Assembly: GCF_028736035.1 (NCBI RefSeq)
Contig: NZ_CP117866.1
Location: 8,659,001 to 8,723,000 of the forward strand
Length of the DNA stretch: 64,000 nucleotides
Origin: Streptomyces sp. T12
GTDB lineage: Bacteria; Actinomycetota; Actinomycetes; Streptomycetales; Streptomycetaceae
Reading direction: 5' to 3'
In this document: positions 1 through 64,000 of the stretch, one piece after another
Layout of the letters: every line of letters begins with the position of its first letter
Position numbering within the stretch: the stretch's first letter is position 1
Program-made: the position numbers and the translations under genes
The notes under the pieces: model-generated
Databases searched by the model: none
What the model was told of the DNA's origin: nothing
The model's input: the letters and a program-made list of their open reading frames with translations, nothing else

Positions 1-1020
1 GCTGGCTTCGCGGGGAGTGCGGGCTTGGCGGGGAGTGCGGGCTTGGCCGGGAGTGCGGGCTTCACCGGAAGGGCGGGCTTGGCGGGAAGGGCTGGCTTGG
101 CCGGGAGTGCTGGCTTGGCCGGGAGTGCGGGCTTGGCCGGAAGGGCTGGCTTCGCCGGGAGTGCGGGCTTGGCGGGAAGGGCTGGCTTGGCCGGGAGCTT
201 GGGCTTGGCCGGGAGCGCTGGCTTGGCCGGGAGTGCGGGCTTGGCCGGGAGCTTGGGCTTGGCCGGAAGGGCTGGCTTCGCGGGGAGCGCGGGCTTCGCG
301 GGGAGTGCGGGCTTCGCGGGGAGTGCGGGCTTGGCCGGGAGTGCTGGCTTGGCCGGGAGTGCTGGCTTCACCGGAAGGGCGGGCTTGGCGGGAAGGGCTG
401 GCTTGGCCGGGAGCTTGGGCTTGGCCGGGAGCGCTGGCTTGGCCGGGAGTGCGGGCTTGGCCGGGAGCTTGGGCTTGGCCGGAAGGGCTGGCTTCGCGGG
501 GAGTGCGGGCTTGGCGGGGAGTGCGGGCTTGGCCGGGAGTGCGGGCTTCACCGGAAGGGCTGGCTTGGCCGGGAGCTTGGGCTTGGCCGGAAGGGCTGGC
601 TTCGCGGGGAGCGCGGGCTTGGCCGGGAGCGCGGGCTTCACCGGAAGGGCTGGCTTGGCCGGGAGCTTGGGCTTGGCCGGAAGGGCTGGCTTCGCGGGGA
701 GCGCGGGCTTGGCCGGGAGCGCGGGCTTGGTCGGGAGCGCGGGCTTGGTCGGAAGCTTCGGCTTGACCGGGTGGACGGGCTTGGCCGGGAGCTCGGGCTT
801 GACCGGGTGGACGGGGTGCACCGGGTGGGCGGGCTTGGCCGGCAGTACGGGCTTGACCGGGTGTACCGGGAGCTCGGGCTTGACCGGGTGCTCGGGCTTC
901 ACCGGGTATACCGGGTGCTCGGGCTTGACCGGGTATACCGGGTGCTCGGGCTTGACCGGGTGTACCGGGTGCTCGGGTTTGACCGGGTGCTCGGGCTTGA
1001 CCGGGTGTACCGGGTGGACC
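1..1020. repeat. 18-bp tandem coding repeat
   Basis: The interval is built from an 18-bp unit, typically GGGAGTGCGGGCTTGGCC on the plus strand, encoding one AKPALP hexapeptide on the minus strand. Units 1-760 are nearly uniform with a few variants (GAGCTTGGGC for KPKL, TTCACCGG for PVKP). Blocks of several units recur as higher-order copies, for example around 330-500 against 150-290. From 760 to 1020 the unit drifts to the PVHP/PVKPEH type. This is the signature of recent unequal crossing-over or slippage. Confidence 0.9.
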
Positions 1021-1190
1021 GGCTTGCTCCCGTGTGCCGGGTGGGCGGGCTTCGCCGGGTACGGCGGATGCGGGGTCTTGTGGTCGTCGTTGGCGTAGGC
1101 GGTTCCCGCGCTCGTCAGCGCGGCTGCGGCGAGCACGGCAGCCGTGGCGGCCGACGCCAGAACGGATCGCCATCTCGGCGATGTCGTCAT
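1..1190 (-). CDS. Secreted Lys/Pro-rich tandem-repeat protein (3' end beyond window)
   Basis: Reading the minus strand from the ATG at 1190 gives an open frame with no stop to the window edge (at least 396 codons). A GAGG/GGAG-rich ribosome site sits just upstream. The N-terminus is a clear signal peptide: basic start (MTTSPRWRSVL), an Ala/Leu-rich core, and an AXA cleavage site at TAYA before NDDHKTPHPPYP. The mature chain is almost entirely P-x-K-P repeats: first PVKPEHPVHP/PVYP types, then a long array of AKPALP/AKPKLP/VKPALP hexapeptides. Lys every sixth residue and Pro every third make it strongly basic and extended, so a wall- or polyanion-associated surface protein is plausible, but no family function can be named. 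The C-terminus, where a sorting motif would lie, is not in the window. The plus-strand Gly-rich frames over this interval are antisense reflections. Confidence 0.75.
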   Translation of the reverse strand, partial: MTTSPRWRSVLASAATAAVLAAAALTSAGTAYANDDHKTPHPPYPAKPAHPAHGSKPVHPVHPVKPEHPVKPEHPVHPVKPEHPVYPVKPEHPVYPVKPEHPVKPELPVHPVKPVLPAKPAHPVHPVHPVKPELPAKPVHPVKPKLPTKPALPTKPALPAKPALPAKPALPAKPKLPAKPALPVKPALPAKPALPAKPALPAKPKLPAKPALPVKPALPAKPALPAKPALPAKPALPAKPKLPAKPALPAKPALPAKPKLPAKPALPAKPALPVKPALPAKPALPAKPALPAKPALPAKPALPAKPALPAKPKLPAKPALPAKPALPAKPKLPAKPALPAKPALPAKPALPAKPALPAKPALPAKPALPAKPALPVKPALPAKPALPAKPALPAKP

Positions 1191-1356
1191 CTTCTCCACT
1201 CTCCTCGACTTGGTTCAGGGCCTCGTGACGGTTGGTCAGCACCAAGAGCCGGACAGTGGATGGATAGGAAATGGGTAGATATGAATAACGCCTCGACGGT
1301 CATTAGCCACCGGATGGTGTAGCGCGGCACACCAGTTGGCCCGTGCGGTGGGCCAA

Positions 1357-1678
1357 CTGCCGTGAGACGACAACTGCCCGAAACGACCCACCGGTGTCCG
1401 ATGGGTCGGCGCGTCCGACCAGGGGCCAGGACCTGGCAGAGGAGGGCGCTCGCGACCAGCCCGGCGACGAAGAACGACCAGGTAGCCGGTGGCGGCGCTG
1501 GTGGAGAGGGTGTTGAGCAGCGCCGTGCCGAGGCCCGCCACGACGACGGGTGGCGAGGCCGCCGCCCTTGCCGCCAGCGGCAGCAGCGGGTGGGGCGAAC
1601 GGGTCTGCCACCACGTGCACACGGCGAGGAGGGCACCGCCCGCGAGCAGGAAGCCTCGGGTGGCGGCGGACCTCAGTG
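1357..1678 (-). pseudogene. Remnant of a multi-TM transporter (MFS-like)
   Basis: Minus-strand translation across two frames gives membrane-protein sequence: GFLLAGGALLAVCTWWQ, then TRSPHPLLPL and a second hydrophobic stretch ending TAATGYLV-like sequence, followed after a frameshift near 1470 by FFVAGLVASALLCQVLAPG. A TM helix followed by a TRSPHPLLPL-type loop is characteristic of 14-TM drug-resistance MFS proteins. No start codon, stop or complete domain survives. Family is inferred from a few motifs only. The flanks 1191-1356 and 1679-1854 show no other gene; the former must hold the promoter of the repeat protein. Confidence 0.4.
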
Positions 1679-1854
1679 GCCAAAGCGGACAAGGGGAGGC
1701 GAGAGGTGCGGGAAAGACGGGAGGCCGCGGCGGTCAGCCCTTCACGCGGGCCGGTCGGTCGTGATCGCCGGTGGTCGGCGAGGCTGCGCAGACCTTCGCA
1801 CGTGACTCCGACCCCCGTCGCGCGTTCCAACCCCCCGACCCCGACCCCGACCCC

Positions 1855-2203
1855 GGCTCGGTGACCCTCCCCTCCGACTTCCGCCTCACCTTCTACGACG
1901 CGGCAGGCCACGAGCTGGGTCGGTTCGGCGACGACAAGGCCCCGGGGCCGCGACTCCCCGCTACCGTAAGCCGGTTGCCGCAAGCGGACGGGCGGACGGG
2001 CGGACGGCCACCGTCCCGGCCGTCTCCGGGGACAGGAGCCGGCGGATCCAGGAGAAGCCGGGACCGGACAGGACGTCGTACGTCGTCGCGCTGCCCCTGG
2101 ACGCAGTGGACGGCGCGGCCGACAAGCTCTTGTGGCTCAACGCCATCGTGCCGACCGCCACCACCCGTCCCGCGCCTTCCGGCTGGTGCCGCCGGCGCGT
2201 GAG
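1855..2203 (+). pseudogene. Sensor histidine kinase N-terminal fragment, frameshifted
   Basis: One plus frame reads VTLPSDFRLTFYDAAGHELGRFGDD and a second, from about 1995, reads TATVPAVSGDRSRR, then RTSYVVALPLDAVDGAADKLLWLN. Joined, these match the style of the extracytoplasmic sensor region of actinobacterial two-component sensor kinases, where a short 'VYDAAG' strand leads to a 'VVALPLDDVDATLRRL' strand before the second TM helix. A frameshift lies between about 1965 and 1995, and the kinase core and the N-terminal TM segment are absent. It is a dead fragment. Confidence 0.5.
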
Positions 2204-2311
2204 CGGGTGCCGAGCTCGGAGTAGATGGCTGTGACCTCGGGGATCTCGGTGGCGGTACAGTCTGCGCAGGCCCGCCCGTCGTATCCGACCCCCGATGTTC
2301 GAGGTTTTTCC

Positions 2312-2992
2312 GTGACCAAGCCGATGGCCCGCGTTCCCCAACGGCGCAACGCGCGCTCCAACCGGGCGCGCATCCTGGCCACGGCGCGCAAGGAGCTCGG
2401 CCGCAACCCGGACATCACGCTGGAGGAACTGGCGCGGGCCTCCGGTGTCGTACGGCGCACCCTCTTCGGTCACTTCCCCGGGCGCGCGGCGCTGCTGGAG
2501 GCGCTCGCCGAGGAGGCTTCCGAATCTCTTCGGAGCATGCTGGCGGCCGGGGCCGTGCACTTCGGGCCGGGTGAGCCGGCCGAGCGGGCGCTCGCGTACT
2601 TCGTGTTCTCGATCTGGCCCGTGGGGGACCGCTACCGGCTCCTGCTGGCGCTGGCCCGCCGCGACCTGGGCGCCGAACGCGTGGCCGAGGTCCTGGCACC
2701 GGCCCGCGCCGAGGGCACGGCCATCCTCGAACGAGGACAGCGCGACGGCGTCTTCCACTCGCACCTGCCGCCGGCCGTGCTGAGCGCCGGTCTGGAGGCG
2801 ATGACGGTCGCCCTGCTGGAGGAGGTCAACACCGGGGCACTGGAGGACGACGGCACCCACACCGCCGTCGCCACGCTCATCGCGGCCGGTGTACCGGAGC
2901 AGAAGGCGCGCGCCGCGGTCGATGCCGTCGCCTCGACGGTGACCATGGTGACCACGGCGGCGGAGGCCGCGGAGGCCGCAGCCGACGACTGA
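2312..2992 (+). CDS. TetR/AcrR-family transcriptional regulator
   Basis: This 226-residue protein has an N-terminal TetR DNA-binding domain: RSNRARILATARKELG, then ITLEELARASGVVRRTLFGHFPGR, the recognition helix region with Phe/His in place of the usual Tyr-Tyr-His-Phe. A variable all-helical ligand domain follows. The GTG at 2312 is chosen because GAGG lies seven bases upstream at 2301; the earlier in-frame ATG at 2225 has no such site and would add about 29 non-homologous residues. The C-terminus is Ala/Glu-rich. It is the only intact gene in a 2.5-kb stretch of remnants, so its target is unknown; the divergent TetR pseudogene and hydroxylase fragment downstream give weak context. Confidence 0.85.
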   Translation: MTKPMARVPQRRNARSNRARILATARKELGRNPDITLEELARASGVVRRTLFGHFPGRAALLEALAEEASESLRSMLAAGAVHFGPGEPAERALAYFVFSIWPVGDRYRLLLALARRDLGAERVAEVLAPARAEGTAILERGQRDGVFHSHLPPAVLSAGLEAMTVALLEEVNTGALEDDGTHTAVATLIAAGVPEQKARAAVDAVASTVTMVTTAAEAAEAAADD

Positions 2993-2998
2993 GTGGGG

Positions 2999-3377
2999 TC
3001 AGTGCTTCGCTGCCATGCGAGTGGCCGCAGCGTAGACCAGGTCGGCGTGGAGTCCGGCAGGAGGGTTTCGACCACTTCGGCGACCTTCTGCCGGGCGATG
3101 TCGCGGACCTGGAGGAACACCGTGCGGCCCCGGGGCTCGGTGGGGGGCCGCTCCAGGGCGAGCATGAGGCCGAGGTGCAGGAAGTCCGGGGCGTCGACCA
3201 GTGACCTGGCCACGTCGGCGGCCATGGCCGTGACCCGCTCCACTTGGCGCTGACCGCCGCGATGGACGTCCCCTCGTAGCCGCGCTCGCCGGCGATCTCG
3301 ACGGCGGCGTCCAGGATGCGCTGCCGTGACTCCACGCCGTTCGCGCGCTTCTTGCGCGTCGTCTGCGGCCTGGTCAT
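2999..3377 (-). pseudogene. TetR-family regulator, internal deletion plus frameshift
   Basis: From the ATG at 3377 the minus strand reads MTRPQTTRKKRANGVESRQRILDAAVEIAGERGYEGTSIAAVSA-type TetR N-terminus, then breaks off before the recognition helix. Another frame resumes with the ligand domain (VTAMAADVARSLVDAP, then LGLMLALERPPTEPRG, ARQKVAEVVETLLP), and a third frame near 3057 gives the natural C-terminus GLHADLVYAAATRMAAKH and a TGA at 2999-3001. So there are two lesions: loss of about 25 codons of the HTH and one later indel. It converges tail-to-tail with the intact TetR gene, leaving only a few bases between stops. Confidence 0.8.
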
Positions 3378-3384
3378 CGGATGA

Positions 3385-3700
3385 GCGGGTGACCACGCCT
3401 ATGACGTGGCGGTGATCGGCTGCGGGCCGACCGGCGTGATCGCTGCAGCTGAAGGAGGACATGCTGGCCGAGCGGCCCTGCGACTTCGCCGATGCCCGCG
3501 GCCGTGCCTTCATCAGCGCGCTTCCCACCTCGCGCGGGCACGGTCATCCGCCGCAGATGTTCCTCTACCAGCCGGCGCTGGAGCAGGTCCTGCGCGAAGG
3601 GGCCGACCGCTACCCGAACGTGGAGGTGCTGCTGCGGCACGAGTGCCTGCGGCTGCGCCAGGACGCCGACGGGGTGGAACTCACGGTGGTCGGCACCGCC
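3385..3700 (+). pseudogene. FAD-dependent aromatic hydroxylase fragment
   Basis: The Rossmann FAD motif is intact (YDVAVIGCGPTGVIAA, GxGPxG) but the frame then shifts after a deletion at about 3440. In the next frame sequence resumes as ERPCDFADARGRAFISAL, PPQMFLYQPALEQVLREGA and PNVEVLLRHECLRLRQDADG, typical of the middle of MhpA-type 3-(3-hydroxyphenyl)propionate/phenol hydroxylases. At about 3690-3700 it passes directly into IclR-type sequence, showing a deletion junction. The catalytic DG motif and C-terminal domain are gone. It probably belonged to an aromatic-degradation locus together with the adjacent IclR remnant. Confidence 0.7.
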
Positions 3701-3924
3701 GACGACTTCGTACGGCGGCTGGTACCCCGCTGCCGAGTCTCACCCGAGGAACAGGAAGCCGCGCCGGGCGTGAGCTGCATCGCGGCCCCCGTCTTCGCCG
3801 GCGGCACCGCGGTGGCCGCCCTCTCCGTGGCCGCACCCCGCTCACGTTTCCGCCCCGCCCAACTGGCCCCGCTGTGCGCACCGCGGCACTGGGGCTGTCG
3901 CGGGTGCTGCGGGGCGGCGGCTGA
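3691..3924 (+). pseudogene. IclR-family regulator C-terminal fragment
   Basis: Sequence in the hydroxylase frame continues as PEEQEAAPGVSCIAAPVFAGG and TAVAALSVAAPRSRFRP, the conserved effector-binding core of IclR regulators ('GVSCIAAPVF...AVAALSVS'). After a frameshift near 3865 another frame gives the expected last helix VRTAALGLSRVLRGG and a stop. The DNA-binding half is missing. The fragment is fused in frame to the hydroxylase remnant, so one deletion joined two genes of what was probably one catabolic cluster. Confidence 0.7.
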
Positions 3925-3926
3925 CA

Positions 3927-3956
3927 GGGGCGCCCCCCTTCGGGGCCCCCGGGGCG
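3927..3956. terminator. GC-rich hairpin, probable bidirectional terminator
   Basis: GCCCC-CCTTC-GGGGC forms a tight stem-loop inside a longer GGGGCGCCCC/GGGGCC tract between the IclR remnant and the 3' end of the fatty acyl-AMP ligase gene (stop at 3971). Confidence 0.45.
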
Positions 3957-3970
3957 GTCCGTGCCGCGCG

Positions 3971-5809
3971 TCAGGAGCTCGGCCGAGGGATCGGCTCGGC
4001 CGGGGTGAGGAGGTCGGAGTGCAAGGGGTCGAGGCCCGTCGAGCGGAGCTCCTCGCGGGTTCGTGAGCGCTGGATCTTGCCGCTGGTGGTCCGGGGCACG
4101 CTCATCGGCCCGACGATGACGACTTGGACGGCCAGCCGCAGTTCGTGGGCCAGGCGCCTTCTGATGAGGTCGGCGAGGGCCGCGGGAGTGCGGCCGTTGA
4201 GGTGGAGCGGGCGGATTTCCTGGACCAGCACGATCCGCTCGCGGCCGGAGCCGTCGGGCAGGGTGAAGGCGGCGCAGGGGCCGGTCGCGGGGTCGGCTGT
4301 TTCGCTGATGCGCTCGATGTCCTGGGGGTGGATGTTGCGCCCGTTGGCGATGATCAGGTCCTTGGCGCGACCGGTGACGTAGAGCTCGCCCTCCTGGAGG
4401 AAGCCGAGGTCTCCGGTGCGCAGGTACGGGCCGTCACCCCCGTGGCCGTCTCCATCGCTGTCGCCGTCCCCGTCCCCGTCTGCGGTGACAGCGCCGAAGT
4501 GCTCGGCGGTGCCTTGTGGGTCGTTGAGGTAGCCGTCGGCGACGCTGTCGCCGCGTACCCAGATCTCGCCGACCCGCCCGTCCTGCAAGGGGCATGAGGT
4601 CGCGGAGTCGACGATCCGGACATCGGTGCCGGCGGGACGGCCGCAGCCGACCAGGTCGACGCCGTGCGAGGCGGGCACAGCCCGGCCGGCCTCCAGCGCG
4701 TCCCGGTCGAAACGCCCCACGGTCGGCCCGCTGCCGCAGGACGTGCCGGTCACCATGAGAGTGGCCTCGGCCAGGCCGTAGCTGGGCGCCCAGATGTCCG
4801 GACGGAAGCCGATGGGGGCGAGTCGGCGGGCGACCGCGTTCAGGACGTCGGCGTGGACGGGCTCGGCGCCGCTCAGTGCGAAGCGCAGGCAGTCCAGGTT
4901 CAAGTCAGGGTCCAGGTCGGTTAGTTGGCCGTCCTTGAGGCTCCTCAGCAGCCAGTCGTAGCCGAAATTCGGGGCGAAGGTGTAGAAGGCCCGGTACCTG
5001 CTGATCATCTGGAGCCAGAGCAGCGGGTGGGCGATGAAGGACACCGGGGAGCAGAAGACGAGGTTGCCGCAGCTCGCGAGCGGGCTGAGCAGCATGCCGA
5101 CCAGGCCCATGTCGTGGTAGTGCGGGAGCCATCCGGCGCCGGACTGCGACGGGTCGTGGCGCAGTTCGTCCAGGACGTCCCCGGGGAGGAGGTTCTCCCT
5201 GATCGACAGCAGGTTGTGCAGCAGGTTCCGGTGGGTGATGACGACACCGCGCGGCTCGCTCGTCGACCCGGAGGTGTACTGGATGTAGGCGGTCGCGGAG
5301 AGCTCCAGGGCGACGGGGGACCAGGGGCCGGGGTCCGGCAGACCGGTCCCGTCGGTCCCGGCGGTCCTGTCAGTCCCGTCGGTCGCGACGCACTCCGTCC
5401 GCGAGGTGAGGCCCAGGCCTGCCAGCCAGGAGCCGAGCCTCGGTTGGTGAGCGGCATCGCTGAGGACCAGCCCGACGTCCGCGTCGCGGATGATGCCCTC
5501 GGCGCGTTCCAGGGCCCGCCGGTCCGTGGCCGGCAGCGGGGCGGGGATGGCGACCCGCCCGGAGTACAGGCAGCCGAGGAAGACCGCGAAGAACTCCAGG
5601 CCCGCCGGGTACATCAGCAGGACACGCGCGCCGGGCGCTGTCCTGTCGGCCAGCCATGCCCCCACCGCTCGGGCCCGCGCGTCGAGTTGGGCGTACCCGA
5701 GACGTTCCACCTCGACGAGATCGTCCCGGACGCTGTCCACGCGCGCGTACCAGCGGGTGTCGCCGAGGAGCCACATCTTCTCGCGCAGGAACCGGACGAG
5801 TTCACTCAC
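3971..5809 (-). CDS. Fatty acyl-AMP ligase (FAAL)
   Basis: This 612-residue ANL-superfamily enzyme should activate a fatty or other carboxylic acid as its adenylate and pass it to an acyl carrier protein. Visible motifs are the phosphate loop YTSGSTSEPRG at about residue 180, THRNLLHN, YGLAEATL, the YLRTGDLGF core and the C-terminal SGKIQRSRT lysine. Length, the 'GAGWLPHYHDMGLVGMLL' motif and the early DARARAVGAWL region fit FAALs of polyketide and lipopeptide clusters rather than CoA ligases. It starts with GTG at 5809 inside the end of the ACP gene (8-bp overlap). Two low-complexity linkers, TDGTDRTAGTDGT and a DGDGDGDSDGDG tract, are unusual. It is the last gene of the PKS operon and presumably loads the adjacent free ACP. 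Confidence 0.88.
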   Translation of the reverse strand: MSELVRFLREKMWLLGDTRWYARVDSVRDDLVEVERLGYAQLDARARAVGAWLADRTAPGARVLLMYPAGLEFFAVFLGCLYSGRVAIPAPLPATDRRALERAEGIIRDADVGLVLSDAAHQPRLGSWLAGLGLTSRTECVATDGTDRTAGTDGTGLPDPGPWSPVALELSATAYIQYTSGSTSEPRGVVITHRNLLHNLLSIRENLLPGDVLDELRHDPSQSGAGWLPHYHDMGLVGMLLSPLASCGNLVFCSPVSFIAHPLLWLQMISRYRAFYTFAPNFGYDWLLRSLKDGQLTDLDPDLNLDCLRFALSGAEPVHADVLNAVARRLAPIGFRPDIWAPSYGLAEATLMVTGTSCGSGPTVGRFDRDALEAGRAVPASHGVDLVGCGRPAGTDVRIVDSATSCPLQDGRVGEIWVRGDSVADGYLNDPQGTAEHFGAVTADGDGDGDSDGDGHGGDGPYLRTGDLGFLQEGELYVTGRAKDLIIANGRNIHPQDIERISETADPATGPCAAFTLPDGSGRERIVLVQEIRPLHLNGRTPAALADLIRRRLAHELRLAVQVVIVGPMSVPRTTSGKIQRSRTREELRSTGLDPLHSDLLTPAEPIPRPSS

Positions 5810-6068
5810 CGCCGGCTCCGATCCGTCCGGCCAGGGCCTCCTCCACGTAGCCGACCACGGCGCCGACCGTGTGCAGCTCCCAGGCGATTTCGTCGGGGAT
5901 GCGCACCCCGAACCGCTCCTCGGCGACGACGGTCATCCGCACCAGGACGAGCGAGTCGAGGGCGAGGTCCGCGATGAACGCGGTCTGCTCGTCGACCTGT
6001 TCGGGGTCGATGTCGCCGAACTCGGCGAGCATCGCCTTCAGTTCGGCGAGGATCTCGGAGCGGTTCAC
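5802..6068 (-). CDS. Free-standing acyl carrier protein
   Basis: This 88-residue acidic protein has the phosphopantetheine site LALDSLVLVRM (Ser of DSL near residue 39) and helices typical of ACPs (EILAELKAMLAEFGDIDPEQV). GTG at 6068 overlaps the TGA of the ALDH-P450 gene as GTGA, and its own stop overlaps the FAAL start, so the three are translationally coupled. It is the most likely acceptor of the FAAL-activated acyl group and donor to the PKS ketosynthase, or the carrier on which the ALDH-P450 acts. Confidence 0.9.
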   Translation of the reverse strand: MNRSEILAELKAMLAEFGDIDPEQVDEQTAFIADLALDSLVLVRMTVVAEERFGVRIPDEIAWELHTVGAVVGYVEEALAGRIGAGGE

Positions 6069-9067
6069 CGAACGGCCCGCTTCTGGGGCTGCTGCAGCTT
6101 GCGTAGCTTCTGGACTTTCTGAGCCTTCTGAGTCTTATGTGGCTTTTGTGCCTTACCTGTCTTCCGTGGCACGTCCCAGGCGACGGGCAGGACACTGAGC
6201 CCGCGCTCGAACATGCTGGGCCGCCACCGCGGCGTGCCGTCCAGCCGCAGGCCGGGCAGCCGGCGCAGCACGGTGGTGACGGCGGCCTCGGCCGTCATCC
6301 GGCCGATGTGGGCGCCCAGGCAGTAGTGGGCGCCATGCCCGAACGCCAGATGGCCGGGGGTGGGACGGCGCAGGTCGAGCCGGTCGGGGTCGGGGAAGCG
6401 GGCGGGGTCCCGGTTGGCCGCGCCGAGGCACAGGAACAGGGACTCGTTCGCCGGGACGGTCACCTCGCCGAACTCGACGGCTTCGAGGGTGCCCCGCCAG
6501 CTCGTGAACGGCAACGGGCTCTCGTAACGGAGGAGTTCACCGATGCCCGTCTCCAGCAGCGCCGGGTCGCCGCGGAGCTCGGCGAGTTGGCCGGGGTGGG
6601 TGAGCAGGGCGTGCAGGCTGTTGCCGACGCTGTTGATGCTGGGGTCCTGGCCCGCCACCAGCATCATCATGACCTGGCCGTGCAGTTCGTCCTCGCCGAT
6701 CAGAGCGTCCTCGTCGCGGGCCCGGACCAGCAGCGAGATCAGGTCGTCGCCGGGGGCGCGGCGCTTCTCGGCGACCGCCTTGCGGACGAACCCGTCGATC
6801 TCGTGGGCGAGCGCCGCCACGTAGGGGACGTCGTTGTTCCATTCGGCGGTCCGCCAGATCATCGCCCGCAGATGGTTCATCCGGGGCGGGGTGGCGCCGA
6901 GGACGGAGAACAGGACGTTGCCGCCGAGCGGGTAGGCGACGGCCGCCATGAGGTCGGCCCGACCCCGGTCCACGATCTGGTCGATCCGGGTGTCGACGAC
7001 GCGCTGCACCCGGGAGCGCCACTGTTCCTGGCGCGCGGGCGTGAAGAACGGCCGCATGATCGCCCGCAGTTCGGCATGGCGCGGGTCGTCACTGTCCAGC
7101 AGGTGCGTGAAGAGCCGCTCCCGCAGCTCGGACGGCCAGTGCCGCAGCCACATACGGCCGGCGGTGATGCGTGTGCTGTCGCAGCTCACCCGCGCGTCGG
7201 TGTGGGCCCGCCGGACGTCGTCGTAGCGGGTCAGCAGCCAGCCCGGACCGTCCGGAGCCATGATCTGGCTCACCGGCCGGTGCTCCCGCAGCCAGTGCAG
7301 CGTCGGGTACGGGTCGTGCTGGAACGCCTCGGTGAACGGAGCCGGCAGCCCGCCCGGCAGCTCCTCGGGCGGCCAGCCCGGCGGGTACTCCCGGACCGCC
7401 TCGACCCTGGGCCTGCGCCGCGCCGGGACGTACGGGGTGACGCCCTCGGACGGCGCGGGCGGGGACTGCGCCACGGACACGCCCTGGAGGCGACTGGTGC
7501 GCAGCATCGGGTAGTTGAGCTCGCCGAACCGGTCGCCGCTCAGCCCCGGGCCGCCATGGTTGGACAGGTACGGAACGCCCGCGAGGTGCGAGTCGTTCAC
7601 CCGGATCTGGCCGCACGAGCGGACGTCCCGGACGAACCGGTCGATGACCTGCGGGTCCTGTGCCCACAGGGAGTTGCGCAGGCCGTAGGCGCCGGCGGCG
7701 ACGAACGACACCGTCTCGGCGAGGAGTTCGTCGTCACCGGCGGGCTCGGGGACGACGACGGTCAGCATCGGGAAGAACGTCTCGTGCCGGACCGACCTGA
7801 GCTCCCGCGCCCGGGCGAGCCCGTCGACCCGGATGAGTGCCGGCTCCGCGAAGACGGCGACATCGCTCTCCCGGCCGCCCACGTCCAGGTGGCGTCCGCC
7901 GGTCAGCACACGGGCGCCCGCCCGCCGGGCGTCGGCGAGCGCCGCGTCGTATCCGGCGGTGTTGGGCGTGGCAGCCAGCACCACCTCGGGATCGTCGGGG
8001 AAACCGGGCCGCAACGCCCGGACGCGGTCGGTGAGTCGGTCGACGAGCCGGTCGGCGATCTCCGGGTGGACGAGCGCGATGTTGGGCGCACAGCAGATCT
8101 GGCCGCTGCCGTGGTACGACTCCAGCAGCGCGTCCACGGCCCGGTCGAGGGGCGCGTCACGCCACACCACGACCATGTCGTTGCCGCCGAGTTCCAGGAT
8201 CGGCTTCTTGCCCGCGACGAGGCACGCCTTCTCGATCTGTTCGCCGCGGATCGAGTCGCCGAAGTACAGCACGTCGTCCACCAGCGGACTGTCCAGCCAG
8301 GCATCCAGCGCCTGGGCCGGGTCGGTGCACAGCGCCGACAGGACACCGGGCGGGGCACCGGCCTCGGCCAGCGCCGGTACGGCGATCCGCTCCAGCAGAT
8401 ACATCGCGGCGATCGGCGCCTGTCGCGACAGCCGCACCACCAGCGCGTTGCCCGCCAGCACGGACTGGAAGGCCGCGCCGACGCTCAGCGCCGGGGTGTT
8501 CTGCGGCGGCTGCACGCAGACGACGCCGTCCGGCATCCGGCGCAGCGACACCGTCCGTCCACCGGCGGTGTGCCGTGTCTCCAGCTGCCGCAGACACCAG
8601 TCGGTGGTCTCGGGCGCGAAGAAGGTGACAAGGTTGGCGACCTCCATCCGGGCCAGCCGGACCGGGTGCCCTTCCTCGACCAGGAGGTCGGTCAGCGTGT
8701 CCGCGTGTTCCCGCAGCCGTGCGCGGAACGCCTCGGCGACGGCGGCGCGTCGGGCTCGCGGGCTGCCGCCCCATTCGTCCGCGGCGTGCCGTGCCGTGCG
8801 CAGCGCGGTCTGCATGAGGTCGGGTCCGGCGACGGCGCAGCGCCCCAGGATCGTTTCCGGGTGGGCGTCGACGCGCATGTGCCCGGCGTTGAGCGCGTTG
8901 CGGTAGCAGGTGGCGCCGATGGGGTCGTCGATCAGCGCGCTCGCGCGGAGTGCGTAGACCCACTCGGTCGGGCTGGGGACGGTGGTGCCGCCGAGGAGGG
9001 GACCGAAGCTGAGAAAGCTTTCGGTGGGGTCCGCCGTCGGGGTATCGGGTTCCTGACAGGTCACCAT
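6065..9067 (-). CDS. Aldehyde dehydrogenase-cytochrome P450 fusion protein
   Basis: The 1000-residue single chain joins two complete enzymes. Residues about 30-520 are an NAD(P)-dependent aldehyde dehydrogenase: the PxNTPALSV Rossmann region, ELGGND with the general-base Glu near 292, GSGQICCAPN with the nucleophilic Cys near 324, and ETFFP. The cofactor-contact Lys is replaced in the VVRLSR stretch. A linker leads to a class I P450 at about 560-960: I-helix VAGQDPSINSVGN, ELLRYES (ExxR), and heme motif FGHGAHYCLGAH with Cys near 914. The usual I-helix Asp/Glu-Thr pair reads Asp-Pro-Ser here. The last 35 residues are a basic KTQKAQKVQK-like repeat tail. Both halves look catalytically competent. 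Sequential oxidation (C-H to aldehyde to acid) or aldehyde release from a carrier are both possible. ATG at 9067 has GGGAGG upstream and follows the PKS stop by 14 bp. Confidence 0.88.
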   Translation of the reverse strand: MVTCQEPDTPTADPTESFLSFGPLLGGTTVPSPTEWVYALRASALIDDPIGATCYRNALNAGHMRVDAHPETILGRCAVAGPDLMQTALRTARHAADEWGGSPRARRAAVAEAFRARLREHADTLTDLLVEEGHPVRLARMEVANLVTFFAPETTDWCLRQLETRHTAGGRTVSLRRMPDGVVCVQPPQNTPALSVGAAFQSVLAGNALVVRLSRQAPIAAMYLLERIAVPALAEAGAPPGVLSALCTDPAQALDAWLDSPLVDDVLYFGDSIRGEQIEKACLVAGKKPILELGGNDMVVVWRDAPLDRAVDALLESYHGSGQICCAPNIALVHPEIADRLVDRLTDRVRALRPGFPDDPEVVLAATPNTAGYDAALADARRAGARVLTGGRHLDVGGRESDVAVFAEPALIRVDGLARARELRSVRHETFFPMLTVVVPEPAGDDELLAETVSFVAAGAYGLRNSLWAQDPQVIDRFVRDVRSCGQIRVNDSHLAGVPYLSNHGGPGLSGDRFGELNYPMLRTSRLQGVSVAQSPPAPSEGVTPYVPARRRPRVEAVREYPPGWPPEELPGGLPAPFTEAFQHDPYPTLHWLREHRPVSQIMAPDGPGWLLTRYDDVRRAHTDARVSCDSTRITAGRMWLRHWPSELRERLFTHLLDSDDPRHAELRAIMRPFFTPARQEQWRSRVQRVVDTRIDQIVDRGRADLMAAVAYPLGGNVLFSVLGATPPRMNHLRAMIWRTAEWNNDVPYVAALAHEIDGFVRKAVAEKRRAPGDDLISLLVRARDEDALIGEDELHGQVMMMLVAGQDPSINSVGNSLHALLTHPGQLAELRGDPALLETGIGELLRYESPLPFTSWRGTLEAVEFGEVTVPANESLFLCLGAANRDPARFPDPDRLDLRRPTPGHLAFGHGAHYCLGAHIGRMTAEAAVTTVLRRLPGLRLDGTPRWRPSMFERGLSVLPVAWDVPRKTGKAQKPHKTQKAQKVQKLRKLQQPQKRAVR

Positions 9068-9081
9068 GACGGGCCTCCCTT

Positions 9082-12000
9082 TCAGCCGTTGGCGGTGTCG
9101 GTGGTGCGCACGCCCAGGCGCAGCAGCACGTGGCGGGCGAGGTCGGTGACGGTGACGCCGCTCTGGAGGAGTTCCAGGGGCGGGATCTCGACATCGAGGC
9201 GTTGGCGCAGTGTGGTCAGCAGCTCGGCGGCCATCAGGGAGTCGACGCCGTAGTCCTGAAGCGGCAGCTTCGGATCGAGGCGGGCGGCGTCGGTCTGCAG
9301 GATCTGGGCCAGATACTCGGCGAGCGTGCCGCCGACCGTCGTCAGCGCCTCTTCGGCGGTGAGGTCGGCCAGGGCCGCCACGAGGTCCTGGCGGGTGTGC
9401 CCGCCGAGGTCGCCGTCGGCGGGCAGCAGCGCCGCGAAGCGGGGCGTGGTCAGGGTCGGCAGGAAGGTGCGCAGCCGGGCCCAGTCGTGTCGGCCCACAC
9501 CTGCGACGACGGTGCCGGACGCCGCCAGCGAGTCCAGGGCGTCCAGCGCCTCGCGCGAGCCGAGCGCGACTGTGCCGAGCGCTTCCATGGACGGTACGAG
9601 CCCCTCGCGGGCGACATGTCCGCAGTCCCCGAGCGCACCCCAGGCGACGGCGATGGCCGCTTCGGTGCCGTGCCGCCTGCGGGCCAGCGCTTCGGTGAAC
9701 AGGTTCCCGCCGACGTAGGCGGACTGCTTGACGTTGCCCACGGCCGTGGTGAACGAGGAGTACAGCCAGAACAGCCGCAGGTCGTGCTCCCGGGTCAGCG
9801 CGTCGAGGACCGCCGCGCCGGCCAGCTTGGGGGCCAGGACCGCGCGGATCCGCTCGTCGGTGAGTTCGGTGAGGGGGGCGTCGTCGAGCGTCATGGCCGC
9901 GTGGACCACACCCGCGAGCCGGTGCCCGGTGGCGTCGACGCGGCTGATCACCTCGGCCATGGCGGCGGAGTCGGTGACGTCGGCGGCGTACGGCGTGGCG
10001 GTCACGCCCAGCGCGGTCAGGCCGGACAGTACGTCGGTCGCCTCGGGACCGTCGGGGCCCCGCCGGGAGACCAGGGCCAGATGGCGGGCGCCGCGGTCGG
10101 CGAGCCGGCGGGCGGTCGCGGCGCCGAATCCGCTCAGCCCGCCGGTGACCAGATAGGTGCCGTCGGGTTCGAGCCGGGGCGGCTCGGGCCGAGTCCGGAC
10201 GGGAACCGGGCCGTCCTGCGGATCGAGGCTCACGACGACCTTGCCGATGTGCCGCGAGTGCTGCAGCAGCGCGAACGCCTCGCCGACCCGTGCGGCCGGG
10301 TACACCGTGTGCGGCAGCGGCCGGTAGCGGCCGTCCGCCACCCGTTCGGCGACCTCGGCGAGCAGACGCCTGCCTTGTGCGAGCCCCGCCGCGTCGGACA
10401 GCAGGGCGGTGACGTCGACGCCGAAGAAGGCGATGTTGCGGCTGAACGGCCGCATGAGGAGCGGCTTGTTGGCGTAGATGTCGCGCTTGCCGAGTTCGAT
10501 GAACCGGCCGCCCGGCCGCAGCGTCTCCAGGCCCCGGTCGATGGCCTGCCCCGCCAGCGAGTTGAGCACCACGTCGATCCCGCGCCCACCGGTGATCCGC
10601 AGCGCCTGACCGGCGAAGTCCAGGCTCCGGGAATCCAGTACGTGCTCGACGCCCAGCGCGCGCAGCAGGTCACGCTTGGCCGGGCTGCCCGCGGTGGCGA
10701 TCACGGTGGCGCCCACCAGACGGGCGTACTGGACGGCGGCCAGCCCCACCCCACCGGCGGCCCCGTGCACCAGCACGGTCTCCCCGGGCGCCAGTCGCGC
10801 CAGGTCGTGCAGGGCGTAGTGGACCGTCAGGAAGGCCACCGGCACGGTCGCGGCCTCCGCGAAACCGAGACCGTCGGGGATCTTCACCACGGCCGCCGCG
10901 GGAGCCACCGTGTGCGAGGCCAGGCAGGCCGGCACCGCCGCGCACACCCGGTCCCCGACGGCCACGTCGCCCACGCCCTCGCCCACGGCCGTGACGATCC
11001 CGGCGCATTCGAGGCCGGGGCCCGTGTCGCCGAACCCTCCCTCTGTCGCCTCCGGGGGCAGCAGACCGGTCGCCTGCATGATGTCGCGGTAGTTGAGCGC
11101 GGCGGCGCGCACCGCGATCACCACCTCACCGGCCCCGGGGGCGACGGGCTGGGTCCGCGTCCAGGCCGGCTCGTACGACAGTCCGGGCGCGCGGATCTCA
11201 AGGGCGAAGGGTCCGTCGCCGCTCCGCTCGATGTGCTCGCCGGACGGGAGTTCGCGTTCCCGGGGTACGAAGCGGCCGCCCGTGGTGATGACGATCTCGT
11301 CCTCACGTGCGGCCGGGCCCTCGTCCTCACCGAACGACACGGCGGGTTCCAGCAGTTCGCGGGCCAGCCGGTGCGCGTCGGCGGCCGGGTCGCCGAGGCG
11401 TTCCAGCGACAGCCGGGTCACCCGCAGGTCGGGGTGCTCGTTGGCCAGGGTGCGGGCCACGCCCCAGGCGGCGGCGTCCTGCGGGTGGGCGGCGCGTTCG
11501 GGTGCGGGCAGTGCGCCGCTGGGCCGGGTCACCAGCCACAGGGCGGGCCGGGCGCCGTCCGGGAGGCTCTTGCAGGCCGCGGCCAGGGCGCGCAGCGTGG
11601 CAGCGCGCCGTACGGCCTGGTCGAGCATCGCCTGCGGGGCGGAGGGGGAGTCGGCGGGGGAGTCGCCCAGCAGGAGCACCACGGCCGGGTCGCCCTCACC
11701 GGCGAGCGACGCCGTCCAGGCCGCGGGGTCGACGGGAGCGGACGTCACCGGGACGGACCGCGTTCCGCCGTCGGCCAGGAGTGCGGCGAGGTGCTCGGCC
11801 AACGGCGTCTCCGGTTGGCTCTCGGTGGCCACGATCCACCGGGTGCCGTCGTCCGGCCGGGGCAGCGCGGGCTGGGCGGTCTCGTATGCGGGTGCCGAGG
11901 CCAGCAGCACCGAGACGCCGTCCCGGGCCGGTGACTCGATGCTGCCGCCGATGTGGACGACGTCGGCGAGGCCGCATGCGGGCAGCACCTCGGCCCACTG

Positions 12001-15000
12001 TTCGCGGCTCAACAGGGGTGAGTCCGGACGCAGTTCGTCGTCGTGGCTCCAGAAGCTGTCCAGCGTGCCGAAGAACGGCAGCAGATAGCCCGTGTCGTGA
12101 GTCTCGAAGGCCAGCAGTCGGCCGCGGGGAGCCAGCAGCCCGCGTACCCGGCGCAGGGCCGACCGCAGGTCGGTCGCGGTGTGCAGGGAGTTGGCCGCGA
12201 CGATCAGGTCGTAAGCACCGTCGGCGAAGCCCTGCTCAGCCGGGTCGGCGTTCAGGTCGAACGGACGGTAGTCGACGAAGTCGTGGTCGCCGAAACGGTG
12301 CCGGGCGCGGGCGAAGAAGCCCGCGGAGACGTCCGTGAAGTGGTAGACGGTCCGCTCCGGTGGCAGCAGCGGCAGCACCGCTGCGGCGGTCCCACCCGTG
12401 CCCGCGCCGATCTCCAGGATCCGTAGCGGCCGGTCCTCGGGCCAGGACCGGGCGATCTCCGCCGCGAGCGAGGCAAGGACCCGGTTGGGGAAACGGCAGG
12501 ACGGCGCCACGTCGTAGAACTGCTCCAGGGCTTCTTGGGAACCCTGGCCGGTCAGCAGCTGCAGCGCGTCGCGCTCACCGCGCAGCACCTGCGGCAGGTG
12601 CGACAACTGGCGGACCGCCAGCTGCACTTCGGCACTGCAGGCCGGGAAGTCCGACGGCAGCGCGGCCAGGAGGGGGCCCGGGGCCGCAGTGCCGGTCAGC
12701 CGCCACCGTCCGTCCTCGCGGGCGGCGGCCAGACCGTGACCGGCCATCAGGTCGAGCAAGGTCCGCGCCAGCCGGTCGTATCCGGGAAGCATCCCGTGCC
12801 GGACCAGGTCGGCGGGCGTGAACTCGGCCACCTCCGCGGGCAGCAGGCTCTCGAACGCGGCGGCGGCCACATGGGCGGTCACCAGCTTCAGCCGGGCGGC
12901 GAAGTCCTCGAAGCGCGTGGCGCGCCAGCCGGCCTCCACAGCGGCGACGCTCCCTGCGACGGCCGCGGCGAGGTCATGGTTGGCGGGCAGCGGCGAGGGC
13001 GCCGCCGGCAGGTGGAGATGCGGCGCGGCCCGCAGCACGGTCTCGTACCGCAGGGGCGCCCGGTCGGCCGGGCCGGGCACCCGACGCATCCGTACGCCGT
13101 CCAGTTCGGCGGTGACGCTGCCGTCCGGGTCGGTGACGGTGATGTCGAAGCAGAGTTCGGCGGTGCCGCGTGTGCGGTCGCGGACGTGCAGCATCCCCGT
13201 CGCGGACGGTCTCCGCCAGACGCGTACGGCCCCGATCGCGGCCGGAAGCCAGCACTGCCCGGCGCCGGCCCGGGCGGCCACGAGCGGCACACATGCCTGG
13301 AGCGCGCCGTCCAGCAGCGCCGGATGCACCACGTACTGCGCGGTGTCGGCCGCGTCCGTGGTGTGCCGGTAGGCCGCCAGTACCTCCCCGTCCCCGAGGT
13401 GCAGCCGCGCGAGCTGGCGGAACGCGGGCCCGTAGTCCAGACCGTTCGCGGCCAGTTCGCGATACAGGGTGTCGACGTCGCCCCGGCGGGCGCAGCGGGC
13501 ACGCACCGCGGCCACGTCGATCCGGGCGGGCGGGCGGCCGATCAACTCGCGGACCCGGCACCGGGCGTGCGGACGGGGCCGAGTGCCGTCCACGTCGGTG
13601 CCGTCGGTGGCCTCGGTGCTGGTGATGGACACCATGCCGTCGTCGGGTGAGAACCCGAGCTGCACGTGGACGTCCCCGGCCCGGTCCCACGGGACGACCA
13701 GCGGGCGGCTCACCTCCAGCCAGGCCAGTTCCACCGGGCCGTCCAGCACCCGCCGGCCGGCGGACAGAGCCATCTCGACGTAGCCCGTCGCGGGGAGAAC
13801 CACCGATCCGGCCACCTTGTGGTCGGCCAGCCAGGGCACCAGCACCGGTTCGACCGGCCCGTGCCAGGAGGGTTCCGCCGTCGGCAGCCGCTCGCCCAGC
13901 AGGGGGTGGTCCAGCCGTCCCGATCCGCTGCTGACGATCCACTGCTGCGGGGTGCCGCTCCAGTGCCGTTCCCGCTGCCACGGGTACGCGGGAAGCTCCG
14001 CCACTCGGGCGGGGCGCGGGAACCAGCGCGTCCAGTCCGTCTGCGCCCCGGCGGCGATCAGCGCTTCGACCGACCGGCGCAGCGCGGCCGGGCCGGCGGC
14101 GCTGCGGCGCAGGGTGTCGAGTACGGCCACCCGGTCGCGTCCGGCGGTGATCCGGCGCAGGTAGGTGCGCAGGACGGGATGGGGGCCGACTTCCAGCAGG
14201 ACGTCGACGCCCGCGTCCAGGGCGTGGCCGACGGCGGCGGCGAACCGGACCGGCTCGCGGACGTTGCGCCACCAGTATTCGGCGTCCAGGCCGCTCGCGG
14301 GCACCGGGCCGCCGGTGACCGTGGAGATCAGCGCCTCGGTGCTCCTGCTCGGGGCCAGCCCTTCGAGGCCGACGGCCAGCGGGGCGCGGACCCGCTCCAT
14401 GACCGGGCTGTGGAAGGCGTAGTCGAGGTCCATGAGCCGGAAGAACACCTCGCGGGCCGTCAACTCCTCGCCCAGCGACTTGAGTTGGTTGACAGGTCCG
14501 GCGATCGTCACGTCCCTGGCGCTGTTCACGGCGGCCACCACCAGGCCCGGGTAGGCCGACAGAGCCCGCTCCGCCTCGGCCGACGGCAGCCCCACCGCGG
14601 CCATCCGGCCCCGGCCGGCCGTGGCCGCCTGGGCCCGGCCGCGCTCGGCGACCACCCGCGCCGCCTCCTGCAGCGTCAGCGCGCCGACGGCGTACGCGGC
14701 GGCCACCTCGCCGACGCTGTGCCCGAGCGCGACCGTCCACTTCACGCCCCGCTCGCGCAGGACCGCGACGATGCCGGCCTGCATCGTGAACAGCAGCGGC
14801 TGCGCCACCTCGGTGGCCTCCAGCCCCCACTCGTCCGCCGGCCGGCGCAGCTGCGCGGCGACCGACCAGCCGATCCGGGGCTCCAGCGCGCCGTCGGCCG
14901 CCTCCACCTCCGCGCGGAACACCGGGTCGGCGTCCAGCAGGTCGGCGGCCATCCCCGCCCACTGCGAGCCGTTGCCGGCGAAGACCAGCCCGACCCGGCC

Positions 15001-16674
15001 GTGCTCGACCGCCTCACCGGTCACGCCGTCGTCGGTCAGGATCCGCGCGGCTTCGTACGGGGAGGAGGCGAGCGCCACGCGGCGGTAGCGGTGCTGCGCG
15101 CGGCGGAGGCTGGTGGTCGCGGCGATGTCGTAGAACTCCGCCGACTCCGCGAACTCCGCCGACTCCGCCGACTCCGTCGGCGCTGTGGGCCCTGTCGGGT
15201 CTGTGGGCCCCGTGGGTTCCTGCGGCTCTGTCGGCTTCTCCGGCGTGGTGCGCGTCAGCCGGGCGGCCAGCCGCCGTGCCGCCTCCTCGGCCGCCTGCGG
15301 GGTACGCCCCGAGGCGATCACCGGCAGTTCACCGACCGCATCCGTGCCGGCCGGCAGGGTGGCGGAAGGCGGCGGGCCCACGACGACATGGGCGTTGGCC
15401 CCGCCGAACCCGAAGGAGTTGACGCCCACGAAGCGCCGTCGGCCCCGACCCCCCGAGGCCAGCGGACGCGCCCGGTCGACCGGCTCCAGCCCCAGCCCGG
15501 CGAAGTCGATTCCGGGGTTGAGCGGTTCCAGGTGCAGTGAGGCGGGGATCGTGCCGTACCGCAGCACCGTGAGGGCCTTGAACAGCCCCGCCATGCCCGA
15601 CGCCGGCTCCAGGTGCCCGACGTTGGACTTCACCGACCCGATGGGCAGCGGGCCCACCGTCCGTGCCACGCCCAGCACTTGGCCCAGCGCCGTGCACTCG
15701 GCCGGATCCCCTGCCTGCGTGCCGGTGCCGTGCGCCTCCACGTACTCGACCTCGTCGGGCGTGATCGCGGCCCGCTCGTACACCCGCCGCAGCAGGTCCT
15801 CCTGCGCCCGCGCGCTGGGCAGCGCCAGCCCGACCGTGCGCCCGTCGCAGTTGCTGCCGGCGCCGGCGATCACGCCGTGGATCCGGTCGCCGTCGGCCAG
15901 TGCGTCGGACAGCGGCTTCAGCACCACCACGCCCGCACCCTCGGCCCTGACGAACCCGTCGGCGTCCGCCGAGAACGCCGCGCACCGGCCCCGCTTCGAC
16001 AGCATCGACGCCTGGCTGAACCCGACGAATCCCGCAGGGTTCAGCAGTACGTTGACCCCGCCCGCCAGCGCCACACGGCTGCCGCCCGACGCGAGCTCCT
16101 TGCAGGCGCGTTCCACGGCCACCAGCGACGACGAGCAGGCGGTGTCGACGGCCATGCTGGGCCCGCGCAGGTCGAAGAAGTGCGACAGCCTGTTCGCCGC
16201 GATGGAATGGGCCGTGCCCGCCATGGAATAGGCGTTCAGCCGCCGCGCCCTGACCATCTGCAGCCCGCCGTAGGAGAAGTCCGAGACGCCGACGAACACA
16301 CAGGTGTCGGAGCCCGCCAACGTCCCGGGGTCGATCCCCGCGTCGTCCAGCGCCTCTACGGCCGTCTCCAGGAGCAGCCGGTGCTGCGGGTCCATCTGCG
16401 CCGCCTCCCGCGGCGAGATCCCGAAGTAGTCCGCGTCGAACCCGGCGATGTCCGCCAGGAACCCGCCTCGCGCGGTGTACGACTTCCCCGGCCGCGTCAT
16501 CGCGGTGTCGACGAACCGCGCACTGTCGAACCGCTCCTGCGGAACTGCCCCGACCAGGTCACGCCCGGCCTCCAACGCCTCCCACAGCCCGGCCAGATCC
16601 ACGATCCCACCGGGCAGTCGGCACCCCAGACCCACGATCGCGAACGCGTCCGTCCCGTACGAGTCCCCCGCCAT
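9082..16674 (-). CDS. Highly reducing type I PKS with C-methyltransferase (KS-AT-DH-MT-ER-KR-ACP)
   Basis: The 2530-residue megasynthase is a single module. KS 10-430 has DTACSSSL, EAHGTGT and KSNVGHLE. AT 555-860 has GHSVGE and YAFHS, suggesting malonyl rather than methylmalonyl use. DH 910-1190 has HxxxGxxxxP in DHKVAGSVVLP and HPALLDGALQA. MT about 1300-1560 has EIGAGTGGT. ER 1790-2110 has HGAAGGVG. KR 2160-2340 has GGLSGFGAA and the Ser-Tyr-Asn triad in SSFTTAVGNVKQSAYVGGN. ACP 2440-2515 has GVDSLMAAEL. All active-site residues that can be read are present. No thioesterase or docking domain is visible. The order with an embedded MT resembles iterative, fully reducing PKSs. The linker before AT holds PTGPTDPTGPT and ESAESAEFAESAEF repeats. 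It is first in the minus-strand operon with the ALDH-P450, ACP and FAAL genes. Confidence 0.93.
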   Translation of the reverse strand: MAGDSYGTDAFAIVGLGCRLPGGIVDLAGLWEALEAGRDLVGAVPQERFDSARFVDTAMTRPGKSYTARGGFLADIAGFDADYFGISPREAAQMDPQHRLLLETAVEALDDAGIDPGTLAGSDTCVFVGVSDFSYGGLQMVRARRLNAYSMAGTAHSIAANRLSHFFDLRGPSMAVDTACSSSLVAVERACKELASGGSRVALAGGVNVLLNPAGFVGFSQASMLSKRGRCAAFSADADGFVRAEGAGVVVLKPLSDALADGDRIHGVIAGAGSNCDGRTVGLALPSARAQEDLLRRVYERAAITPDEVEYVEAHGTGTQAGDPAECTALGQVLGVARTVGPLPIGSVKSNVGHLEPASGMAGLFKALTVLRYGTIPASLHLEPLNPGIDFAGLGLEPVDRARPLASGGRGRRRFVGVNSFGFGGANAHVVVGPPPSATLPAGTDAVGELPVIASGRTPQAAEEAARRLAARLTRTTPEKPTEPQEPTGPTDPTGPTAPTESAESAEFAESAEFYDIAATTSLRRAQHRYRRVALASSPYEAARILTDDGVTGEAVEHGRVGLVFAGNGSQWAGMAADLLDADPVFRAEVEAADGALEPRIGWSVAAQLRRPADEWGLEATEVAQPLLFTMQAGIVAVLRERGVKWTVALGHSVGEVAAAYAVGALTLQEAARVVAERGRAQAATAGRGRMAAVGLPSAEAERALSAYPGLVVAAVNSARDVTIAGPVNQLKSLGEELTAREVFFRLMDLDYAFHSPVMERVRAPLAVGLEGLAPSRSTEALISTVTGGPVPASGLDAEYWWRNVREPVRFAAAVGHALDAGVDVLLEVGPHPVLRTYLRRITAGRDRVAVLDTLRRSAAGPAALRRSVEALIAAGAQTDWTRWFPRPARVAELPAYPWQRERHWSGTPQQWIVSSGSGRLDHPLLGERLPTAEPSWHGPVEPVLVPWLADHKVAGSVVLPATGYVEMALSAGRRVLDGPVELAWLEVSRPLVVPWDRAGDVHVQLGFSPDDGMVSITSTEATDGTDVDGTRPRPHARCRVRELIGRPPARIDVAAVRARCARRGDVDTLYRELAANGLDYGPAFRQLARLHLGDGEVLAAYRHTTDAADTAQYVVHPALLDGALQACVPLVAARAGAGQCWLPAAIGAVRVWRRPSATGMLHVRDRTRGTAELCFDITVTDPDGSVTAELDGVRMRRVPGPADRAPLRYETVLRAAPHLHLPAAPSPLPANHDLAAAVAGSVAAVEAGWRATRFEDFAARLKLVTAHVAAAAFESLLPAEVAEFTPADLVRHGMLPGYDRLARTLLDLMAGHGLAAAREDGRWRLTGTAAPGPLLAALPSDFPACSAEVQLAVRQLSHLPQVLRGERDALQLLTGQGSQEALEQFYDVAPSCRFPNRVLASLAAEIARSWPEDRPLRILEIGAGTGGTAAAVLPLLPPERTVYHFTDVSAGFFARARHRFGDHDFVDYRPFDLNADPAEQGFADGAYDLIVAANSLHTATDLRSALRRVRGLLAPRGRLLAFETHDTGYLLPFFGTLDSFWSHDDELRPDSPLLSREQWAEVLPACGLADVVHIGGSIESPARDGVSVLLASAPAYETAQPALPRPDDGTRWIVATESQPETPLAEHLAALLADGGTRSVPVTSAPVDPAAWTASLAGEGDPAVVLLLGDSPADSPSAPQAMLDQAVRRAATLRALAAACKSLPDGARPALWLVTRPSGALPAPERAAHPQDAAAWGVARTLANEHPDLRVTRLSLERLGDPAADAHRLARELLEPAVSFGEDEGPAAREDEIVITTGGRFVPRERELPSGEHIERSGDGPFALEIRAPGLSYEPAWTRTQPVAPGAGEVVIAVRAAALNYRDIMQATGLLPPEATEGGFGDTGPGLECAGIVTAVGEGVGDVAVGDRVCAAVPACLASHTVAPAAAVVKIPDGLGFAEAATVPVAFLTVHYALHDLARLAPGETVLVHGAAGGVGLAAVQYARLVGATVIATAGSPAKRDLLRALGVEHVLDSRSLDFAGQALRITGGRGIDVVLNSLAGQAIDRGLETLRPGGRFIELGKRDIYANKPLLMRPFSRNIAFFGVDVTALLSDAAGLAQGRRLLAEVAERVADGRYRPLPHTVYPAARVGEAFALLQHSRHIGKVVVSLDPQDGPVPVRTRPEPPRLEPDGTYLVTGGLSGFGAATARRLADRGARHLALVSRRGPDGPEATDVLSGLTALGVTATPYAADVTDSAAMAEVISRVDATGHRLAGVVHAAMTLDDAPLTELTDERIRAVLAPKLAGAAVLDALTREHDLRLFWLYSSFTTAVGNVKQSAYVGGNLFTEALARRRHGTEAAIAVAWGALGDCGHVAREGLVPSMEALGTVALGSREALDALDSLAASGTVVAGVGRHDWARLRTFLPTLTTPRFAALLPADGDLGGHTRQDLVAALADLTAEEALTTVGGTLAEYLAQILQTDAARLDPKLPLQDYGVDSLMAAELLTTLRQRLDVEIPPLELLQSGVTVTDLARHVLLRLGVRTTDTANG

Positions 16675-16995
16675 CTCAGCCCCCAGTCCAGAAACTCTGT
16701 GTAATCACTCGACTACGGGATCACCATGGCCGGGGCGCCGGGACAGGTCAAGCGGAACTGGGAGGAATACCCCTCCCCTTCACGTCATGACCTGCAGTAA
16801 CTCCCATGTGAATGACGGTAATCGGAGTCAACCTGTGTAGCCGGGAGCACCGAGTGGGGGAACGGCGCCTGACTCCAGCGAGTGATGGTGGGGCGTGCTC
16901 GATGCCGCCGAACAACTCGGTCAACGCCGACGGGGCGGCGTACGCCGACGTGGTGTCGGAGTGCGCCGCCCCGACGTGGGGAGGGCTGCCGGCCC
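16675..16995. other. Intergenic region upstream of PKS operon
   Basis: About 320 bp with lower GC in the middle (16690-16830). No supported gene is seen; the short plus frame at 16812-17015 has no recognisable homology or ribosome site. It must contain the promoter of the PKS operon and the end of the ABC-exporter operon, which runs in the same direction and stops at 16996. No clear factor-independent hairpin was found. Confidence 0.5.
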
Positions 16996-17787
16996 CTACT
17001 TCGGGTCGCGGTTGAACAGCGACTTGGACCAGGCGTAGCCGAGCACGGCCAGCCCCACGCACCAGGCGACGGCGAGCCATCCGTTGTTGCCGATTTCCGT
17101 GCCGAGCAGCAGGCCGCGCAGGGTTTCGATGGCGGGCGTGAAGGGCTGGTACTCGGCGATCGGCTGGAACCAGCCCGGCATCGCGTCGACCGGCACGAAG
17201 GCGCTGGAGAGGAGCGGCAGGACCATCAGCGGCATGGCGTTGTTGCTGGCCGCCTCGGCGTTCGGGCTGGACAGGCCCATCCCGACCGCGATCCAGGTGA
17301 GCGCCAGGGAGACGAGCGTCAGCAGCCCGACTGCGAGGATCCACTCCAGGACGGTGGCATCCGTGGCCCGGAACCCGATCGCCACGGCGACGGCCCCGAC
17401 GAGCACCACGCTCATCACGCACTGCAGCACGCTGCCGACGACGTGCCCGATGAGTACCGATCCGCGGTGGATCGCCATCGTGCGGAAGCGGGCGATGATG
17501 CCCTCGGTCATATCCGTGGCGACGGACACCGCGCTGCCGATCGTGGTGCCGCCGATGGTCAGCATCAGGATGCCCGGGACGAGATACGCGAGGTACTCGG
17601 ACCGGTCGGCACCGCCGTCCCCGATGCCGGCGCTCATCACGTCGCCGAAGATGTAGGCGAAGAGCAGTAGCAGCATGACCGGCGAGAGCAGCAGGTTCAG
17701 GGTGAGGGACGGGTAGCGCCGGGCGTGCAGGAGGTTGCGGCGCAGCATCGTGGTCGAGTCGCGGACGGCGAGGGAGAGGGAGCTCAT
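16996..17787 (-). CDS. ABC-2 type exporter permease (DrrB-like)
   Basis: This 263-residue integral membrane protein has six predicted TM segments (LLLSPVMLLLLFAYIFGDVM, YLVPGILMLTIGGTTIGSAV, VLQCVMSVVLVGAVAVAIGF, ILAVGLLTLVSLALTWIAV, MPLMVLPLLSSAFVP and a final AVAWCVGLAVLGYAW). The FVPVDAMPGWFQPIAEYQPFTPAIETLRGLL block is the signature of daunorubicin-type ABC-2 permeases. ATG at 17787 overlaps the ATPase stop as ATGA, so the pair is coupled. It likely exports a lipophilic compound; whether that is the product of the neighbouring PKS operon is inference from position and shared strand only. Confidence 0.9.
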   Translation of the reverse strand: MSSLSLAVRDSTTMLRRNLLHARRYPSLTLNLLLSPVMLLLLFAYIFGDVMSAGIGDGGADRSEYLAYLVPGILMLTIGGTTIGSAVSVATDMTEGIIARFRTMAIHRGSVLIGHVVGSVLQCVMSVVLVGAVAVAIGFRATDATVLEWILAVGLLTLVSLALTWIAVGMGLSSPNAEAASNNAMPLMVLPLLSSAFVPVDAMPGWFQPIAEYQPFTPAIETLRGLLLGTEIGNNGWLAVAWCVGLAVLGYAWSKSLFNRDPK

Positions 17788-18785
17788 CGGACAGCCTCCT
17801 TCGGCTGGTTCGGCTGGTCGGTGCTGCCGGTCAGGGCGAAGAAGACGTCGTCGAGGTCGGGGGTGTGCACGGTCAGCTCGTCCGCCTCGATACCGGCGGC
17901 GTCCAGCCAGTCGAGGAGGGAGCGCAACTCGCGCTGGGTTCCGTCGCTGGGTATCTGCAGGGCGAGCACCTCGTCGTCGCGGGTTGTCCCGCGCAGTGCG
18001 GTGGCCGCCCGTTCGTACGTGACCGGGTCGGTGAAGCGGAGGCGGACGTGTCCGCCGGGGATGAGTCGCTTGAGCTCTTCGGCGGTGCCTTCGGCGGCGA
18101 TCTTGCCGTCGTTGAGTACGGCGATGCGGTCGGCGAGTTCGTCGGCCTCCTCCAGGTACTGCGTGGTGAGGAAGACGGTGACGCCGTCGGAGACCAGCTC
18201 GCGGATGATCTGCCACATGTTGTGCCGGGAGCGTGGGTCGAGGCCGGTGGTCGGCTCGTCGAGGAAGATGATCCGTGGGTTGCCGACCAGGGTCATGGCG
18301 ATGTCGAGGCGGCGCTTCATGCCGCCGGAGTAGGTGGAGGCGGGCTTCTTCGCGGCCTCCACGAGGTCGAAGCGCTCCAGCAGTTCGGCGCTGACCTGCC
18401 GTCCCGCACGCTTGGAGAGGTGGTGCAGGTCGGCCATGAGGAGCATGTTCTCCTCGCCGGTGATCAGCCCGTCCACGGCGGAGAACTGCCCGGTGACACC
18501 GATCGCGGCGCGCACGCCGTCCGGTGACGTGGCGATGTCGTGGCCCGCGACCTGGGCCTGCCCGCCGTCGGCGGCGATGAGCGTGGACAGGATCTTCACG
18601 GCGGTGGTCTTGCCGGCGCCGTTCGGCCCGAGCAGCGCGAACACGGACCCGGCCGGGATACGCAGATCGATGCCGTCGAGGACGCTCTTGTCGCCGTACG
18701 ACTTGCGCAGACCGATGGCGGAGACGGCGGCCGGCGACGGGTGGCCGTCCCTTCGACTGGACGTGGGCATGACAGGTGAAGGCAT
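17784..18785 (-). CDS. ABC exporter ATPase (DrrA-like)
   Basis: This 333-residue ATPase has Walker A GPNGAGKTT, the Q-loop region GQFSAVDGLITGEEN, signature YSGGMKRRLD, Walker B IIFLDEPTTGLDP and the switch region TTQYLEEADELADRI. The C-terminal extension ending in TPDLDDVFFALTG is characteristic of the DrrA daunorubicin-resistance subfamily. ATG at 18785 is used; a second ATG at 18770 is possible. It lies 78 bp downstream of the DUF4097 gene and overlaps the permease by 4 bp, so it energises that permease. Confidence 0.93.
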   Translation of the reverse strand: MPSPVMPTSSRRDGHPSPAAVSAIGLRKSYGDKSVLDGIDLRIPAGSVFALLGPNGAGKTTAVKILSTLIAADGGQAQVAGHDIATSPDGVRAAIGVTGQFSAVDGLITGEENMLLMADLHHLSKRAGRQVSAELLERFDLVEAAKKPASTYSGGMKRRLDIAMTLVGNPRIIFLDEPTTGLDPRSRHNMWQIIRELVSDGVTVFLTTQYLEEADELADRIAVLNDGKIAAEGTAEELKRLIPGGHVRLRFTDPVTYERAATALRGTTRDDEVLALQIPSDGTQRELRSLLDWLDAAGIEADELTVHTPDLDDVFFALTGSTDQPNQPKEAVR

Positions 18786-18863
18786 GGAGCCCTCCCGTTC
18801 GAAGGCTGAAGTGGCTGGGAGATCGGAAGGAATGACGAAGACTGGTGCGGGGGAGGGGAGCGC

Positions 18864-19706
18864 TCAGGCTTTGGCGCGGAAGACGTCGATGTTGCCCCAG
18901 TTGGTCCGTGCGCGGACCTTGACGGTGCCCTCGGTCTGCTCCGGGGCCTCGGACGCGGTGAGCGTGTTGCGTACCTGCCCGCGGTTGGAGCTGACGTCGA
19001 GCCAGGCGGCCGTGCCCGCGCGGATACCGACCTCGATGGAGCCGTTGGAGGTCTCCAACTGGACGTCACCGCTGGAGACTTCGGCGACGCGAAGGGAGGC
19101 GTTGGTCGTGGTGCCGATGACCGATGCCTCGGCGCACGCGATGTCGATGCCGCCGTTGGCGCCGCTCATCCGCAGCTCGCCGGTCACGGTGCCGACGGTC
19201 GTGTTGCCGTGCGAGTTCTTCAGGACGGCGGGGCCGTCGACGAGCCCGACGCGCACGCTGCCGGAGCTGGTGGTGATCTCGGCCTTGCCCTCGACCCGGT
19301 CGACGGTCATCGAGCCGTGGGAGACGGTCAGCTGGAGCGGTCCGGTCGTGTCGAGGCGGACGTCACCGGTCGAGGTCTTCACCCGGACCTCGCCGAGCCT
19401 GCCCTCGCCGAGCAACTGGGCCCAGGAGCCGGTCATTTCGACGCGTGATCCCGTGGGCAGTTCGACCGTCACGTCGGTGACGCCGGAGGGCCCGATCATG
19501 CGTCGCTCCTTCGTCCTGACGGTCAGGACGCCGCTCGCGTAGGTGACCTCGGTCTGCTCGGCGGCCCGCACGTCCTTGTCCCTCTTCGGGTCGCGGGGCT
19601 GCACCTCGACGACCGTGTCGAGGCGGTCGGCCGCGGTGAACCGGATGGAACCGGCGCCCACGTGGGCGTTGACCGAGATCGGTTCGGGAGTGTCGAAAGA
19701 AGGCAT
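18864..19706 (-). CDS. DUF4097-family beta-repeat protein
   Basis: This 280-residue protein is made of short repeating beta-strands with Gly/Ser/Asn turns (TSTGDVRLDTTGPL, VSHGSMTVDRVEGK, TSSGSVRVGLVDGP, NSHGNTTVGTVTGEL), the pattern of DUF4097 putative adhesin or bactofilin-like right-handed beta-helices. There is no signal peptide, so it is probably cytoplasmic. ATG at 19706 is preceded by GAGGACGG. Such proteins commonly sit next to a HicB/RHH-type regulator and a DrrA-type exporter in actinobacteria, exactly as here; their role is unknown. Confidence 0.8.
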   Translation of the reverse strand: MPSFDTPEPISVNAHVGAGSIRFTAADRLDTVVEVQPRDPKRDKDVRAAEQTEVTYASGVLTVRTKERRMIGPSGVTDVTVELPTGSRVEMTGSWAQLLGEGRLGEVRVKTSTGDVRLDTTGPLQLTVSHGSMTVDRVEGKAEITTSSGSVRVGLVDGPAVLKNSHGNTTVGTVTGELRMSGANGGIDIACAEASVIGTTTNASLRVAEVSSGDVQLETSNGSIEVGIRAGTAAWLDVSSNRGQVRNTLTASEAPEQTEGTVKVRARTNWGNIDVFRAKA

Positions 19707-19793
19707 GGCTGTACCGTCCTCATGAGTCCTTGGGTCGTCCCCGCAGGTGGGACGTGGTGTGGGTGCAGTGCGTTTCTTTGGGGGCGGGCGCGG

Positions 19794-20312
19794 TCAGCGC
19801 ACCCAGCCGGTGAAGCTCTGTCCGACGGTGCGGGTCCTCTCCGTCGTACGCGGCTGCGTGCCGCCGTCGACCGCGGCCGACACGGCGCGCACCAACCACG
19901 CGTTGACCGACAGCCCCTCGCGGCTCGCGGCCTCCTCGGCGCGCGCCTTGAGGTGGGCCGGCAGCCGCAGGTTGACGCGGGCGGTGCCGCCCTCGTCGCC
20001 GTCGGCGGGCGCCTGTGCCTTGAGCGGTTCGACGGGCGCGGCCGGCTCCCCCGGGGCGCCGCCGTAGGTGGGCGGCGGGGTCACCACGAAGTCGGGGTCG
20101 AGCCCGCGCAGCCGTACGTCGACCGAGCCGGGGGCGAGTTCGCGGGTGATCTCGTCCATCGCGGCGGAGAGCACGTTGAGCATGGTCAGCCGGGTCGCCG
20201 ACTCCAGGGGAGCGGTGAGCCTCTCAGCCAGCTCGCGGGCAGCTTCCCCGCCGGCTTCGGCGGCCACCGCGAGTTCGCGGCGGAGGGTGTCGACATACGG
20301 GGTGAGGTCCAT
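19794..20312 (-). CDS. Ribbon-helix-helix (HicB-antitoxin-like) regulator
   Basis: This 172-residue protein has a helical N-terminal half (PYVDTLRRELAVAAEAGGEAARELAERL) and an MxxVLSAAMDEITREL dimer-like helix. A Pro-rich linker and a C-terminal ribbon-helix-helix follow: TARVNLRLPAHLKARAEEAA, then GLSVNAWLVRAVSAAV, as in Arc/CopG/HicB DNA-binding folds. The start at 20312 (MDLTPYV) is preferred over an upstream ATG because that one lies inside the operator repeats and lacks a ribosome site. No toxin partner is encoded nearby; the next gene is the DUF4097 protein. It most likely controls its own operon through the TGGYGCCA repeats that begin at its start codon. Confidence 0.8.
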   Translation of the reverse strand: MDLTPYVDTLRRELAVAAEAGGEAARELAERLTAPLESATRLTMLNVLSAAMDEITRELAPGSVDVRLRGLDPDFVVTPPPTYGGAPGEPAAPVEPLKAQAPADGDEGGTARVNLRLPAHLKARAEEAASREGLSVNAWLVRAVSAAVDGGTQPRTTERTRTVGQSFTGWVR

Positions 20313-20341
20313 GGCGCCATCATGGCACCATGGTGGCGCCA
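20312..20341. promoter_or_regulatory. Operator cluster 1: TGGYGCCA-type repeats, 11-bp period
   Basis: TGGCGCCA (20312), TGGCACCA (20323) and TGGCGCCA (20334) are spaced exactly 11 bp. They overlap the start codon and leader of the RHH gene. This fits tandem binding of RHH dimers on one DNA face and autoregulation. Confidence 0.6.
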
Positions 20342-20431
20342 TTGGCAAGTCTGGGTGGTGTCATTAGAGGGATGAGGCCAAGGGTGGCTGCCCTACCTGC
20401 GGAAACGTGAAGAGCGCGGCTCGAATCATTG

Positions 20432-20490
20432 TGGCGCCACTCGATGCCAAGTGGTGCCATGCGGTGCCATGTGGTGCCATGCGGTGGCAG
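20432..20490. promoter_or_regulatory. Operator cluster 2: TGGYGCCA-type repeats, 10-bp period
   Basis: TGGCGCCA (20432) is followed by TGGTGCCA (20452), CGGTGCCA (20462) and TGGTGCCA (20472), then a decayed copy at 20482. The last four form perfect 10-bp tandem units of the form GYGGTGCCAT. This second cluster is about 120-170 bp upstream of the RHH start and uses the same core as cluster 1. Confidence 0.55.
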
Positions 20491-20586
20491 TTTCCGGAGG
20501 CTCGCAGCGCCTCGGTGAGCAGGCCCCGGCCCTTACGGAACTGTGCCGCGTATTCCTGGCGGAGGCACCCGATCGAACCAGGTCAC

Positions 20587-20603
20587 GTCAAGACAGCGTC
20601 AAG
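20587..20603 (+). promoter_or_regulatory. Candidate KdpE box upstream of orphan kdpD
   Basis: GTCAAG at 20587 and GTCAAGG at 20598 form an 11-bp-spaced direct repeat, the geometry used by OmpR/PhoB-type regulators. Equivalent pairs occur before the K+ importer gene and kdpF and nowhere else that I noticed between 20 and 34 kb. Confidence 0.5.
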
Positions 20604-20752
20604 GTCCCCGCGGCCGGCGCCAAGGAACCGCTAACAACCGCGCCGACCACCCTGCGAAACGGCTTCCTTGGGAGGAAGAACCCTTGGGCACGGGGGAGTT
20701 GAGCCCTGGTACGCAAGGGCGTTGAGCCAGTGAGCGGAGCGCGTCGGCGGCG

Positions 20753-23248
20753 ATGAGTCACGTACGGCCCGGACGACTGAAGGTCTACCTCGGGGCGGCT
20801 CCGGGGGTCGGCAAGACCTACCGGATGCTCGACGAGGGGCGGCGCCGCGCCGCGCGCGGGGCGGATGTGGTGGTGGGGTTCGCGGAGTGCCACGGACGCC
20901 CCCACACGCAGGCGATGCTCGACGGCCTGGAGAGCGTCCCCCGCGCGCCCTGCACCTACCGCGGCGGACGCTTCGAGGAGATGGACCTGGCCGCGGTCCT
21001 CGCCCGTCGGCCGCAGGTCGCGATCGTCGACGAGTTCGCCCACAGCAACGTCCCCGGCGGCGGCCGCAACGCCAGGCGCCGGCAGGACATCGAGACCCTC
21101 CTCGACGCCGGTATCGACGTGATCACCACGCTGAACATCCAGCACCTGGCGTCCCTCAACGACGTGGTCCAGAAGATCACCGGCGTGCCCCAGCACGAGA
21201 CCGTGCCCGACGAGGTCGTACGACGCGCCTGGCAGATCGAGCTGGTGGACATGGAGCCCGAGGGGCTGCGCCGACGGATGGCACACGGCAACATCTACGC
21301 CCCCGAGAAGATCGACGCGGCCCTCGCCAACTACTTACGGCCGGGCAACCTGACCGCACTGCGCCAGCTGGCGCTGCTCTGGGTGGCCGACCGGGTCGAC
21401 GAGGCGCTGCAGGAGTACCGCTCGCAGCACGGCATCGGCGGGGTGTGGGAGACCCGGGAGCGGGTGGTCGTCGCCCTGACGGGCGGGCCGGAGGGGGACA
21501 CGCTCGTCCGGCGGGCCGCCCGGATTGCCGACCGTTCGGCCGGTGGCGATCTGCTCGCCGTGCACGTGGCTCGCAGCGACGGTCTCGCCGCCGGGGTCTC
21601 GCACGCCTCGCTCGCCCGGCAGCGCAGGCTCGTGGAGGACCTCGGCGGCAGCTACCACTCGGTCGTCGGCGACGACGTGGCCACCGCACTGGTGGAGTTC
21701 GCCCGGGCCGAGAACGGCACGCAACTCGTGCTGGGCACGAGCCGCCGCGGCCGGCTGGCCCGGTTCCTGACCGGGCCCGGCACGGGGGAGACCGTGACCG
21801 AGCTGTCCGGCGACATCGACGTGCACCGGGTCACCCACGAGCGGGCCGGGCGCGGCACGCTCCTGCCGTCGAGACGCCGCACGCTGTCGACGGCCCGACT
21901 GATCGCCGGTCCGGTGGCCGGGCTGGTGCTGCCCGTGCTGCTGACAGCCGTCCTCGCCCAGCTGCGGGGCACGCTGAACCTGACCAGCGAGGCCCTGCTG
22001 TTCCTGCTCACGGTGGTGGGCGTGGCCTGCATAGGCGGGGTCGCCTCGGCGGTGATCGCGTCGGTGACGGCGTCGCTGCTGCTGAACTACTGGTTCGTCC
22101 CGCCGATCGGCCGGTTCACACTGGATGACCCGAACACCCTGCTGGCGCTGGCGGTGTTCGCTGTCGTGGCGGCCACCGTGGCCGCGGTCGTGGACCGGTC
22201 CCTGCGGCTGTCGCGGCGCTCCGCCCGGGCGACGGCCGAGGCGGAGACCATGTCGTCCCTGGCCGGCAGCATCGTGCGCGGTGAAGCGACCATCCCGGCC
22301 CTGCTGGAGCGGACGCGCGAGACCTTCGGCATGGAGTCGGCGGACCTGGTGGACGAGCCGCCCGACGCGGCCGGGGTGACGGCCGTTCCGGCGGGCCCCG
22401 GCGCCTGCCTCGCGCTACGGGGCCGCACCCTGTCGTCGTCCGAGCGACGGGTACTGGCCGCCTTCGCCGCCCACGTCGGCTCCGCGGTCGAGCGCGCCCG
22501 GCTCGCCGAGGCGGCGGCCGAGGTGGAGCCGGTGAAAGCCGCCGACCGGCTGCGCACAGCCCTGCTGCGAGCCGTCGGCCACGACCTGCGCACGCCGCTC
22601 GCCGCCGGATGGGCCGCGGTCACGTCCCTGCGCAGCCGCGACGTCGACTTCTCCGCGGAGGACCGGGACGAACTCCTCGCCACCGCCGACGAGTCCATGG
22701 CCAAGCTCAACCGCCTGGTGGAGAACCTCCTCGACCTCAGCCGACTGGAGGCGGGCGCCCTCACCCTGAACCTGCGGGCCACCTCCCTGGAAGAGGTGCT
22801 GCCCATGGCGCTGACGGACATCCCGGGCGTGGACGTGGCGGACGTGGAGGAGATCCCGGCGGTGCTGGCCGACCCCCCGCTGCTGGAACGGGTCATCGCC
22901 AACCTGGTCGGCAACGCCGCCCGTCACACCCCGCCCGGAAAGAAGGTGCTGGTCACCGCCAGCGCCCTGGCGGGTCGGGTGGAGCTGCGCGTCGTGGACC
23001 GCGGTCCTGGTCTGCCCGCCGACGGCCGCGAACGGCTCTTCGAGCCCTTCCAACGGCTCGGCGACACCGACAACACCACCGGCCTCGGTCTCGGCCTGGC
23101 TCTCGCCCGGGGCCTGACCGACGCCATGAACGGCACCCTCACCCCCGAGGACACCCCCGGCGGCGGCCTCACGATGGTCGTGTCGCTGCCGTTCGCCGCA
23201 GAAACCGTGAGTGCCGTACCGACCGAGCGGAGCGTAGGAAGCACCTGA
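20753..23248 (+). CDS. kdpD: KdpD-type K+/turgor sensor histidine kinase (first copy)
   Basis: This 831-residue KdpD has an N-terminal KdpD domain with Walker A GAAPGVGKTY near residue 16 and VDEFAHSNVPGG. A universal-stress-protein-like domain (VVVALTGGPEGDTLVRRAARIA) follows, then four TM helices (about 385-480, LLTAVLAQLRG to ATVAAVVDRSL), a GAF-like segment, the HisKA box VGHDLRTPLAA with phospho-His near 609, and HATPase motifs NLVGNAARHTPPG, DRGPGLP and GLGLGLALARGL. It is complete, but unlike the second copy at 31557 it has no adjacent response regulator, so it may share KdpE or act through its KdpD/USP domain (a c-di-AMP binding site in other bacteria). A 400-bp leader holds operator repeats and one candidate KdpE box. 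Confidence 0.93.
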   Translation: MSHVRPGRLKVYLGAAPGVGKTYRMLDEGRRRAARGADVVVGFAECHGRPHTQAMLDGLESVPRAPCTYRGGRFEEMDLAAVLARRPQVAIVDEFAHSNVPGGGRNARRRQDIETLLDAGIDVITTLNIQHLASLNDVVQKITGVPQHETVPDEVVRRAWQIELVDMEPEGLRRRMAHGNIYAPEKIDAALANYLRPGNLTALRQLALLWVADRVDEALQEYRSQHGIGGVWETRERVVVALTGGPEGDTLVRRAARIADRSAGGDLLAVHVARSDGLAAGVSHASLARQRRLVEDLGGSYHSVVGDDVATALVEFARAENGTQLVLGTSRRGRLARFLTGPGTGETVTELSGDIDVHRVTHERAGRGTLLPSRRRTLSTARLIAGPVAGLVLPVLLTAVLAQLRGTLNLTSEALLFLLTVVGVACIGGVASAVIASVTASLLLNYWFVPPIGRFTLDDPNTLLALAVFAVVAATVAAVVDRSLRLSRRSARATAEAETMSSLAGSIVRGEATIPALLERTRETFGMESADLVDEPPDAAGVTAVPAGPGACLALRGRTLSSSERRVLAAFAAHVGSAVERARLAEAAAEVEPVKAADRLRTALLRAVGHDLRTPLAAGWAAVTSLRSRDVDFSAEDRDELLATADESMAKLNRLVENLLDLSRLEAGALTLNLRATSLEEVLPMALTDIPGVDVADVEEIPAVLADPPLLERVIANLVGNAARHTPPGKKVLVTASALAGRVELRVVDRGPGLPADGRERLFEPFQRLGDTDNTTGLGLGLALARGLTDAMNGTLTPEDTPGGGLTMVVSLPFAAETVSAVPTERSVGST

Positions 23249-23321
23249 TGAGCACGGTGACCGGGACCTGGAAGTGCACCGTACGGGAGGGACCGCCGGA
23301 CCGGTCAGGAAGGGCTGACGC

Positions 23322-23843
23322 TCACTCCAGGCCGGAAGCCTGGAACACGGCGCGGGCGGTTTCGCGGTGCACGCGCTGCGCGACGCATCGCAAGGCGGTC
23401 GCACCGCACAGCAACGAGCCGTCGGCGGCGGCCTTCCGTGCGCCCTCGTCCAGGCGGAGCCACAGCTGCGGATTGCGCACCAGGACCTCGGGGTCGATCT
23501 CGACGCGGCCGCCCAGGGCGTCGCGCAGCAGGATCCGCTCGGAGATGCCGTCCAGGCAACGGACCGACACCAACAGGTCCGTCCGCACCCGGTGCTCGCG
23601 CACCAGTCGACGCGAGGCCAGCCAGTTCCCGCCCGCGGACACCCGGGCGGGGTACAGCACGACGAAGAGCAGCCCGGCGAGTACGCACCACAGTGCGGCG
23701 CGCCACGGGGTGATCCGGCCGGAGCCCCAGTCGACCAGGAGAAGGAGAGCGAGCAGGACGCCGGCGCAGCGGACGGTGCTCCATAACTCCCGTGTCCACT
23801 CGGGGTCGTCCGCCGCTTCCCCGGACCTGTCAGGGCGTCCCAT
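23322..23843 (-). CDS. Small membrane protein, unknown function
   Basis: This 173-residue protein has two N-terminal TM helices (STVRCAGVLLALLLLVDWG and LWCVLAGLLFVVLYPA) followed by a cytoplasmic domain (SVRCLDGISERILLRDALGG, EIDPEVLVRNPQLWLRLDEG). ATG at 23843 is chosen; a longer frame would need a TTG start. No family is recognised. It is divergent from the K+ importer gene and converges on the orphan kdpD, so it may belong to the potassium island; the candidate KdpE box at 23912 lies in the shared divergent promoter. Confidence 0.7.
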   Translation of the reverse strand: MGRPDRSGEAADDPEWTRELWSTVRCAGVLLALLLLVDWGSGRITPWRAALWCVLAGLLFVVLYPARVSAGGNWLASRRLVREHRVRTDLLVSVRCLDGISERILLRDALGGRVEIDPEVLVRNPQLWLRLDEGARKAAADGSLLCGATALRCVAQRVHRETARAVFQASGLE

Positions 23844-23911
23844 GACGCAGACGTTAACGAGCTGGGGCAACCACGTCTGCGGACCTTGATGCGGCTCTGA
23901 CAGAGCGGCCC

Positions 23912-23930
23912 GTCAAGGTTCCGTCAGGGT
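23912..23930. promoter_or_regulatory. Candidate KdpE box in kimA promoter
   Basis: GTCAAGG at 23912 and GTCAGGG at 23923 are spaced 11 bp, matching the pairs before the orphan kdpD gene and kdpF. The site is about 130 bp upstream of the kimA start and in the divergent region with the 23322-23843 gene. Confidence 0.5.
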
Positions 23931-24055
23931 CGGCCGGTTGGGCGCGAAGATGCCGCAAGGAACAGTCCGAGTCGGCGGCAGACGGACGGAACCTGGGTGC
24001 AGCCGCGCACACCTCAGCCCTCGTGCGCGGCCGAAGGAAGAAGGAGCACGCACCC

Positions 24056-25903
24056 ATGTCCGTCCTGACCACCGAGCCGGATGCCGTCCCCACCGACGAG
24101 GAGCCGCCTGATACCGGCGAACGCCACCGGCTGACCGCCGTCACCGGCCTGGCCGCGCTGTCGCTGGACGCGATGGCGTCGGTGGCGTACGGCCCCGAGG
24201 CGATCGTCCTCGTCCTGGCCGCCGCGGGTGCCCACGGCCTGGGCTTCACGCTGCCGGTCACGCTGGCCATCGCCGCCCTCCTCGCGGTGCTGGTGGCGTC
24301 GTACCGGCAGGTCATCGCGGCCTTCCCGGACGGCGGCGGCTCCTACGCGGTCGCGAAGACCCACCTGGGCGCGCGCACGAGTCTGGTGGCGGCGGCCTCG
24401 CTGGTGCTGGACTACGTCCTCAACGTCGCCGTGGCCGTCACGGCGGGCGTGGCGGCGCTGACCTCCGCCTTCCCGGCCCTCTACGCCGACCGGCTGTGGC
24501 TCTGCCTGGCGGTGCTCGCCCTGATCACGGGCGTCAACCTGCGCGGGATCGTGGAGTCCGCCAAGGCGTTCATCGTGCCGACGGTCGTCTTCGTCGGCTC
24601 GATCTTCGTGCTCATCGCCGTCGGTCTGTTCCGGTCCGAGCCGGTGAGCACCGCGACAGCGGCGGGCCACGCCTCCGTGCTCGCCGACAACGCCACCAGC
24701 GTGGGCGCGTTGCTGCTGCTGAAAGCTTTCGCCTCCGGCTGTGCCGCGCTGACGGGCGTGGAGGCCCTCGCCAACGCCGTGCCCTCCTTCCGCGTCCCGC
24801 GCGTCAAGCGGGCCCAGCGCGCCGAGGTCGCCCTCGGCGCCGTCCTCGGCCTGATGCTCATCGGTCTGTCGGTGCTGATCGGCCGCTTCCACCTCCAGCC
24901 GGTCGAGGGCGTCACGGTCCTCGCTCAGCTGGCGGACGCCTCGCTCGGCCACAACTGGGCTTTCTATGTCATCCAGTTCGCGACGATGATCCTGCTGGCG
25001 CTCTCCGCCAACACGTCCTTCGGCGGGCTGCCGGTGCTGCTGAAGCTGCTCGCCCGGGACAACTACGCCCCGCACGTCTTCGCTCTGAAGGCCGACCGCC
25101 AGGTCCACCGGCACGGCGTCCTCGCCCTGGCCGTCGTCTCCGCCGCGCTGCTGGTCTTCTCCGGCGGCGACACCAACACCCTGGTCCCGATGTTCGCCAT
25201 CGGTGTCTTCGTCGGCTTCACCCTCGCCCAGGTGGGCATGGTCCGGCACTGGCGCCTGGAACGGCATCGCAGCCGAGGCTGGTGTGGCAAGGCGCTGCTC
25301 AACGGCTTCGGCGCGCTGCTCACCGCTGTCGCGACCGTCGTCGTCACGGCGACCAAGTTCGAGGAGGGCGCCTGGCTGATCGTGATCGCCCTGCCGCTGC
25401 TCGTGGCCGCCTTCGAGACCGTGCACCGCGCCTACGACCGGATAGGGGAGCGGCTCGGTCTCGGCCGCATACCGGAGCCCCCGCACCGCGAGCGCTCCCT
25501 GGTGATCGTCCCCGTCTCGTCCCTGTCCAGGTTGACGTCGGAGGCGCTCACGGCGGCCGCCTCCCTCGGTGACGAAGTCCGCGCGGTGACCGTGTGCTAC
25601 CCGGACCCCGAAGACCGGGCGCAGTTGCACGCCCTGGAGCGCTCCTGGGCGCAATGGAACCCCGGTGTGCCGCTGGTCCGGCTGTCCTGCGCGCGGCGCA
25701 GTCTGGGCCGCCCGATCGCCGCGTACGTCCGTGAGGTGGCCTCCGCCGAGCCGGGCACCCGCGTCACCGTACTGATCCCGGAGGCCGAGCCGGAGCGGCT
25801 GTGGCAGCGGCTGCTGCAGAACCAGCGGGGTGCCGTCGTCGCGCATGCCGTACGGCGCGAGACGGACGCGGTGATCTGCCGGCTCCGCTTCCGGCTGCTG
25901 TGA
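24056..25903 (+). CDS. kimA: KimA-type K+/H+ symporter (APC superfamily)
   Basis: This 615-residue transporter closely follows the KimA (YdaO) plan: the first helix block ALSLDAMASVAYGPEAIVLVLA, SYRQVIAAFPDGGGSYAVAKTHLG, LVLDYVLNVAVAVTAGV, LLLKAFASGCAALTGVEALANAVP, ANTSFGGLPVLLKLLARDNYAP and KFEEGAWLIVIALPLL. About twelve TM segments are followed by a C-terminal cytoplasmic USP-like domain (RSLVIVPVSSLSRLTSEAL onwards), which binds c-di-AMP in Bacillus KimA. It should import K+ at low external concentration. ATG at 24056 has AAGGAG upstream; longer starts lack one. Position between two K+ sensing/transport blocks and a KdpE-like box support co-regulation. Confidence 0.88.
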   Translation: MSVLTTEPDAVPTDEEPPDTGERHRLTAVTGLAALSLDAMASVAYGPEAIVLVLAAAGAHGLGFTLPVTLAIAALLAVLVASYRQVIAAFPDGGGSYAVAKTHLGARTSLVAAASLVLDYVLNVAVAVTAGVAALTSAFPALYADRLWLCLAVLALITGVNLRGIVESAKAFIVPTVVFVGSIFVLIAVGLFRSEPVSTATAAGHASVLADNATSVGALLLLKAFASGCAALTGVEALANAVPSFRVPRVKRAQRAEVALGAVLGLMLIGLSVLIGRFHLQPVEGVTVLAQLADASLGHNWAFYVIQFATMILLALSANTSFGGLPVLLKLLARDNYAPHVFALKADRQVHRHGVLALAVVSAALLVFSGGDTNTLVPMFAIGVFVGFTLAQVGMVRHWRLERHRSRGWCGKALLNGFGALLTAVATVVVTATKFEEGAWLIVIALPLLVAAFETVHRAYDRIGERLGLGRIPEPPHRERSLVIVPVSSLSRLTSEALTAAASLGDEVRAVTVCYPDPEDRAQLHALERSWAQWNPGVPLVRLSCARRSLGRPIAAYVREVASAEPGTRVTVLIPEAEPERLWQRLLQNQRGAVVAHAVRRETDAVICRLRFRLL

Positions 25904-25952
25904 CCCGGGTCACCGAGCGCCACAGCGGCCTGCGCCGGTTTGGATCAGGGGC

Positions 25953-26002
25953 GTAAGAGTCCCGTCAAAGCCGTGGGCGGCGCCGTAAGGGAGCCGTCAA
26001 CG
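25953..26002 (+). promoter_or_regulatory. Tandem candidate KdpE boxes upstream of kdpFABC
   Basis: GTAAGAGTCCCGTCAA (25953-25968) and GTAAGGGAGCCGTCAA (25985-26000) are a 16-bp direct repeat with three mismatches. Each contains two GTMAR half-sites 11 bp apart, and the four half-sites start at 25953, 25964, 25985 and 25996 (11, 21, 11 bp), all on one DNA face. The kdp operon starts 78 bp downstream of the last site. Confidence 0.6.
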
Positions 26003-26077
26003 GCGGCCTGATCCGGCCACGGAGGCGCTTTGCTCTAGTCGTCCCTGTTCCGCCGAACCTCACTCCAGGAGTTCACG

Positions 26078-26161
26078 ATGGCCGACCTGGCCTTCGTCGT
26101 CACCACGGTCGCGGTCTTCGCGCTGGTGGCTCTCGTCGCCAAGGGGGTGACGAAGCTGTGA
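26078..26161 (+). CDS. 27-residue single-TM peptide preceding KdpF
   Basis: ATG at 26078 opens a 27-codon frame encoding one hydrophobic helix ([20 protein letters not shown]) with acidic N-end and Lys-containing C-end. CCAGGAG is correctly spaced upstream. Its TGA overlaps the GTG of kdpF (GTGA), so the two are translationally coupled. Its size and build resemble KdpF, suggesting a second small subunit or stabiliser of the KdpABC complex. Expression is inferred from the ribosome site and the coupling. Confidence 0.65.
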
Positions 26162-26247
26162 CCGCCGAGAACATAGTCGGCCTGCTCGTGGCCGTCGCCC
26201 TGCTGGGCTATCTCGTCCTCGCCCTGATCTTCCCGGAGAGGTTCTGA
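26158..26247 (+). CDS. kdpF: K+-transporting ATPase small subunit KdpF
   Basis: This 29-residue peptide (starts [10 protein letters not shown], ends LIFPERF) is one TM helix with the characteristic KdpF C-terminus (L-x-x-P-E-x-F). GTG at 26158 overlaps the preceding 27-codon gene, and kdpA starts 8 bp after its stop. KdpF stabilises the KdpABC complex in other bacteria. Confidence 0.88.
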
Positions 26248-26255
26248 GAGCAGAT

Positions 26256-27917
26256 ATGGGTCCCGTACTCGCAGGTGTGCTCCAACTGCTCGCCCTCATA
26301 GGCGCACTGGCGCTCGCCTACGTCCCCGTCGGCACCTACATGGCCAAGGTCTACTCCTCCGACAAGCACTGGCGTGTCGAGAAGTGGACCTACAAGGCCA
26401 TCGGTGCCAACCCCGACGCCGAGATGACCTGGCCCGCTTACCTGCGCGGTGTCCTCGCCTTCTCGGCCGTCAGCGTCCTCTTCCTCTACCTGCTGCAGCG
26501 GCTCCAGGGCGTCCTGCCCGGCTCGCTCGGCTTCTCCTCGGTCAACCCGGCGCAGTCGTTCAACACGGCCGTGTCCTTCGTGACCAACACCAACTGGCAG
26601 TCGTACTACGGCGAACAGACCATGGGGCACGTCGTGCAGACCGCCGGTCTCGCCGTGCAGAACTTCGTCTCCGCGGCCGTCGGTATCGCCGTCGCCGTGG
26701 CCCTCGTACGTGGCTTCGCGCGCTCGCGCACCGGTGAGCTCGGCAACTTCTGGGCCGACCTGGTGCGCGGCGTTCTGCGGATCCTGGTGCCGGGGGCGGC
26801 GATCGCAGCCGTGGTGCTGGTGGCGTGTGGTGCGATCCAGAACTTCTCCGGCATCCACGAGGTCGGACAGTTCATGGGCGGGTCGCAGCAGTGGAACGGC
26901 GGTGCGGTCGCCTCCACCGAGGCCATCAAGGAGCTGGGCACCAACGGCGGAGGCATCTTCAACGCCAACTCCGCCCACCCCTTCGAGAACCCCACCCCGT
27001 TCACGAACCTCTTCGAGATCTTCCTGATCCTCGTCATCCCGTTCTCGCTGACCCGCACCTTCGGCGTGATGGTCGGCTCGGTGAAGCAGGGGTACGCGAT
27101 CCTCGCGACGATGTTCACCATCTGGCTGGGCTTCGTGGCCCTGATGATGTGGACGGAGTTCGCGCACCACGGGCCGGCGCTCCAGGCCGCGGGCGGGGCG
27201 TACGAGGGCAAGGAGGTCCGCTTCGGTGTCGGCTCGTCGTCGATCTTCGCGGTGTCCACGACGCTGACGTCGACCGGTGCGGTGGACTCCTTCCACTCCT
27301 CCTTCACCGGCCTCGGCGGCGGCATCACCCTGCTCGGCATGATGCTGGGCGAGATCGCGCCCGGCGGTACCGGCTCCGGCCTCTACGGCATGCTGATCAT
27401 GGCCGTGATCGCGGTCTTCATCGCCGGTCTGATGGTCGGCCGTACGCCCGAGTACCTGGGCAAGAAGATCGGCACCCGTGAGATCAAGCTGGCGGCCTGC
27501 TACATCCTGATCACCCCGGCGCTGGTGCTCGTCTTCACGGCGGCCTCGATGGCGCTGCCGACCCCGCCGGATTCGATGCTCAACTCCGGTGCGCACGGCT
27601 TCTCGGAAGTCCTGTACGCGTTCACCTCGGCGTCGAACAACAACGGTTCGGCCTTCGCCGGCCTGAACGCGAACACGGACTGGTTCAACACCATGACCGG
27701 ACTCGCGATGCTGCTGGGCCGCTTCCTGCCGATGGTGTTCGTGCTGGCGCTGGCGGGGTCGCTCGCCGAGCAGACGCCGGTCCCGGCCACCGCGGGCACA
27801 CTGCGCACCGAGAAGCCGCTGTTCACCGGCCTGCTGGTGGGCGCGATCCTGATCATCACCGGTCTGACGTACTTCCCGGCCCTCGCGCTCGGGCCGCTGG
27901 CCGAGGGGCTGGCGTGA
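26256..27917 (+). CDS. kdpA: K+-transporting ATPase subunit A
   Basis: This 553-residue channel-like subunit is related to the SKT/Trk family. Ten or more TM helices and the four selectivity-filter loops are recognisable: [61 protein letters not shown] and [16 protein letters not shown]. The C-terminus has [17 protein letters not shown]. It binds and passes K+ while KdpB supplies ATP energy. Full length for the family; the stop overlaps the kdpB start. Confidence 0.97.
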
Positions 27918-30052
27918 TGACCACCGACCTTCACAAGCAAGAGGACTCGATGTCCACAGCGACTCCGACCCGGGCGCCGCACAGCGACGTTCCCACCGGG
28001 CACAAGTCCCCCGAGGGCCGTGTAGGAGCGGGCCTGTTCGACCCGAAGCAGCTGGTCAAGTCGCTGCCGGACGCCTTCCGCAAGCTCGACCCGCGGGTGC
28101 TGGTCAAGTCGCCCGTGATGTTCGTGGTGTGGGTCGGCTCCGTGCTGACCACGATCTTCTCCTTCACGGACCCGGGCGACTGGTTCGGCTGGACGATCAG
28201 CGCCTGGCTGTGGCTGACCGTCATCTTCGCCAACCTGGCGGAGGCCGTCGCCGAGGGCCGCGGCAAGGCCCAGGCCGACACCCTGCGCAAGGCCAAGACC
28301 GACACGGTCGCCCGCCGGCGGCTCACCGACGGCTCCGAAGAGCGGGTCCCCGGCACTGCATTGAAGATCGGCGACCTCGTGGTCTGCGAGGCCGGTGACG
28401 TCATCCCCGGCGACGGTGACGTCGTCGAGGGCGTCGCGTCCGTCGACGAGTCGGCGATCACCGGTGAGTCCGCTCCGGTCATCCGTGAGTCCGGCGGCGA
28501 CCGTTCGGCAGTCACCGGCGGCACGAAGGTGCTCTCCGACCGCATCGTCATCAAGATCACGACGAAGCCCGGCGAGACCTTCATCGACCGGATGATCAAC
28601 CTGGTCGAGGGCGCGGCCCGGCAGAAGACGCCGAACGAGATCGCGCTGAACATCCTGCTGGCCTCGCTGACGATCGTCTTCCTGCTGGCGGTGGCCACGC
28701 TGCCGCCGCTCGCGGACTACGCCGGTACGCACCTGACGATGGTGGTGCTGGTCGCCCTGCTGGTCTGCCTCATCCCGACGACCATCGGTGCCCTGCTGTC
28801 CGCGATCGGCATCGCGGGCATGGACCGGCTGGTGCAGCGCAACGTACTCGCCATGTCCGGCAGGGCGGTCGAGGCCGCCGGTGACGTCTCCACGCTGCTG
28901 CTCGACAAGACCGGCACCATCACGCTCGGCAACCGCCAGGCCGCCGAGTTCGTGCCGGTCTCCGGCATCACCGAGGCCGAGCTCGCGGATGCGGCCCAGC
29001 TCTCCTCGCTGGCCGACGAGACGCCCGAGGGCCGCTCCATCGTCGTACTGGCGAAGGAGAAGTACGGACTGCGCGAGCGTCACCAGGGCGAGCTGGCGCA
29101 CGCCGAGTGGATCGCCTTCACCGCCCAGACCCGCATGTCGGGTGTCGACGTCGACGGCCGCGAGGTCCGCAAGGGCGCCACGGCCTCGGTCGTCGCCTGG
29201 GTGAGGGAGCAAGGCGGTGAAGTCGCCGAGGACGCGGACACCATCGCCCACCGCATCTCCGAGGCCGGCGGCACCCCGCTGCTGGTCGCCGCCCTGGACG
29301 ACCGGGGCGCCCGGGTCCTGGGGGTCATCCACCTCAAGGACGTCGTCAAGGACGGCATGCGGGAGCGGTTCGAGGAACTGCGCCGGATGGGCATCAAGAC
29401 CGTCATGATCACGGGTGACAACCCGCTGACCGCCAAGGCGATCGCCGAGGAGGCGGGCGTCGACGACTTCCTCGCGGAGGCCACTCCCGAGGACAAGATG
29501 GCGTTGATCAAGCGGGAGCAGGCGGGCGGCAAGCTGGTCGCGATGACCGGCGACGGCACCAATGACGCCCCGGCCCTGGCGCAGGCCGATGTCGGCGTGG
29601 CGATGAACACCGGTACGTCGGCCGCCAAGGAGGCCGGCAACATGGTCGACCTCGACTCCAACCCGACCAAGCTCATCGAGATCGTCGAGATCGGCAAGCA
29701 ACTCCTCATCACCCGGGGCGCGTTGACGACGTTCTCCATCGCCAACGACGTCGCGAAGTACTTCGCGATCATCCCGGCGCTGTTCGCGGCCGTCTACCCG
29801 GGCCTGGACAAGCTCAACATCATGGGCCTGTCCTCGCCGGACTCCGCGATCCTGTCCGCCGTCATCTTCAACGCGCTGATAATCATCGCGCTGGTGCCGC
29901 TCTCCCTGAAGGGCGTGCAGTACCGGCCGGTCAGCGCCGACAGGATGCTGCGGCGCAACCTCACCGTCTACGGCATCGGCGGACTCGTCGCCCCCTTCAT
30001 CGGCATCAAGATCATCGACCTGCTCATCTCTCTCATCCCCGGGATCGGTTGA
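27917..30052 (+). CDS. kdpB: K+-transporting P-type ATPase subunit B
   Basis: This P-type ATPase of about 710 residues has actuator motif TGES ([10 protein letters not shown]), phosphorylation site [10 protein letters not shown] with Asp near residue 329, the nucleotide region, and hinge [19 protein letters not shown]. It energises KdpA. ATG at 27917 has GAGGGG upstream and is coupled to the kdpA stop; GTG 27914 and the internal ATG 27950, which has AGAGGA upstream and gives the N-terminus MSTATPTR, are real alternatives. An unusual feature is the 60-residue N-terminal cytoplasmic extension before the first TM helix. Confidence 0.97.
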
Positions 30053-30058
30053 TCCATC

Positions 30059-30727
30059 ATGAACAACTCGGTTACGAACACCGCCCGGTTGCTGGGGGCG
30101 GGCCTGCGAGCCCTCCTGGTGCTGACCCTGGTGACCGGCGTCATCTATCCGCTGGTGATCACCGGGATCGCCCAGGGGCTGTTCCACAACAAGGCGAACG
30201 GCTCCCAGATCGAGGTGGACGGCAAGGTCGTCGGCTCGTCCCTGATCGGGCAGTCGTACAACCTGCCCCTGAAGAAGGGCCAGGAGACCCCGGACGCGGA
30301 CCTGAAGTGGTTCCAGGGCCGTCCGGCGAACGGGCTCGGCGCCAACAGCATCAACACGCAGTACAAGTTGCTGCTGTCCGGCGCCACCAACCTGTCCGCC
30401 GACAACAAGGATCTGATCAGGCAGGTCGAGGACGCCAAGGCCGCGGTCGTGAAGGACAACTCCGTGTCCGGCTACACCGTCAGGCCGTCGGACGTCCCCG
30501 CGGACGCGGTGACCTCCTCCGCCTCCGGCCTGGACCCGGACATCTCCCCGGCCTACGCCGAACTCCAGGCCCACCGCGTCGCCGCGAAGAACGGCCTGTC
30601 CGCCGCCCAGGTGGAGAAGCTGGTCAAGGACCACACCGAGGGCCGCACCCTCGGCTTCATCGGCGAGCCCCGCGTGAACGTCCTCGAACTCAACATCGCG
30701 CTCAAGGACCTTACGGCGAAGCACTGA
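30059..30727 (+). CDS. kdpC: K+-transporting ATPase subunit C
   Basis: This 222-residue protein has one N-terminal TM helix (LRALLVLTLVTGVIYPLVITGIAQ) and an extracytoplasmic domain with the family motifs FHNKANGSQI, GSSLIGQSYN, WFQGRPA, SASGLDPDISPAYAELQ and the C-terminal LGFIGEPRVNVLELN. KdpC stabilises the complex and assists nucleotide and K+ binding. It starts 7 bp after kdpB. Confidence 0.97.
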   Translation: MNNSVTNTARLLGAGLRALLVLTLVTGVIYPLVITGIAQGLFHNKANGSQIEVDGKVVGSSLIGQSYNLPLKKGQETPDADLKWFQGRPANGLGANSINTQYKLLLSGATNLSADNKDLIRQVEDAKAAVVKDNSVSGYTVRPSDVPADAVTSSASGLDPDISPAYAELQAHRVAAKNGLSAAQVEKLVKDHTEGRTLGFIGEPRVNVLELNIALKDLTAKH

Positions 30728-30746
30728 CGGGATGACGCGACACGAG

Positions 30747-30790
30747 CGGGAGTTGGCGGCCGGGAGGCGTCCCGATGCCGTCAACTCCCG
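30747..30790 (+). terminator. Stem-loop between kdpC and kdpE
   Basis: CGGGAGTTG (30747-30755) pairs with CAACTCCCG (30782-30790), extended internally by GGC/GCC, and the loop itself holds a GGGAGGCGTCCC hairpin. It lies 20 bp past the kdpC stop, so it may terminate or attenuate kdpFABC mRNA ahead of the regulators. Confidence 0.5.
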
Positions 30791-30860
30791 CAGTCATGAC
30801 GTCGGTTGCCTCACGTTCGGCGCTCCCCGGCCGGACAGACGACAGGAAAGGCACACACCC

Positions 30861-31544
30861 ATGACCCGGGTGCTCGTGGTGGAGGACGACCCGCAGCTCG
30901 TACGGGCCCTCGTCATCAACCTGCAGGCACGTCACTACGGCGTGGATGCGGCTCCCGACGGGGCCACGGCCCTCCGGCTCGCCGCCGCGCGTCAGCCCGA
31001 CGTGGTCCTGCTCGACCTCGGCCTGCCCGACATGGACGGCGTCGACATCATCAAGGGCCTTCGGGGCTGGAGCCGGGTGCCGATCCTGGTCCTGTCCGCC
31101 CGGCAGGGGTCCGACGAGAAGGTGGCCGCGCTCGACGCCGGCGCCGACGACTACATCACCAAGCCGTTCAGCATGGACGAGTTGCTGGCCCGCCTGCGGG
31201 CCGCCGTCCGCCGTACCGAGGACGCGCCGCTCGTCCCCGAGACGACGCTGGTCGATACGGCGGATTTCAGCATCGACCTGCTCGCCAAGAAGGTCGTCCG
31301 GGACGGGCGGGACGTGCGGCTGACCCCGACCGAGTGGCACCTGCTGGAGATCCTGGTGACCAACCCCGGCCGGCTGATCACACAGAAGCACCTCCTCCAG
31401 GAGGTCTGGGGCGTCTCACAGAGCAACAAGACCAACTACCTGCGCGTGTACATGGCCCAGCTGCGCCGCAAATTGGAGACGGACCCCTCCCACCCCCGCT
31501 ATCTGATCACCGAGCCCGGCATGGGCTACCGCTTCGAAGCCTGA
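30861..31544 (+). CDS. kdpE: KdpE response regulator (OmpR family)
   Basis: This 227-residue regulator has receiver residues EDD near 8-10, phospho-acceptor Asp in VVLLDLGLPD and Lys in YITKPFS. A winged-helix trans_reg_C domain follows, with LTPTEWHLLEILVTNPGRL, HLLQEVWG and YLRVYMAQLRRKLE. It is an activator of kdp genes, phosphorylated by KdpD. ATG at 30861 has GGAAAGG upstream. It is followed after 12 bp by kdpD and is the only KdpE-like regulator seen for two KdpD kinases. Confidence 0.95.
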   Translation: MTRVLVVEDDPQLVRALVINLQARHYGVDAAPDGATALRLAAARQPDVVLLDLGLPDMDGVDIIKGLRGWSRVPILVLSARQGSDEKVAALDAGADDYITKPFSMDELLARLRAAVRRTEDAPLVPETTLVDTADFSIDLLAKKVVRDGRDVRLTPTEWHLLEILVTNPGRLITQKHLLQEVWGVSQSNKTNYLRVYMAQLRRKLETDPSHPRYLITEPGMGYRFEA

Positions 31545-31556
31545 CCGAGGGACGAC

Positions 31557-34100
31557 ATGGCACGCGGCAAGCTCCGGATCTACCTCGGCGCGGCACCCGG
31601 CGTCGGCAAGACCTACGGCATGCTGTCGGAGGCACACCGCCGTATCGAGCGGGGCACCGACTGCGTGGTCGCCTTCGTGGAGCACCACCACCGGCCACGC
31701 ACCGAGGTGATGCTGCACGGCCTGGAACAGGTGCCGCGCCGGGAGATCGTGTACCGGGACAGCGTCTTCACCGAGATGGACGTGGACGCCGTCCTGCGGC
31801 GTGCCCCCGCCGTCGCCCTGGTCGACGAGCTCGCCCACACCAACGTCCCCGGCTCCCGCAACACCAAGCGCTGGCAGGACGTCGAGGAACTGCTCGCCGC
31901 CGGGATCGACGTCGTCTCCACCGTGAACATCCAGCACTTGGAGTCGCTGGGTGACGTGGTCGAGTCGATCACCGGGGTGCGGCAGCGCGAGACCGTCCCC
32001 GACGAGGTCGTACGGCGTGCCGACCAGATCGAGCTGGTCGACATGTCACCGGAGGCGCTGCGCCGCCGTATGGCCCACGGCAACATCTACAAGCCGGACA
32101 AGGTCGACGCGGCCCTCTCCAACTACTTCCGGCCGGGCAACCTCACCGCCCTGCGCGAACTGGCGCTGCTGTGGGTGGCCGACCGGGTCGACGCGTACCT
32201 GACCGAGTACCGCAGCGAGCACCGGGTCTCGACCATCTGGGGCTCGCGCGAACGGATCGTCGTCGGCCTGACCGGCGGTCCCGAGGGGCGCACCCTGATC
32301 CGTCGGGCGGCGCGCCTGGCGGAGAAGGGCGCCGGCGGCGAGGTGCTCGCCGTCTACATCTCCCGCAGCGACGGCCTCACCGCCGCCTCCCCGAAGGAAC
32401 TGGCCGTCCAGCGAACCCTGGTCGAGGACCTCGGCGGCTCCTTCCACCAGGTCGTCGGCGACGACATACCGGCCGCACTGCTCGACTTCTCCCGGGGTGT
32501 GAACGCCACCCAGATCGTGCTGGGCGTCTCCCGGCGCAGGAGCTGGCAGTACGCGTTCGGACCGGGAGTCGGCGCCACGGTCGCCCGCGAGTCCGGTCCC
32601 GACCTCGACGTGCACCTCATCACGCACGACGAGGCAGGCAAGGGCCGCGGACTGCCGGTGGCGCCGGGAGCCCGCCTCGGGCGCTCCCGGGTCATCTGGG
32701 GCTGGGCCGTGGGCGTACTCGGCCCCGCCCTCCTCACCTGGCTCCTCGCCGGCGTCAGCCCGGACGTCGGCCTCGCCAACGACATGCTGCTGTTCCTCAC
32801 CCTGACGGTGGCGGCGGCCCTGCTGGGCGGGCTCTTCCCGGCGCTGGCCTCCGCGGTGGTGGGCTCCCTGCTGCTCAACTGGTTCTTCACCCCGCCCGTC
32901 CACACCCTGACGATCGCCGACCCGAAGAACATCGTCGCCATCGCGATCTTCGTCGGGGTCGCCGTGTCCGTCGCCTCGGTGGTGGACCTGGCGGCCCGGC
33001 GCACCCACCAGGCGGCGCGGCTGCGCGCCGAGTCGGAGATCCTCTCGTTCCTCGCGGGCAACGTCCTGCGCGGCGAAACCACGTTGGAGGCGCTGCTGGA
33101 GCGGGTCCGCGAGACCTTCGGCATGGAGTCGGTGGCGCTGCTGGAGCGGACAGGTGAGACGGATCCCTGGACGTGCGCCGGCAGTGTGGGACCCCGGCCT
33201 GCAGAGATTCCCGAGGACGCGGACGTCGACGTACCGGTCGGCGACCACATGGCCCTGTCCCTGCGCGGCCGGGTGCTGCCCGCCGCCGACCGCCGGGTGC
33301 TGGCCGCGTTCGCCGCGCAGGCCGCCGTCGTACTGGACCGCCAGCGCCTGCTGCGCGAGGCCGACCGTGCCAAGGAACTGGCCGAGGGCAACCGCATGCG
33401 CACCGCGCTGCTCGCCGCCGTCAGCCACGACCTGCGCACCCCGCTCGCCGGAATCAAGGCTGCCGTGTCCTCGCTGCGCTCCGACGACGTCGAGTGGTCC
33501 GAAGAGGACCAGGCGGAACTGCTGGAGGCCATCGAGGAGGGCGCCGACCGCCTCGACCACCTCGTCGGCAACCTGCTGGACATGTCCCGCCTGCAGACCG
33601 GCACCGTCACCCCCGTCATCCGCGAGACCGACCTCGACGAGGTCGTGCCCATGGCGCTCGGCGGGGTGCCCGAGGACAGCGTCCACCTGGACATCCCCGA
33701 GACGCTGCCCATGGTCCACGTGGATCGGGGGCTGCTGGAGCGGGCCGTCGCCAACGTCGTCGAGAACGCCGTCAAGTACAGCCCGCCGGACGAGAAGGTC
33801 CTGGTGTCGGCGAGCGCCCTCGCCGACCGCGTCGAGGTGCGGGTCGTCGACCGCGGGCCAGGTGTCCCGGACGAGGCCAAGGACCGCATCTTCGAACCCT
33901 TCCAGCGGTACGGGGACTCGCCCCGCGGTGTCGGCGTCGGCCTCGGCCTGGCGGTCGCACGCGGCTTCGCCGAGGCCATCGGCGCCACGCTGCACGCCGA
34001 GGACACGCCCGGCGGCGGCCTCACCATGGTGCTCGCCGTACGGACGGCACCGCAGCGGCGGCCGCAGCAGCCGGACCTGCCGGCGGCGGCCACGTCCTGA
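31557..34100 (+). CDS. kdpD: KdpD K+/turgor sensor histidine kinase (second copy)
   Basis: The 847-residue paralogue of the kinase at 20753 has the same architecture: Walker A GAAPGVGKTY, VDELAHTNVPG, USP-like domain (IVVGLTGGPEGRTLIRRAAR), four TM helices about 395-490, GAF-like region, HisKA SHDLRTPLAG with His near 623, and HATPase motifs NVVENAVKYSPPD and GVGLGLAVARGF. It is coupled to kdpE 12 bp upstream and is the cognate kinase. The two copies align end to end by eye but differ throughout, so they are old paralogues, not a recent duplication. Confidence 0.96.
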   Translation: MARGKLRIYLGAAPGVGKTYGMLSEAHRRIERGTDCVVAFVEHHHRPRTEVMLHGLEQVPRREIVYRDSVFTEMDVDAVLRRAPAVALVDELAHTNVPGSRNTKRWQDVEELLAAGIDVVSTVNIQHLESLGDVVESITGVRQRETVPDEVVRRADQIELVDMSPEALRRRMAHGNIYKPDKVDAALSNYFRPGNLTALRELALLWVADRVDAYLTEYRSEHRVSTIWGSRERIVVGLTGGPEGRTLIRRAARLAEKGAGGEVLAVYISRSDGLTAASPKELAVQRTLVEDLGGSFHQVVGDDIPAALLDFSRGVNATQIVLGVSRRRSWQYAFGPGVGATVARESGPDLDVHLITHDEAGKGRGLPVAPGARLGRSRVIWGWAVGVLGPALLTWLLAGVSPDVGLANDMLLFLTLTVAAALLGGLFPALASAVVGSLLLNWFFTPPVHTLTIADPKNIVAIAIFVGVAVSVASVVDLAARRTHQAARLRAESEILSFLAGNVLRGETTLEALLERVRETFGMESVALLERTGETDPWTCAGSVGPRPAEIPEDADVDVPVGDHMALSLRGRVLPAADRRVLAAFAAQAAVVLDRQRLLREADRAKELAEGNRMRTALLAAVSHDLRTPLAGIKAAVSSLRSDDVEWSEEDQAELLEAIEEGADRLDHLVGNLLDMSRLQTGTVTPVIRETDLDEVVPMALGGVPEDSVHLDIPETLPMVHVDRGLLERAVANVVENAVKYSPPDEKVLVSASALADRVEVRVVDRGPGVPDEAKDRIFEPFQRYGDSPRGVGVGLGLAVARGFAEAIGATLHAEDTPGGGLTMVLAVRTAPQRRPQQPDLPAAATS

Positions 34101-34173
34101 GGGCCGGCACTCTCAGGACCGGCACGCATCGCGCGGTACGGCTGCGAACTCCCGCGCCACGCGCCGTTCACAC

Positions 34174-34207
34174 GAGAGCCCCCACCGACGCGCGGCGAGG
34201 GGCTCTC
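34174..34207. terminator. Bidirectional terminator between kdpD and ferredoxin gene
   Basis: GAGAGCCCC (34174-34182) and GGGGCTCTC (34199-34207) form a perfect 9-bp stem with a 16-base loop between the convergent kdpD and ferredoxin genes. Confidence 0.7.
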
Positions 34208-34245
34208 GGTCCGGTGGTGTCGGTCCGGCTGTGGTCGTCCCGGCG

Positions 34246-34467
34246 CTAGGAGCCGCCGGCTTCCGGCTCGTGGAGGGTGATCGCCCCGGAGGGGCAGACG
34301 CCGGCGGCCATCTGCGCGGCGGCGCGATGGGCGGTGGGCGGCTCGGCGTGCAGCAGGAGCACGAGGCCGTCCTCGGGATCCTGGTCGAAGACCTCGGGAG
34401 CGGTCAGCGCGCACATCCCGGCGCCGATGCAGCGCTCACGGTCGATGCGCAGGCGCGTCTCCCTCAT
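34246..34467 (-). CDS. P450 partner ferredoxin, 3Fe-4S type
   Basis: This 73-residue ferredoxin has CIGAGMC and, near the C-terminus, CPSGAI. The Cys-x5-Cys ... Cys-Pro pattern with the second Cys of the first loop replaced indicates a 3Fe-4S cluster, as in Streptomyces P450 ferredoxins. ATG at 34467 overlaps the P450 stop (ATGA), so it is the dedicated electron donor of that P450. Confidence 0.93.
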   Translation of the reverse strand: MRETRLRIDRERCIGAGMCALTAPEVFDQDPEDGLVLLLHAEPPTAHRAAAQMAAGVCPSGAITLHEPEAGGS

Positions 34468-35666
34468 GCCTCCTCCCTGTCCCAGGTGACCGGGAGACTC
34501 TTCACCCCGTAGATGTCCGCGGTCTCCGGGCGCAGGCCGACTTCTTCGGCCGGTACGGCCAGGCGCAGCGTGGGGAAGCGGTCGACCAGCGCGCGGAACG
34601 CGACCCGCATCTCGACGCGGGCCAGCTGCTGCCCCAGGCACTGGTGGATGCCGTGACTGAAGGCCAGGTGCCCGCCCGCGTCCTGCCTGCGGAGGTCGAG
34701 CGCATGGGGGTCGGTGAAGCGCTCGGGGTCGCGGTTGGCGGTGTTGTACGACAGGACGACCGTCGTGCCCGCCTTGATGGTCTGGCCGCCCACCTCGACG
34801 TCCTCCAGCGCCGTCCTCATGAACGTCTTGGCGACGCTCAGATACCGCAGCAGCTCTTCCACGGCCCCGTCGGTGAGCGCGGGGTCGGCGCGCAGCGCGG
34901 CCAGTTGCGCCGGGTTCTGCAGCAGCGCGAAGGTGCCGAGAGCCAGCATGTTCGCGGTGGTGTCGAACCCGGCCGCCAACAGGATCAGGCTGATCCCCTT
35001 CAGCTCCTCGTCGGTCAGATCGCTGTCGGTGAGTTCGCTGAGCACGTCGTCGGTGGGGTTCGCGCGCTTGGCGGCCACCAGCTCCGCGAGGTACTCCTGG
35101 GTCGCCGTGTAGGCCGCTATCAGCTCCTCGTCGCTCGTCGCCCCGCCCATGAACGCGTCGATCTGCTCCTGGAAGGAGCCCCGGTCCTGGTACGGCACCC
35201 CCAGTAACTCGCAGATCACGATGGTGGGGATGGGCTTGGCGAACGCGGTCACCAGGTCCGTAGGCGGCCCGGCCTTCTCCATGGCATCCAGACAGTCGGC
35301 GGTGATCTGCTCGATGCGCTCGGTGAGCAGTCGCATCCGCCGCACGGTGAACTTGCCCACCAGCGGCTTCCGATAGCGCCCGTGCTGTGGCTCGTCCATG
35401 AGGAGGAACTCGCCGGGCGGCGCCGGGGGAAGCTCGAAGTCGACGACGTTCATGAGCTCCTTGCGCGAGCTGAACCGTGAGTCGGCCAGGACCGACCTGA
35501 CGAGGTCGTATCCGGTGATCAGCCAGCCGGGTTTTCCGCCGGGGTGGGTGTAGCGGCTGATGGGGCCGTGCCGACGCGCGTCGATCAGCTCTGCCGGCGG
35601 GTCGAAGGGGCAGCCGGGCCGGCGCGCGGTCGGCAGCGTCGTGACGGTGTGGACGGATTCACCCAT
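34464..35666 (-). CDS. Cytochrome P450 (CYP105-like, class I)
   Basis: This P450 of about 400 residues has I-helix LLAAGFDTTAN, ExxR in EELLRYL, and heme motif FSHGIHQCLGQQLARVEM. The N-terminal ARRPGCPFDPP and the 'YDLVRSVLADSRFSSR' region resemble CYP105-type bacterial monooxygenases. ATG at 35666 has GGGGA at good distance; an ATG two codons earlier is possible. It is coupled to the ferredoxin gene and divergent from the regulator at 35908. The substrate is unknown; the neighbouring VOC, SDR and exporter genes suggest processing of a small hydrophobic compound. Confidence 0.93.
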   Translation of the reverse strand: MGESVHTVTTLPTARRPGCPFDPPAELIDARRHGPISRYTHPGGKPGWLITGYDLVRSVLADSRFSSRKELMNVVDFELPPAPPGEFLLMDEPQHGRYRKPLVGKFTVRRMRLLTERIEQITADCLDAMEKAGPPTDLVTAFAKPIPTIVICELLGVPYQDRGSFQEQIDAFMGGATSDEELIAAYTATQEYLAELVAAKRANPTDDVLSELTDSDLTDEELKGISLILLAAGFDTTANMLALGTFALLQNPAQLAALRADPALTDGAVEELLRYLSVAKTFMRTALEDVEVGGQTIKAGTTVVLSYNTANRDPERFTDPHALDLRRQDAGGHLAFSHGIHQCLGQQLARVEMRVAFRALVDRFPTLRLAVPAEEVGLRPETADIYGVKSLPVTWDREEA

Positions 35667-35780
35667 GACCATTCCCCGTTCGCGATATGACGTGTTTGAC
35701 GATGCTCGAAAGCTACGTTGCGTTCAGAAAGGCGTCAATGGATCGAAGGGCATTCACCCAGGTGAAGCCCGGAAAATTGA

Positions 35781-35820
35781 TGCAATGACGCTGAACTGAA
35801 TGCAATGGTGCGTTGCAATG
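35781..35820. repeat. Three TGCAATG repeats in the divergent P450/regulator promoter
   Basis: TGCAATG occurs at 35781, 35801 and 35814 within 40 bp of AT-richer DNA. It may be an operator; spacing is irregular (20 and 13 bp), so support is weak. Confidence 0.3.
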
Positions 35821-35867
35821 AAGTGCGGCGAAGGCAATACTGGCGGCAGCGCATCGCTGACGTTTAT

Positions 35868-35887
35868 ATTACTTAAGTTACGCAATC
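35868..35887. promoter_or_regulatory. AT-rich box shared with the exporter promoter
   Basis: ATTACTTAAGTTACGCAATC lies 20 bp before the regulator start codon. ATTACTTGATTTACGCAACC at 39677 and an inverted related copy at 39705-39725 occur before the MFS exporter gene. The shared core is ATTACTTnAnTTACGCAA. Confidence 0.5.
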
Positions 35888-35907
35888 TATTCATCGGGTG
35901 GCCTGTC

Positions 35908-36633
35908 GTGGACCCAAGTCTCACCGGACGACAGTCGCCGCTCCGCGGGCAGGGGCAGCAGATTCTGGTGGTCAGTGGTGACCGGGCGGACGGCAGGCTG
36001 CTCACCAGCACCCTGGAGCTGGTGGGCTACCGGGCCGTCGCGGCGGCCACCGCCATCGAAGGGATGATGAGGCTCGCGGATCACAGGTTCGACCTGGTGG
36101 TCTGGGATGCCGGCCTGCCGGACAACGCCCGCTTCGCCCAGGGCCGCCGCGTACTGCCGGCGGACCGGCCCCGGCTCCTTTTCCTGGCGGCCTGCGACGA
36201 GTTGGCCGACCTCGTTTCCGAACTCACTCCGGGCGTCGAGGACTACGTCACCAAGCCACTCCGTCTCACTGAGGTTCTCGCCAGGGTCCAGGGCCTGCTG
36301 CGCGACGGCGACCGCGACCGCGACAACGAGCATCACGCGCACACGCCTCGCTACGGCGATCTGGTCCTGGACGACACCACCTGCCGTGCCACCCGTGGCC
36401 GCAGGCCGCTCGGCCTCACCCCCGCCGAGTACCGGCTGCTGCGGCATCTGCTGGCGAACGCGGGGCGGGTGCTGTCGAAGGAGCAGATCAGCCGGCACGT
36501 CTGGGGCGAGTTCCGGGCCGGGCAGGCCATTGAGAAGCTCGTGGAGCGCCTGCGGAACAAGGTCGACGAAGAGGGTCCCGAGCTGATCCACACGCGCAGG
36601 GGGTTCGGCTACTGGCTGGGGCATCAGGCGTGA
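35908..36633 (+). CDS. Atypical OmpR-family response regulator (JadR1-like)
   Basis: This 241-residue protein has a receiver-like domain (ILVVSGDRADGRLL to YVTKPLRLTEVLARVQGLL) and a C-terminal winged helix (LTPAEYRLLRHLLANAGRVLSKEQISRHVWG, then KLVERLRNKVDEEG and HTRRGFGYWL). The phospho-acceptor Asp (VVWDAGLPD) and Lys remain. The acidic pair is reduced to Ser-Gly-Asp, and the conserved Ser/Thr position reads Ala (FLAACDE), so phosphorylation may be lost or modified, as in JadR1/RedZ-type ligand-responsive regulators. No kinase is adjacent. GTG at 35908 is the first start that leaves only receiver sequence; a ribosome site is weak. Likely targets are the two promoters with four 11-bp direct repeats. 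Confidence 0.82.
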   Translation: MDPSLTGRQSPLRGQGQQILVVSGDRADGRLLTSTLELVGYRAVAAATAIEGMMRLADHRFDLVVWDAGLPDNARFAQGRRVLPADRPRLLFLAACDELADLVSELTPGVEDYVTKPLRLTEVLARVQGLLRDGDRDRDNEHHAHTPRYGDLVLDDTTCRATRGRRPLGLTPAEYRLLRHLLANAGRVLSKEQISRHVWGEFRAGQAIEKLVERLRNKVDEEGPELIHTRRGFGYWLGHQA

Positions 36634-36643
36634 CCTGGGTCAC

Positions 36644-36681
36644 GTCGGTTTGATGTCGGGAACGCGTCCGGAACCTGTCGG
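36644..36681 (+). promoter_or_regulatory. Four 11-bp-period direct repeats, promoter of VOC-SDR genes
   Basis: GTCGG (36644), GTCGG (36655), GTCCG (36666) and GTCGG (36677) are spaced exactly 11 bp. The following bases also match the promoter at 39771 (GTCGGGAACGCG, CCGG, GCCCG, then CATGNG). This is the geometry of OmpR/SARP winged-helix operators. The site starts 11 bp after the regulator stop. Confidence 0.6.
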
Positions 36682-36730
36682 CCCGCCTCGCTTGCATGAG
36701 CTCACCCAACGAGCCGACTGAGGAGGCTTC

Positions 36731-37174
36731 ATGCTGAGGCCCGAGGACCAGTTCCATGTAGGCATCGTCGCCGAGGACTTCGAAGCGACCCAGGCGCAGC
36801 TCTCGTCGCTGTTCGGCTTCGAGTGGACCCAGGCGATGGGCGCGGCGACCGAGGTCGAGCTGCCGACCGGGGCCGCTGTCATCGACTTCGCCTGCGTGTA
36901 CTCCAGGACGTCGCCGAGGGTGGAGATCGTCCGCAAGGTGCCCGGCACCCTGTGGGAGCCGACGCCGGGCTCCGGCATCCACCACTTCGGCTACTGGTCC
37001 GACGACGTCTCGGCGGACACCGCCGAACTCGAACGGCACGGCTGGGTGATCGAGGCGACCCGCAAGGGGCCCGACGGCGCCCTGTTCTTCGCCTTCCTGC
37101 GCAGTGCGCGCGGCTTCCGGGTCGAACTGGTCGACCGTAAAGCCCGGCCGTCCCTGGAACGGATCTGGGCCTGA
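36731..37174 (+). CDS. VOC (glyoxalase/dioxygenase-fold) protein
   Basis: This 147-residue single-domain protein has paired beta-alpha-beta-beta-beta modules: QFHVGIVAEDFEATQAQLSSLFG, then SGIHHFGYWSDDVSADTAELERHGW and FRVELVDR. His (FHVGI), His (HHFGYW) and Glu (RVELVD) could form the usual VOC metal site. Such proteins near P450 and SDR genes act as isomerases, lyases or binding proteins on cyclic substrates; the exact reaction is unknown. ATG at 36731 has GAGGAGG-like sequence upstream, and the SDR gene follows after 48 bp. Confidence 0.82.
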   Translation: MLRPEDQFHVGIVAEDFEATQAQLSSLFGFEWTQAMGAATEVELPTGAAVIDFACVYSRTSPRVEIVRKVPGTLWEPTPGSGIHHFGYWSDDVSADTAELERHGWVIEATRKGPDGALFFAFLRSARGFRVELVDRKARPSLERIWA

Positions 37175-37222
37175 CCGCCCTGCCCGGTCACCGCACCCCA
37201 CCTTCGTAAGGAGCAATGCACC

Positions 37223-38047
37223 ATGACAACCGTAGGTATCGCCACCGGCGCCGGACGCGGAATGGGCGAGGCGTGCGCGCGGCGACTCGCCGACCAGGTG
37301 GACGTGCTGCTGCTCGTCGACCGTGACGAGAGGGCCGTCGCAGCCGTCGCTGAGGACCTCGACGAGGCCGGACACCGGGCGGTGGCCGAGCCGTTCGGGC
37401 TGGACGTCACCGACCGGGACGGCCTGGCCCGCCTCGCCGACCGGGTGGCGGAACGCGGCAGGCTGCGGGCCGTCGTGCACGCCGCCGGCATCTCGCCCAC
37501 CATGGCCGACTGGAAGCGCATCTTCGAGGTCGACCTCATCGGCACGGCACTCCTCGCCGAGGCCCTGCGTCCGCTGGCCACCACCGGGACGGCGATGGTC
37601 TACTTCGCCTCGATGTCGCCGATGCTCGCGCGCATCGCCCCCGATCCGGCCGTCGCCGCGATCCTCGACGACCCACTGGCACCGGACTTCCTCGACCGGA
37701 TCCGCGACGCGCTCGGCCCCGACGTCGAGAACACGGCCCTGGCATACCCCTGGGCCAAGCACGGCGTACACCGCTTCGCACGCAAGGAAGCGGTGCGGCT
37801 CGGCCCTGTGGGCGCCCGGGCATGTTCCCTCTCCCCGGGCGTCATCGACACCCCGCAGGGTCGGCAGGAGGCGGCCAAGCACGCCTCGATGCAGCAGCTC
37901 ATCGAGCGCACGCCACTCGGCCGCACCGGCCGCTCGGAGGACGTCGCCGCCGTGGCCGCCTTCATGGTGTCGGAGGAGGCCGACTTCCTCACCGGCATAG
38001 ACATCCTCGTCGACGGGGGTGTCTACGCGGCTGTGCGGGGCGACTGA
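37223..38047 (+). CDS. Short-chain dehydrogenase/reductase
   Basis: This 274-residue SDR has the nucleotide motif TGAGRGMG at residues 8-15, NAG-equivalent HAAGIS, catalytic Ser in FASMSPM and YPWAKHG for Tyr-x3-Lys, and C-terminal GRTGRSEDVAAVAAFMVSEEADFLTGIDILVDGG. An unusually long insertion between the catalytic Ser and Tyr (about 40 residues, APDPAVAAILDDPLAPDFLD region) resembles hydroxysteroid/cyclitol-type SDRs. AAGGAG lies just upstream. Probably oxidises or reduces an alcohol in the same pathway as the VOC protein and P450. Confidence 0.9.
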   Translation: MTTVGIATGAGRGMGEACARRLADQVDVLLLVDRDERAVAAVAEDLDEAGHRAVAEPFGLDVTDRDGLARLADRVAERGRLRAVVHAAGISPTMADWKRIFEVDLIGTALLAEALRPLATTGTAMVYFASMSPMLARIAPDPAVAAILDDPLAPDFLDRIRDALGPDVENTALAYPWAKHGVHRFARKEAVRLGPVGARACSLSPGVIDTPQGRQEAAKHASMQQLIERTPLGRTGRSEDVAAVAAFMVSEEADFLTGIDILVDGGVYAAVRGD

Positions 38048-38106
38048 CGGAAGCTTCGCTCGCCGTCCCCCCGAGCACGGGAACGGTAGCCACGTTGCGC
38101 ACGACT

Positions 38107-38139
38107 GGGCCGGGCCGTCGACACCAGGCGGCCCGGCCC
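38107..38139. terminator. Bidirectional terminator between SDR and MFS genes
   Basis: GGGCCGGGCCG (38107-38117) and CGGCCCGGCCC (38129-38139) form a perfect 11-bp stem with an 11-base loop between convergent genes. Confidence 0.75.
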
Positions 38140-38165
38140 GGCCCAGCCCCGCACGTTCGCGGTGA

Positions 38166-39650
38166 CTAGGACTTGACCCCCGAGACCCCGGTCGGCTCGG
38201 CAGAGCCTTCGCTCGCCTGAGGCTGCGCGGTGGCGGCCCGGTGACGCGGGAGGAAGGAGGCCAGGAAGAAGGAGAGGAGGGCGGCACCGGCACCGATGAC
38301 CATGACCACCTTGAAGCCGGTTTCGGAGGGCAGCGGGTGGCCGCCGAAGTCGGTGGTCATCTGGGCCAGGATGACGCCGGCGACGGCGCTGGCGAACGAC
38401 GTACCCATCGACCGCATCAGGGTGTTGAGGCTGTTGGCGGCGGCCGTCTCGGACGCCGGTACCGCGCCCATGATCAGGGCGGGCATGGCGCCGTAGGCGA
38501 AGCCGATGCCGCCGCCGATGATGCAGGCGACCAGCGTGAAGTGCCAGACCTCGGACATCAGCACGGTGCTCAGGCTGTAGCCCGCGGCCACGACGACCGC
38601 GCCGATCATCAGTGTGATCTTCGGGCCCTTCGCCTTGGTGATGGGCGCGGAGACGGCGGACATGGTCATCATCACCAGGCCCTGCGGGGCGAGGATCAGG
38701 CCGACCGCCAGCATGGACCTGCCGAGGCCGTAGCCGGTCTGCTCGGGCAGCTGGAGGACCTGCGGCAGGACGAGCGACATCGCGAACATCGAGAAGCCGA
38801 GCGCGACCGAGGCGAGGTTGGTGAACAGCACCTGGCGGCGGGCGGTGGTGCGCAGGTCCACGAGCGGCTGGGCCGTGCGCAGCTCGTACCGGCCCCACAT
38901 CACGAAGACCACGACGGCGGCGGCGAAGAGGCCGAGGGTGGTACCGCCGGTCCAGCCCCAGTCGGCCCCCTTGGAGATGGCCAGCAGCAGGGACACCAGC
39001 GCGGCGGACAGGCCGAGCGCGCCGAGCAGGTCGAAGCTGCCGCCGGTGCGGACCTTCGACTCGGGCACGACCAGCAGGACGAACGCGAGGGCGAGGACGC
39101 CGAGGGTGGCGGAGGTCCAGAACAGCACGTGCCAGTCGAAGTTGTCGGCGATGAACGCGGCCGAGGGCAGGCCGAGCGCGCCGCCGACGCCGAGCGAGGC
39201 ACTCATCATCGCGGTGGATCCGGCGAGCCGCTCGGCCGGCAGTACGTCACGCATGATGCTGATGCCGAGCGGGACGACAGCCGCCGCCAGACCCTGCAGG
39301 GCACGGCCGACGATCATCGGGACGAGCGAATCGCTCAGAGCGCAGACGACCGAACCGGACACCAGCAGCACGAGGCTGACCAGGAGCATGCGCCGCTTGC
39401 CGAACATGTCACCGAGGCGGCCGACGACCGGCGTGGCGACCGCTGCCGCCAGCAACGTGGCGGTGACCGCCCAGGCGGTGTTCGACGCCGAGGCGTTCAG
39501 GTACTTCGGCAGCGCGGGGACGATCGGGATGACGAGGGTCTGCATCAGCGAGACCGCGATGCCGGCGAAGGCCAGAACCGCCACCACGGTGTTCGGCCTC
39601 GGCGGGGCAAAAGGCCCGGCTTCGGCATGTGGGGCAAGGGCGTCGGACAT
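38166..39650 (-). CDS. DHA2-type MFS exporter, 14 TM
   Basis: This 494-residue drug:H+ antiporter has motif A GRLGDMFGKRRMLL, motif C-like GLGVGGALGLPSAAFI, and motif B in the VGRALQGLAAAVVP helix. About fourteen TM helices end in a Ser/Pro-rich tail. It most likely exports the product or a toxic substrate of the P450/VOC/SDR pathway. The promoter at 39660-39730 carries the AT-rich box shared with the regulator gene, and is divergent from the SnoaL-like gene. Confidence 0.9.
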   Translation of the reverse strand: MSDALAPHAEAGPFAPPRPNTVVAVLAFAGIAVSLMQTLVIPIVPALPKYLNASASNTAWAVTATLLAAAVATPVVGRLGDMFGKRRMLLVSLVLLVSGSVVCALSDSLVPMIVGRALQGLAAAVVPLGISIMRDVLPAERLAGSTAMMSASLGVGGALGLPSAAFIADNFDWHVLFWTSATLGVLALAFVLLVVPESKVRTGGSFDLLGALGLSAALVSLLLAISKGADWGWTGGTTLGLFAAAVVVFVMWGRYELRTAQPLVDLRTTARRQVLFTNLASVALGFSMFAMSLVLPQVLQLPEQTGYGLGRSMLAVGLILAPQGLVMMTMSAVSAPITKAKGPKITLMIGAVVVAAGYSLSTVLMSEVWHFTLVACIIGGGIGFAYGAMPALIMGAVPASETAAANSLNTLMRSMGTSFASAVAGVILAQMTTDFGGHPLPSETGFKVVMVIGAGAALLSFFLASFLPRHRAATAQPQASEGSAEPTGVSGVKS

Positions 39651-39676
39651 GGAACAGCCTCCGTCGGAGCGGGGGG

Positions 39677-39725
39677 ATTACTTGATTTACGCAACCATAA
39701 TAAAGATTGGTTGACTTAAGCAATC
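39677..39725. promoter_or_regulatory. Inverted pair of AT-rich boxes, MFS promoter
   Basis: ATTACTTGATTTACGCAACC (39677-39696) faces GATTGGTTGACTTAAGCAATC (39705-39725), whose reverse complement matches the box at 35868 in 16 of 21 positions. The pair lies 27-75 bp upstream of the MFS start. Confidence 0.5.
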
Positions 39726-39770
39726 TGTGCCCCTGGGGTCGCCCACCTTCGATTGCGTGATCCGCCTCAC

Positions 39771-39808
39771 GTCGGCCTTCTGTCGGGAACGCGACCGGTA
39801 TCCGTCAG
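39771..39808 (+). promoter_or_regulatory. Four 11-bp-period direct repeats, promoter of SnoaL-like gene
   Basis: GTCGG (39771), GTCGG (39782), GACCG (39793) and GTCAG (39804) keep an exact 11-bp period and align base by base with 36644-36681, including shared spacer GGAACGCG. The gene starts 74 bp downstream of the last copy. Confidence 0.6.
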
Positions 39809-39881
39809 CCCGGCCCGATTCCATGTGTGCGTCTCCCCCCCCAACCCATCCGGGTCTCCCGGCCTCAGAAGGAGGAAGCGC

Positions 39882-40763
39882 ATGAAAGACCGGGCCAAGG
39901 TCGAGGAACTGCTCATCACGTCGGATCTGCAGGTGCAGAGCGCGGCAACCTCGTGGAAGCACGTCCATGCCGAGTACGTCGACGTCGTCGAGGACATCCT
40001 GGCGACGCTGGCGCCGAGCGGCCCCTACGCGTACACCGTCGTACCGCAGGTCGAGGAGGGGCACGAACTCCCGACCCAGCGCATCGTCACCACGTACGAG
40101 GCCATCGAGAACAGCTACCGCAGCATGCACCGGTTCGCCGCCGTGGTGGCGATCCGCCCCGTCGCGGAGATCAACTCCTCCTGGTACACCTTCGTCAGCG
40201 GTCTCGGCCGGGGCCGCGAGAAGCAGACCGGCGCGGAGAGCGAGCGCCCGGTCATCGTCCTCTTCCCGACCATGGGCTCCGAGGGCATCACCGGTGAGCT
40301 GTTCTGGGGCCGCACGCAACAGGACAGTCTGCCGGGCGACCCGGCCAACGGGGCGCTGGCCAGCCGGTTCGCGGTGGCGGAGCTGCACGCGACGCTGCTC
40401 GACGCGTACCGCGAGGGTGACATCGACACGATCGTCGAGAAGGCCCACCCCGAGATCCAGACGGGCGTCCGCGACTATGTGACACAGACCGGGACCCTGG
40501 CCAACCTGCACACCGCGGACGACCTGCGGGCGCACCTCCAGGACTTCTACGCCCACTACTGCGTCCGCGGCATCGAGGTCGTCGCCCGGCACTTCGACGA
40601 CTGGTTCTTCTTCCACGAGCTGCGGTGGACGGTCGAGGCCAAGCAGGGCCCGGACGCCGGTGGCATCTTCCGCCACCACACCGCCGAGTACGCCGAGGTG
40701 TCAGTCGCCGGACTCGTCGTCGCACACATCGGGCACGGCACGGATCAGCTCAAGGTCGGCTGA
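39882..40763 (+). CDS. SnoaL/NTF2-like domain protein, unknown reaction
   Basis: This 293-residue protein starts at the ATG with AGAAGGAGG upstream. The N-terminal 150 residues (HVHAEYVDVVEDILATL, RIVTTYEAIENSYRSMHRF, EINSSWYTFVSG) are not assigned to a family. The C-terminal part (ATLLDAYREGDIDTIVEKAHPEIQTGVRDYV, LRAHLQDFYAHY, RHFDDWFFFHELRWTVEAK) has the cone-shaped NTF2/SnoaL pattern, used by small isomerases, hydratases and cyclases. The shared promoter with the VOC-SDR operon indicates the same regulon. Confidence 0.75.
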   Translation: MKDRAKVEELLITSDLQVQSAATSWKHVHAEYVDVVEDILATLAPSGPYAYTVVPQVEEGHELPTQRIVTTYEAIENSYRSMHRFAAVVAIRPVAEINSSWYTFVSGLGRGREKQTGAESERPVIVLFPTMGSEGITGELFWGRTQQDSLPGDPANGALASRFAVAELHATLLDAYREGDIDTIVEKAHPEIQTGVRDYVTQTGTLANLHTADDLRAHLQDFYAHYCVRGIEVVARHFDDWFFFHELRWTVEAKQGPDAGGIFRHHTAEYAEVSVAGLVVAHIGHGTDQLKVG

Positions 40764-40854
40764 GGCCGCACCAGGCCGCACCAGGCCGAGGCGGCCCCCG
40801 GTCCCCTGCGTCGCTCCCCGGACGAATGCCCGGCGGGGAAGCGGCGCGGGGGCG

Positions 40855-41003
40855 GCTCGACGCTGACGTCGGCCAGGGCTGCGACCTCACTGCGGCGCAG
40901 GCCGGGCACGCGGCGCTCCGTCTTGGAGCAGCTGGGCAAGGGCCGGGACGACCGGACCGCCCAGCGACGGCTCCTCGGCCCGCCTGTCGCCCGCTTCCGC
41001 CAT
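40855..41003 (-). pseudogene. XRE-family regulator (MmyB-like) remnant
   Basis: Minus-strand frames read RRVPGLRRSEVAALADVSVE, the second and third helices of the XRE/MmyB HTH ('RTPGLRREEVAQLAGVS'), and, in another frame, EEPSLGGPVVPALAQLLQ, the preceding helix. The gene is broken at the junction of these frames and lacks everything after the HTH. The remaining 40764-41146 interval shows no other gene. Confidence 0.6.
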
Positions 41004-41146
41004 GACCGACCCGCCCTGCCGTCGCCCGGCACTACCGCCCAGTACTACCGCCCGGCTGGGCGAACCGGCACGTACGCTCCGGCGGCGATCAGCACCTCGT
41101 AGCGGTCGCCGGACTCGACGCCGGGCGCGGCTCCCGGGCGTGACCG

Positions 41147-41803
41147 CTACGTGAGTTCCAGCAGACCGCGGCGGACCGCTTCGGAGACGGCCGCCGCCCT
41201 GTTGTCGACGCCGAGCTTCCGGTAGATGCGCACCAGGTGTGTCTTGACGGTCGCCTCGGTGAGGAACAGCGACTCGGCGATGGAACGGTTGCTGTGCCCG
41301 TCCGCCATCAGCCGGACGACCTGCCGCTCGCGCCCGGTCAACTCCGGTGCCGGGCTGACCACTTGGCCGACGAGGTCGCCCACGATCCCCGGCGCCAGGC
41401 CCATGCCGCCGGCCGCCGCGCTGCGTACGGCCCGGAAGAGGTCCTCGGGCGGCCCCGCCTTGAGCGCGTAGCCGCGTGCGCCTGCCTCCAGCGCGCGTAC
41501 GACGTCGGCGAGTCCGGCGTAGCTGGTCAGCATCACCACCGGTGTCCCCGGAGCCTCGGCGGCGAGCCGGCGTACCGCTTCGACGCCGTCGATGCCGTCG
41601 ATCCCGTGGTTGCCGCCCCCGAACCGGAGGTCCATCAGTACGACGTCGGGTGCCAGGTCGAGAGCGAGGCTGACGGCCTCCTCGCCGCTGCCCGCCTCGG
41701 CGATCACCTCCAGATCGGCCTCGCCGTCGAGGAGGGCCCGCAGACCGGCTCGTACGACGACGTGGTCGTCGGCGATCAGCAGGCGCAGCCCGGAGGCCGT
41801 CAT
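41147..41803 (-). CDS. NarL/LuxR-family response regulator
   Basis: This 218-residue regulator has an N-terminal receiver with DD at 11-12, phospho-Asp in VVLMDLRFGG and Lys in YALKAGP, and a C-terminal LuxR HTH (LTGRERQVVRLMADGHSNRSIAESLFLTEATVKTHLVRIYRKLG). It has an insertion, GGNHGIDGIDG, after the phospho-Asp. It overlaps the kinase gene by 4 bp (ATGA) and forms a two-component pair with it. Confidence 0.95.
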   Translation of the reverse strand: MTASGLRLLIADDHVVVRAGLRALLDGEADLEVIAEAGSGEEAVSLALDLAPDVVLMDLRFGGGNHGIDGIDGVEAVRRLAAEAPGTPVVMLTSYAGLADVVRALEAGARGYALKAGPPEDLFRAVRSAAAGGMGLAPGIVGDLVGQVVSPAPELTGRERQVVRLMADGHSNRSIAESLFLTEATVKTHLVRIYRKLGVDNRAAAVSEAVRRGLLELT

Positions 41804-43080
41804 CGGACCGCCTCGGCCAAGGGCGCGAGAGAGCCCGACCGCGGCCGGGCGGGGACGGTGGCCCGGATCCGGGTGCCCCGGCCGGGTGCGCTGTCGACAT
41901 CGAGCTCACCGCCGTACTCGTGCAGCCGCGCCCGGGCCGCCGGCAGGCCGAAGCCCCGGCCGGAACGGCACGCGCCGTCGGCGGGAAGGTGCCCGAAGCC
42001 GACACCGTTGTCGCACACGTCGAGTTCGACGCGGTCCGGGTGATGACGCAGGGTCACCAGCAGATGGGTGGCGCGCGCGTGTTCGCGAACGTTGGCCAGC
42101 ATGCTCTGCGCCAGGCGGAACAGTGCGGCGGCGGCCTGCTCGTCCAGGTCGGCGCGCTGGGTTCCGGCCGAGCGGAACTGCACGCGCTGTGCCGTTCCGT
42201 CCTCCTGCGCGCGGGTGCACAGCAGGCGCAGGGAGCCCTCCAAGCCGGCCTCCGCGACCGTGGACGGGGTGAGGTCCCGGATGATCCGCCGGGTCTCGGC
42301 GAGACCGGCGTCCAGGCCGTCGGTCACCGCGCGCACCCGCGTACGCGCCATGTCCGGCCGCTCCTCCCAGTCCCGCTGGGCGGCCTGCAGCAGCATGACA
42401 CCGCTGGACAGGTCCTGGGCGAGCGTGTCGTGCAGGTCACGGGCGATGCGCGCGCGTTCCGCCAGGACGCCGGCCCGGCGCTGTTCCCGGGCCAGCACGT
42501 CCCGTGTGCTGCGCAACTCCTCGACCAGACGCTGACGCTCGGCGGCCTCGCGCTGCTGCCCCCGGTACAGGGTCACGGTGCCCCAGACGGCCGTCACCGG
42601 GATCAGCACCAGCTCCGGGTCGAACCCGCCGATGCTGCGGGTCAGTTGACCGACCAGCACGAACGTGATGGCGGCCACCGCGACCCCGGCCGCCCGCTGT
42701 CCGAGTGCGCGCAGAGCCGCACACGCCAGCGGTACGGCGCACCAGACGTAGGCGTTGGTCAGGAACGGCGGGGTGCGCAACACGAGCACCGCCCACAGCA
42801 CCAGCAGGGTCGCGACCCAGAGGTGCCGGGCCGGCGGACCCAGTCTTCTCCACAGCGCGAGCCCGGCCGCGTACGTCGTGGCGAGCAGCCCGCTGCCGGC
42901 CACGATCTCCCAGCACAGCGAGATGTTCAGCGAGGCGAGCCGGACCAGCGCGGCGCCGACGACGACGAAGAACACGAGGTGCGGGACGTGCCGCAGGGCG
43001 AAAATCTCGCCCCGGGCCGGCGCGGGAGTGCGGGCGGGGCGGTGGTCGGACACGACGAACCCCCTGGACGAAAGATCCAT
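41800..43080 (-). CDS. NarL-type sensor histidine kinase
   Basis: This 426-residue kinase has five or so N-terminal TM helices (LVFFVVVGAALVRLAS, IVAGSGLLATTYAAGLALW, LLVLWAVLVL, AVPLACAALRALG, VAVAAITFVLVGQLT), a coiled coil, the HisKA_3 box RIARDLHDTLAQDLSSGVM with His near residue 230, and an HATPase domain with DNGVGFG and GFGLPAARARL. ATG at 43080 is chosen; a GTG nearer the RPARTPAP segment is also possible. The signal is unknown. It lies divergent from nothing and next to the solute-binding protein gene in the same direction. Confidence 0.9.
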   Translation of the reverse strand: MDLSSRGFVVSDHRPARTPAPARGEIFALRHVPHLVFFVVVGAALVRLASLNISLCWEIVAGSGLLATTYAAGLALWRRLGPPARHLWVATLLVLWAVLVLRTPPFLTNAYVWCAVPLACAALRALGQRAAGVAVAAITFVLVGQLTRSIGGFDPELVLIPVTAVWGTVTLYRGQQREAAERQRLVEELRSTRDVLAREQRRAGVLAERARIARDLHDTLAQDLSSGVMLLQAAQRDWEERPDMARTRVRAVTDGLDAGLAETRRIIRDLTPSTVAEAGLEGSLRLLCTRAQEDGTAQRVQFRSAGTQRADLDEQAAAALFRLAQSMLANVREHARATHLLVTLRHHPDRVELDVCDNGVGFGHLPADGACRSGRGFGLPAARARLHEYGGELDVDSAPGRGTRIRATVPARPRSGSLAPLAEAVR

Positions 43081-43143
43081 CGGGACAGGGCGTCCGAGTC
43101 TATCCACCGCCTGTATGACTGATGTGAGGAGTGGTGGTCGGGG

Positions 43144-44289
43144 TCAGGCTCCGGGGTGCAGTCCGAGCCAGCCGGGGGTGGGGTCGCCCTTGACCTCGCC
43201 GAAGTAGAGGGCGAAGGTCTGCTTCCAGCGCTCGACCTCGGCGCGGTCGGCCATGAACTTCGGGAAGCCGTCCAGGTGGGCGTTGGGGTACTCCCAGATC
43301 GGCTTCAGCCCGGCCGGGGGCGTGATGTCGGTGCGCACCGACCAGCCGTTGAAGGAGTTCTTCTGCGTCTCGGTGGACAGCTGCCAGTTGAGATACAGCT
43401 TGGCGGCCGTCGGGTTCGCGGCCTGCTTGAGGATGGCCGCGCGCTGGCCCCAGGCCATGAACGGGTGCCCGTCGGCGATCACGAACTTCGCGGGAGACGA
43501 CGAGGGGACCACCGAGCCCGCGGTGCCCACGCCGATCGCCTTCTGCCCGCCGAAGACGGCCTGCCCCGGGGTGTTGCTGCCCCGCGCGAACCGCACGTCC
43601 TGGGCGGCGAGCCTTGCCACCCAGTCCCAGCCGTAGGTGCGGGCGTACAGCGCGTAGAGGTAGAGGACGGCGTCGTCGTCGTGCGGGTACGACGAGGCGA
43701 TCTTGCCCTTCCACTTGGGGTCGACCAGGTCGAGCGGGCTGCGCGGGGTGTCCGAGCCCACGGCGGCCGTGCCGTACAGGAAGCTGAACGCGATCGCCGA
43801 GACGGCGACCCAGGCCCCCTGCGGGTCCCTGAACCCGTCGTACAGCTTCGAGAACCCGGCCGGCTTGTAGTGCAGCAGTCGGCCCTGCTGCTTCCAGCGG
43901 ACGAAGTCCTGCAGGGTCTGCAGCTGTACGACGTCGGGGACGAGGGTGTCGGTCGCGAACTGGTTGTCGACACGGACGTCGTGGTACTTGCTGTAGTCCA
44001 CGATCAGCGTCAGGTCGATGTCCGGGAAGCGGGCCTTGAAGGCCGCCTTGGTGCCGTCCTGCTGGGTGGGGGTGTCGCCGCCGGCGTAGAGGACGAGCTT
44101 CCCGCCCTCCTTGAGAGCCGCCTGGTAGAGCTCGTCGAGCGTGCGGGTCTCCTCGCGCCCGGCGGAGTGCCGTGAGGCGGCGGCCGGGGCGGCCGAGGCG
44201 GAGTTCGCGGTGGCGCCTATCGCACCGAGACCGAGGGCGGCCCCGGCTCCGGTGGCGAGGACACTTCGTCTGCTGAAGAAGCTGGACAC
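43144..44289 (-). CDS. ABC transporter solute-binding protein, Tat-exported
   Basis: This 381-residue protein has a twin-arginine signal (SFFSRRSVLATGAGAALGLG, cleavage after SASA). It is a type 2 periplasmic-binding fold of the Fe3+/2-aminoethylphosphonate-like class: KEGGKLVLYAGGDTPTQQDG, VDPKWKGKIASSYPHDDD, VGTAGSVVPSSS and NPTAAKLYLNWQLSTETQ. Lack of the Tyr-rich ferric motif leaves the ligand uncertain. GTG at 44289 is preferred because it places the RR motif close to the N-terminus. No intact permease or ATPase is adjacent, only remnants of a peptide-type ABC transporter upstream, so it may be an orphan. Confidence 0.85.
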   Translation of the reverse strand: MSSFFSRRSVLATGAGAALGLGAIGATANSASAAPAAASRHSAGREETRTLDELYQAALKEGGKLVLYAGGDTPTQQDGTKAAFKARFPDIDLTLIVDYSKYHDVRVDNQFATDTLVPDVVQLQTLQDFVRWKQQGRLLHYKPAGFSKLYDGFRDPQGAWVAVSAIAFSFLYGTAAVGSDTPRSPLDLVDPKWKGKIASSYPHDDDAVLYLYALYARTYGWDWVARLAAQDVRFARGSNTPGQAVFGGQKAIGVGTAGSVVPSSSPAKFVIADGHPFMAWGQRAAILKQAANPTAAKLYLNWQLSTETQKNSFNGWSVRTDITPPAGLKPIWEYPNAHLDGFPKFMADRAEVERWKQTFALYFGEVKGDPTPGWLGLHPGA

Positions 44290-44419
44290 GCTGAGGAGAC
44301 CTCTCTGATGGGGGGTGGCGTACAAGGCTCTGGCGCCATGGCCGATCGTCAGTCTGGCGAGGTCGAGAGGGACTTCGCGTCGCCCGGACGGAGCCTTGAG
44401 GCGTGCTGGAGGTGGAAAT

Positions 44420-45211
44420 TCGGTTCAACCGATCGGTTGAACGCTCTGGTATGCCGCTGCCGATCTCGTAGCGGGCTCCGGAGGGCAGTTCCACCACGTC
44501 CCCAGGGTGGGGAGAGGCGGATGACGGTGCGCACGTTGCTGCGGACAGCGCGGCGGTCACCGGGTGTGTGGGTGCGCTGAACAGCTGTGTGGTGGGGCCC
44601 GAATCGACGATGCGTCCTTCGGACATCACGACGACGGAGTCCGTTCGGTCCGCGACCAGGTGCAGGTCGTGGCTGACGAGGATCAGTGACAGGTCGCGCC
44701 GGTCGCGGAGTTCCGTCAGCACGTCCATGACGGCGACAGCGGCGTCCGCGTCGAGTGCGGAGGTGACCTCGTCGCAGATCAGGACGTCGGGGTCGGCTGC
44801 CAGCGCACGGGCTATGGACACGCGTTGGCGTTGTCCGCCGGAGAGCTCGTGTGGGTAGCGGTCGGCGAAGGCAGCGGGCAGGCCGACCTGTTCCAGGAGT
44901 TCCAGGACCCGGCCCGGGGCCTCGGCCCGACCCGACCGGCGGTGCAGCAGGAGGGGGCGGCGCAGGGCCGCTCCGACCGTGCGGCTGGGGTTGAGCGTGC
45001 CGAGCGGGTCCTGCGGTACGAGCTGGAGGCGGCGGCGCTGGTCGCGGGAGCGGCGGTGGGCTGTGGGGGCGAGGCCGGTGCCCTCCAGCTCGATGCGGCC
45101 GGCGGTCGGGACGTGGAGGCCCACCAGGGCGCGCAGCAGGGTCGTCTTGCCGGACCCGGAGGCACCGACGACGCCCAGCCTGCTTCCGGGCCCAGTCAGC
45201 GGCTGGTGGTT
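44420..45211 (-). pseudogene. Oligopeptide ABC transporter ATPase (DppF-like), broken
   Basis: The frame reads Walker A GASGSGKTTLLRALVGL, Q-loop LQLVPQDPLGTLNPSRTV, signature ELSGGQRQRVSIARALAADP, Walker B VLICDEVTSALDADAAV and switch VSHDLHLVADRTDSVVVM. The N-terminal strand before Walker A is missing, and no start codon or ribosome site precedes it. At 45212 it abuts, in another frame, a permease fragment, so a deletion removed the permease 3' end, the whole first ATPase gene and this gene's start. The C-terminus also lost its natural stop. All catalytic motifs survive, so decay is recent. Confidence 0.75.
44423..44442. promoter_or_regulatory. Perfect 20-bp palindrome
   Basis: GTTCAACCGATCGGTTGAAC is a perfect palindrome in the region 130 bp upstream of the solute-binding protein start. 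Size and symmetry match TetR-type operators. No intact TetR gene is adjacent. Confidence 0.55.
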
Positions 45212-45212
45212 G

Positions 45213-45530
45213 AGGGCCGACCTGGAGGAAGCCGGCGGTGGCCACGAGGTACACGGCCGCCACGAACCGCAGCCCGAACAGCGCGAGCAGCGTCGCACGC
45301 AGGTTGGGCAGCACCTCCCGGACCACGAGACACCACAGCCGCTCCCCGCCGATGGCCGCTGCCTCCACGTACCCGGAGGCGGCCACGGGCGCGGCCGCGC
45401 CGGCGACCAGGCGTACCGCATACGGCACGCCCAGGAAGAAGGAGGCGGTCACGACGGCGAGTCGTCCGCCGTCCGGCCAGGACAGCGTGATGAGGAGGAT
45501 GCCGAGCACGGCGGGCAGCAGCGGGGCCGG
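45213..45530 (-). pseudogene. DppC-like peptide permease fragment
   Basis: The minus-strand frame gives LLPAVLGILLITLSWPDGG, VVTASFFLGVPYAVRLV, AAAIGGERLWCLVVREVLPNL and VYLVATAGFLQVGP. This matches the EAA-loop region of DppC/OppC permeases ('YVEAARALGASRWRIIFRHVLPN'). Both ends are missing. The next bases encode the ATPase remnant in another frame. Confidence 0.7.
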
Positions 45531-45559
45531 CTGACGCGCCGCCGATGATGGGGGAGAAG

Positions 45560-46296
45560 GCCTACCTCGTCGATTCGTAGTCCTGAACAAGGAGATGGCC
45601 GGGCGCCGCCGTACGCGCTGCTGCCCTGCTTCAGAAGTGTGCCGCACGGCTCCCAGCGACTGGCGCGGGACGGGGAAACCCAGGCCGTAAACGGAGACCG
45701 CCGACATCGACGACGACGACCAGGAGCTGGTCCTCGAGGAGCTGACCCGTGAGCAGGTCCTGGACTGGCGCACCCGCGCCGCGAAGGACCACGAGATCGT
45801 GTTCGACCACCCCCCTGGGGCAGGGATGAGGGGCGACTGCTCGCGCCCGGCGAGGTCCTCGGGTGTGGTCCGGTACCGGGTCACGTAACGGGTGGCCGCT
45901 GAAGTCGGCGGTCACCGTGTGCCGCAGCACGTCGTCTTGCCGCGTACGTGGCGCGGGGACTGTGGCCGGACAACGCCGGTGCTCTATGCACTATTTGGGC
46001 ATAGTGAGGGCTGAACGGCACCTTCCGCCCTATGTGGCATGTGCAGTCCAGGCTCCGTCGTTGTCGTCGACCAGATGACGACGTCAACCGGTATGCCAAG
46101 GGAGGCGCTGTGGCTGCGTTCCGAGTGCCCCCGACGCCTGCGCCAGCGAGGTCGACCTTGAGCCACCTCCCCCCGGGCCGGACCAATGGACGACTGCGGC
46201 CACGAGCTCCCGGCAGCACAAGTGCCCGCCGCCGGCACGGTCAACGAAAGCAGTGCTGAGCTGTGAGCCCGCACCAGCCACGGGAGAGGACCACCG
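45560..46296. other. Gene-poor stretch with an unidentified coding-like remnant
   Basis: No intact gene. On the plus strand at about 45700-45830 a short acidic coding-like run (ADIDDDDQELVLEELTREQ, then VLDWRTRAAKDHEIVFDHP) ends in frameshifted sequence; I do not recognise its family. The rest shows no supported feature. Confidence 0.35.
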
Positions 46297-46746
46297 ATGA
46301 CGGCTGATCCGATCACTGCAGCGGACCGACTCGCCGGCGAGGTGATGCGCACTCGCCCGGCCGACCCCGTCTTCGCCCGTCGGCTCGGCCAGCGCCTGCA
46401 CACCTGGGACGTCGAACAGGTCACTTTTCTCGCCCAGGTCGAGAGCGTGGTCCTCGCGGCACTGCTCGCCACAGCCGATGAGTCGGCTGCCGGTTTGCCC
46501 GGAACCTGGTGCCCGGCCGCGGCAGCCGTTCTGCGGCGGCAGCAGGACATGCAGATGTTCGCCGCCCTGCCCGCATCCCTACCGGACCCGGTCAAGGTGC
46601 GGATGGACCAACTGCGGCTGCTGTCCACCGGCCTGACGCCAGGATCGGGCCACCGGTGGCTCAGGCTCTGCGACACGGCCTGCGAGTTCCTGGAGCCTGC
46701 CCCGCTGCTGGAAGAAGGCGGCGAGCCTCCCGCACCGCGCGGGTGA
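46297..46746 (+). CDS. Small hypothetical protein
   Basis: This 149-residue, mostly helical soluble protein (RLAGEVMRTRPADPVFARRL, VTFLAQVESVVLAALLATAD, LRRQQDMQMFAALPAS) has no recognised family. AGAGGA precedes the ATG at 46297 and codon third positions are GC-rich, supporting coding. Conserved Trp and two Cys near the C-terminus (HRWLRLCDTACEF). It sits between two remnant-rich zones. Confidence 0.5.
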   Translation: MTADPITAADRLAGEVMRTRPADPVFARRLGQRLHTWDVEQVTFLAQVESVVLAALLATADESAAGLPGTWCPAAAAVLRRQQDMQMFAALPASLPDPVKVRMDQLRLLSTGLTPGSGHRWLRLCDTACEFLEPAPLLEEGGEPPAPRG

Positions 46747-46850
46747 ACCGCTCTGTAGAGGCCGAGAGGGAGGCCGCTGGTGGTCCGTGCACACCGGCCG
46801 GGCCTCGCTGAGCGTGCGGATATGGGAGAAGCGCAGTGGTGAACTGGCCG

Positions 46851-46893
46851 CCACTCTCAGAGGTCGTTTCCTCCCGTTGCTTCATCCCAGTGC
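46851..46893. mobile_element. IS5-type insertion sequence end (remnant)
   Basis: The 31 bases from CTCTCAGAGGTCG (46855) to CCGTTGCTTCA match the end of the transposase gene at 48418-48450 at 28 positions. On the minus strand it encodes KQREETTSE, like KQREESTSQ in the longer copy. Only this end remains, directly before the truncated flavin reductase. Confidence 0.6.
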
Positions 46894-47226
46894 ATGCGAC
46901 GGATGCGTGCGGCCGACGGCATCTGCATCAACATCCTCAGTGAGGACCAACACGGCGTGTCCGTGCGGCTCTCCAACGGGGGCACGGAGAAGTCCGACGA
47001 CGTCGCTTGGATGCCTTCGGCCGACGGGATGCCCGTGCTGCACGGCGCGTTGACCTGGTTGGAATGTACCGTGACGGACGAGTACCGAGCTGGGGACCAC
47101 GGCATCGTGGTCTCCCGAGTCGACCGGGTCGCACCGGCCACGGAGGAGAGTGGCCCGCTTATTCGTCACCTTCGGCGCTACGTACGGCTGGCGGGACCCG
47201 ACACACACAAGGAGGTCTGCCAGTGA
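46894..47226 (+). pseudogene. Flavin reductase, N-terminally truncated
   Basis: The 110 residues match the C-terminal two thirds of flavin:NAD(P)H reductases of two-component monooxygenases: GICINILSEDQHGVS, NGGTEKSDDVAW, VLHGALTWLECTVTDEYRAG and GDHGIVVSRVDRV. The first strands (about 50-60 residues with the FMN loop) are missing, and an IS end abuts the break. The TGA overlaps the GTG of the LLM monooxygenase gene (GTGA), so it was the reductase partner in one operon. Confidence 0.7.
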
Positions 47227-48272
47227 AGGCCAAGCGCCATCCGATCGAGATCGAGGTCAACATCGGCGCGGCATCTGTGGCGGAGGCGGTCGCGGCGGCC
47301 ATACGGGCGGAGTCACACGGCGCGGCCCAGATCGGGGTGTGGGACTCACCGGCCGGGGTCCCGGACTGCTGGACCACGCTCGGGGTGTTGTCACAGTGCG
47401 TTTCGACGGTGCCCATCGGGGTCGCGGTCACCAATCCGGTGACCCGGCACCCGGTGGTGACTGCGCGAGCGGTCGCAAGCCTCTCCGAAGTCGCTCAAGG
47501 CGGTGTGTTCCTCGGAATGGGCACGGGCGACAGCGGGGTGTACAACCTGGCGCAGCGCGCGGCGACGCTGCGGGACCTCCGGGAGTACGTGACGTGTGTC
47601 CGGGATCTGCTACGTGACGGCCGGGCTCGCTGGCACGACGCGGATCTGCGGCTGAAGCGGGAATCGGGCGTGAGAGTGCCCGTCTACCTGGCGGCTCACG
47701 GGCTGAGATCGCTCGAACTGGCCGCCCAGACGGCGGACGGTATCTTCATCGGGCTCGGCTACAGCGAGGACGTCGTCCGTGAAGTGATGAGCGTGGTGCG
47801 GCGAGGGGCCGAGCAGGCGAACCGGGATCCCGACGCCATCGACCTCGTCTGGAACACCGGCGCGATCAGCATCAACAGCGACTCGGATCGCGCGGTGACC
47901 GACGCCGGTTGGATCGTGGCGTCCCTGTCACACCACTTCGCCAGATTCGGCATGTCGTCGAAGCTCGTCCCGGCCGAGTTCCAGGAGGGGGTCAGGAAGC
48001 TCGGCGAGCTGTACGACCTCTCACAGCATGGACACCAGTCGACTGCGCGAAGGCAGGAGTACATCGAGGCCGCGATGGACCTCGGGGTCTGGGACTACCT
48101 GAGCGACCGGTTCCTCATCGCTGGTAGCGAGGCGGACGTACAGGCCAGGATCGAGACTCTGCGGTCGCGCGGCGTTCGCAAGTTCGAGATCGGGTTGTCC
48201 GTCGGCGGCCCGGACGGTGTGGCGTCGGTTCTCGACCTGGTGCACCGGATCAACGACTCGGACCGTTCTTGA
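47223..48272 (+). CDS. LLM-class flavin-dependent monooxygenase
   Basis: This 349-residue TIM-barrel enzyme of the luciferase-like (FMNH2 or F420) class has EVNIGAASVAEAVAAAIRAESHG, GVWDSPAGVPDCWTTLGVLSQ, GVAVTNPVTRHPVVTARAVASLSE, GMGTGDSGVYNLAQRAA and IAGSEADVQARIETL. GTG at 47223 has AAGGAGGT upstream and is coupled to the reductase remnant, so reduced flavin must now come from elsewhere, or F420 is used. Substrate unknown. Confidence 0.88.
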   Translation: MKAKRHPIEIEVNIGAASVAEAVAAAIRAESHGAAQIGVWDSPAGVPDCWTTLGVLSQCVSTVPIGVAVTNPVTRHPVVTARAVASLSEVAQGGVFLGMGTGDSGVYNLAQRAATLRDLREYVTCVRDLLRDGRARWHDADLRLKRESGVRVPVYLAAHGLRSLELAAQTADGIFIGLGYSEDVVREVMSVVRRGAEQANRDPDAIDLVWNTGAISINSDSDRAVTDAGWIVASLSHHFARFGMSSKLVPAEFQEGVRKLGELYDLSQHGHQSTARRQEYIEAAMDLGVWDYLSDRFLIAGSEADVQARIETLRSRGVRKFEIGLSVGGPDGVASVLDLVHRINDSDRS

Positions 48273-48314
48273 AAATGCCCTACCCATCGGGCGCAACCGG
48301 TGAAGGAATGACTC

Positions 48315-48413
48315 ATGCCTGAGGCCGGCACCATACCGGGTCGTCCGATGATCAAGGCGCTCACCGGAATCCGGGGAATCGCGGCGGCCTGGGTGGTCCT
48401 TTTTCACTTCTGA
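48315..48413 (+). pseudogene. Acyltransferase-3 family gene, truncated after first helix
   Basis: From ATG 48315 (GAAGGAATG upstream) the frame encodes 32 residues ending IKALTGIRGIAAAWVVLFHF. This is the first TM helix and the invariant LxGLRGxAAxxVxxxH motif of OafA-type O-acyltransferases. It then stops at the edge of the IS5 remnant. The rest of the gene is absent from the window. Confidence 0.7.
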
Positions 48414-48841
48414 GTCGCCCTCTGAGAGGTCGATTCCTCCCGTTGTTTCAGGTCGGTCATGGCGAGGTGGATCAGGGCTTCGGAGCGGGTTGGGAGGGTC
48501 TCGTAGTCGCGTGCCAGGCGACGGTGGAGCATGAGCCAGCCGTAGGTTCGCTCTACCGCCCAACGTTTTGGTATCGGAGTGAATCTCTTGGTCCCGGGCT
48601 TGCGGGCGTTGATTTCCATGTCGATGCCGAGGGTGGCGGCGTGTTCGACGAAGTGCTTGCGGTAGCCGCCGTCCACCCAGGTCTTGCGGATCGTGGGGTG
48701 GTCGGCGGTGACCTGGTCGAGCAGGCGAGTGCCAGCGATGGAGTCCTGGACGCCGGCCGCAGTGACCAAGGCCGACAGCAGTGCCCTCGCACGCCAACAC
48801 CCACGACCGCAGGAGACCGCCCCGAACGGAGCGCGGCTCAT
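48404..48841 (-). mobile_element. IS5-family transposase, C-terminal part (IS remnant)
   Basis: The minus frame encodes VTAAGVQDSIAGTRLLDQV, TWVDGGYRKHFVEHA, EINARKPGTKRFTPIPKRW, VERTYGWLMLHRRLARDYE and LIHLAMTDLKQREES, the second Asp and the final Glu (WAVERT) region of DDE transposases. The N-terminal half with the first catalytic Asp is missing; the first 25 residues of the frame are unrelated. It cuts the acyltransferase gene on its left. No intact terminal inverted repeat pair was identified. Confidence 0.8.
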
Positions 48842-48935
48842 CTCCCCAGATTCTCCCCAGCGGCCTCAAACGCGTCGTCCACTTCTGCGATCGGGGCTGC
48901 ACGCGCTCAGGACAACAGCCCTCCAGGGCGATTAC

Positions 48936-49130
48936 TCAGGGCCAGTCCCGCCGCTTGAAGATGACGTACAGACTGGCGCAAACGACCCCCATCAGGGCGG
49001 TTGCGAAGGGATATCCGAGCACCCAGTGCAACTCCGGCATGTGCCTGAAGTTCATCCCGCAGATCGTCCCGACCAGCGTCGGAGCGAACAGGATCGCCGC
49101 CCACGACGAGATCTTCTTGAAGTTGTCCAC
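48936..49130 (-). pseudogene. CorA-type Mg2+ channel, C-terminal fragment
   Basis: The 64 residues carry the end of the CorA long helix (FKKISSWAAILFAPTLVG), the selectivity motif GMNF, HMPELHW, the second TM helix ALMGVVCASLYVIF and the basic tail KRRDWP. The large cytoplasmic domain is absent; upstream sequence is unrelated. Confidence 0.75.
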
Positions 49131-49559
49131 CGGGTGGCGCTGACCTGCCGCGATGCGGCTTTTGGTCTCTGACCTGCGCGGACGAGTCTTTCAGCGTCGT
49201 TCAGAAAGCTGGACCGTTTGGTGGGCAGGTTCGGCGCGGTAGCCAGTCTGGCCGACGGGTCGAAGGCCCGGGAATGATCCGGATGTTGGCCTGAAGTCTG
49301 ATGCGGAGATGGCCGGCATCACCGGGGCAGGCGGTGGGGCACGACCGCTGCGGTTGGGGATGGACGCTGGGCGGCCACCGATGGGCACGTTCGAGGGACT
49401 CGACAGCCATGTCGGGCCGCTTGCGCCTTGGCCTTCTCGAAGATCGCGATCGGGTCCATCGTCTCGGGGTTGTACGCCTTGCTGACGCCCGGCCCGCAGG
49501 GTGCGCCAGGTGGGGTGGGGGGCGGCCGGTATCCGACCGTGTGTGTCCACTGCCGGGCA

Positions 49560-49858
49560 TGTGCCGGTAGCTGGGTGTCGATCGGGGCACTGTCCCTGCT
49601 CGATGATCCCGCGCGAGAGGAGTTCTCGTTCGGCTTGGGGTCGATCGTCAAGCGCTTCGGCTTCGACGCGACGGAGGCGTTCGCCGACGCCCTGCCGCCT
49701 GATCGTTTCGGGATGACCGTTGGCTGCCGTGGACCTTCGTCGCCGCGCTGCTGGACGACTGCCGGTTCGCCGAGAGCGGCATCTCCGCCATGTACGGAAC
49801 CTGCCAGATGAGCGACGGGCGATCGGCACATGTTACGAAACAATGGCTCTCACCTGCT
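49560..49858 (+). pseudogene. Frameshifted hypothetical gene fragment
   Basis: Plus-strand frames read LSLLDDPAREEFSFGLGSIVKRFGFDATEAFADALPPDRFGM in pieces and, after a frameshift near 49730, LPWTFVAALLDDCRFAESG, ISAMYGTCQMSDGRSAHV and a stop. The composition is coding-like but no family is recognised. The flank 49131-49559 also shows short coding-like minus-strand pieces (YNPETMDPIAIFEKAKAQ) without a complete gene. Confidence 0.35.
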
Positions 49859-49977
49859 GCGTAGGTGAGTCACGGCAACTGATGCGTTACAAACAATTGA
49901 CGCTCGTTTTTTATATGACACATACTCCCTCTCTGAGTGCCGGTGAAGCGCCGCGCAAGGAATCGCACAGGGTGGTG

Positions 49978-51279
49978 ATGGCGATGAAGCCAGCAGACGT
50001 CCGTTCCGGAGGATCCGGAAGATCCGGAGGGGCTGGAACTCCCGGAAGTTCTCGACGCCGCAGTGAACTCACGGTTCTGGCGCTGTGTTTTGCGGTGATC
50101 TTGTTCGACGGTTACGACCTCATCGTCTACGGGGCCGTGGTGCCGGCCCTGCTGCGCTACGAACCCTGGGGCCTGACGCCCACCGACGCCGGACTGATCG
50201 GCAGCTACGCCCTCATCGGCATGCTGGTCGGCGCGCTGGTCGCGGGTGCCGTGACCGACCTGGTCGGCCGGCGGAAGGTGCTGCTGATCAGCGTGAGCTG
50301 GTTCTCGCTGACCATGGCGGCCTGTGCGCTGGCACCGAGCGCCGAGCTCTTCGGCCTGTTCCGCCTGCTCGGCGGGCTCGGCCTCGGTGGTGTGATGCCC
50401 ACCGCGATCGCCCTGACCGCCGAGTACTCGGCCCCGCACCGGCGCAGTCTCAACAACGCGCTGATGTTCTCCGGCTACTCGGTGGGCGGGATCCTCTCCG
50501 CCGTACTGGCCCTGGCGCTGCTGCCGGAGTTCGGCTTCCGGATCATGTTCTGGCTCGGCGCGCTGCCCCTCGTGACCGTCGTCCCGCTGCTGTGGCGGTA
50601 CCTGCCGGAGTCCGAGAGCTACCTGGCCGCCCGCGGCCGTACGCAGAAGTCGAAGCGCGGTGTCGCGGCCCTGTTCACCAGGCGCCACCTCGTGCCCGCC
50701 GTACTCTTCGCGGTCACCAGCTTCTTCGGCCTGCTGCTCGTGTACGGGCTCAACACCTGGCTGCCGCAGATCATGAAGTCGGCCGGCTATCCGCTCTCCA
50801 GTTCGCTGCTGTTCCTGGTGATGATGAACGTGGGCGCCGCGGTCGGTTCCGTTCTGGTAGCGCCGGTCGGTGACAGGCTGGGCATGAAGCCGGTCACCGC
50901 GGTGACGTTCGTGGCCGCCGCCGTCTCCATCTACCTGCTGAGCTCGCCCATGGCGGCGCCGGTGATGTACGCCCTGGTGGCGGTCGCAGGGTTCGGCACC
51001 ATCGGCACCCAGATCATGGTCAACGCGTACGTCGCCATGCACTTCCCGCCCGAGGTCCGTGCGACCGCGCTGGGCTGGACGCTGGGTATCGGACGGCTCG
51101 GCGCCGTCGTCGGCCCGACGTTCGGCGGCATCCTGCTCGCGTCCGACCTGCCCGTGGAGTGGAACTTCTACGCCTTCGCCATACCGGCGGCAGCGGGGTC
51201 GCTCATGGTGTTCCTGCTTCCCAGGGGTGCGCGGGCCGCCGCCGCTCCCTCGACGGATGCGATGGCCGTGCGAGCCTGA
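49978..51279 (+). CDS. Aromatic acid:H+ symporter (AAHS family MFS)
   Basis: This MFS protein of about 433 residues has the AAHS signatures: first helix AVILFDGYDLIVYGAVVPAL with the DGYD motif, loop 2-3 GAVTDLVGRRKVLL, and loop 8-9 APVGDRLGMKP. Twelve TM helices. It should import salicylate, gentisate or a related hydroxybenzoate for the downstream pathway. ATG 49978 and 49984 are both possible. The promoter region 49830-49930 is AT-rich with related GTTACGAAACAAT and GTTACAAACAATT copies. Confidence 0.88.
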   Translation: MAMKPADVRSGGSGRSGGAGTPGSSRRRSELTVLALCFAVILFDGYDLIVYGAVVPALLRYEPWGLTPTDAGLIGSYALIGMLVGALVAGAVTDLVGRRKVLLISVSWFSLTMAACALAPSAELFGLFRLLGGLGLGGVMPTAIALTAEYSAPHRRSLNNALMFSGYSVGGILSAVLALALLPEFGFRIMFWLGALPLVTVVPLLWRYLPESESYLAARGRTQKSKRGVAALFTRRHLVPAVLFAVTSFFGLLLVYGLNTWLPQIMKSAGYPLSSSLLFLVMMNVGAAVGSVLVAPVGDRLGMKPVTAVTFVAAAVSIYLLSSPMAAPVMYALVAVAGFGTIGTQIMVNAYVAMHFPPEVRATALGWTLGIGRLGAVVGPTFGGILLASDLPVEWNFYAFAIPAAAGSLMVFLLPRGARAAAAPSTDAMAVRA

Positions 51280-51303
51280 GCGCGGCTGTGCCGAGAACAC
51301 GCA

Positions 51304-51340
51304 GACCGCCCCCGCCGCGCAGGACGCGGAGGGGGCGGTC
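51304..51340. terminator. Bidirectional terminator, MFS/hydrolase
   Basis: GACCGCCCCC (51304-51313) pairs with GGGGGCGGTC (51331-51340), with an inner CCGCG/CGCGG extension, between convergent genes. Confidence 0.8.
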
Positions 51341-51384
51341 GGTTCGTCTCTGGCGGGTCACCCTTGAGCGGCTTCCCGGCCGGG

Positions 51385-52110
51385 TCATGCCTTGAGCAGG
51401 GCCGCCGTCAGCTCGTCGGGGCGGGTGAACTGGGCCTCGTGGGTGCCGGCGTACTCGATGACCGGGGTGTCCGGGCCGAGGCGCTGGGGGAAGCGGGGGG
51501 TCCAGCCGTACTCGCCGGGAGGCAGGGCCAGGTCCTCGGTGCCGACCACGTAGGAGGCGGGGACGCCGAGCGCGGCCGGGTCGACCGGGGTGACGGTCTC
51601 GGTGAAGTAGCGCAGGGGCTGCGGCACCAGCAGACCGTGGACCAGGCGCTGGGTGCTCTCGTCGCCGTCCTGCATGAAGGCCGAAGTGAAGACCTCGTAG
51701 GGGAAGACGATGCTGTCGTTGCCGGATGCGGCGGCGAGCTGCCGGAACATGTCGGCGTAGTGCGGCGGGACCTCGTCCATCAGGGACCGGTCCTGAGCGG
51801 GAACGAACGCACTCCAGTAGACGAGCTTGCGCAGGCGCGGCGCGAGGCGCGGTGCCGCCGCGGTGAGCGGGTAGCCGCCCCAGCTGTGCCCGACCAGGGT
51901 GACGTCCCGCAGGTCGTGCCGTTCGACGAGGTCGACGACAAAGTCGCCGACGTCCGCCAGGCTGTGCCGGCGCGGGTCGTCGCCGTCGGCGAGGCCGGGC
52001 AGGTCCGGGGCCAGGACGCGGTGACCGGCGGTGCGCAGCCGCTCGGCCACCAGGCGCCAGGTCCAGCCGCTGTGGCAGGCGCCGGATATGAGGACGAAGG
52101 TCTCCGTCAT
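51385..52110 (-). CDS. Alpha/beta hydrolase, plant methyl-ester esterase-like
   Basis: This 241-residue hydrolase has oxyanion region ISGACHSGWTW, nucleophile elbow GHSWGG (Ser near 81), Asp in VGTEDLAL and His in YAGTHEAQF. The HSGWTW...W and short lid resemble salicylic acid-binding protein 2/MES-type methyl esterases and EstC. Given the adjacent salicylate operon, hydrolysis of methyl salicylate or another salicylate ester is a reasonable guess, not shown. Divergent from the PaaX gene. Confidence 0.85.
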   Translation of the reverse strand: MTETFVLISGACHSGWTWRLVAERLRTAGHRVLAPDLPGLADGDDPRRHSLADVGDFVVDLVERHDLRDVTLVGHSWGGYPLTAAAPRLAPRLRKLVYWSAFVPAQDRSLMDEVPPHYADMFRQLAAASGNDSIVFPYEVFTSAFMQDGDESTQRLVHGLLVPQPLRYFTETVTPVDPAALGVPASYVVGTEDLALPPGEYGWTPRFPQRLGPDTPVIEYAGTHEAQFTRPDELTAALLKA

Positions 52111-52204
52111 TGCGTCTCCTTCGACGCTGGGTGCGTGACGTGAAAGGTGCCGTCATGGAGACGGCCGTCGTACGGGTGAAATATCGGTCGACTGTGAGAC
52201 GATC

Positions 52205-52218
52205 GTCAAGTAGTTGAC
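52205..52218. promoter_or_regulatory. Inverted repeat in the hydrolase/paaX divergent promoter
   Basis: GTCAA-gtag-TTGAC is a perfect palindrome 40 bp before the PaaX start. The right arm reads TTGACA, a consensus -35. Good position for autoregulation or shared control. Confidence 0.45.
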
Positions 52219-52258
52219 ACGTATAGGGGTGGGGTCCGGCAGGGCCCGGGAGGTGCTT

Positions 52259-53062
52259 GTGAAACCGCGGTCGCTGGTCTTCGACCTGTTCGGCGACTAT
52301 CTGCGCTACCGGGGCGGCGACGTCCGGCTGCGCTCCCTGGTCGCGCTGATGGACTGCTTCGACATCCCGGAGAGCACGGTGCGGGTGGTCGCCGCCCGGA
52401 TGCGCAAGGAGGGCTGGCTGGAGAGTCGCCGTGAGGGCAGGGAGACCGTCTACGCCCTCACCGACGCCTCCTGGAAACTGCTCGACGAGGGCCGGGAGCG
52501 GATCTTCCGGCGCGCGCCCGGCCCGTGGGACGGGCAGTGGCACATGGTCATCTACTCGGTGCCCGAGGCCGACCGGGCGCTGCGCGAGCAACTGCGCAAG
52601 AAGCTGTCCTGGCTGGGCTTCGGCCTGCTCTCGGCCTCCGTGTGGATCAGCCCGCACGACCGGATCGCCGAGGTCAGGGAGAGCTTCGCCGACCAGCCCG
52701 CGGCGCGGATCGACGCGCTGCACGCCCGCTCCGAGGGGGCGGCGGCCGACCGGGACATGGCGGCGCGCTCCTGGGACCTGGCGGCCCTGAACAAGGAGTA
52801 CACCGAGCTGCTCGACCGGTACCGGCCGCGCCTCGCCGGGTATCGCGCGGATGGGCTGCGCGGCCGGGACGCGTTGGTCGAGCGCATGCGCCTGATCCAC
52901 GACTACCGCCTGTTTCCCTTCCGGGACCCCGACCTGCCGCCCGAGCTGCTGCCCGAGGGCTGGGTCGGCAGGGTCGCCCACGAGCTGTTCCTGGAGGCGC
53001 ATGGGCTGCTGCGGGCCGAGGCGGAGGGGTACGTCGACGAGGTGATCGGCGGCGCCCTGTAG
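52259..53062 (+). CDS. PaaX-family transcriptional repressor
   Basis: This 267-residue regulator has an N-terminal winged helix (SLVFDLFGDYLRYRGGDVRLRSLVALM, STVRVVAARMRKEGWLESRREGRETVYAL), the PaaX central domain WDGQWHMVIYSVPEADRALREQLRKKLSWLGFG, WISPHD, and the C-terminal PaaX_C RLIHDYRLFPFRDPDLPPELLPEGW. PaaX proteins repress aromatic catabolism and are relieved by aryl-CoA, such as salicylyl-CoA here. GTG at 52259 has GGGAGG upstream; the longer frame starts inside the operator. Confidence 0.93.
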   Translation: MKPRSLVFDLFGDYLRYRGGDVRLRSLVALMDCFDIPESTVRVVAARMRKEGWLESRREGRETVYALTDASWKLLDEGRERIFRRAPGPWDGQWHMVIYSVPEADRALREQLRKKLSWLGFGLLSASVWISPHDRIAEVRESFADQPAARIDALHARSEGAAADRDMAARSWDLAALNKEYTELLDRYRPRLAGYRADGLRGRDALVERMRLIHDYRLFPFRDPDLPPELLPEGWVGRVAHELFLEAHGLLRAEAEGYVDEVIGGAL

Positions 53063-53145
53063 AAAAGATGCGTTTCAAAATCTAGACGGTCGTTGTTTCG
53101 GTGTCGTACGTTGGACTCAGGTAATCCCGAAGGAGTGAGTCCGTC

Positions 53146-54213
53146 GTGACGATCACCGACGAACGTGCCGCCCTGGAGCAGCTCTACGCCGACTTCGAGG
53201 CCGCACATCTGACACCGCTGTGGACCCAGCGCGAGGGTCTGATGACCCAGGTGCCGCAACCGGACGCCGTGCCCGCCCTGTGGCGCTGGTCGGTGCTCCA
53301 CCCGCTCGCCGAGCGCAGCGGCGACCTCGTCCCGGTCGGCCGGGGCGGCGAGCGCCGCGCCATCGCGCTGGCCAACCCGGGACTGCCCGGCACCGCGTAC
53401 GCCACCCCCACCCTGTGGGCCGCGATCCAGTACCTCGGCCCCGGCGAGGAGGCGCCCGCGCACCGGCACACCCAGACCGCGTTCCGCTTCGTGGTGGAGG
53501 GCGAGGGCGTGTGGACCAACGTGGAGGGCGACCCGGTGGCGATGCGCCGCGGCGACCTGCTGCTCACGCCCGGCATGCACTTCCACGAGCACCACAACAC
53601 CACCGACAGGCCCATGGCCTGGATCGACGGCCTGGACATCCCGCTGGTCCGCCAGCTCGACGCCGGGTTCTTCGAGTTCGGTCCGGACCGGCTGGCCACC
53701 CGCGCCACCCCCGCGGCCTCCCGCAACGAACGCCTGTGGGGCCACCCGGGCCTCACCCCCGTCGGCGCCCCCGCCACCCTCTCCTCCCCGCTCATGGCGT
53801 ACCGCTGGGAGCACACCGACGCGGCGCTCACCGCCCAGCTGGAGCTGGAGGACGAGGGGCACCCGGGCGTGGTCGAGCCCGGGCACGCGGTCGTACGGTT
53901 CACCGACCCGGCCACCGCCCGCGACGCCCTGTCCACCATCCGCACCGAGATGCACCGCCTGCGCCCCGGCACCCGGACCGCCACGACCCGGGTGGTCGGC
54001 TCCGCCGTCTGGCAGGTGTTCGACGGCACCGGCACGGTCGAGGTCGGCGGCCGACTCTACGACGTCGCCAAGGGCGACCTGTTCGCCGTGCCCTCCTGGG
54101 CGCCGGTCACGCTCACCACCGAAGGCGGCCTGGACGCCTTCCGCTTCTCCGACGACCCCGTCTACGAGGCCATCGGCCTCGCCCGCACGCACCGAGAGGA
54201 GCCGTCAGCATGA
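53146..54213 (+). CDS. sdgD: Gentisate 1,2-dioxygenase
   Basis: This 355-residue bicupin cleaves gentisate to maleylpyruvate. The N-terminal cupin has the Fe ligands in HRHTQTAFRFVVEGEG and a later His in MHFHEHHN. The C-terminal cupin (VGSAVWQVFDGTGTVEVGG, GDLFAVPSW) has the beta-barrel motifs. GTG at 53146 has AAGGAG. It is the first gene of a tightly coupled six-gene operon (ATGA overlaps); the product goes to the isomerase encoded last. It matches the role of sdgD of the Streptomyces sp. WA46 salicylate cluster. Confidence 0.95.
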   Translation: MTITDERAALEQLYADFEAAHLTPLWTQREGLMTQVPQPDAVPALWRWSVLHPLAERSGDLVPVGRGGERRAIALANPGLPGTAYATPTLWAAIQYLGPGEEAPAHRHTQTAFRFVVEGEGVWTNVEGDPVAMRRGDLLLTPGMHFHEHHNTTDRPMAWIDGLDIPLVRQLDAGFFEFGPDRLATRATPAASRNERLWGHPGLTPVGAPATLSSPLMAYRWEHTDAALTAQLELEDEGHPGVVEPGHAVVRFTDPATARDALSTIRTEMHRLRPGTRTATTRVVGSAVWQVFDGTGTVEVGGRLYDVAKGDLFAVPSWAPVTLTTEGGLDAFRFSDDPVYEAIGLARTHREEPSA

Positions 54214-55073
54214 GGCTCGCCACCATCCGCACCCCCGACGGCACCCGCGCGGTCCGTGTCGAGGACGACGCCGCCGTCGAGATCGGCGCTCACCCCGACC
54301 TGGGCGCGCTGCTCGGCCGCCCCGACTGGCGGACCGAGGCGGCGACCGCCGACGGCCCCCGCCACGACCTGGCCGGCCTCGCCTACGCGCCGCCCGTCCC
54401 GTCCCCCGAGAAAATCGTCTGCGTCGGGCTCAACTACCGCAACCACATCCTGGAGATGGGCCGCGAACTCCCCGAACACCCCACGCTGTTCGCCAAGTTC
54501 GCCCGCGCCCAGGTCGGCGCGTACGACCCGGTCGAGCTGCCCGCCGGATCCGACGCGGTGGACTGGGAGGCCGAACTCGGCGTGTACATCGGCGCCGAGG
54601 TCCGCCACGCCACGCCCGAACAGGCCCGCGCCGCGATCGCCGGGTACACCGTCGTCAACGACGTCACCGGCCGCGACTTCCAGTACCGCTCGCCGCAGTG
54701 GCTCCAGGGCAAGACCTTCGAGGCCAGTACGCCGGTCGGCCCGTGGCTCGTGGTCGCAGGCCCGGACGATGCCCCCCTGTCGGCCGAGCTGACCTGCACG
54801 GTCGACGGCGAACTGATGCAGAAGGCCGACACCGGCGACCTGGTCTTCGACCCGGCGGCCCTGGTGGCGTACATCTCGCAGATCGTCACCCTGACCCCCG
54901 GCGACCTGATCGCCACCGGCACCCCCGGTGGCGTCGGCCACGCCCGCAAGCCCCCGCGCTATCTGACCGAGGGCAGCGAGCTGGTGACCCGGATCGAGGG
55001 AATCGGCGAGTGCCGCAACACCATGGTGAGCAGCTCCACCCCGGCCAGCGCCAAGACTCCGGTGAGGGGCTGA
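54210..55073 (+). CDS. Fumarylpyruvate hydrolase (FAH family)
   Basis: This 287-residue FAH-fold hydrolase has KIVCVGLNYRNHILEMG, the metal-binding EAELGVYIGAE and NDVTGRDFQYR with following GKTFEASTPVGPWLV, and TPGGVGHARKPPRYL. Given its neighbours it should cleave fumarylpyruvate to fumarate and pyruvate, the last step of the gentisate route. It overlaps the dioxygenase stop by 4 bp and precedes the hydroxylase gene by 2 bp. Confidence 0.93.
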   Translation: MRLATIRTPDGTRAVRVEDDAAVEIGAHPDLGALLGRPDWRTEAATADGPRHDLAGLAYAPPVPSPEKIVCVGLNYRNHILEMGRELPEHPTLFAKFARAQVGAYDPVELPAGSDAVDWEAELGVYIGAEVRHATPEQARAAIAGYTVVNDVTGRDFQYRSPQWLQGKTFEASTPVGPWLVVAGPDDAPLSAELTCTVDGELMQKADTGDLVFDPAALVAYISQIVTLTPGDLIATGTPGGVGHARKPPRYLTEGSELVTRIEGIGECRNTMVSSSTPASAKTPVRG

Positions 55074-55075
55074 CC

Positions 55076-56704
55076 ATGCGCATCGCTGTCGTGGGCGGAG
55101 GCCCGGGAGGGCTCTTCTTCGCCGCCCTGATCCGCCAGGCCGACCCGTCCGTCGAGGTGACGGTCTTCGAACGCAACCGGGCCGACGACTCGTTCGGCTT
55201 CGGTGTGGTGTTCTCCGACCGTACGCTCGCCGGCATCCACGACGCCGACCCCGTGCTCCGTGAGGCGCTGGACGCGCACGGCCGGCACTGGGAGGACATC
55301 GAGGTACGGCTCAAGGGCGAGCGGATCCGCTGCGGCGGCAACGGCATGGCCGCGATCGTCCGCCGCACCCTGCTGGCGCTGCTCCAGGAGCGGGTGCGCG
55401 GGCTCGGCGCGGACCTGCGCTTCCAGAGCGAGGTGGGGTTGGACGACCTGGACGGCTACGACCTCGTGGTGGCGGCCGACGGCACGTCGTCACGGATCCG
55501 TGAGGGCCTGGCAGACCGTCTGGAACCGGCGGTCGAGACGGCGACGGCCAAGTTCATCTGGTTCGGCACGGACTACCTGTTCGACGGGCTCACCTTCGTC
55601 CATGAGCGCGGCCCGCACGGCGTGTTCGCGGTGCACGGCTACCCGATCAGCGCGGACGTGAGCACATTCATCGTGGAGACGGACGAGGTGACCTGGCGGT
55701 CGGCGGGCCTCGACGCGTTCGACGTGACGCAGCCGCCGGGTCCGAGCGACCTGGCCACGAAGGCGTACCTGGAGGAGCTGTTCGCCGAGCAGATCGACGG
55801 ACACCGGCTCCTGGTCAACAACTCCCGCTGGGGCAACTTCCGCACCCGCCGCACGCGCCACTGGTACGTCACCGAGCCCCGCCCGGTCGCCCTGCTCGGC
55901 GACGCCGCGCACACCGCGCACTTCTCCGTCGGCTCCGGCACGAAGATGGCCATGGAGGACGCGATCGCGCTCTCGGCCGCCCTCACCAAGCACGCCGACG
56001 ACATCCCGGCCGCCCTCGCCGCGTACGAGGCCGCCGCCCGGCCGTCGGTCGAGGCGATCCAGAACGCGGCACGGCCGAGCCTCGGCTGGTGGGAGCACTT
56101 CGGCGAGTACCACGACGCCTTCGAGCCGTGGCAGTTCGCCTACCACTTCCTGTCCCGCAGCATCACGGACGGGCGGCTGGCCCGGCGGGCGCCGGAGTTC
56201 GTCCGCGCCAGTCACGACCAGTGGCAGTCGGGTCATGGGGGTGCCGAACCCCTGGACGCCCCGTTCGACCTCGGCGCGTGGCGGCTGCCCAGCCGGGTCA
56301 TGCTGGTCGCGGCCGACGGCACCGATGGCACCGATGGCACCGACGGCAGCACCGCGGTCGGCGGATCCGGTGCCCCGCTGTCGCTGCGGGAATCCGCGCC
56401 GGACACCGCCGAGCCCTGGGGCGCCCGGATCACGGCCCCGGACGACGAGTCCGCGCTCGCCGCCGCCTACACACGACTAGCCGAACTCGCCGCATCCAGC
56501 CCGCTGTTGATCGCCGTTCACGGTGGTACGCCGTACACCCGCGCCCTGCTCACCGAGCGGGCCCGGCTGCACCACGGGCTGCCCGCCCTGCTGGTCGACG
56601 ACTCGCTGGGCAGGGACCGTGCGGTCACCGCCGTACTGTCCGGACGGACCGACCTGGTCGGCGCGAGCGCCGCCACCGTCGCCGAGTGGGAGGTGTCCTC
56701 ATGA
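55076..56704 (+). CDS. sdgC: Salicylyl-CoA 5-hydroxylase (FAD monooxygenase)
   Basis: This 542-residue flavoprotein has FAD Rossmann VGGGPGGLFFAALI, the RRTLLALLQERV segment, and GD motif LLGDAAHTAHFSVGSGTKMAMEDA, typical of the salicylyl-CoA/2-aminobenzoyl-CoA hydroxylases. Homologues of about 780 residues carry a C-terminal old-yellow-enzyme-like domain. Here residues about 400-542 are a short, gappy tail with TDGTDGTDG repeat and VHGGTPYTRALLTERARLHHG...SGRTDLVGAS, reminiscent of the last part of that domain, so it seems decayed. The hydroxylase domain is intact. It should convert salicylyl-CoA to gentisyl-CoA. Confidence 0.9.
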   Translation: MRIAVVGGGPGGLFFAALIRQADPSVEVTVFERNRADDSFGFGVVFSDRTLAGIHDADPVLREALDAHGRHWEDIEVRLKGERIRCGGNGMAAIVRRTLLALLQERVRGLGADLRFQSEVGLDDLDGYDLVVAADGTSSRIREGLADRLEPAVETATAKFIWFGTDYLFDGLTFVHERGPHGVFAVHGYPISADVSTFIVETDEVTWRSAGLDAFDVTQPPGPSDLATKAYLEELFAEQIDGHRLLVNNSRWGNFRTRRTRHWYVTEPRPVALLGDAAHTAHFSVGSGTKMAMEDAIALSAALTKHADDIPAALAAYEAAARPSVEAIQNAARPSLGWWEHFGEYHDAFEPWQFAYHFLSRSITDGRLARRAPEFVRASHDQWQSGHGGAEPLDAPFDLGAWRLPSRVMLVAADGTDGTDGTDGSTAVGGSGAPLSLRESAPDTAEPWGARITAPDDESALAAAYTRLAELAASSPLLIAVHGGTPYTRALLTERARLHHGLPALLVDDSLGRDRAVTAVLSGRTDLVGASAATVAEWEVSS

Positions 56705-58800
56705 CCGCCCCCGACCTGATCACGAGCCCCGACCTCGACGCGCTGTTCACCCCCCGCGGCATCGCCGTCATCGGCGCCTCCCGCGACCCGGCGAAGCTGG
56801 GCGCCGCGCTGGCCCGTTCGGTCACCGCTTTCCCCGGGCACGTGGCGCTGGTCAACGCCCGCGACCCGGAGCCCGCCGCCGGCATCTACCCGTCGGTCGA
56901 AGAGGCCGCCGCGCACGGCCCCGTCGATCTCGCCCTGATCTGCCTCCCGGCCAGGGCCTGCGCCGACGCCGTGGCCGCGGCCGCCAAGGCCGGGGCGGGG
57001 GCCGCCGTCGTGTACGGGGGCGGGTTCGCCGAGGCCGGACCGGAGGGCGAGCGGTACCAGCGGGAGCTGGCCGACGTCGTCGAGCGCACCGGCATCCGGC
57101 TGCTGGGCCCGAACACCTCCGGGTTCCTCGCGCCCGCTCACGGCCTCACTACGAGCTTCGTGCCGGGTGCGGCCGACGTACCCGCCGGCCGGATCGCCGT
57201 GGTGGCGGCCAGCGGGGGCGTCAACCACGCGCTGGCGTTCCTGCTCGGCGAGGCCGGGCACGGCGTGAGCCTCGCGGTCGGCCTGGGCAACAGCGCGGAC
57301 GTCACGACCGCCGATGTCCTCGACCACCTGGCCGCCGACCCGCACACCACGGCTGTGGCCCTGCACATCGAGTCCGTCTCCGACGGCCGCGGCCTGGCCG
57401 ACTCGGTCGCCCGGCTCACCACCACCCGCCCGGTCGTCGCGCTCGTCGTCGGCCGCCACGACATCGGCGCCTTCGCCGCATCCCACACCGGCGCCCTCGC
57501 CACCTCCTGGCGCACCACCCGCGCCGCCCTCGCCCAGGCGGGCGCCGTGCTGGTGGACGACGAACGCGAACTGGTCGACGCGGTGGGCGCCTTGTCCCTC
57601 GTACGACTGCCCCCGGCCGCCGATCCGGGGGTGGGCGTGGTGACGGCACAGGCAGGCCCGGGACTGCTGCTCCTGGACGACCTGCGGGGGCGCCGCGCCG
57701 CCGTGCCCGAGCTGACCGCCGACACCCGGCGCACGCTGGCGGACGTACTGCCCCCGCTGACCTACCAGGCCAACCCGGTCGACACCGGCCGCCCGGGCCC
57801 CGGCTTCACCGCCGTACTGGAAGCGGTGGCCGCCGACCCGGCCGTGGATCTGATCGCCGGGTACGCGCTGCACGAGCCCGGCGCCTTCGACCTGGTCGAG
57901 GCCGTGGAGACAGCCGGGGTGAGCGTGCCGATGGTGCTCGGAGTAGGGGGCGCGGGCGATGACGTACGGCGGGTTCGCCGCGCCCTCCTCGACCGGGGTG
58001 TCCCGGTGACCGGTGACCCGAGCGGGCTCGCCGCGATGACCGGCGCGCTGCTGGCCGACGCACGCGCCCGCAACCGTACGACGGCGGTGCCTGCCGTAGC
58101 GGTGCACGTGGAGGTCGGACCCGGCCCCTGGGACGAGGACCAGGCCAAGACGCTCCTCGCCGCGCTCGGCGTGCCGACCATGCCCCGCCGGACCTGCGCC
58201 GACCGCGCCGAGGCCCACCGGGCGCTGGCCGAACTGCCCGGCCCGGTGGCGGTCAAGCTGCTGGACGCGGCCGTGCTGCACAAGACCGAGATCGGCGGGG
58301 TCCGGCTCGGCGTGCGGACGCCGGAAGAGCTCGACGCGGCCCTGGACGCGATCGAGACGGCGGGTGGGCGCCGTTTCCTTGTGGAGTCGATGGCCCCGCC
58401 CGGCGTGGACCTCGTGGTCGGCGCCCGGCGCGATGCGGTGTTCGGCCCCATCGTCCTGGTCGGCCTCGGCGGCACCACCGCCGAAGCCCTGGCGGACGTC
58501 AGCATCCGGCTCGCCCCGCTGAGCGTGGCCGAGGCCGCCGCCATGCCCGCCGAGCTGGCCGGACACGCCCTCCTCGACGGCTGGCGCGGCGGGCCCGTAC
58601 TGGACCGGCCCGCGCTGGGAGAGGCGGTGGCGGCCCTGGGCGACCTGCTCGCCGCCCACCCCGAACTCGCCGAGATCGAGATCAATCCGCTGCGGATCAC
58701 CGCCCAGGGCCTTGTGGTGTTGGATGCTGTGTGTATCGCGGCGGAAACCACTGAGCCGCTGCAAGAGAAGGTGATGACTGATGGCCGCACCCATCAGTGA
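56701..58800 (+). CDS. sdgB: Salicylyl-CoA synthetase, ADP-forming acyl-CoA synthetase type
   Basis: This 699-residue protein of the NDP-forming acetyl-CoA synthetase type has a CoA-binding domain (RGIAVIGASRDPAKLGAAL), succinyl-CoA-ligase-like domains (VVAASGGVNHALAFLL, SHTGALATSWRT with the phospho-His), and an ATP-grasp C-terminus (PVAVKLLDAAVLHKTEIGGVRLG, VGLGGTTAEALADVSIRLAPL, IEINPLRI). With SdgA it should transfer salicylate to CoA. ATG at 56701 overlaps sdgC; the end overlaps sdgA by 20 bp. Role assigned by operon context with the sdg cluster of strain WA46. Confidence 0.88.
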   Translation: MTAPDLITSPDLDALFTPRGIAVIGASRDPAKLGAALARSVTAFPGHVALVNARDPEPAAGIYPSVEEAAAHGPVDLALICLPARACADAVAAAAKAGAGAAVVYGGGFAEAGPEGERYQRELADVVERTGIRLLGPNTSGFLAPAHGLTTSFVPGAADVPAGRIAVVAASGGVNHALAFLLGEAGHGVSLAVGLGNSADVTTADVLDHLAADPHTTAVALHIESVSDGRGLADSVARLTTTRPVVALVVGRHDIGAFAASHTGALATSWRTTRAALAQAGAVLVDDERELVDAVGALSLVRLPPAADPGVGVVTAQAGPGLLLLDDLRGRRAAVPELTADTRRTLADVLPPLTYQANPVDTGRPGPGFTAVLEAVAADPAVDLIAGYALHEPGAFDLVEAVETAGVSVPMVLGVGGAGDDVRRVRRALLDRGVPVTGDPSGLAAMTGALLADARARNRTTAVPAVAVHVEVGPGPWDEDQAKTLLAALGVPTMPRRTCADRAEAHRALAELPGPVAVKLLDAAVLHKTEIGGVRLGVRTPEELDAALDAIETAGGRRFLVESMAPPGVDLVVGARRDAVFGPIVLVGLGGTTAEALADVSIRLAPLSVAEAAAMPAELAGHALLDGWRGGPVLDRPALGEAVAALGDLLAAHPELAEIEINPLRITAQGLVVLDAVCIAAETTEPLQEKVMTDGRTHQ

Positions 58801-60451
58801 GGGAACGGTTCCCTGGCCGAAGGCCGACGCCGACCGCTACACGGCGGCCGGATACTGGGCGGGCCGCCCGCTGGGCGACCTGCTGCGCGAGAGCGGAGAC
58901 CGCACGCCGGACGCGACCGCGCTCGTCGACGGCGACCTCCGCCTGACGTACACCGAACTCGCCGACCGCGCCGACGCGTTGGCGCTGCGGCTGCTCGATC
59001 TCGGCCTCGCCCCCGGTGACCGGATCGTGGTCCAGCTGGCCAACGGCTGGGAGTTCACCGTCCTGACCTGGGCCTGCCTGCGCGCCGGGATCGTGCCGGT
59101 GATGGCCCTGCCCGCGCACCGCCGCCTCGAACTGGCCTACCTCGCCGCGCACTCCGAGGCCGCCGCCATCGCCGTACCCGACCGGCTGCGCGACTTCGAC
59201 CACCAGGCACTCGCCCACGAACTCGGCAAGGAGATCACGGGCCCCGGGCACGTCCTGGTCGCCGGGGACGACGTCGGCCCCGGCAGCGTGGACCTGCGCG
59301 CCCTGTGCACGCCGGGCACGGACCCGGCAGCCGACCGGGCCCGGCTGGACGCGGCCGCGCCCGACAGCCGCGATGTGGCCGTGTTCCTGTTGTCGGGCGG
59401 TACGACAGGCCTGCCCAAGCTGATCGCCCGCACCCACGACGACTACGCGTACAACGCACGGGCGAGCGCCGAGGTCAGCGCGGTCGACCACGAGTCCGTC
59501 TACCTGGTGAGCCTGCCCGCCGGGCACAACTTCCCGCTGGCCTGCCCCGGCATCCTGGGCACCCTGCTGGCCGGCGGCCGGGTGGTGATGCTGCCCAGTC
59601 CCGAACCGGTCCGCGTCTTCGACACCGCCGCGGCCGAGGGGGTCACGCACACAGCCGTCGTCCCGGCCGTCGCCGGACGCTGGCTGGAGCACGCCGAGCA
59701 GCACGGCGCCGAACAGCTGAGCAGCCTGCGCGTCCTCCAGGTCGGCGGATCCCGACTCGCCGACGAACTGGCCCGCCGAGTACGCCCGGTGCTCGGCGCG
59801 ACGCTCCAGCAGGTGTTCGGCATGGCCGAGGGCCTGCTCAACTACACCCGCCTCGACGACCCCGAGGACGTCATCTGCACCACTCAGGGGCGCCCCATGT
59901 GCCCCGACGACGAGGTGAGACTGGTCGACGAACTCGACCAGGACGTCCCCGACGGCGAGCCCGGCGCCCTCCTCACCCGCGGCCCCTACACACCGCGCGG
60001 CTACTACCGCGCCGCCGAGCACAACAAGCGGGCGTTCACCGAGGACGGCTGGTACCGCAGCGGCGACATCTGCCGCCGTACGCCCGACGGCAACCTCGTC
60101 GTCGAGGGCCGGGACAAGGACATGATCAACCGCGGTGGGGAGAAGGTCTCCGCCGAGGAGGTCGAGAACCTCGTCTACCAGCTCACCGACGTCAGCCAGG
60201 TCGCGGCCGTGGCGATGCCCGACGCCACCCTGGGCGAGCGCGTCTGCCTCTACGTGGTCGCCGGGCCGGGGCACCCGTCGCCCGACCTGGCCACGATCCG
60301 CGCGGCGATGGAGGAGGCAGGCGTGGCCCGCTTCAAGCTGCCCGAACACCTGGTGTGTGTCGAGGAGTTGGCGTCCACGAAGGTGGGCAAGATCGACAAG
60401 AAGGCGCTGCGGGCGGACATCGCGGAGCGCCTGGGGAGCCGTACGTCATGA
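58781..60451 (+). CDS. sdgA: Salicylyl-AMP ligase (EntE/DhbE-like)
   Basis: This 556-residue aryl-acid adenylating enzyme has phosphate loop LLSGGTTGLPKLIARTH, motif YVRPVLGATLQQVFGMAEGLLNYTRLDDPED, hinge GRDKDMINRGGEKVSAEEVE and catalytic Lys in TKVGKIDKKALR. It resembles 2,3-dihydroxybenzoate/salicylate-AMP ligases of siderophore pathways but sits in a catabolic operon, so the adenylate is handed to SdgB for CoA transfer. It overlaps sdgB and is coupled to the isomerase gene. Confidence 0.93.
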   Translation: MAAPISEGTVPWPKADADRYTAAGYWAGRPLGDLLRESGDRTPDATALVDGDLRLTYTELADRADALALRLLDLGLAPGDRIVVQLANGWEFTVLTWACLRAGIVPVMALPAHRRLELAYLAAHSEAAAIAVPDRLRDFDHQALAHELGKEITGPGHVLVAGDDVGPGSVDLRALCTPGTDPAADRARLDAAAPDSRDVAVFLLSGGTTGLPKLIARTHDDYAYNARASAEVSAVDHESVYLVSLPAGHNFPLACPGILGTLLAGGRVVMLPSPEPVRVFDTAAAEGVTHTAVVPAVAGRWLEHAEQHGAEQLSSLRVLQVGGSRLADELARRVRPVLGATLQQVFGMAEGLLNYTRLDDPEDVICTTQGRPMCPDDEVRLVDELDQDVPDGEPGALLTRGPYTPRGYYRAAEHNKRAFTEDGWYRSGDICRRTPDGNLVVEGRDKDMINRGGEKVSAEEVENLVYQLTDVSQVAAVAMPDATLGERVCLYVVAGPGHPSPDLATIRAAMEEAGVARFKLPEHLVCVEELASTKVGKIDKKALRADIAERLGSRTS

Positions 60452-61164
60452 CCGACACCGACCGCCATGACCTGACCGTCACCCTGCCGTGGATGCGCGA
60501 GGGCACGGCCCTGCTGTCGGCCGTGACCGACCGCCTCACCGACGGGGACCTGCACGCCCCCAGTGCCCTCCCCGGCTGGACCCGCGCCCACGTCATCGGC
60601 CACGTCGCCCGCAACGCCGAGGCACTCACCCGCCTGGCCACCTGGGCACGCACCGGTGTCCCCACCCCGATGTACGGCAACCGCGAGCAGCGCGCCGCCG
60701 AGATCGAGTCCTCGGCGACGCTGCCCCCTGAGGTCCTGCGGGCCCAGCTGAGGTCCACGGCCGGGGAACTGGAGAAAGCCCTGGCCGCCCTTGACGCGAC
60801 GACCTGGCAGGCGGAGGTCAAAAGCGCCCTGGGACGTGCCATCCCCGCCGCCGAGGTTCCCTGGATGCGCGTACGCGAGGTATGGCTGCACGCCGTCGAC
60901 CTGGCATCGGGAACGACCTTCACGGACCTCCCCGCCCCCCTGGTCGACACCCTGCTCGACGACGTGACCGCCACGCTGTCCACCCGCCCCGCCTGCCCGG
61001 CGGTCCGCCTCGCCCCGACCGACCGGGACCGCACCTGGGAGTTCGGCCCGACGACGGCCGAAGCGCCGGCCGTGGCCGAGGCGCCGGCCGCGGAGTTGCT
61101 GTCCTGGACGACCGGCCGCGCGCCCCGGTCCGTCGCGCCGGTGACCCTGCCGCCTTGGCTGTGA
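60448..61164 (+). CDS. Maleylpyruvate isomerase, mycothiol-dependent (DinB-like)
   Basis: This 238-residue protein is of the MDMPI/DinB family: LPGWTRAHVIGHVARNAEALTRLATWA (metal His), PMYGNREQRAAEIE, PAAEVPWMRVREVWLHAVDL (second His) and a C-terminal domain WEFGPTTAEA...LLSWTTGRA. It isomerises maleylpyruvate to fumarylpyruvate using mycothiol, completing the gentisate pathway. It overlaps sdgA (ATGA) and ends the operon. Confidence 0.93.
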   Translation: MTDTDRHDLTVTLPWMREGTALLSAVTDRLTDGDLHAPSALPGWTRAHVIGHVARNAEALTRLATWARTGVPTPMYGNREQRAAEIESSATLPPEVLRAQLRSTAGELEKALAALDATTWQAEVKSALGRAIPAAEVPWMRVREVWLHAVDLASGTTFTDLPAPLVDTLLDDVTATLSTRPACPAVRLAPTDRDRTWEFGPTTAEAPAVAEAPAAELLSWTTGRAPRSVAPVTLPPWL

Positions 61165-61374
61165 CGACACTGGACAGCGCGCGACCCCGGGGCGGCGAAG
61201 GCCGGCGGCGGAACCCGTCCGAAGCGTGTTGCGCCTGTGCGACCTTCGCGCGCGGGACCTGTTGTCGGTGATGCGCCGCAGGACTGGCGGGCGTTGCCCG
61301 GAGCGCCGAACGGGAAGCCAGGTGGATTCGTTGCGGGAGATGCAAGACGTGGGCCGGCATTCGTTTGTCCCCTG

Positions 61375-61524
61375 ATTCTCCCCAGCGTCCGCCGATGCCC
61401 AAGAGACCTGGCCAGGTGCTTGTCGGGGGCAGGGCGAGGAGATCACCCGCATCACTTCTCGCGCTACGCGGCCCATTCTCCCCACGCGCTCCCCAACGCG
61501 GCCCATTCTCCCCAGATTCTCCCC
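61375..61524. repeat. ATTCTCCCCA repeats, 10-bp-phased
   Basis: Exact ATTCTCCCCA occurs at 61375, 61475, 61505 and 61515 (intervals 100, 30, 10). The middle two sit in a 19-bp direct repeat, ACGCGGCCCATTCTCCCCA, at 61466 and 61496. The paired 10-bp form also occurs at 48840-48860 beside the IS remnant. They lie in the 385-bp gap before the recombinase genes and may be recombinase binding sites. No gene is seen in 61165-61549. Confidence 0.55.
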
Positions 61525-61549
61525 AGGGAGCGGCTCGTGGCAGAGCCAG

Positions 61550-62017
61550 ATGTCGGCCATGGTGGTACCCGCGACGCAGAGCCTTGTTCACGGTACGTTA
61601 TCGACGGCCTCGGATTGTCCAGGCCAGCTGTCAGGGCACGTGGCCCGCACAGGGTGTACCACTGGCCGTTGGTCCACCGATATCGCGACCACCTGGCAGC
61701 GCGACGAAGTGCCTGGGGCCGCCGCCTTCGACTACGTGTTCATCAACCTGCTCGGCCCCTATGGGGGGAGGTCGATGACGTATTCCAACGCAAGACAGAT
61801 CATCGAACGCATCGGACTCCGCTGCGGATTCCGCGCCCGTCCGCACATGATGCGCCACACGGCCGCCACCCGATGGATACGCGGCGGGGTCGATCCGGAT
61901 GTTGTGCAGACGATTGTGGGCCACGTCTCGTCCGCGAGCACGGCTGTCTATTTGCATGCGACGGACGACGACCTGCGCGCTGCTGTGGAACTCGCCGCCG
62001 CGGGAGCCGACCGGTGA
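61550..62017 (+). pseudogene. Tyrosine recombinase, C-terminal catalytic half (truncated)
   Basis: From about 61680 the frame encodes DYVFINLLGPYGG, NARQIIERIGLRCGFRARPHMMRHTAATRWIRGG, VVQTIVGHVSSASTAVYLHA. It has the HxxR (HMMRH), Gly-His and catalytic Tyr of tyrosine recombinases. The core-binding domain and the first catalytic Arg are missing; the first 43 residues of the frame are not homologous. Its TGA overlaps the GTG of the next recombinase (GTGA). Probably a Tn554 TnpA-like partner that lost its 5' part. Confidence 0.75.
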
Positions 62018-64000
62018 ACGCGATACTCTCAGCGGTCCCGGTACGTCGTGAGGCCGACCGCCCGGACTGGGGCGGATGGCTGGCCACCCGGCTGGATCCG
62101 CGCTGGCGGCACGGAGAGTGGGATCCCGAGACGAATGTCTTCACCGGCTCGGTGGGCAATCCGCTGACGGCGGCTCACCCCTGCCGAGTCATGCGCTGCC
62201 CGGCAGTCGTGGAGTCGTTCAACAGCTACTGCTCGGGATGCACTCACGACCGGCGGAGGAAGGGGGAGCCGCCGGACTTCGCATCCACGCACCTGCCTGG
62301 GGCTCGCCACGGCAACCAGCACGGGGGCATCAACCGAGGGATCGGCAAGACGCAGTTCGCGTTGGGGCCGGTGTCAGCGACAGTACGCACCGAGATCCTT
62401 TACGCGCTCCAGCAGCGCGACCAGCTGGATGTCATCCTCGTGCCCGGCCGCATCCGTGCCCTTATCGCCTGCCTCCCGGGCGGTCTTGGCTCGCTGCTCG
62501 ATCTCGCCCCCCGGTTTCCCGGAGACCTTGGACAAGCTCCGCCGGGCCGGCTGGTCGGGCTGATCGCCGGAAAACGCCGCGAGTACCGGGCCACCTCCGG
62601 AACCATCGACTTCGCAGTGCTGCGGCAGACGTGGCTACGCGAGATCGCCAAGGAGTACGGGCGGCAGACGCGGCCCACCGTTCTTGAGCTCCGGGCTGCG
62701 GTGCAGGCGGCAGCCATCGCCTCGGCCGCACTCGCCTCCAGACCGAACGGGGAGAACCCGCACAAGCTGCAGCTGGCGGACATGAGCGCCATCGTCGATG
62801 GGTTCCGGACCGCCCACAACCCGAAAAGCGGCAAGCCGTACGGCAGTAAACACCGCCGCTCCCTGCTCGGCCACTGGCGCAGCCTCCTCGACCGCACCCG
62901 CCTGCTCGGCCTCATGGATCAGATTCCTGGCGCCTTCGCGCTGTCCCCGGCCTTTCATCAGCTGGAGACCCCGGAGGAAGACGCCGAGGACGACATCGGC
63001 CGCGCGATCCCCGAGCACGTCATCGCCGAGCTCGACCAGCACCTGCACCTGATCGGCACCAGCTACGAGCGCCAAGGCTGGACCGCCGACGACTACACGC
63101 AGATGTACACCGCGTACTACCGGATCGTGCGCGACACCGGCCGCCGCCCGGAAGAAGCGGCCCGCCTCCGACGCGGCTGCGTCCAGCGTGTCGACGGCAA
63201 ACCCACCCTCATCTACGACAACCTCAAACGCCGCCGCTACGGGCGCCGCCTTCCCACCACCGAGGACACAGCACGCGACATCGAGACATGGGAGAAGAAG
63301 CTGTCGGGTCTTCCCGTGCGCGCACTCGCACAGGAATGGCTCTTCCCCGCCCCGGGCCCGAACCGCACCCGTCGCGGCCACATGTCCGCGCACCACTTCT
63401 CTGCCAAGATCTTCCGGACTTGGGTGGACAGCATCCCCGTCCTGCTCGACGAGGGGCTCGACGAGCACGGCAACCCCATGCCGTACGACCGCGCGGAGAT
63501 CGTTCTCTACGGATTGCGGCACGCCTACGCACAACGGCACGCCGACGCCGGCGTGCCCGTGGATCACCTGCGCGAGCTGATGGACCATCGCGAAACCGAC
63601 ACCACTATGGGCTACTACAAGGTCTCCCTGGAGCGGAAACGCAAAGCCATCGAGACCGTCGCCCGGCTGACCATCGACCGGCACGGCAACCCCCACAGCT
63701 ACGGTGACGCACTGGCCTACGAGGGCCAGACCGTCGCGGTCCCCTACGGAGGCTGCAGCGAACCCAGGAACGTCAAGGCCGGCGGGCAGCACTGCCGCAT
63801 CCGCTTCCAGTGCGCCGGCTGCGACTTCTACCGCCCCGACCCCTCCTACCTGCCGGCCCTGGAGCAGCAGGTCGCCGAGCTGCGGGCCGACAAGGAAGCA
63901 GCCCTGGCCATGGGCGCCGCCGACTGGGTCATCCGCAACTTCGACGACCAGATCGCCGGCTACAACAAGTCCCTCACTCAGATGCGGCACACCCTGGAGG
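62014..64000 (+). CDS. Long tyrosine recombinase, Tn554 TnpB-like (3' end beyond window)
   Basis: From GTG 62014 the frame is open to the window edge (662 codons). The N-terminal 250 residues include a Cys cluster (SFNSYCSGCTHDRRRKG). The catalytic domain has TGRRPEEAARLRRG (first Arg), LYGLRHAYAQRHAD (HxR), ELMDHRETDTTMGYYKV (His and Tyr). After it comes a C-terminal CRIRFQCAGCDFYRPDP Cys motif and a coiled coil (ALEQQVAELRADKEAAL). Length, Cys motifs and coupling to a second recombinase fit TnpB of Tn554-type elements. All catalytic residues are present, so this partner may be active, while the upstream one is truncated. Confidence 0.85.
   Translation, partial: MNAILSAVPVRREADRPDWGGWLATRLDPRWRHGEWDPETNVFTGSVGNPLTAAHPCRVMRCPAVVESFNSYCSGCTHDRRRKGEPPDFASTHLPGARHGNQHGGINRGIGKTQFALGPVSATVRTEILYALQQRDQLDVILVPGRIRALIACLPGGLGSLLDLAPRFPGDLGQAPPGRLVGLIAGKRREYRATSGTIDFAVLRQTWLREIAKEYGRQTRPTVLELRAAVQAAAIASAALASRPNGENPHKLQLADMSAIVDGFRTAHNPKSGKPYGSKHRRSLLGHWRSLLDRTRLLGLMDQIPGAFALSPAFHQLETPEEDAEDDIGRAIPEHVIAELDQHLHLIGTSYERQGWTADDYTQMYTAYYRIVRDTGRRPEEAARLRRGCVQRVDGKPTLIYDNLKRRRYGRRLPTTEDTARDIETWEKKLSGLPVRALAQEWLFPAPGPNRTRRGHMSAHHFSAKIFRTWVDSIPVLLDEGLDEHGNPMPYDRAEIVLYGLRHAYAQRHADAGVPVDHLRELMDHRETDTTMGYYKVSLERKRKAIETVARLTIDRHGNPHSYGDALAYEGQTVAVPYGGCSEPRNVKAGGQHCRIRFQCAGCDFYRPDPSYLPALEQQVAELRADKEAALAMGAADWVIRNFDDQIAGYNKSLTQMRHTLE

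Follow-up and report, generated by a model that had tools for sequence, protein, structure and literature searches.

The window, by which we mean the whole 64,000-nucleotide stretch of Streptomyces sp. T12 DNA analysed here, carries on its minus strand a cassette of four intact genes. In the order of transcription, they encode a highly reducing polyketide synthase (HR-PKS; 9082..16674, 2530 aa) with the domain order KS-AT-DH-MT-ER-KR-ACP and no thioesterase domain, an ALDH-P450 fusion (6065..9067, 1000 aa), a free ACP (5802..6068, 88 aa) and a stand-alone fatty acyl-AMP ligase (FAAL; 3971..5809, 612 aa). The PKS was recognised by Pfam, active-site motifs and relatives, and the fusion by Pfam, PDB matches and invariant residues, with the ALDH match at residues 68–511 and the P450 match at residues 580–972. 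PF00550 identifies the ACP (E 1.4e-12), while PDB matches and the FAAL models in NCBIfam identify the FAAL. The PKS and fusion genes are 14 nt apart, the fusion and ACP genes overlap by 4 nt, and the ACP and FAAL genes by 8 nt. A short leader (16675..16720, minus strand) lies upstream of the PKS gene, as seen in a by-eye alignment of upstream DNA from nine loci. The sequence-only reading had described a compact operon of FAAL, ACP, ALDH-P450 and HR-PKS, with which the coordinates, junctions, Pfam domains and conserved order agree; it had also noted the lack of a thioesterase, and Pfam gives none in any of the four proteins.

The genome holding the window has 11.46 Mb in 2 contigs, and the closest relatives of the cassette proteins come from Streptomyces. 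Between a TetR gene and the FAAL gene, fragments resembling an FAD hydroxylase and an IclR-type regulator (3461-3924) are probably decayed genes at the cassette edge. Elsewhere in the window, a long repetitive coding stretch (3-1136; repeats such as ggcttggccgggag), whose frame is open at the window edge, perhaps encodes a secreted repeat protein. The region 20753-34100 looks like a kdp region, with a KdpD-type kinase gene (20753-23248) and a second gene of similar N-terminal start (31557-34100). A separate P450 gene (34464-35672) lies about 18 kb from the cassette. A further set at 47223-60451, comprising a luciferase-like oxidoreductase, an MFS transporter, a cupin, an FAA hydrolase, an FAD monooxygenase and two ligase genes, resembles one for the catabolism of aromatic acids.

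Twenty protein clusters match at least 95% of the length of the ALDH-P450 fusion, and 12 named genome loci carry it whole; these sequences thus indicate that the fusion is genuine and no sequencing error. A genome-contig scan with alignment of 22 fusions yielded 15 loci. All four genes are present in eight of them (L031–L038), from S. regalis, S. cyaneus, S. alanosinicus, S. sp. cf386, S. caeruleatus, S. muensis, S. viridochromogenes and S. lanatus. In the S. longispororuber locus (L039), the fusion, ACP and FAAL genes are present, and the sequence covers just the end of the PKS gene. Three loci (L040, L044, L045) belong to a second fusion clade, clade 2; L041 is a remnant, and L042 and L043 have the ALDH alone. 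The ACP occurs in L031–L040, L044 and L045.

With gene starts set by alignment to the window, gene order is kept in all eight loci showing the whole set. The PKS-fusion gap measures 14 nt in seven of these and 15 in one, the fusion-ACP overlap is 4 nt throughout, and the ACP-FAAL overlap is 8 nt in seven and 4 in one. By sequence comparison, we regard the four-gene set as a conserved unit. The four genes look to be under purifying selection, with omega of 0.21–0.40 (16 pairwise estimates, the window against 4 of the 8 intact loci). In a genus sample of 199 genomes, two have the full fusion (the window's own and G097) and G067 has a broken copy. Decayed copies of the cassette lie in S. poonensis (L041:10001-12438) and in L003, of genome G067. 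Just past the S. longispororuber cassette, on the opposite strand, there is a second PKS gene (L039:10567-17118), 43–50% identical to the window PKS.

A DrrA/DrrB pair and a DUF4097 gene adjoin the cassette in the same orientation, separated from the PKS gene by 321 bp on its upstream side, and this position would suit a larger unit that includes them and makes an exported antibiotic. However, DrrA, DrrB and DUF4097 queries found no match in L031–L041, L044 or L045, with roughly 2.3–2.5 kb upstream of the PKS covered in the eight intact loci; one DrrA match, at 24%, came from L042. Six genomes of the genus that have no full fusion also carry most of the block: nearly all of it at 82–85% DNA identity in G019, G013 and G023, and at 76–78% identity in G024, G008 and G003. 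By these comparisons, the exporter is a bystander, as Streptomyces genomes that lack the cassette commonly contain its block. The missing matches at the loci and the occurrence without the fusion rule it out as a member of the unit, beside which the sequence-only reading had placed it, and the exported-antibiotic explanation is very improbable.

The flank comparison covered about 2.5 kb on the upstream side of the cassette and 1.5–8 kb on the downstream side. Some 200 bp of upstream DNA and stretches of the downstream flank are common to the window, L031 and L032; L033 and L034 share 875 bp upstream; L035, L036 and L037 share upstream genes, as well as a downstream region beyond 5.2–5.3 kb insertions adjoining the FAAL gene. 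Short upstream matches (92–217 bp, 70–78%) link some of L033–L038. No flank match at E 1e-6, upstream or downstream, joins the window group to the other loci, so the cassette occupies at least two different settings. The downstream flanks of L033, L034 and L038 match no other locus. About 45 bp upstream of the PKS gene align by eye in all nine loci, and longer homology exists only within subgroups. The extra blocks directly after the FAAL gene in L035, L036 and L037 are nested, about 5.2 and 5.3 kb long, and differ among the loci.

At 10.41 Mb, far from its cassette at 8.66 Mb, the window's genome has DNA that matches the upstream flank of L036 at 86%. This distant match fits a move of the cassette rather than decay around one fixed site. 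Searching the two flanks of L036 in 121 genomes each, we found that matches to both are never adjacent, so no empty site is shown; the nearest spacing is about 26 kb (G088), and in the window's genome the matches lie at 10.41 and 5.68 Mb. That the cassette is self-contained and has moved its chromosomal place at least once is a tentative proposal, held jointly with the whole explanation set out below.

The 15 best PDB matches of the 612-aa ligase are FAAL-type, with 205–345 bits; the remainder reach at most 111 bits and CoA ligases at most 73 bits. By these scores, the ligase sequence stands nearer to FAALs than to acyl-CoA ligases. In the window, as in all eight intact loci, the ACP gene runs into the start of the FAAL gene.

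In the window PKS, the active-site motifs of every domain are present, judged by the usual motif patterns. Strict patterns missed one motif each in three of the eight loci, namely KR in L032, MT in L034 and the second DH motif in L038. The closest PKS relatives, among the matches listed, are 74–91% identical. Many listed Streptomyces PKSs are 53–58% identical over nearly the whole length, and 7368 of the 7974 scored candidates pass E 1e-100. Judged from such matches, the cassette PKS by itself is of a common kind. One of the PKSs in a 2020 PNAS study of iterative PKSs in Streptomyces could be a relative of the cassette PKS. That there is one module and no partner module hints at iterative use. 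Monomodular, supposedly iterative type I PKSs are described as widespread (PMC8622039). Those of Streptomyces have the same domain set, and what distinguishes the cassette PKS is its linkage to a FAAL, an ACP and an ALDH-P450 fusion.

Clade 2 (L040, L044, L045) keeps the fusion, ACP and FAAL, together with a discrete KS, a second ACP and an ABC1-type kinase, and no HR-PKS was found in the 10 kb flanks of these three loci. A male-sterility-type reductase gene is also present in L040 and L044, while in L045 a class V aminotransferase gene lies some 5.3 kb upstream of where the fusion matches. With the KS of the azoxy-type plasmid cluster L066, the clade 2 KSs share 50–54% identity, and with the KS domain of the cassette PKS 28–32%. 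Since clade 2 keeps the three genes with discrete KS and ACP genes in place of the HR-PKS, one fusion-ACP-FAAL module appears to occur with two elongation systems. FAAL identity was discarded as proof that the three genes were inherited together, as clade 2 FAALs stand at 48–50% and other Streptomyces FAALs reach 48%. Beside the clade 2 fusion of L040, genes for a KASIII, an alpha/beta hydrolase, an AMP ligase and a 3-beta-HSD stand in a row (L040:16433-21070), and this set is OleABCD-like (head-to-head hydrocarbon or beta-lactone). A Tn3-family transposase lies upstream of the clade 2 cluster of S. monomycini (L044:1355-2773).

The clade 2 loci bear on the possibility that the fusion is a tailoring enzyme only, in which the methyl-branched acid made by the PKS would be freed by an unlinked thioesterase or by water, reloaded onto the free ACP by the FAAL, and decorated by the fusion. 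The gene order PKS, fusion, ACP, FAAL would suit such a flow, and the ambruticin FAAL-ACP didomain activates polyketide intermediates (PMC11837247). However, clade 2 has a FAAL and an ACP with no HR-PKS in the 10 kb flanks, so the FAAL need not depend on the HR-PKS. We consider tailoring alone unlikely.

In the ALDH half, Asn190, Glu292 and Cys325 are invariant in the 22 fusions and have counterparts in all 31 stand-alone ALDH relatives. Glu292 is the general base for oxidation to the acid by ALDHs; because all 31 stand-alone relatives keep it, it does not discriminate direction, and we rejected it as an indicator. Arg215, which may favour NADPH, is invariant in the fusions and present in 26 of the 31 relatives. 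A tree of 95 ALDHs, built by a quick method from 16 of the 22 fusions, 48 of the 96 listed stand-alone homologues and 31 loci, places the fusions in one group with support of 100 (the midpoint root serves for drawing only). This group splits into clade 1 and clade 2, consistent with a single origin of the two. The nearest relatives are at 40–50% identity, and the fusions stand as a group separate from them.

An acyl-CoA-dehydrogenase-fold gene lies near the ALDH at 24 of the 31 stand-alone-relative loci, 18 of which also have an aminotransferase gene. The other seven have neither in the flank examined, which for 27 of all 31 loci extended no more than about 1.5 kb. Two annotated plasmid examples (L066, L067), counted among the 31 from their own annotation, contain VlmB-like, DUF2156, SRPBCC, KASIII and ACP genes, with a seryl-tRNA ligase in one, and by our reading are valanimycin-type azoxy clusters. 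These two sit on linear plasmids of about 150 kb, and 5 plasmid records carry an ALDH relative. In azodyrecin biosynthesis, Ady2, 'a putative dehydrogenase', is proposed to convert a fatty acid into the aldehyde for the transaminase Ady4 (PMC9379638). From gene order, we infer that Ady2 belongs to the ALDH family of the fusion. In L031–L039, queries for an aminotransferase, acyl-CoA dehydrogenase, DUF2156, SRPBCC, VlmB-like protein and flavin reductase found no match. The azoxy clusters (valanimycin/azodyrecin-type) resemble our loci in having a related ALDH beside ACP and KS genes, whereas the cassette ALDH is fused to a P450. Release by the fusion as an aldehyde or acid, suggested by the sequence-only reading, is a reasonable candidate, and of its two products the aldehyde is the one favoured by the genomic setting in which this ALDH family occurs.

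In the P450 half, Glu844, Arg847 and Cys916 are invariant in the 22 fusions. P450s usually have a threonine (Thr252) that helps to protonate bound O2. The corresponding position is proline in all 22 fusions and in none of 115 stand-alone relatives, the best listed of 1520. Five sequences (P0245–P0248 and P0020) were dropped before this count, taken as fusion fragments by their identity of 63–88%; three of them read AGQDPS at the site, P0245 reads AGQAPAST, and P0020 ends before it. The acid-alcohol position is Asp-Pro in 21 fusions and Gly-Pro in one. The marker of CYP152 at this position is Arg-Pro, and we rejected a CYP152 peroxygenase or decarboxylase, as the fusions have Asp-Pro and their nearest solved relatives are CYP107-type. 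Identities are 37–38% to PikC, 39% to CYP107X1, 33–34% to EryF and 28–30% to BioI. By sequence and predicted fold, the P450 half is CYP107-like, at about the 40% identity that marks the border of a family. The AlphaFold model of the P450 half alone (mean pLDDT 85.9) adds only a CYP107-like fold, and that of the whole fusion (49.9) was set aside. P450eryF, among the nearest folds, has alanine at the Thr252 position and acts as a substrate-assisted hydroxylase.

The strongest rival to reductive release runs in the oxidative direction. The FAAL would load a fatty acid onto the ACP, and the P450 would hydroxylate or cleave the bound chain to an aldehyde, which the ALDH would oxidise to a carboxylate; a dicarboxylic starter would then pass to the PKS, or oxidation would follow the PKS, with release by hydrolysis or a trans thioesterase. 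P450 BioI (CYP107H1) performs such a cleavage en route to pimeloyl-ACP, and the cassette P450 is close in fold and sequence to BioI, which was solved with acyl-ACP. The residues for classical ALDH oxidation (Cys325, Glu292, Asn190) are present, and the fusion, ACP and FAAL stay constant while the elongation system varies by clade, as for a starter-unit module. On the other hand, BioI is stand-alone, with a normal acid-alcohol pair, and the identity to it is only 28–30%. The commonest ALDH-family context examined needs an aldehyde as its product, and the loss of Thr252 across all 22 fusions would not be expected of a plain hydroxylase. We hold the oxidative direction to be only a little less likely than reductive release; sequence cannot decide between the two.

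We favour, tentatively and with less than even confidence, a route in which the FAAL primes the chain, the HR-PKS elongates and alpha-methylates it, the ALDH half releases it reductively and the P450 half consumes the aldehyde. The FAAL would activate a fatty acid and load it onto the free ACP, and the one-module HR-PKS would elongate the ACP-borne chain, methylate its alpha carbon and fully reduce it. The ALDH half would take the acyl thioester onto Cys325 and reduce it to the aldehyde, thereby releasing the chain. The tethered P450, which lacks the usual threonine, would consume the aldehyde at once, most likely by oxidative C-C cleavage (deformylation) or another non-standard oxidation. The substrate flow, the direction of the ALDH, the P450 reaction and the product are thus all putative.

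Support for reductive release with aldehyde consumption comes from the order and junctions in the eight loci, the two or more neighbourhoods, the lack of a thioesterase and the single group of fusions. The pairing of the clade 2 fusion with a KS like that of an azoxy-type cluster points the same way. The ALDH relatives beside azoxy-type genes, together with the role proposed for Ady2, favour aldehyde formation, Arg215 may favour NADPH, and the proline at the Thr252 position supports non-standard P450 chemistry. Against it stand the seven ALDH-relative loci with neither neighbour and the role of Ady2, itself only proposed. Thr252 is also lost in substrate-assisted hydroxylases such as P450eryF; the nearest P450 relatives are CYP107-type hydroxylases, and BioI, whose substrate is acyl-ACP, is likewise close in fold. 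A narrower proposal, which we judge improbable, is that the fusion is a one-polypeptide hydrocarbon synthase, converting a methyl-branched or plain acyl-ACP via the aldehyde into an alkane or alkene plus formate. In it, the loss of Thr252 would favour a ferric-peroxo species, which would cleave the aldehyde.

The nearest known architecture is the cyanobacterial olefin synthase (OLS), FAAL-ACP-KS-AT-KR-ACP with a sulfotransferase-thioesterase end, as described in the FAAL review PMC11837247. In both systems, a FAAL and an ACP would prime a single reducing PKS module, and the OLS is a precedent for leading from FAAL, ACP and PKS to hydrocarbons. In contrast to the OLS, which has a KR only, the cassette also has DH, MT and ER domains, and the ALDH-P450 fusion replaces the sulfotransferase-thioesterase, a domain that Pfam finds in none of the four cassette proteins. 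Acyl-ACP reductase with aldehyde deformylating oxygenase (AAR/ADO) and insect CYP4G convert an acyl thioester via an aldehyde into a hydrocarbon (PMC12344977). This is the same reaction sequence as in the improbable hydrocarbon proposal, whereas the enzyme families differ. No description of an ALDH-P450 fusion or of the four-gene set was found in searches of an open-access library, and the words 'aldehyde' and 'P450' were not found in the main text of the review PMC11837247. The earlier statement that no described cluster has this gene set is uncontradicted by these sources, and an ALDH-P450 fusion at the chain-release position is apparently undescribed.

With four genes in 12.7 kb, the pathway looks complete and easily moved into a host. 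The two clades suggest that one priming or release module serves two unrelated elongation systems. If the fusion reduces the acyl-ACP and the P450 cleaves or rearranges the aldehyde, this would be a new ending for polyketide or lipid chains, possibly a hydrocarbon. Should the hydrocarbon proposal be true, AAR/ADO and CYP4G would have in this fusion a P450 counterpart from bacteria, supplied with its chains by a FAAL-primed HR-PKS.
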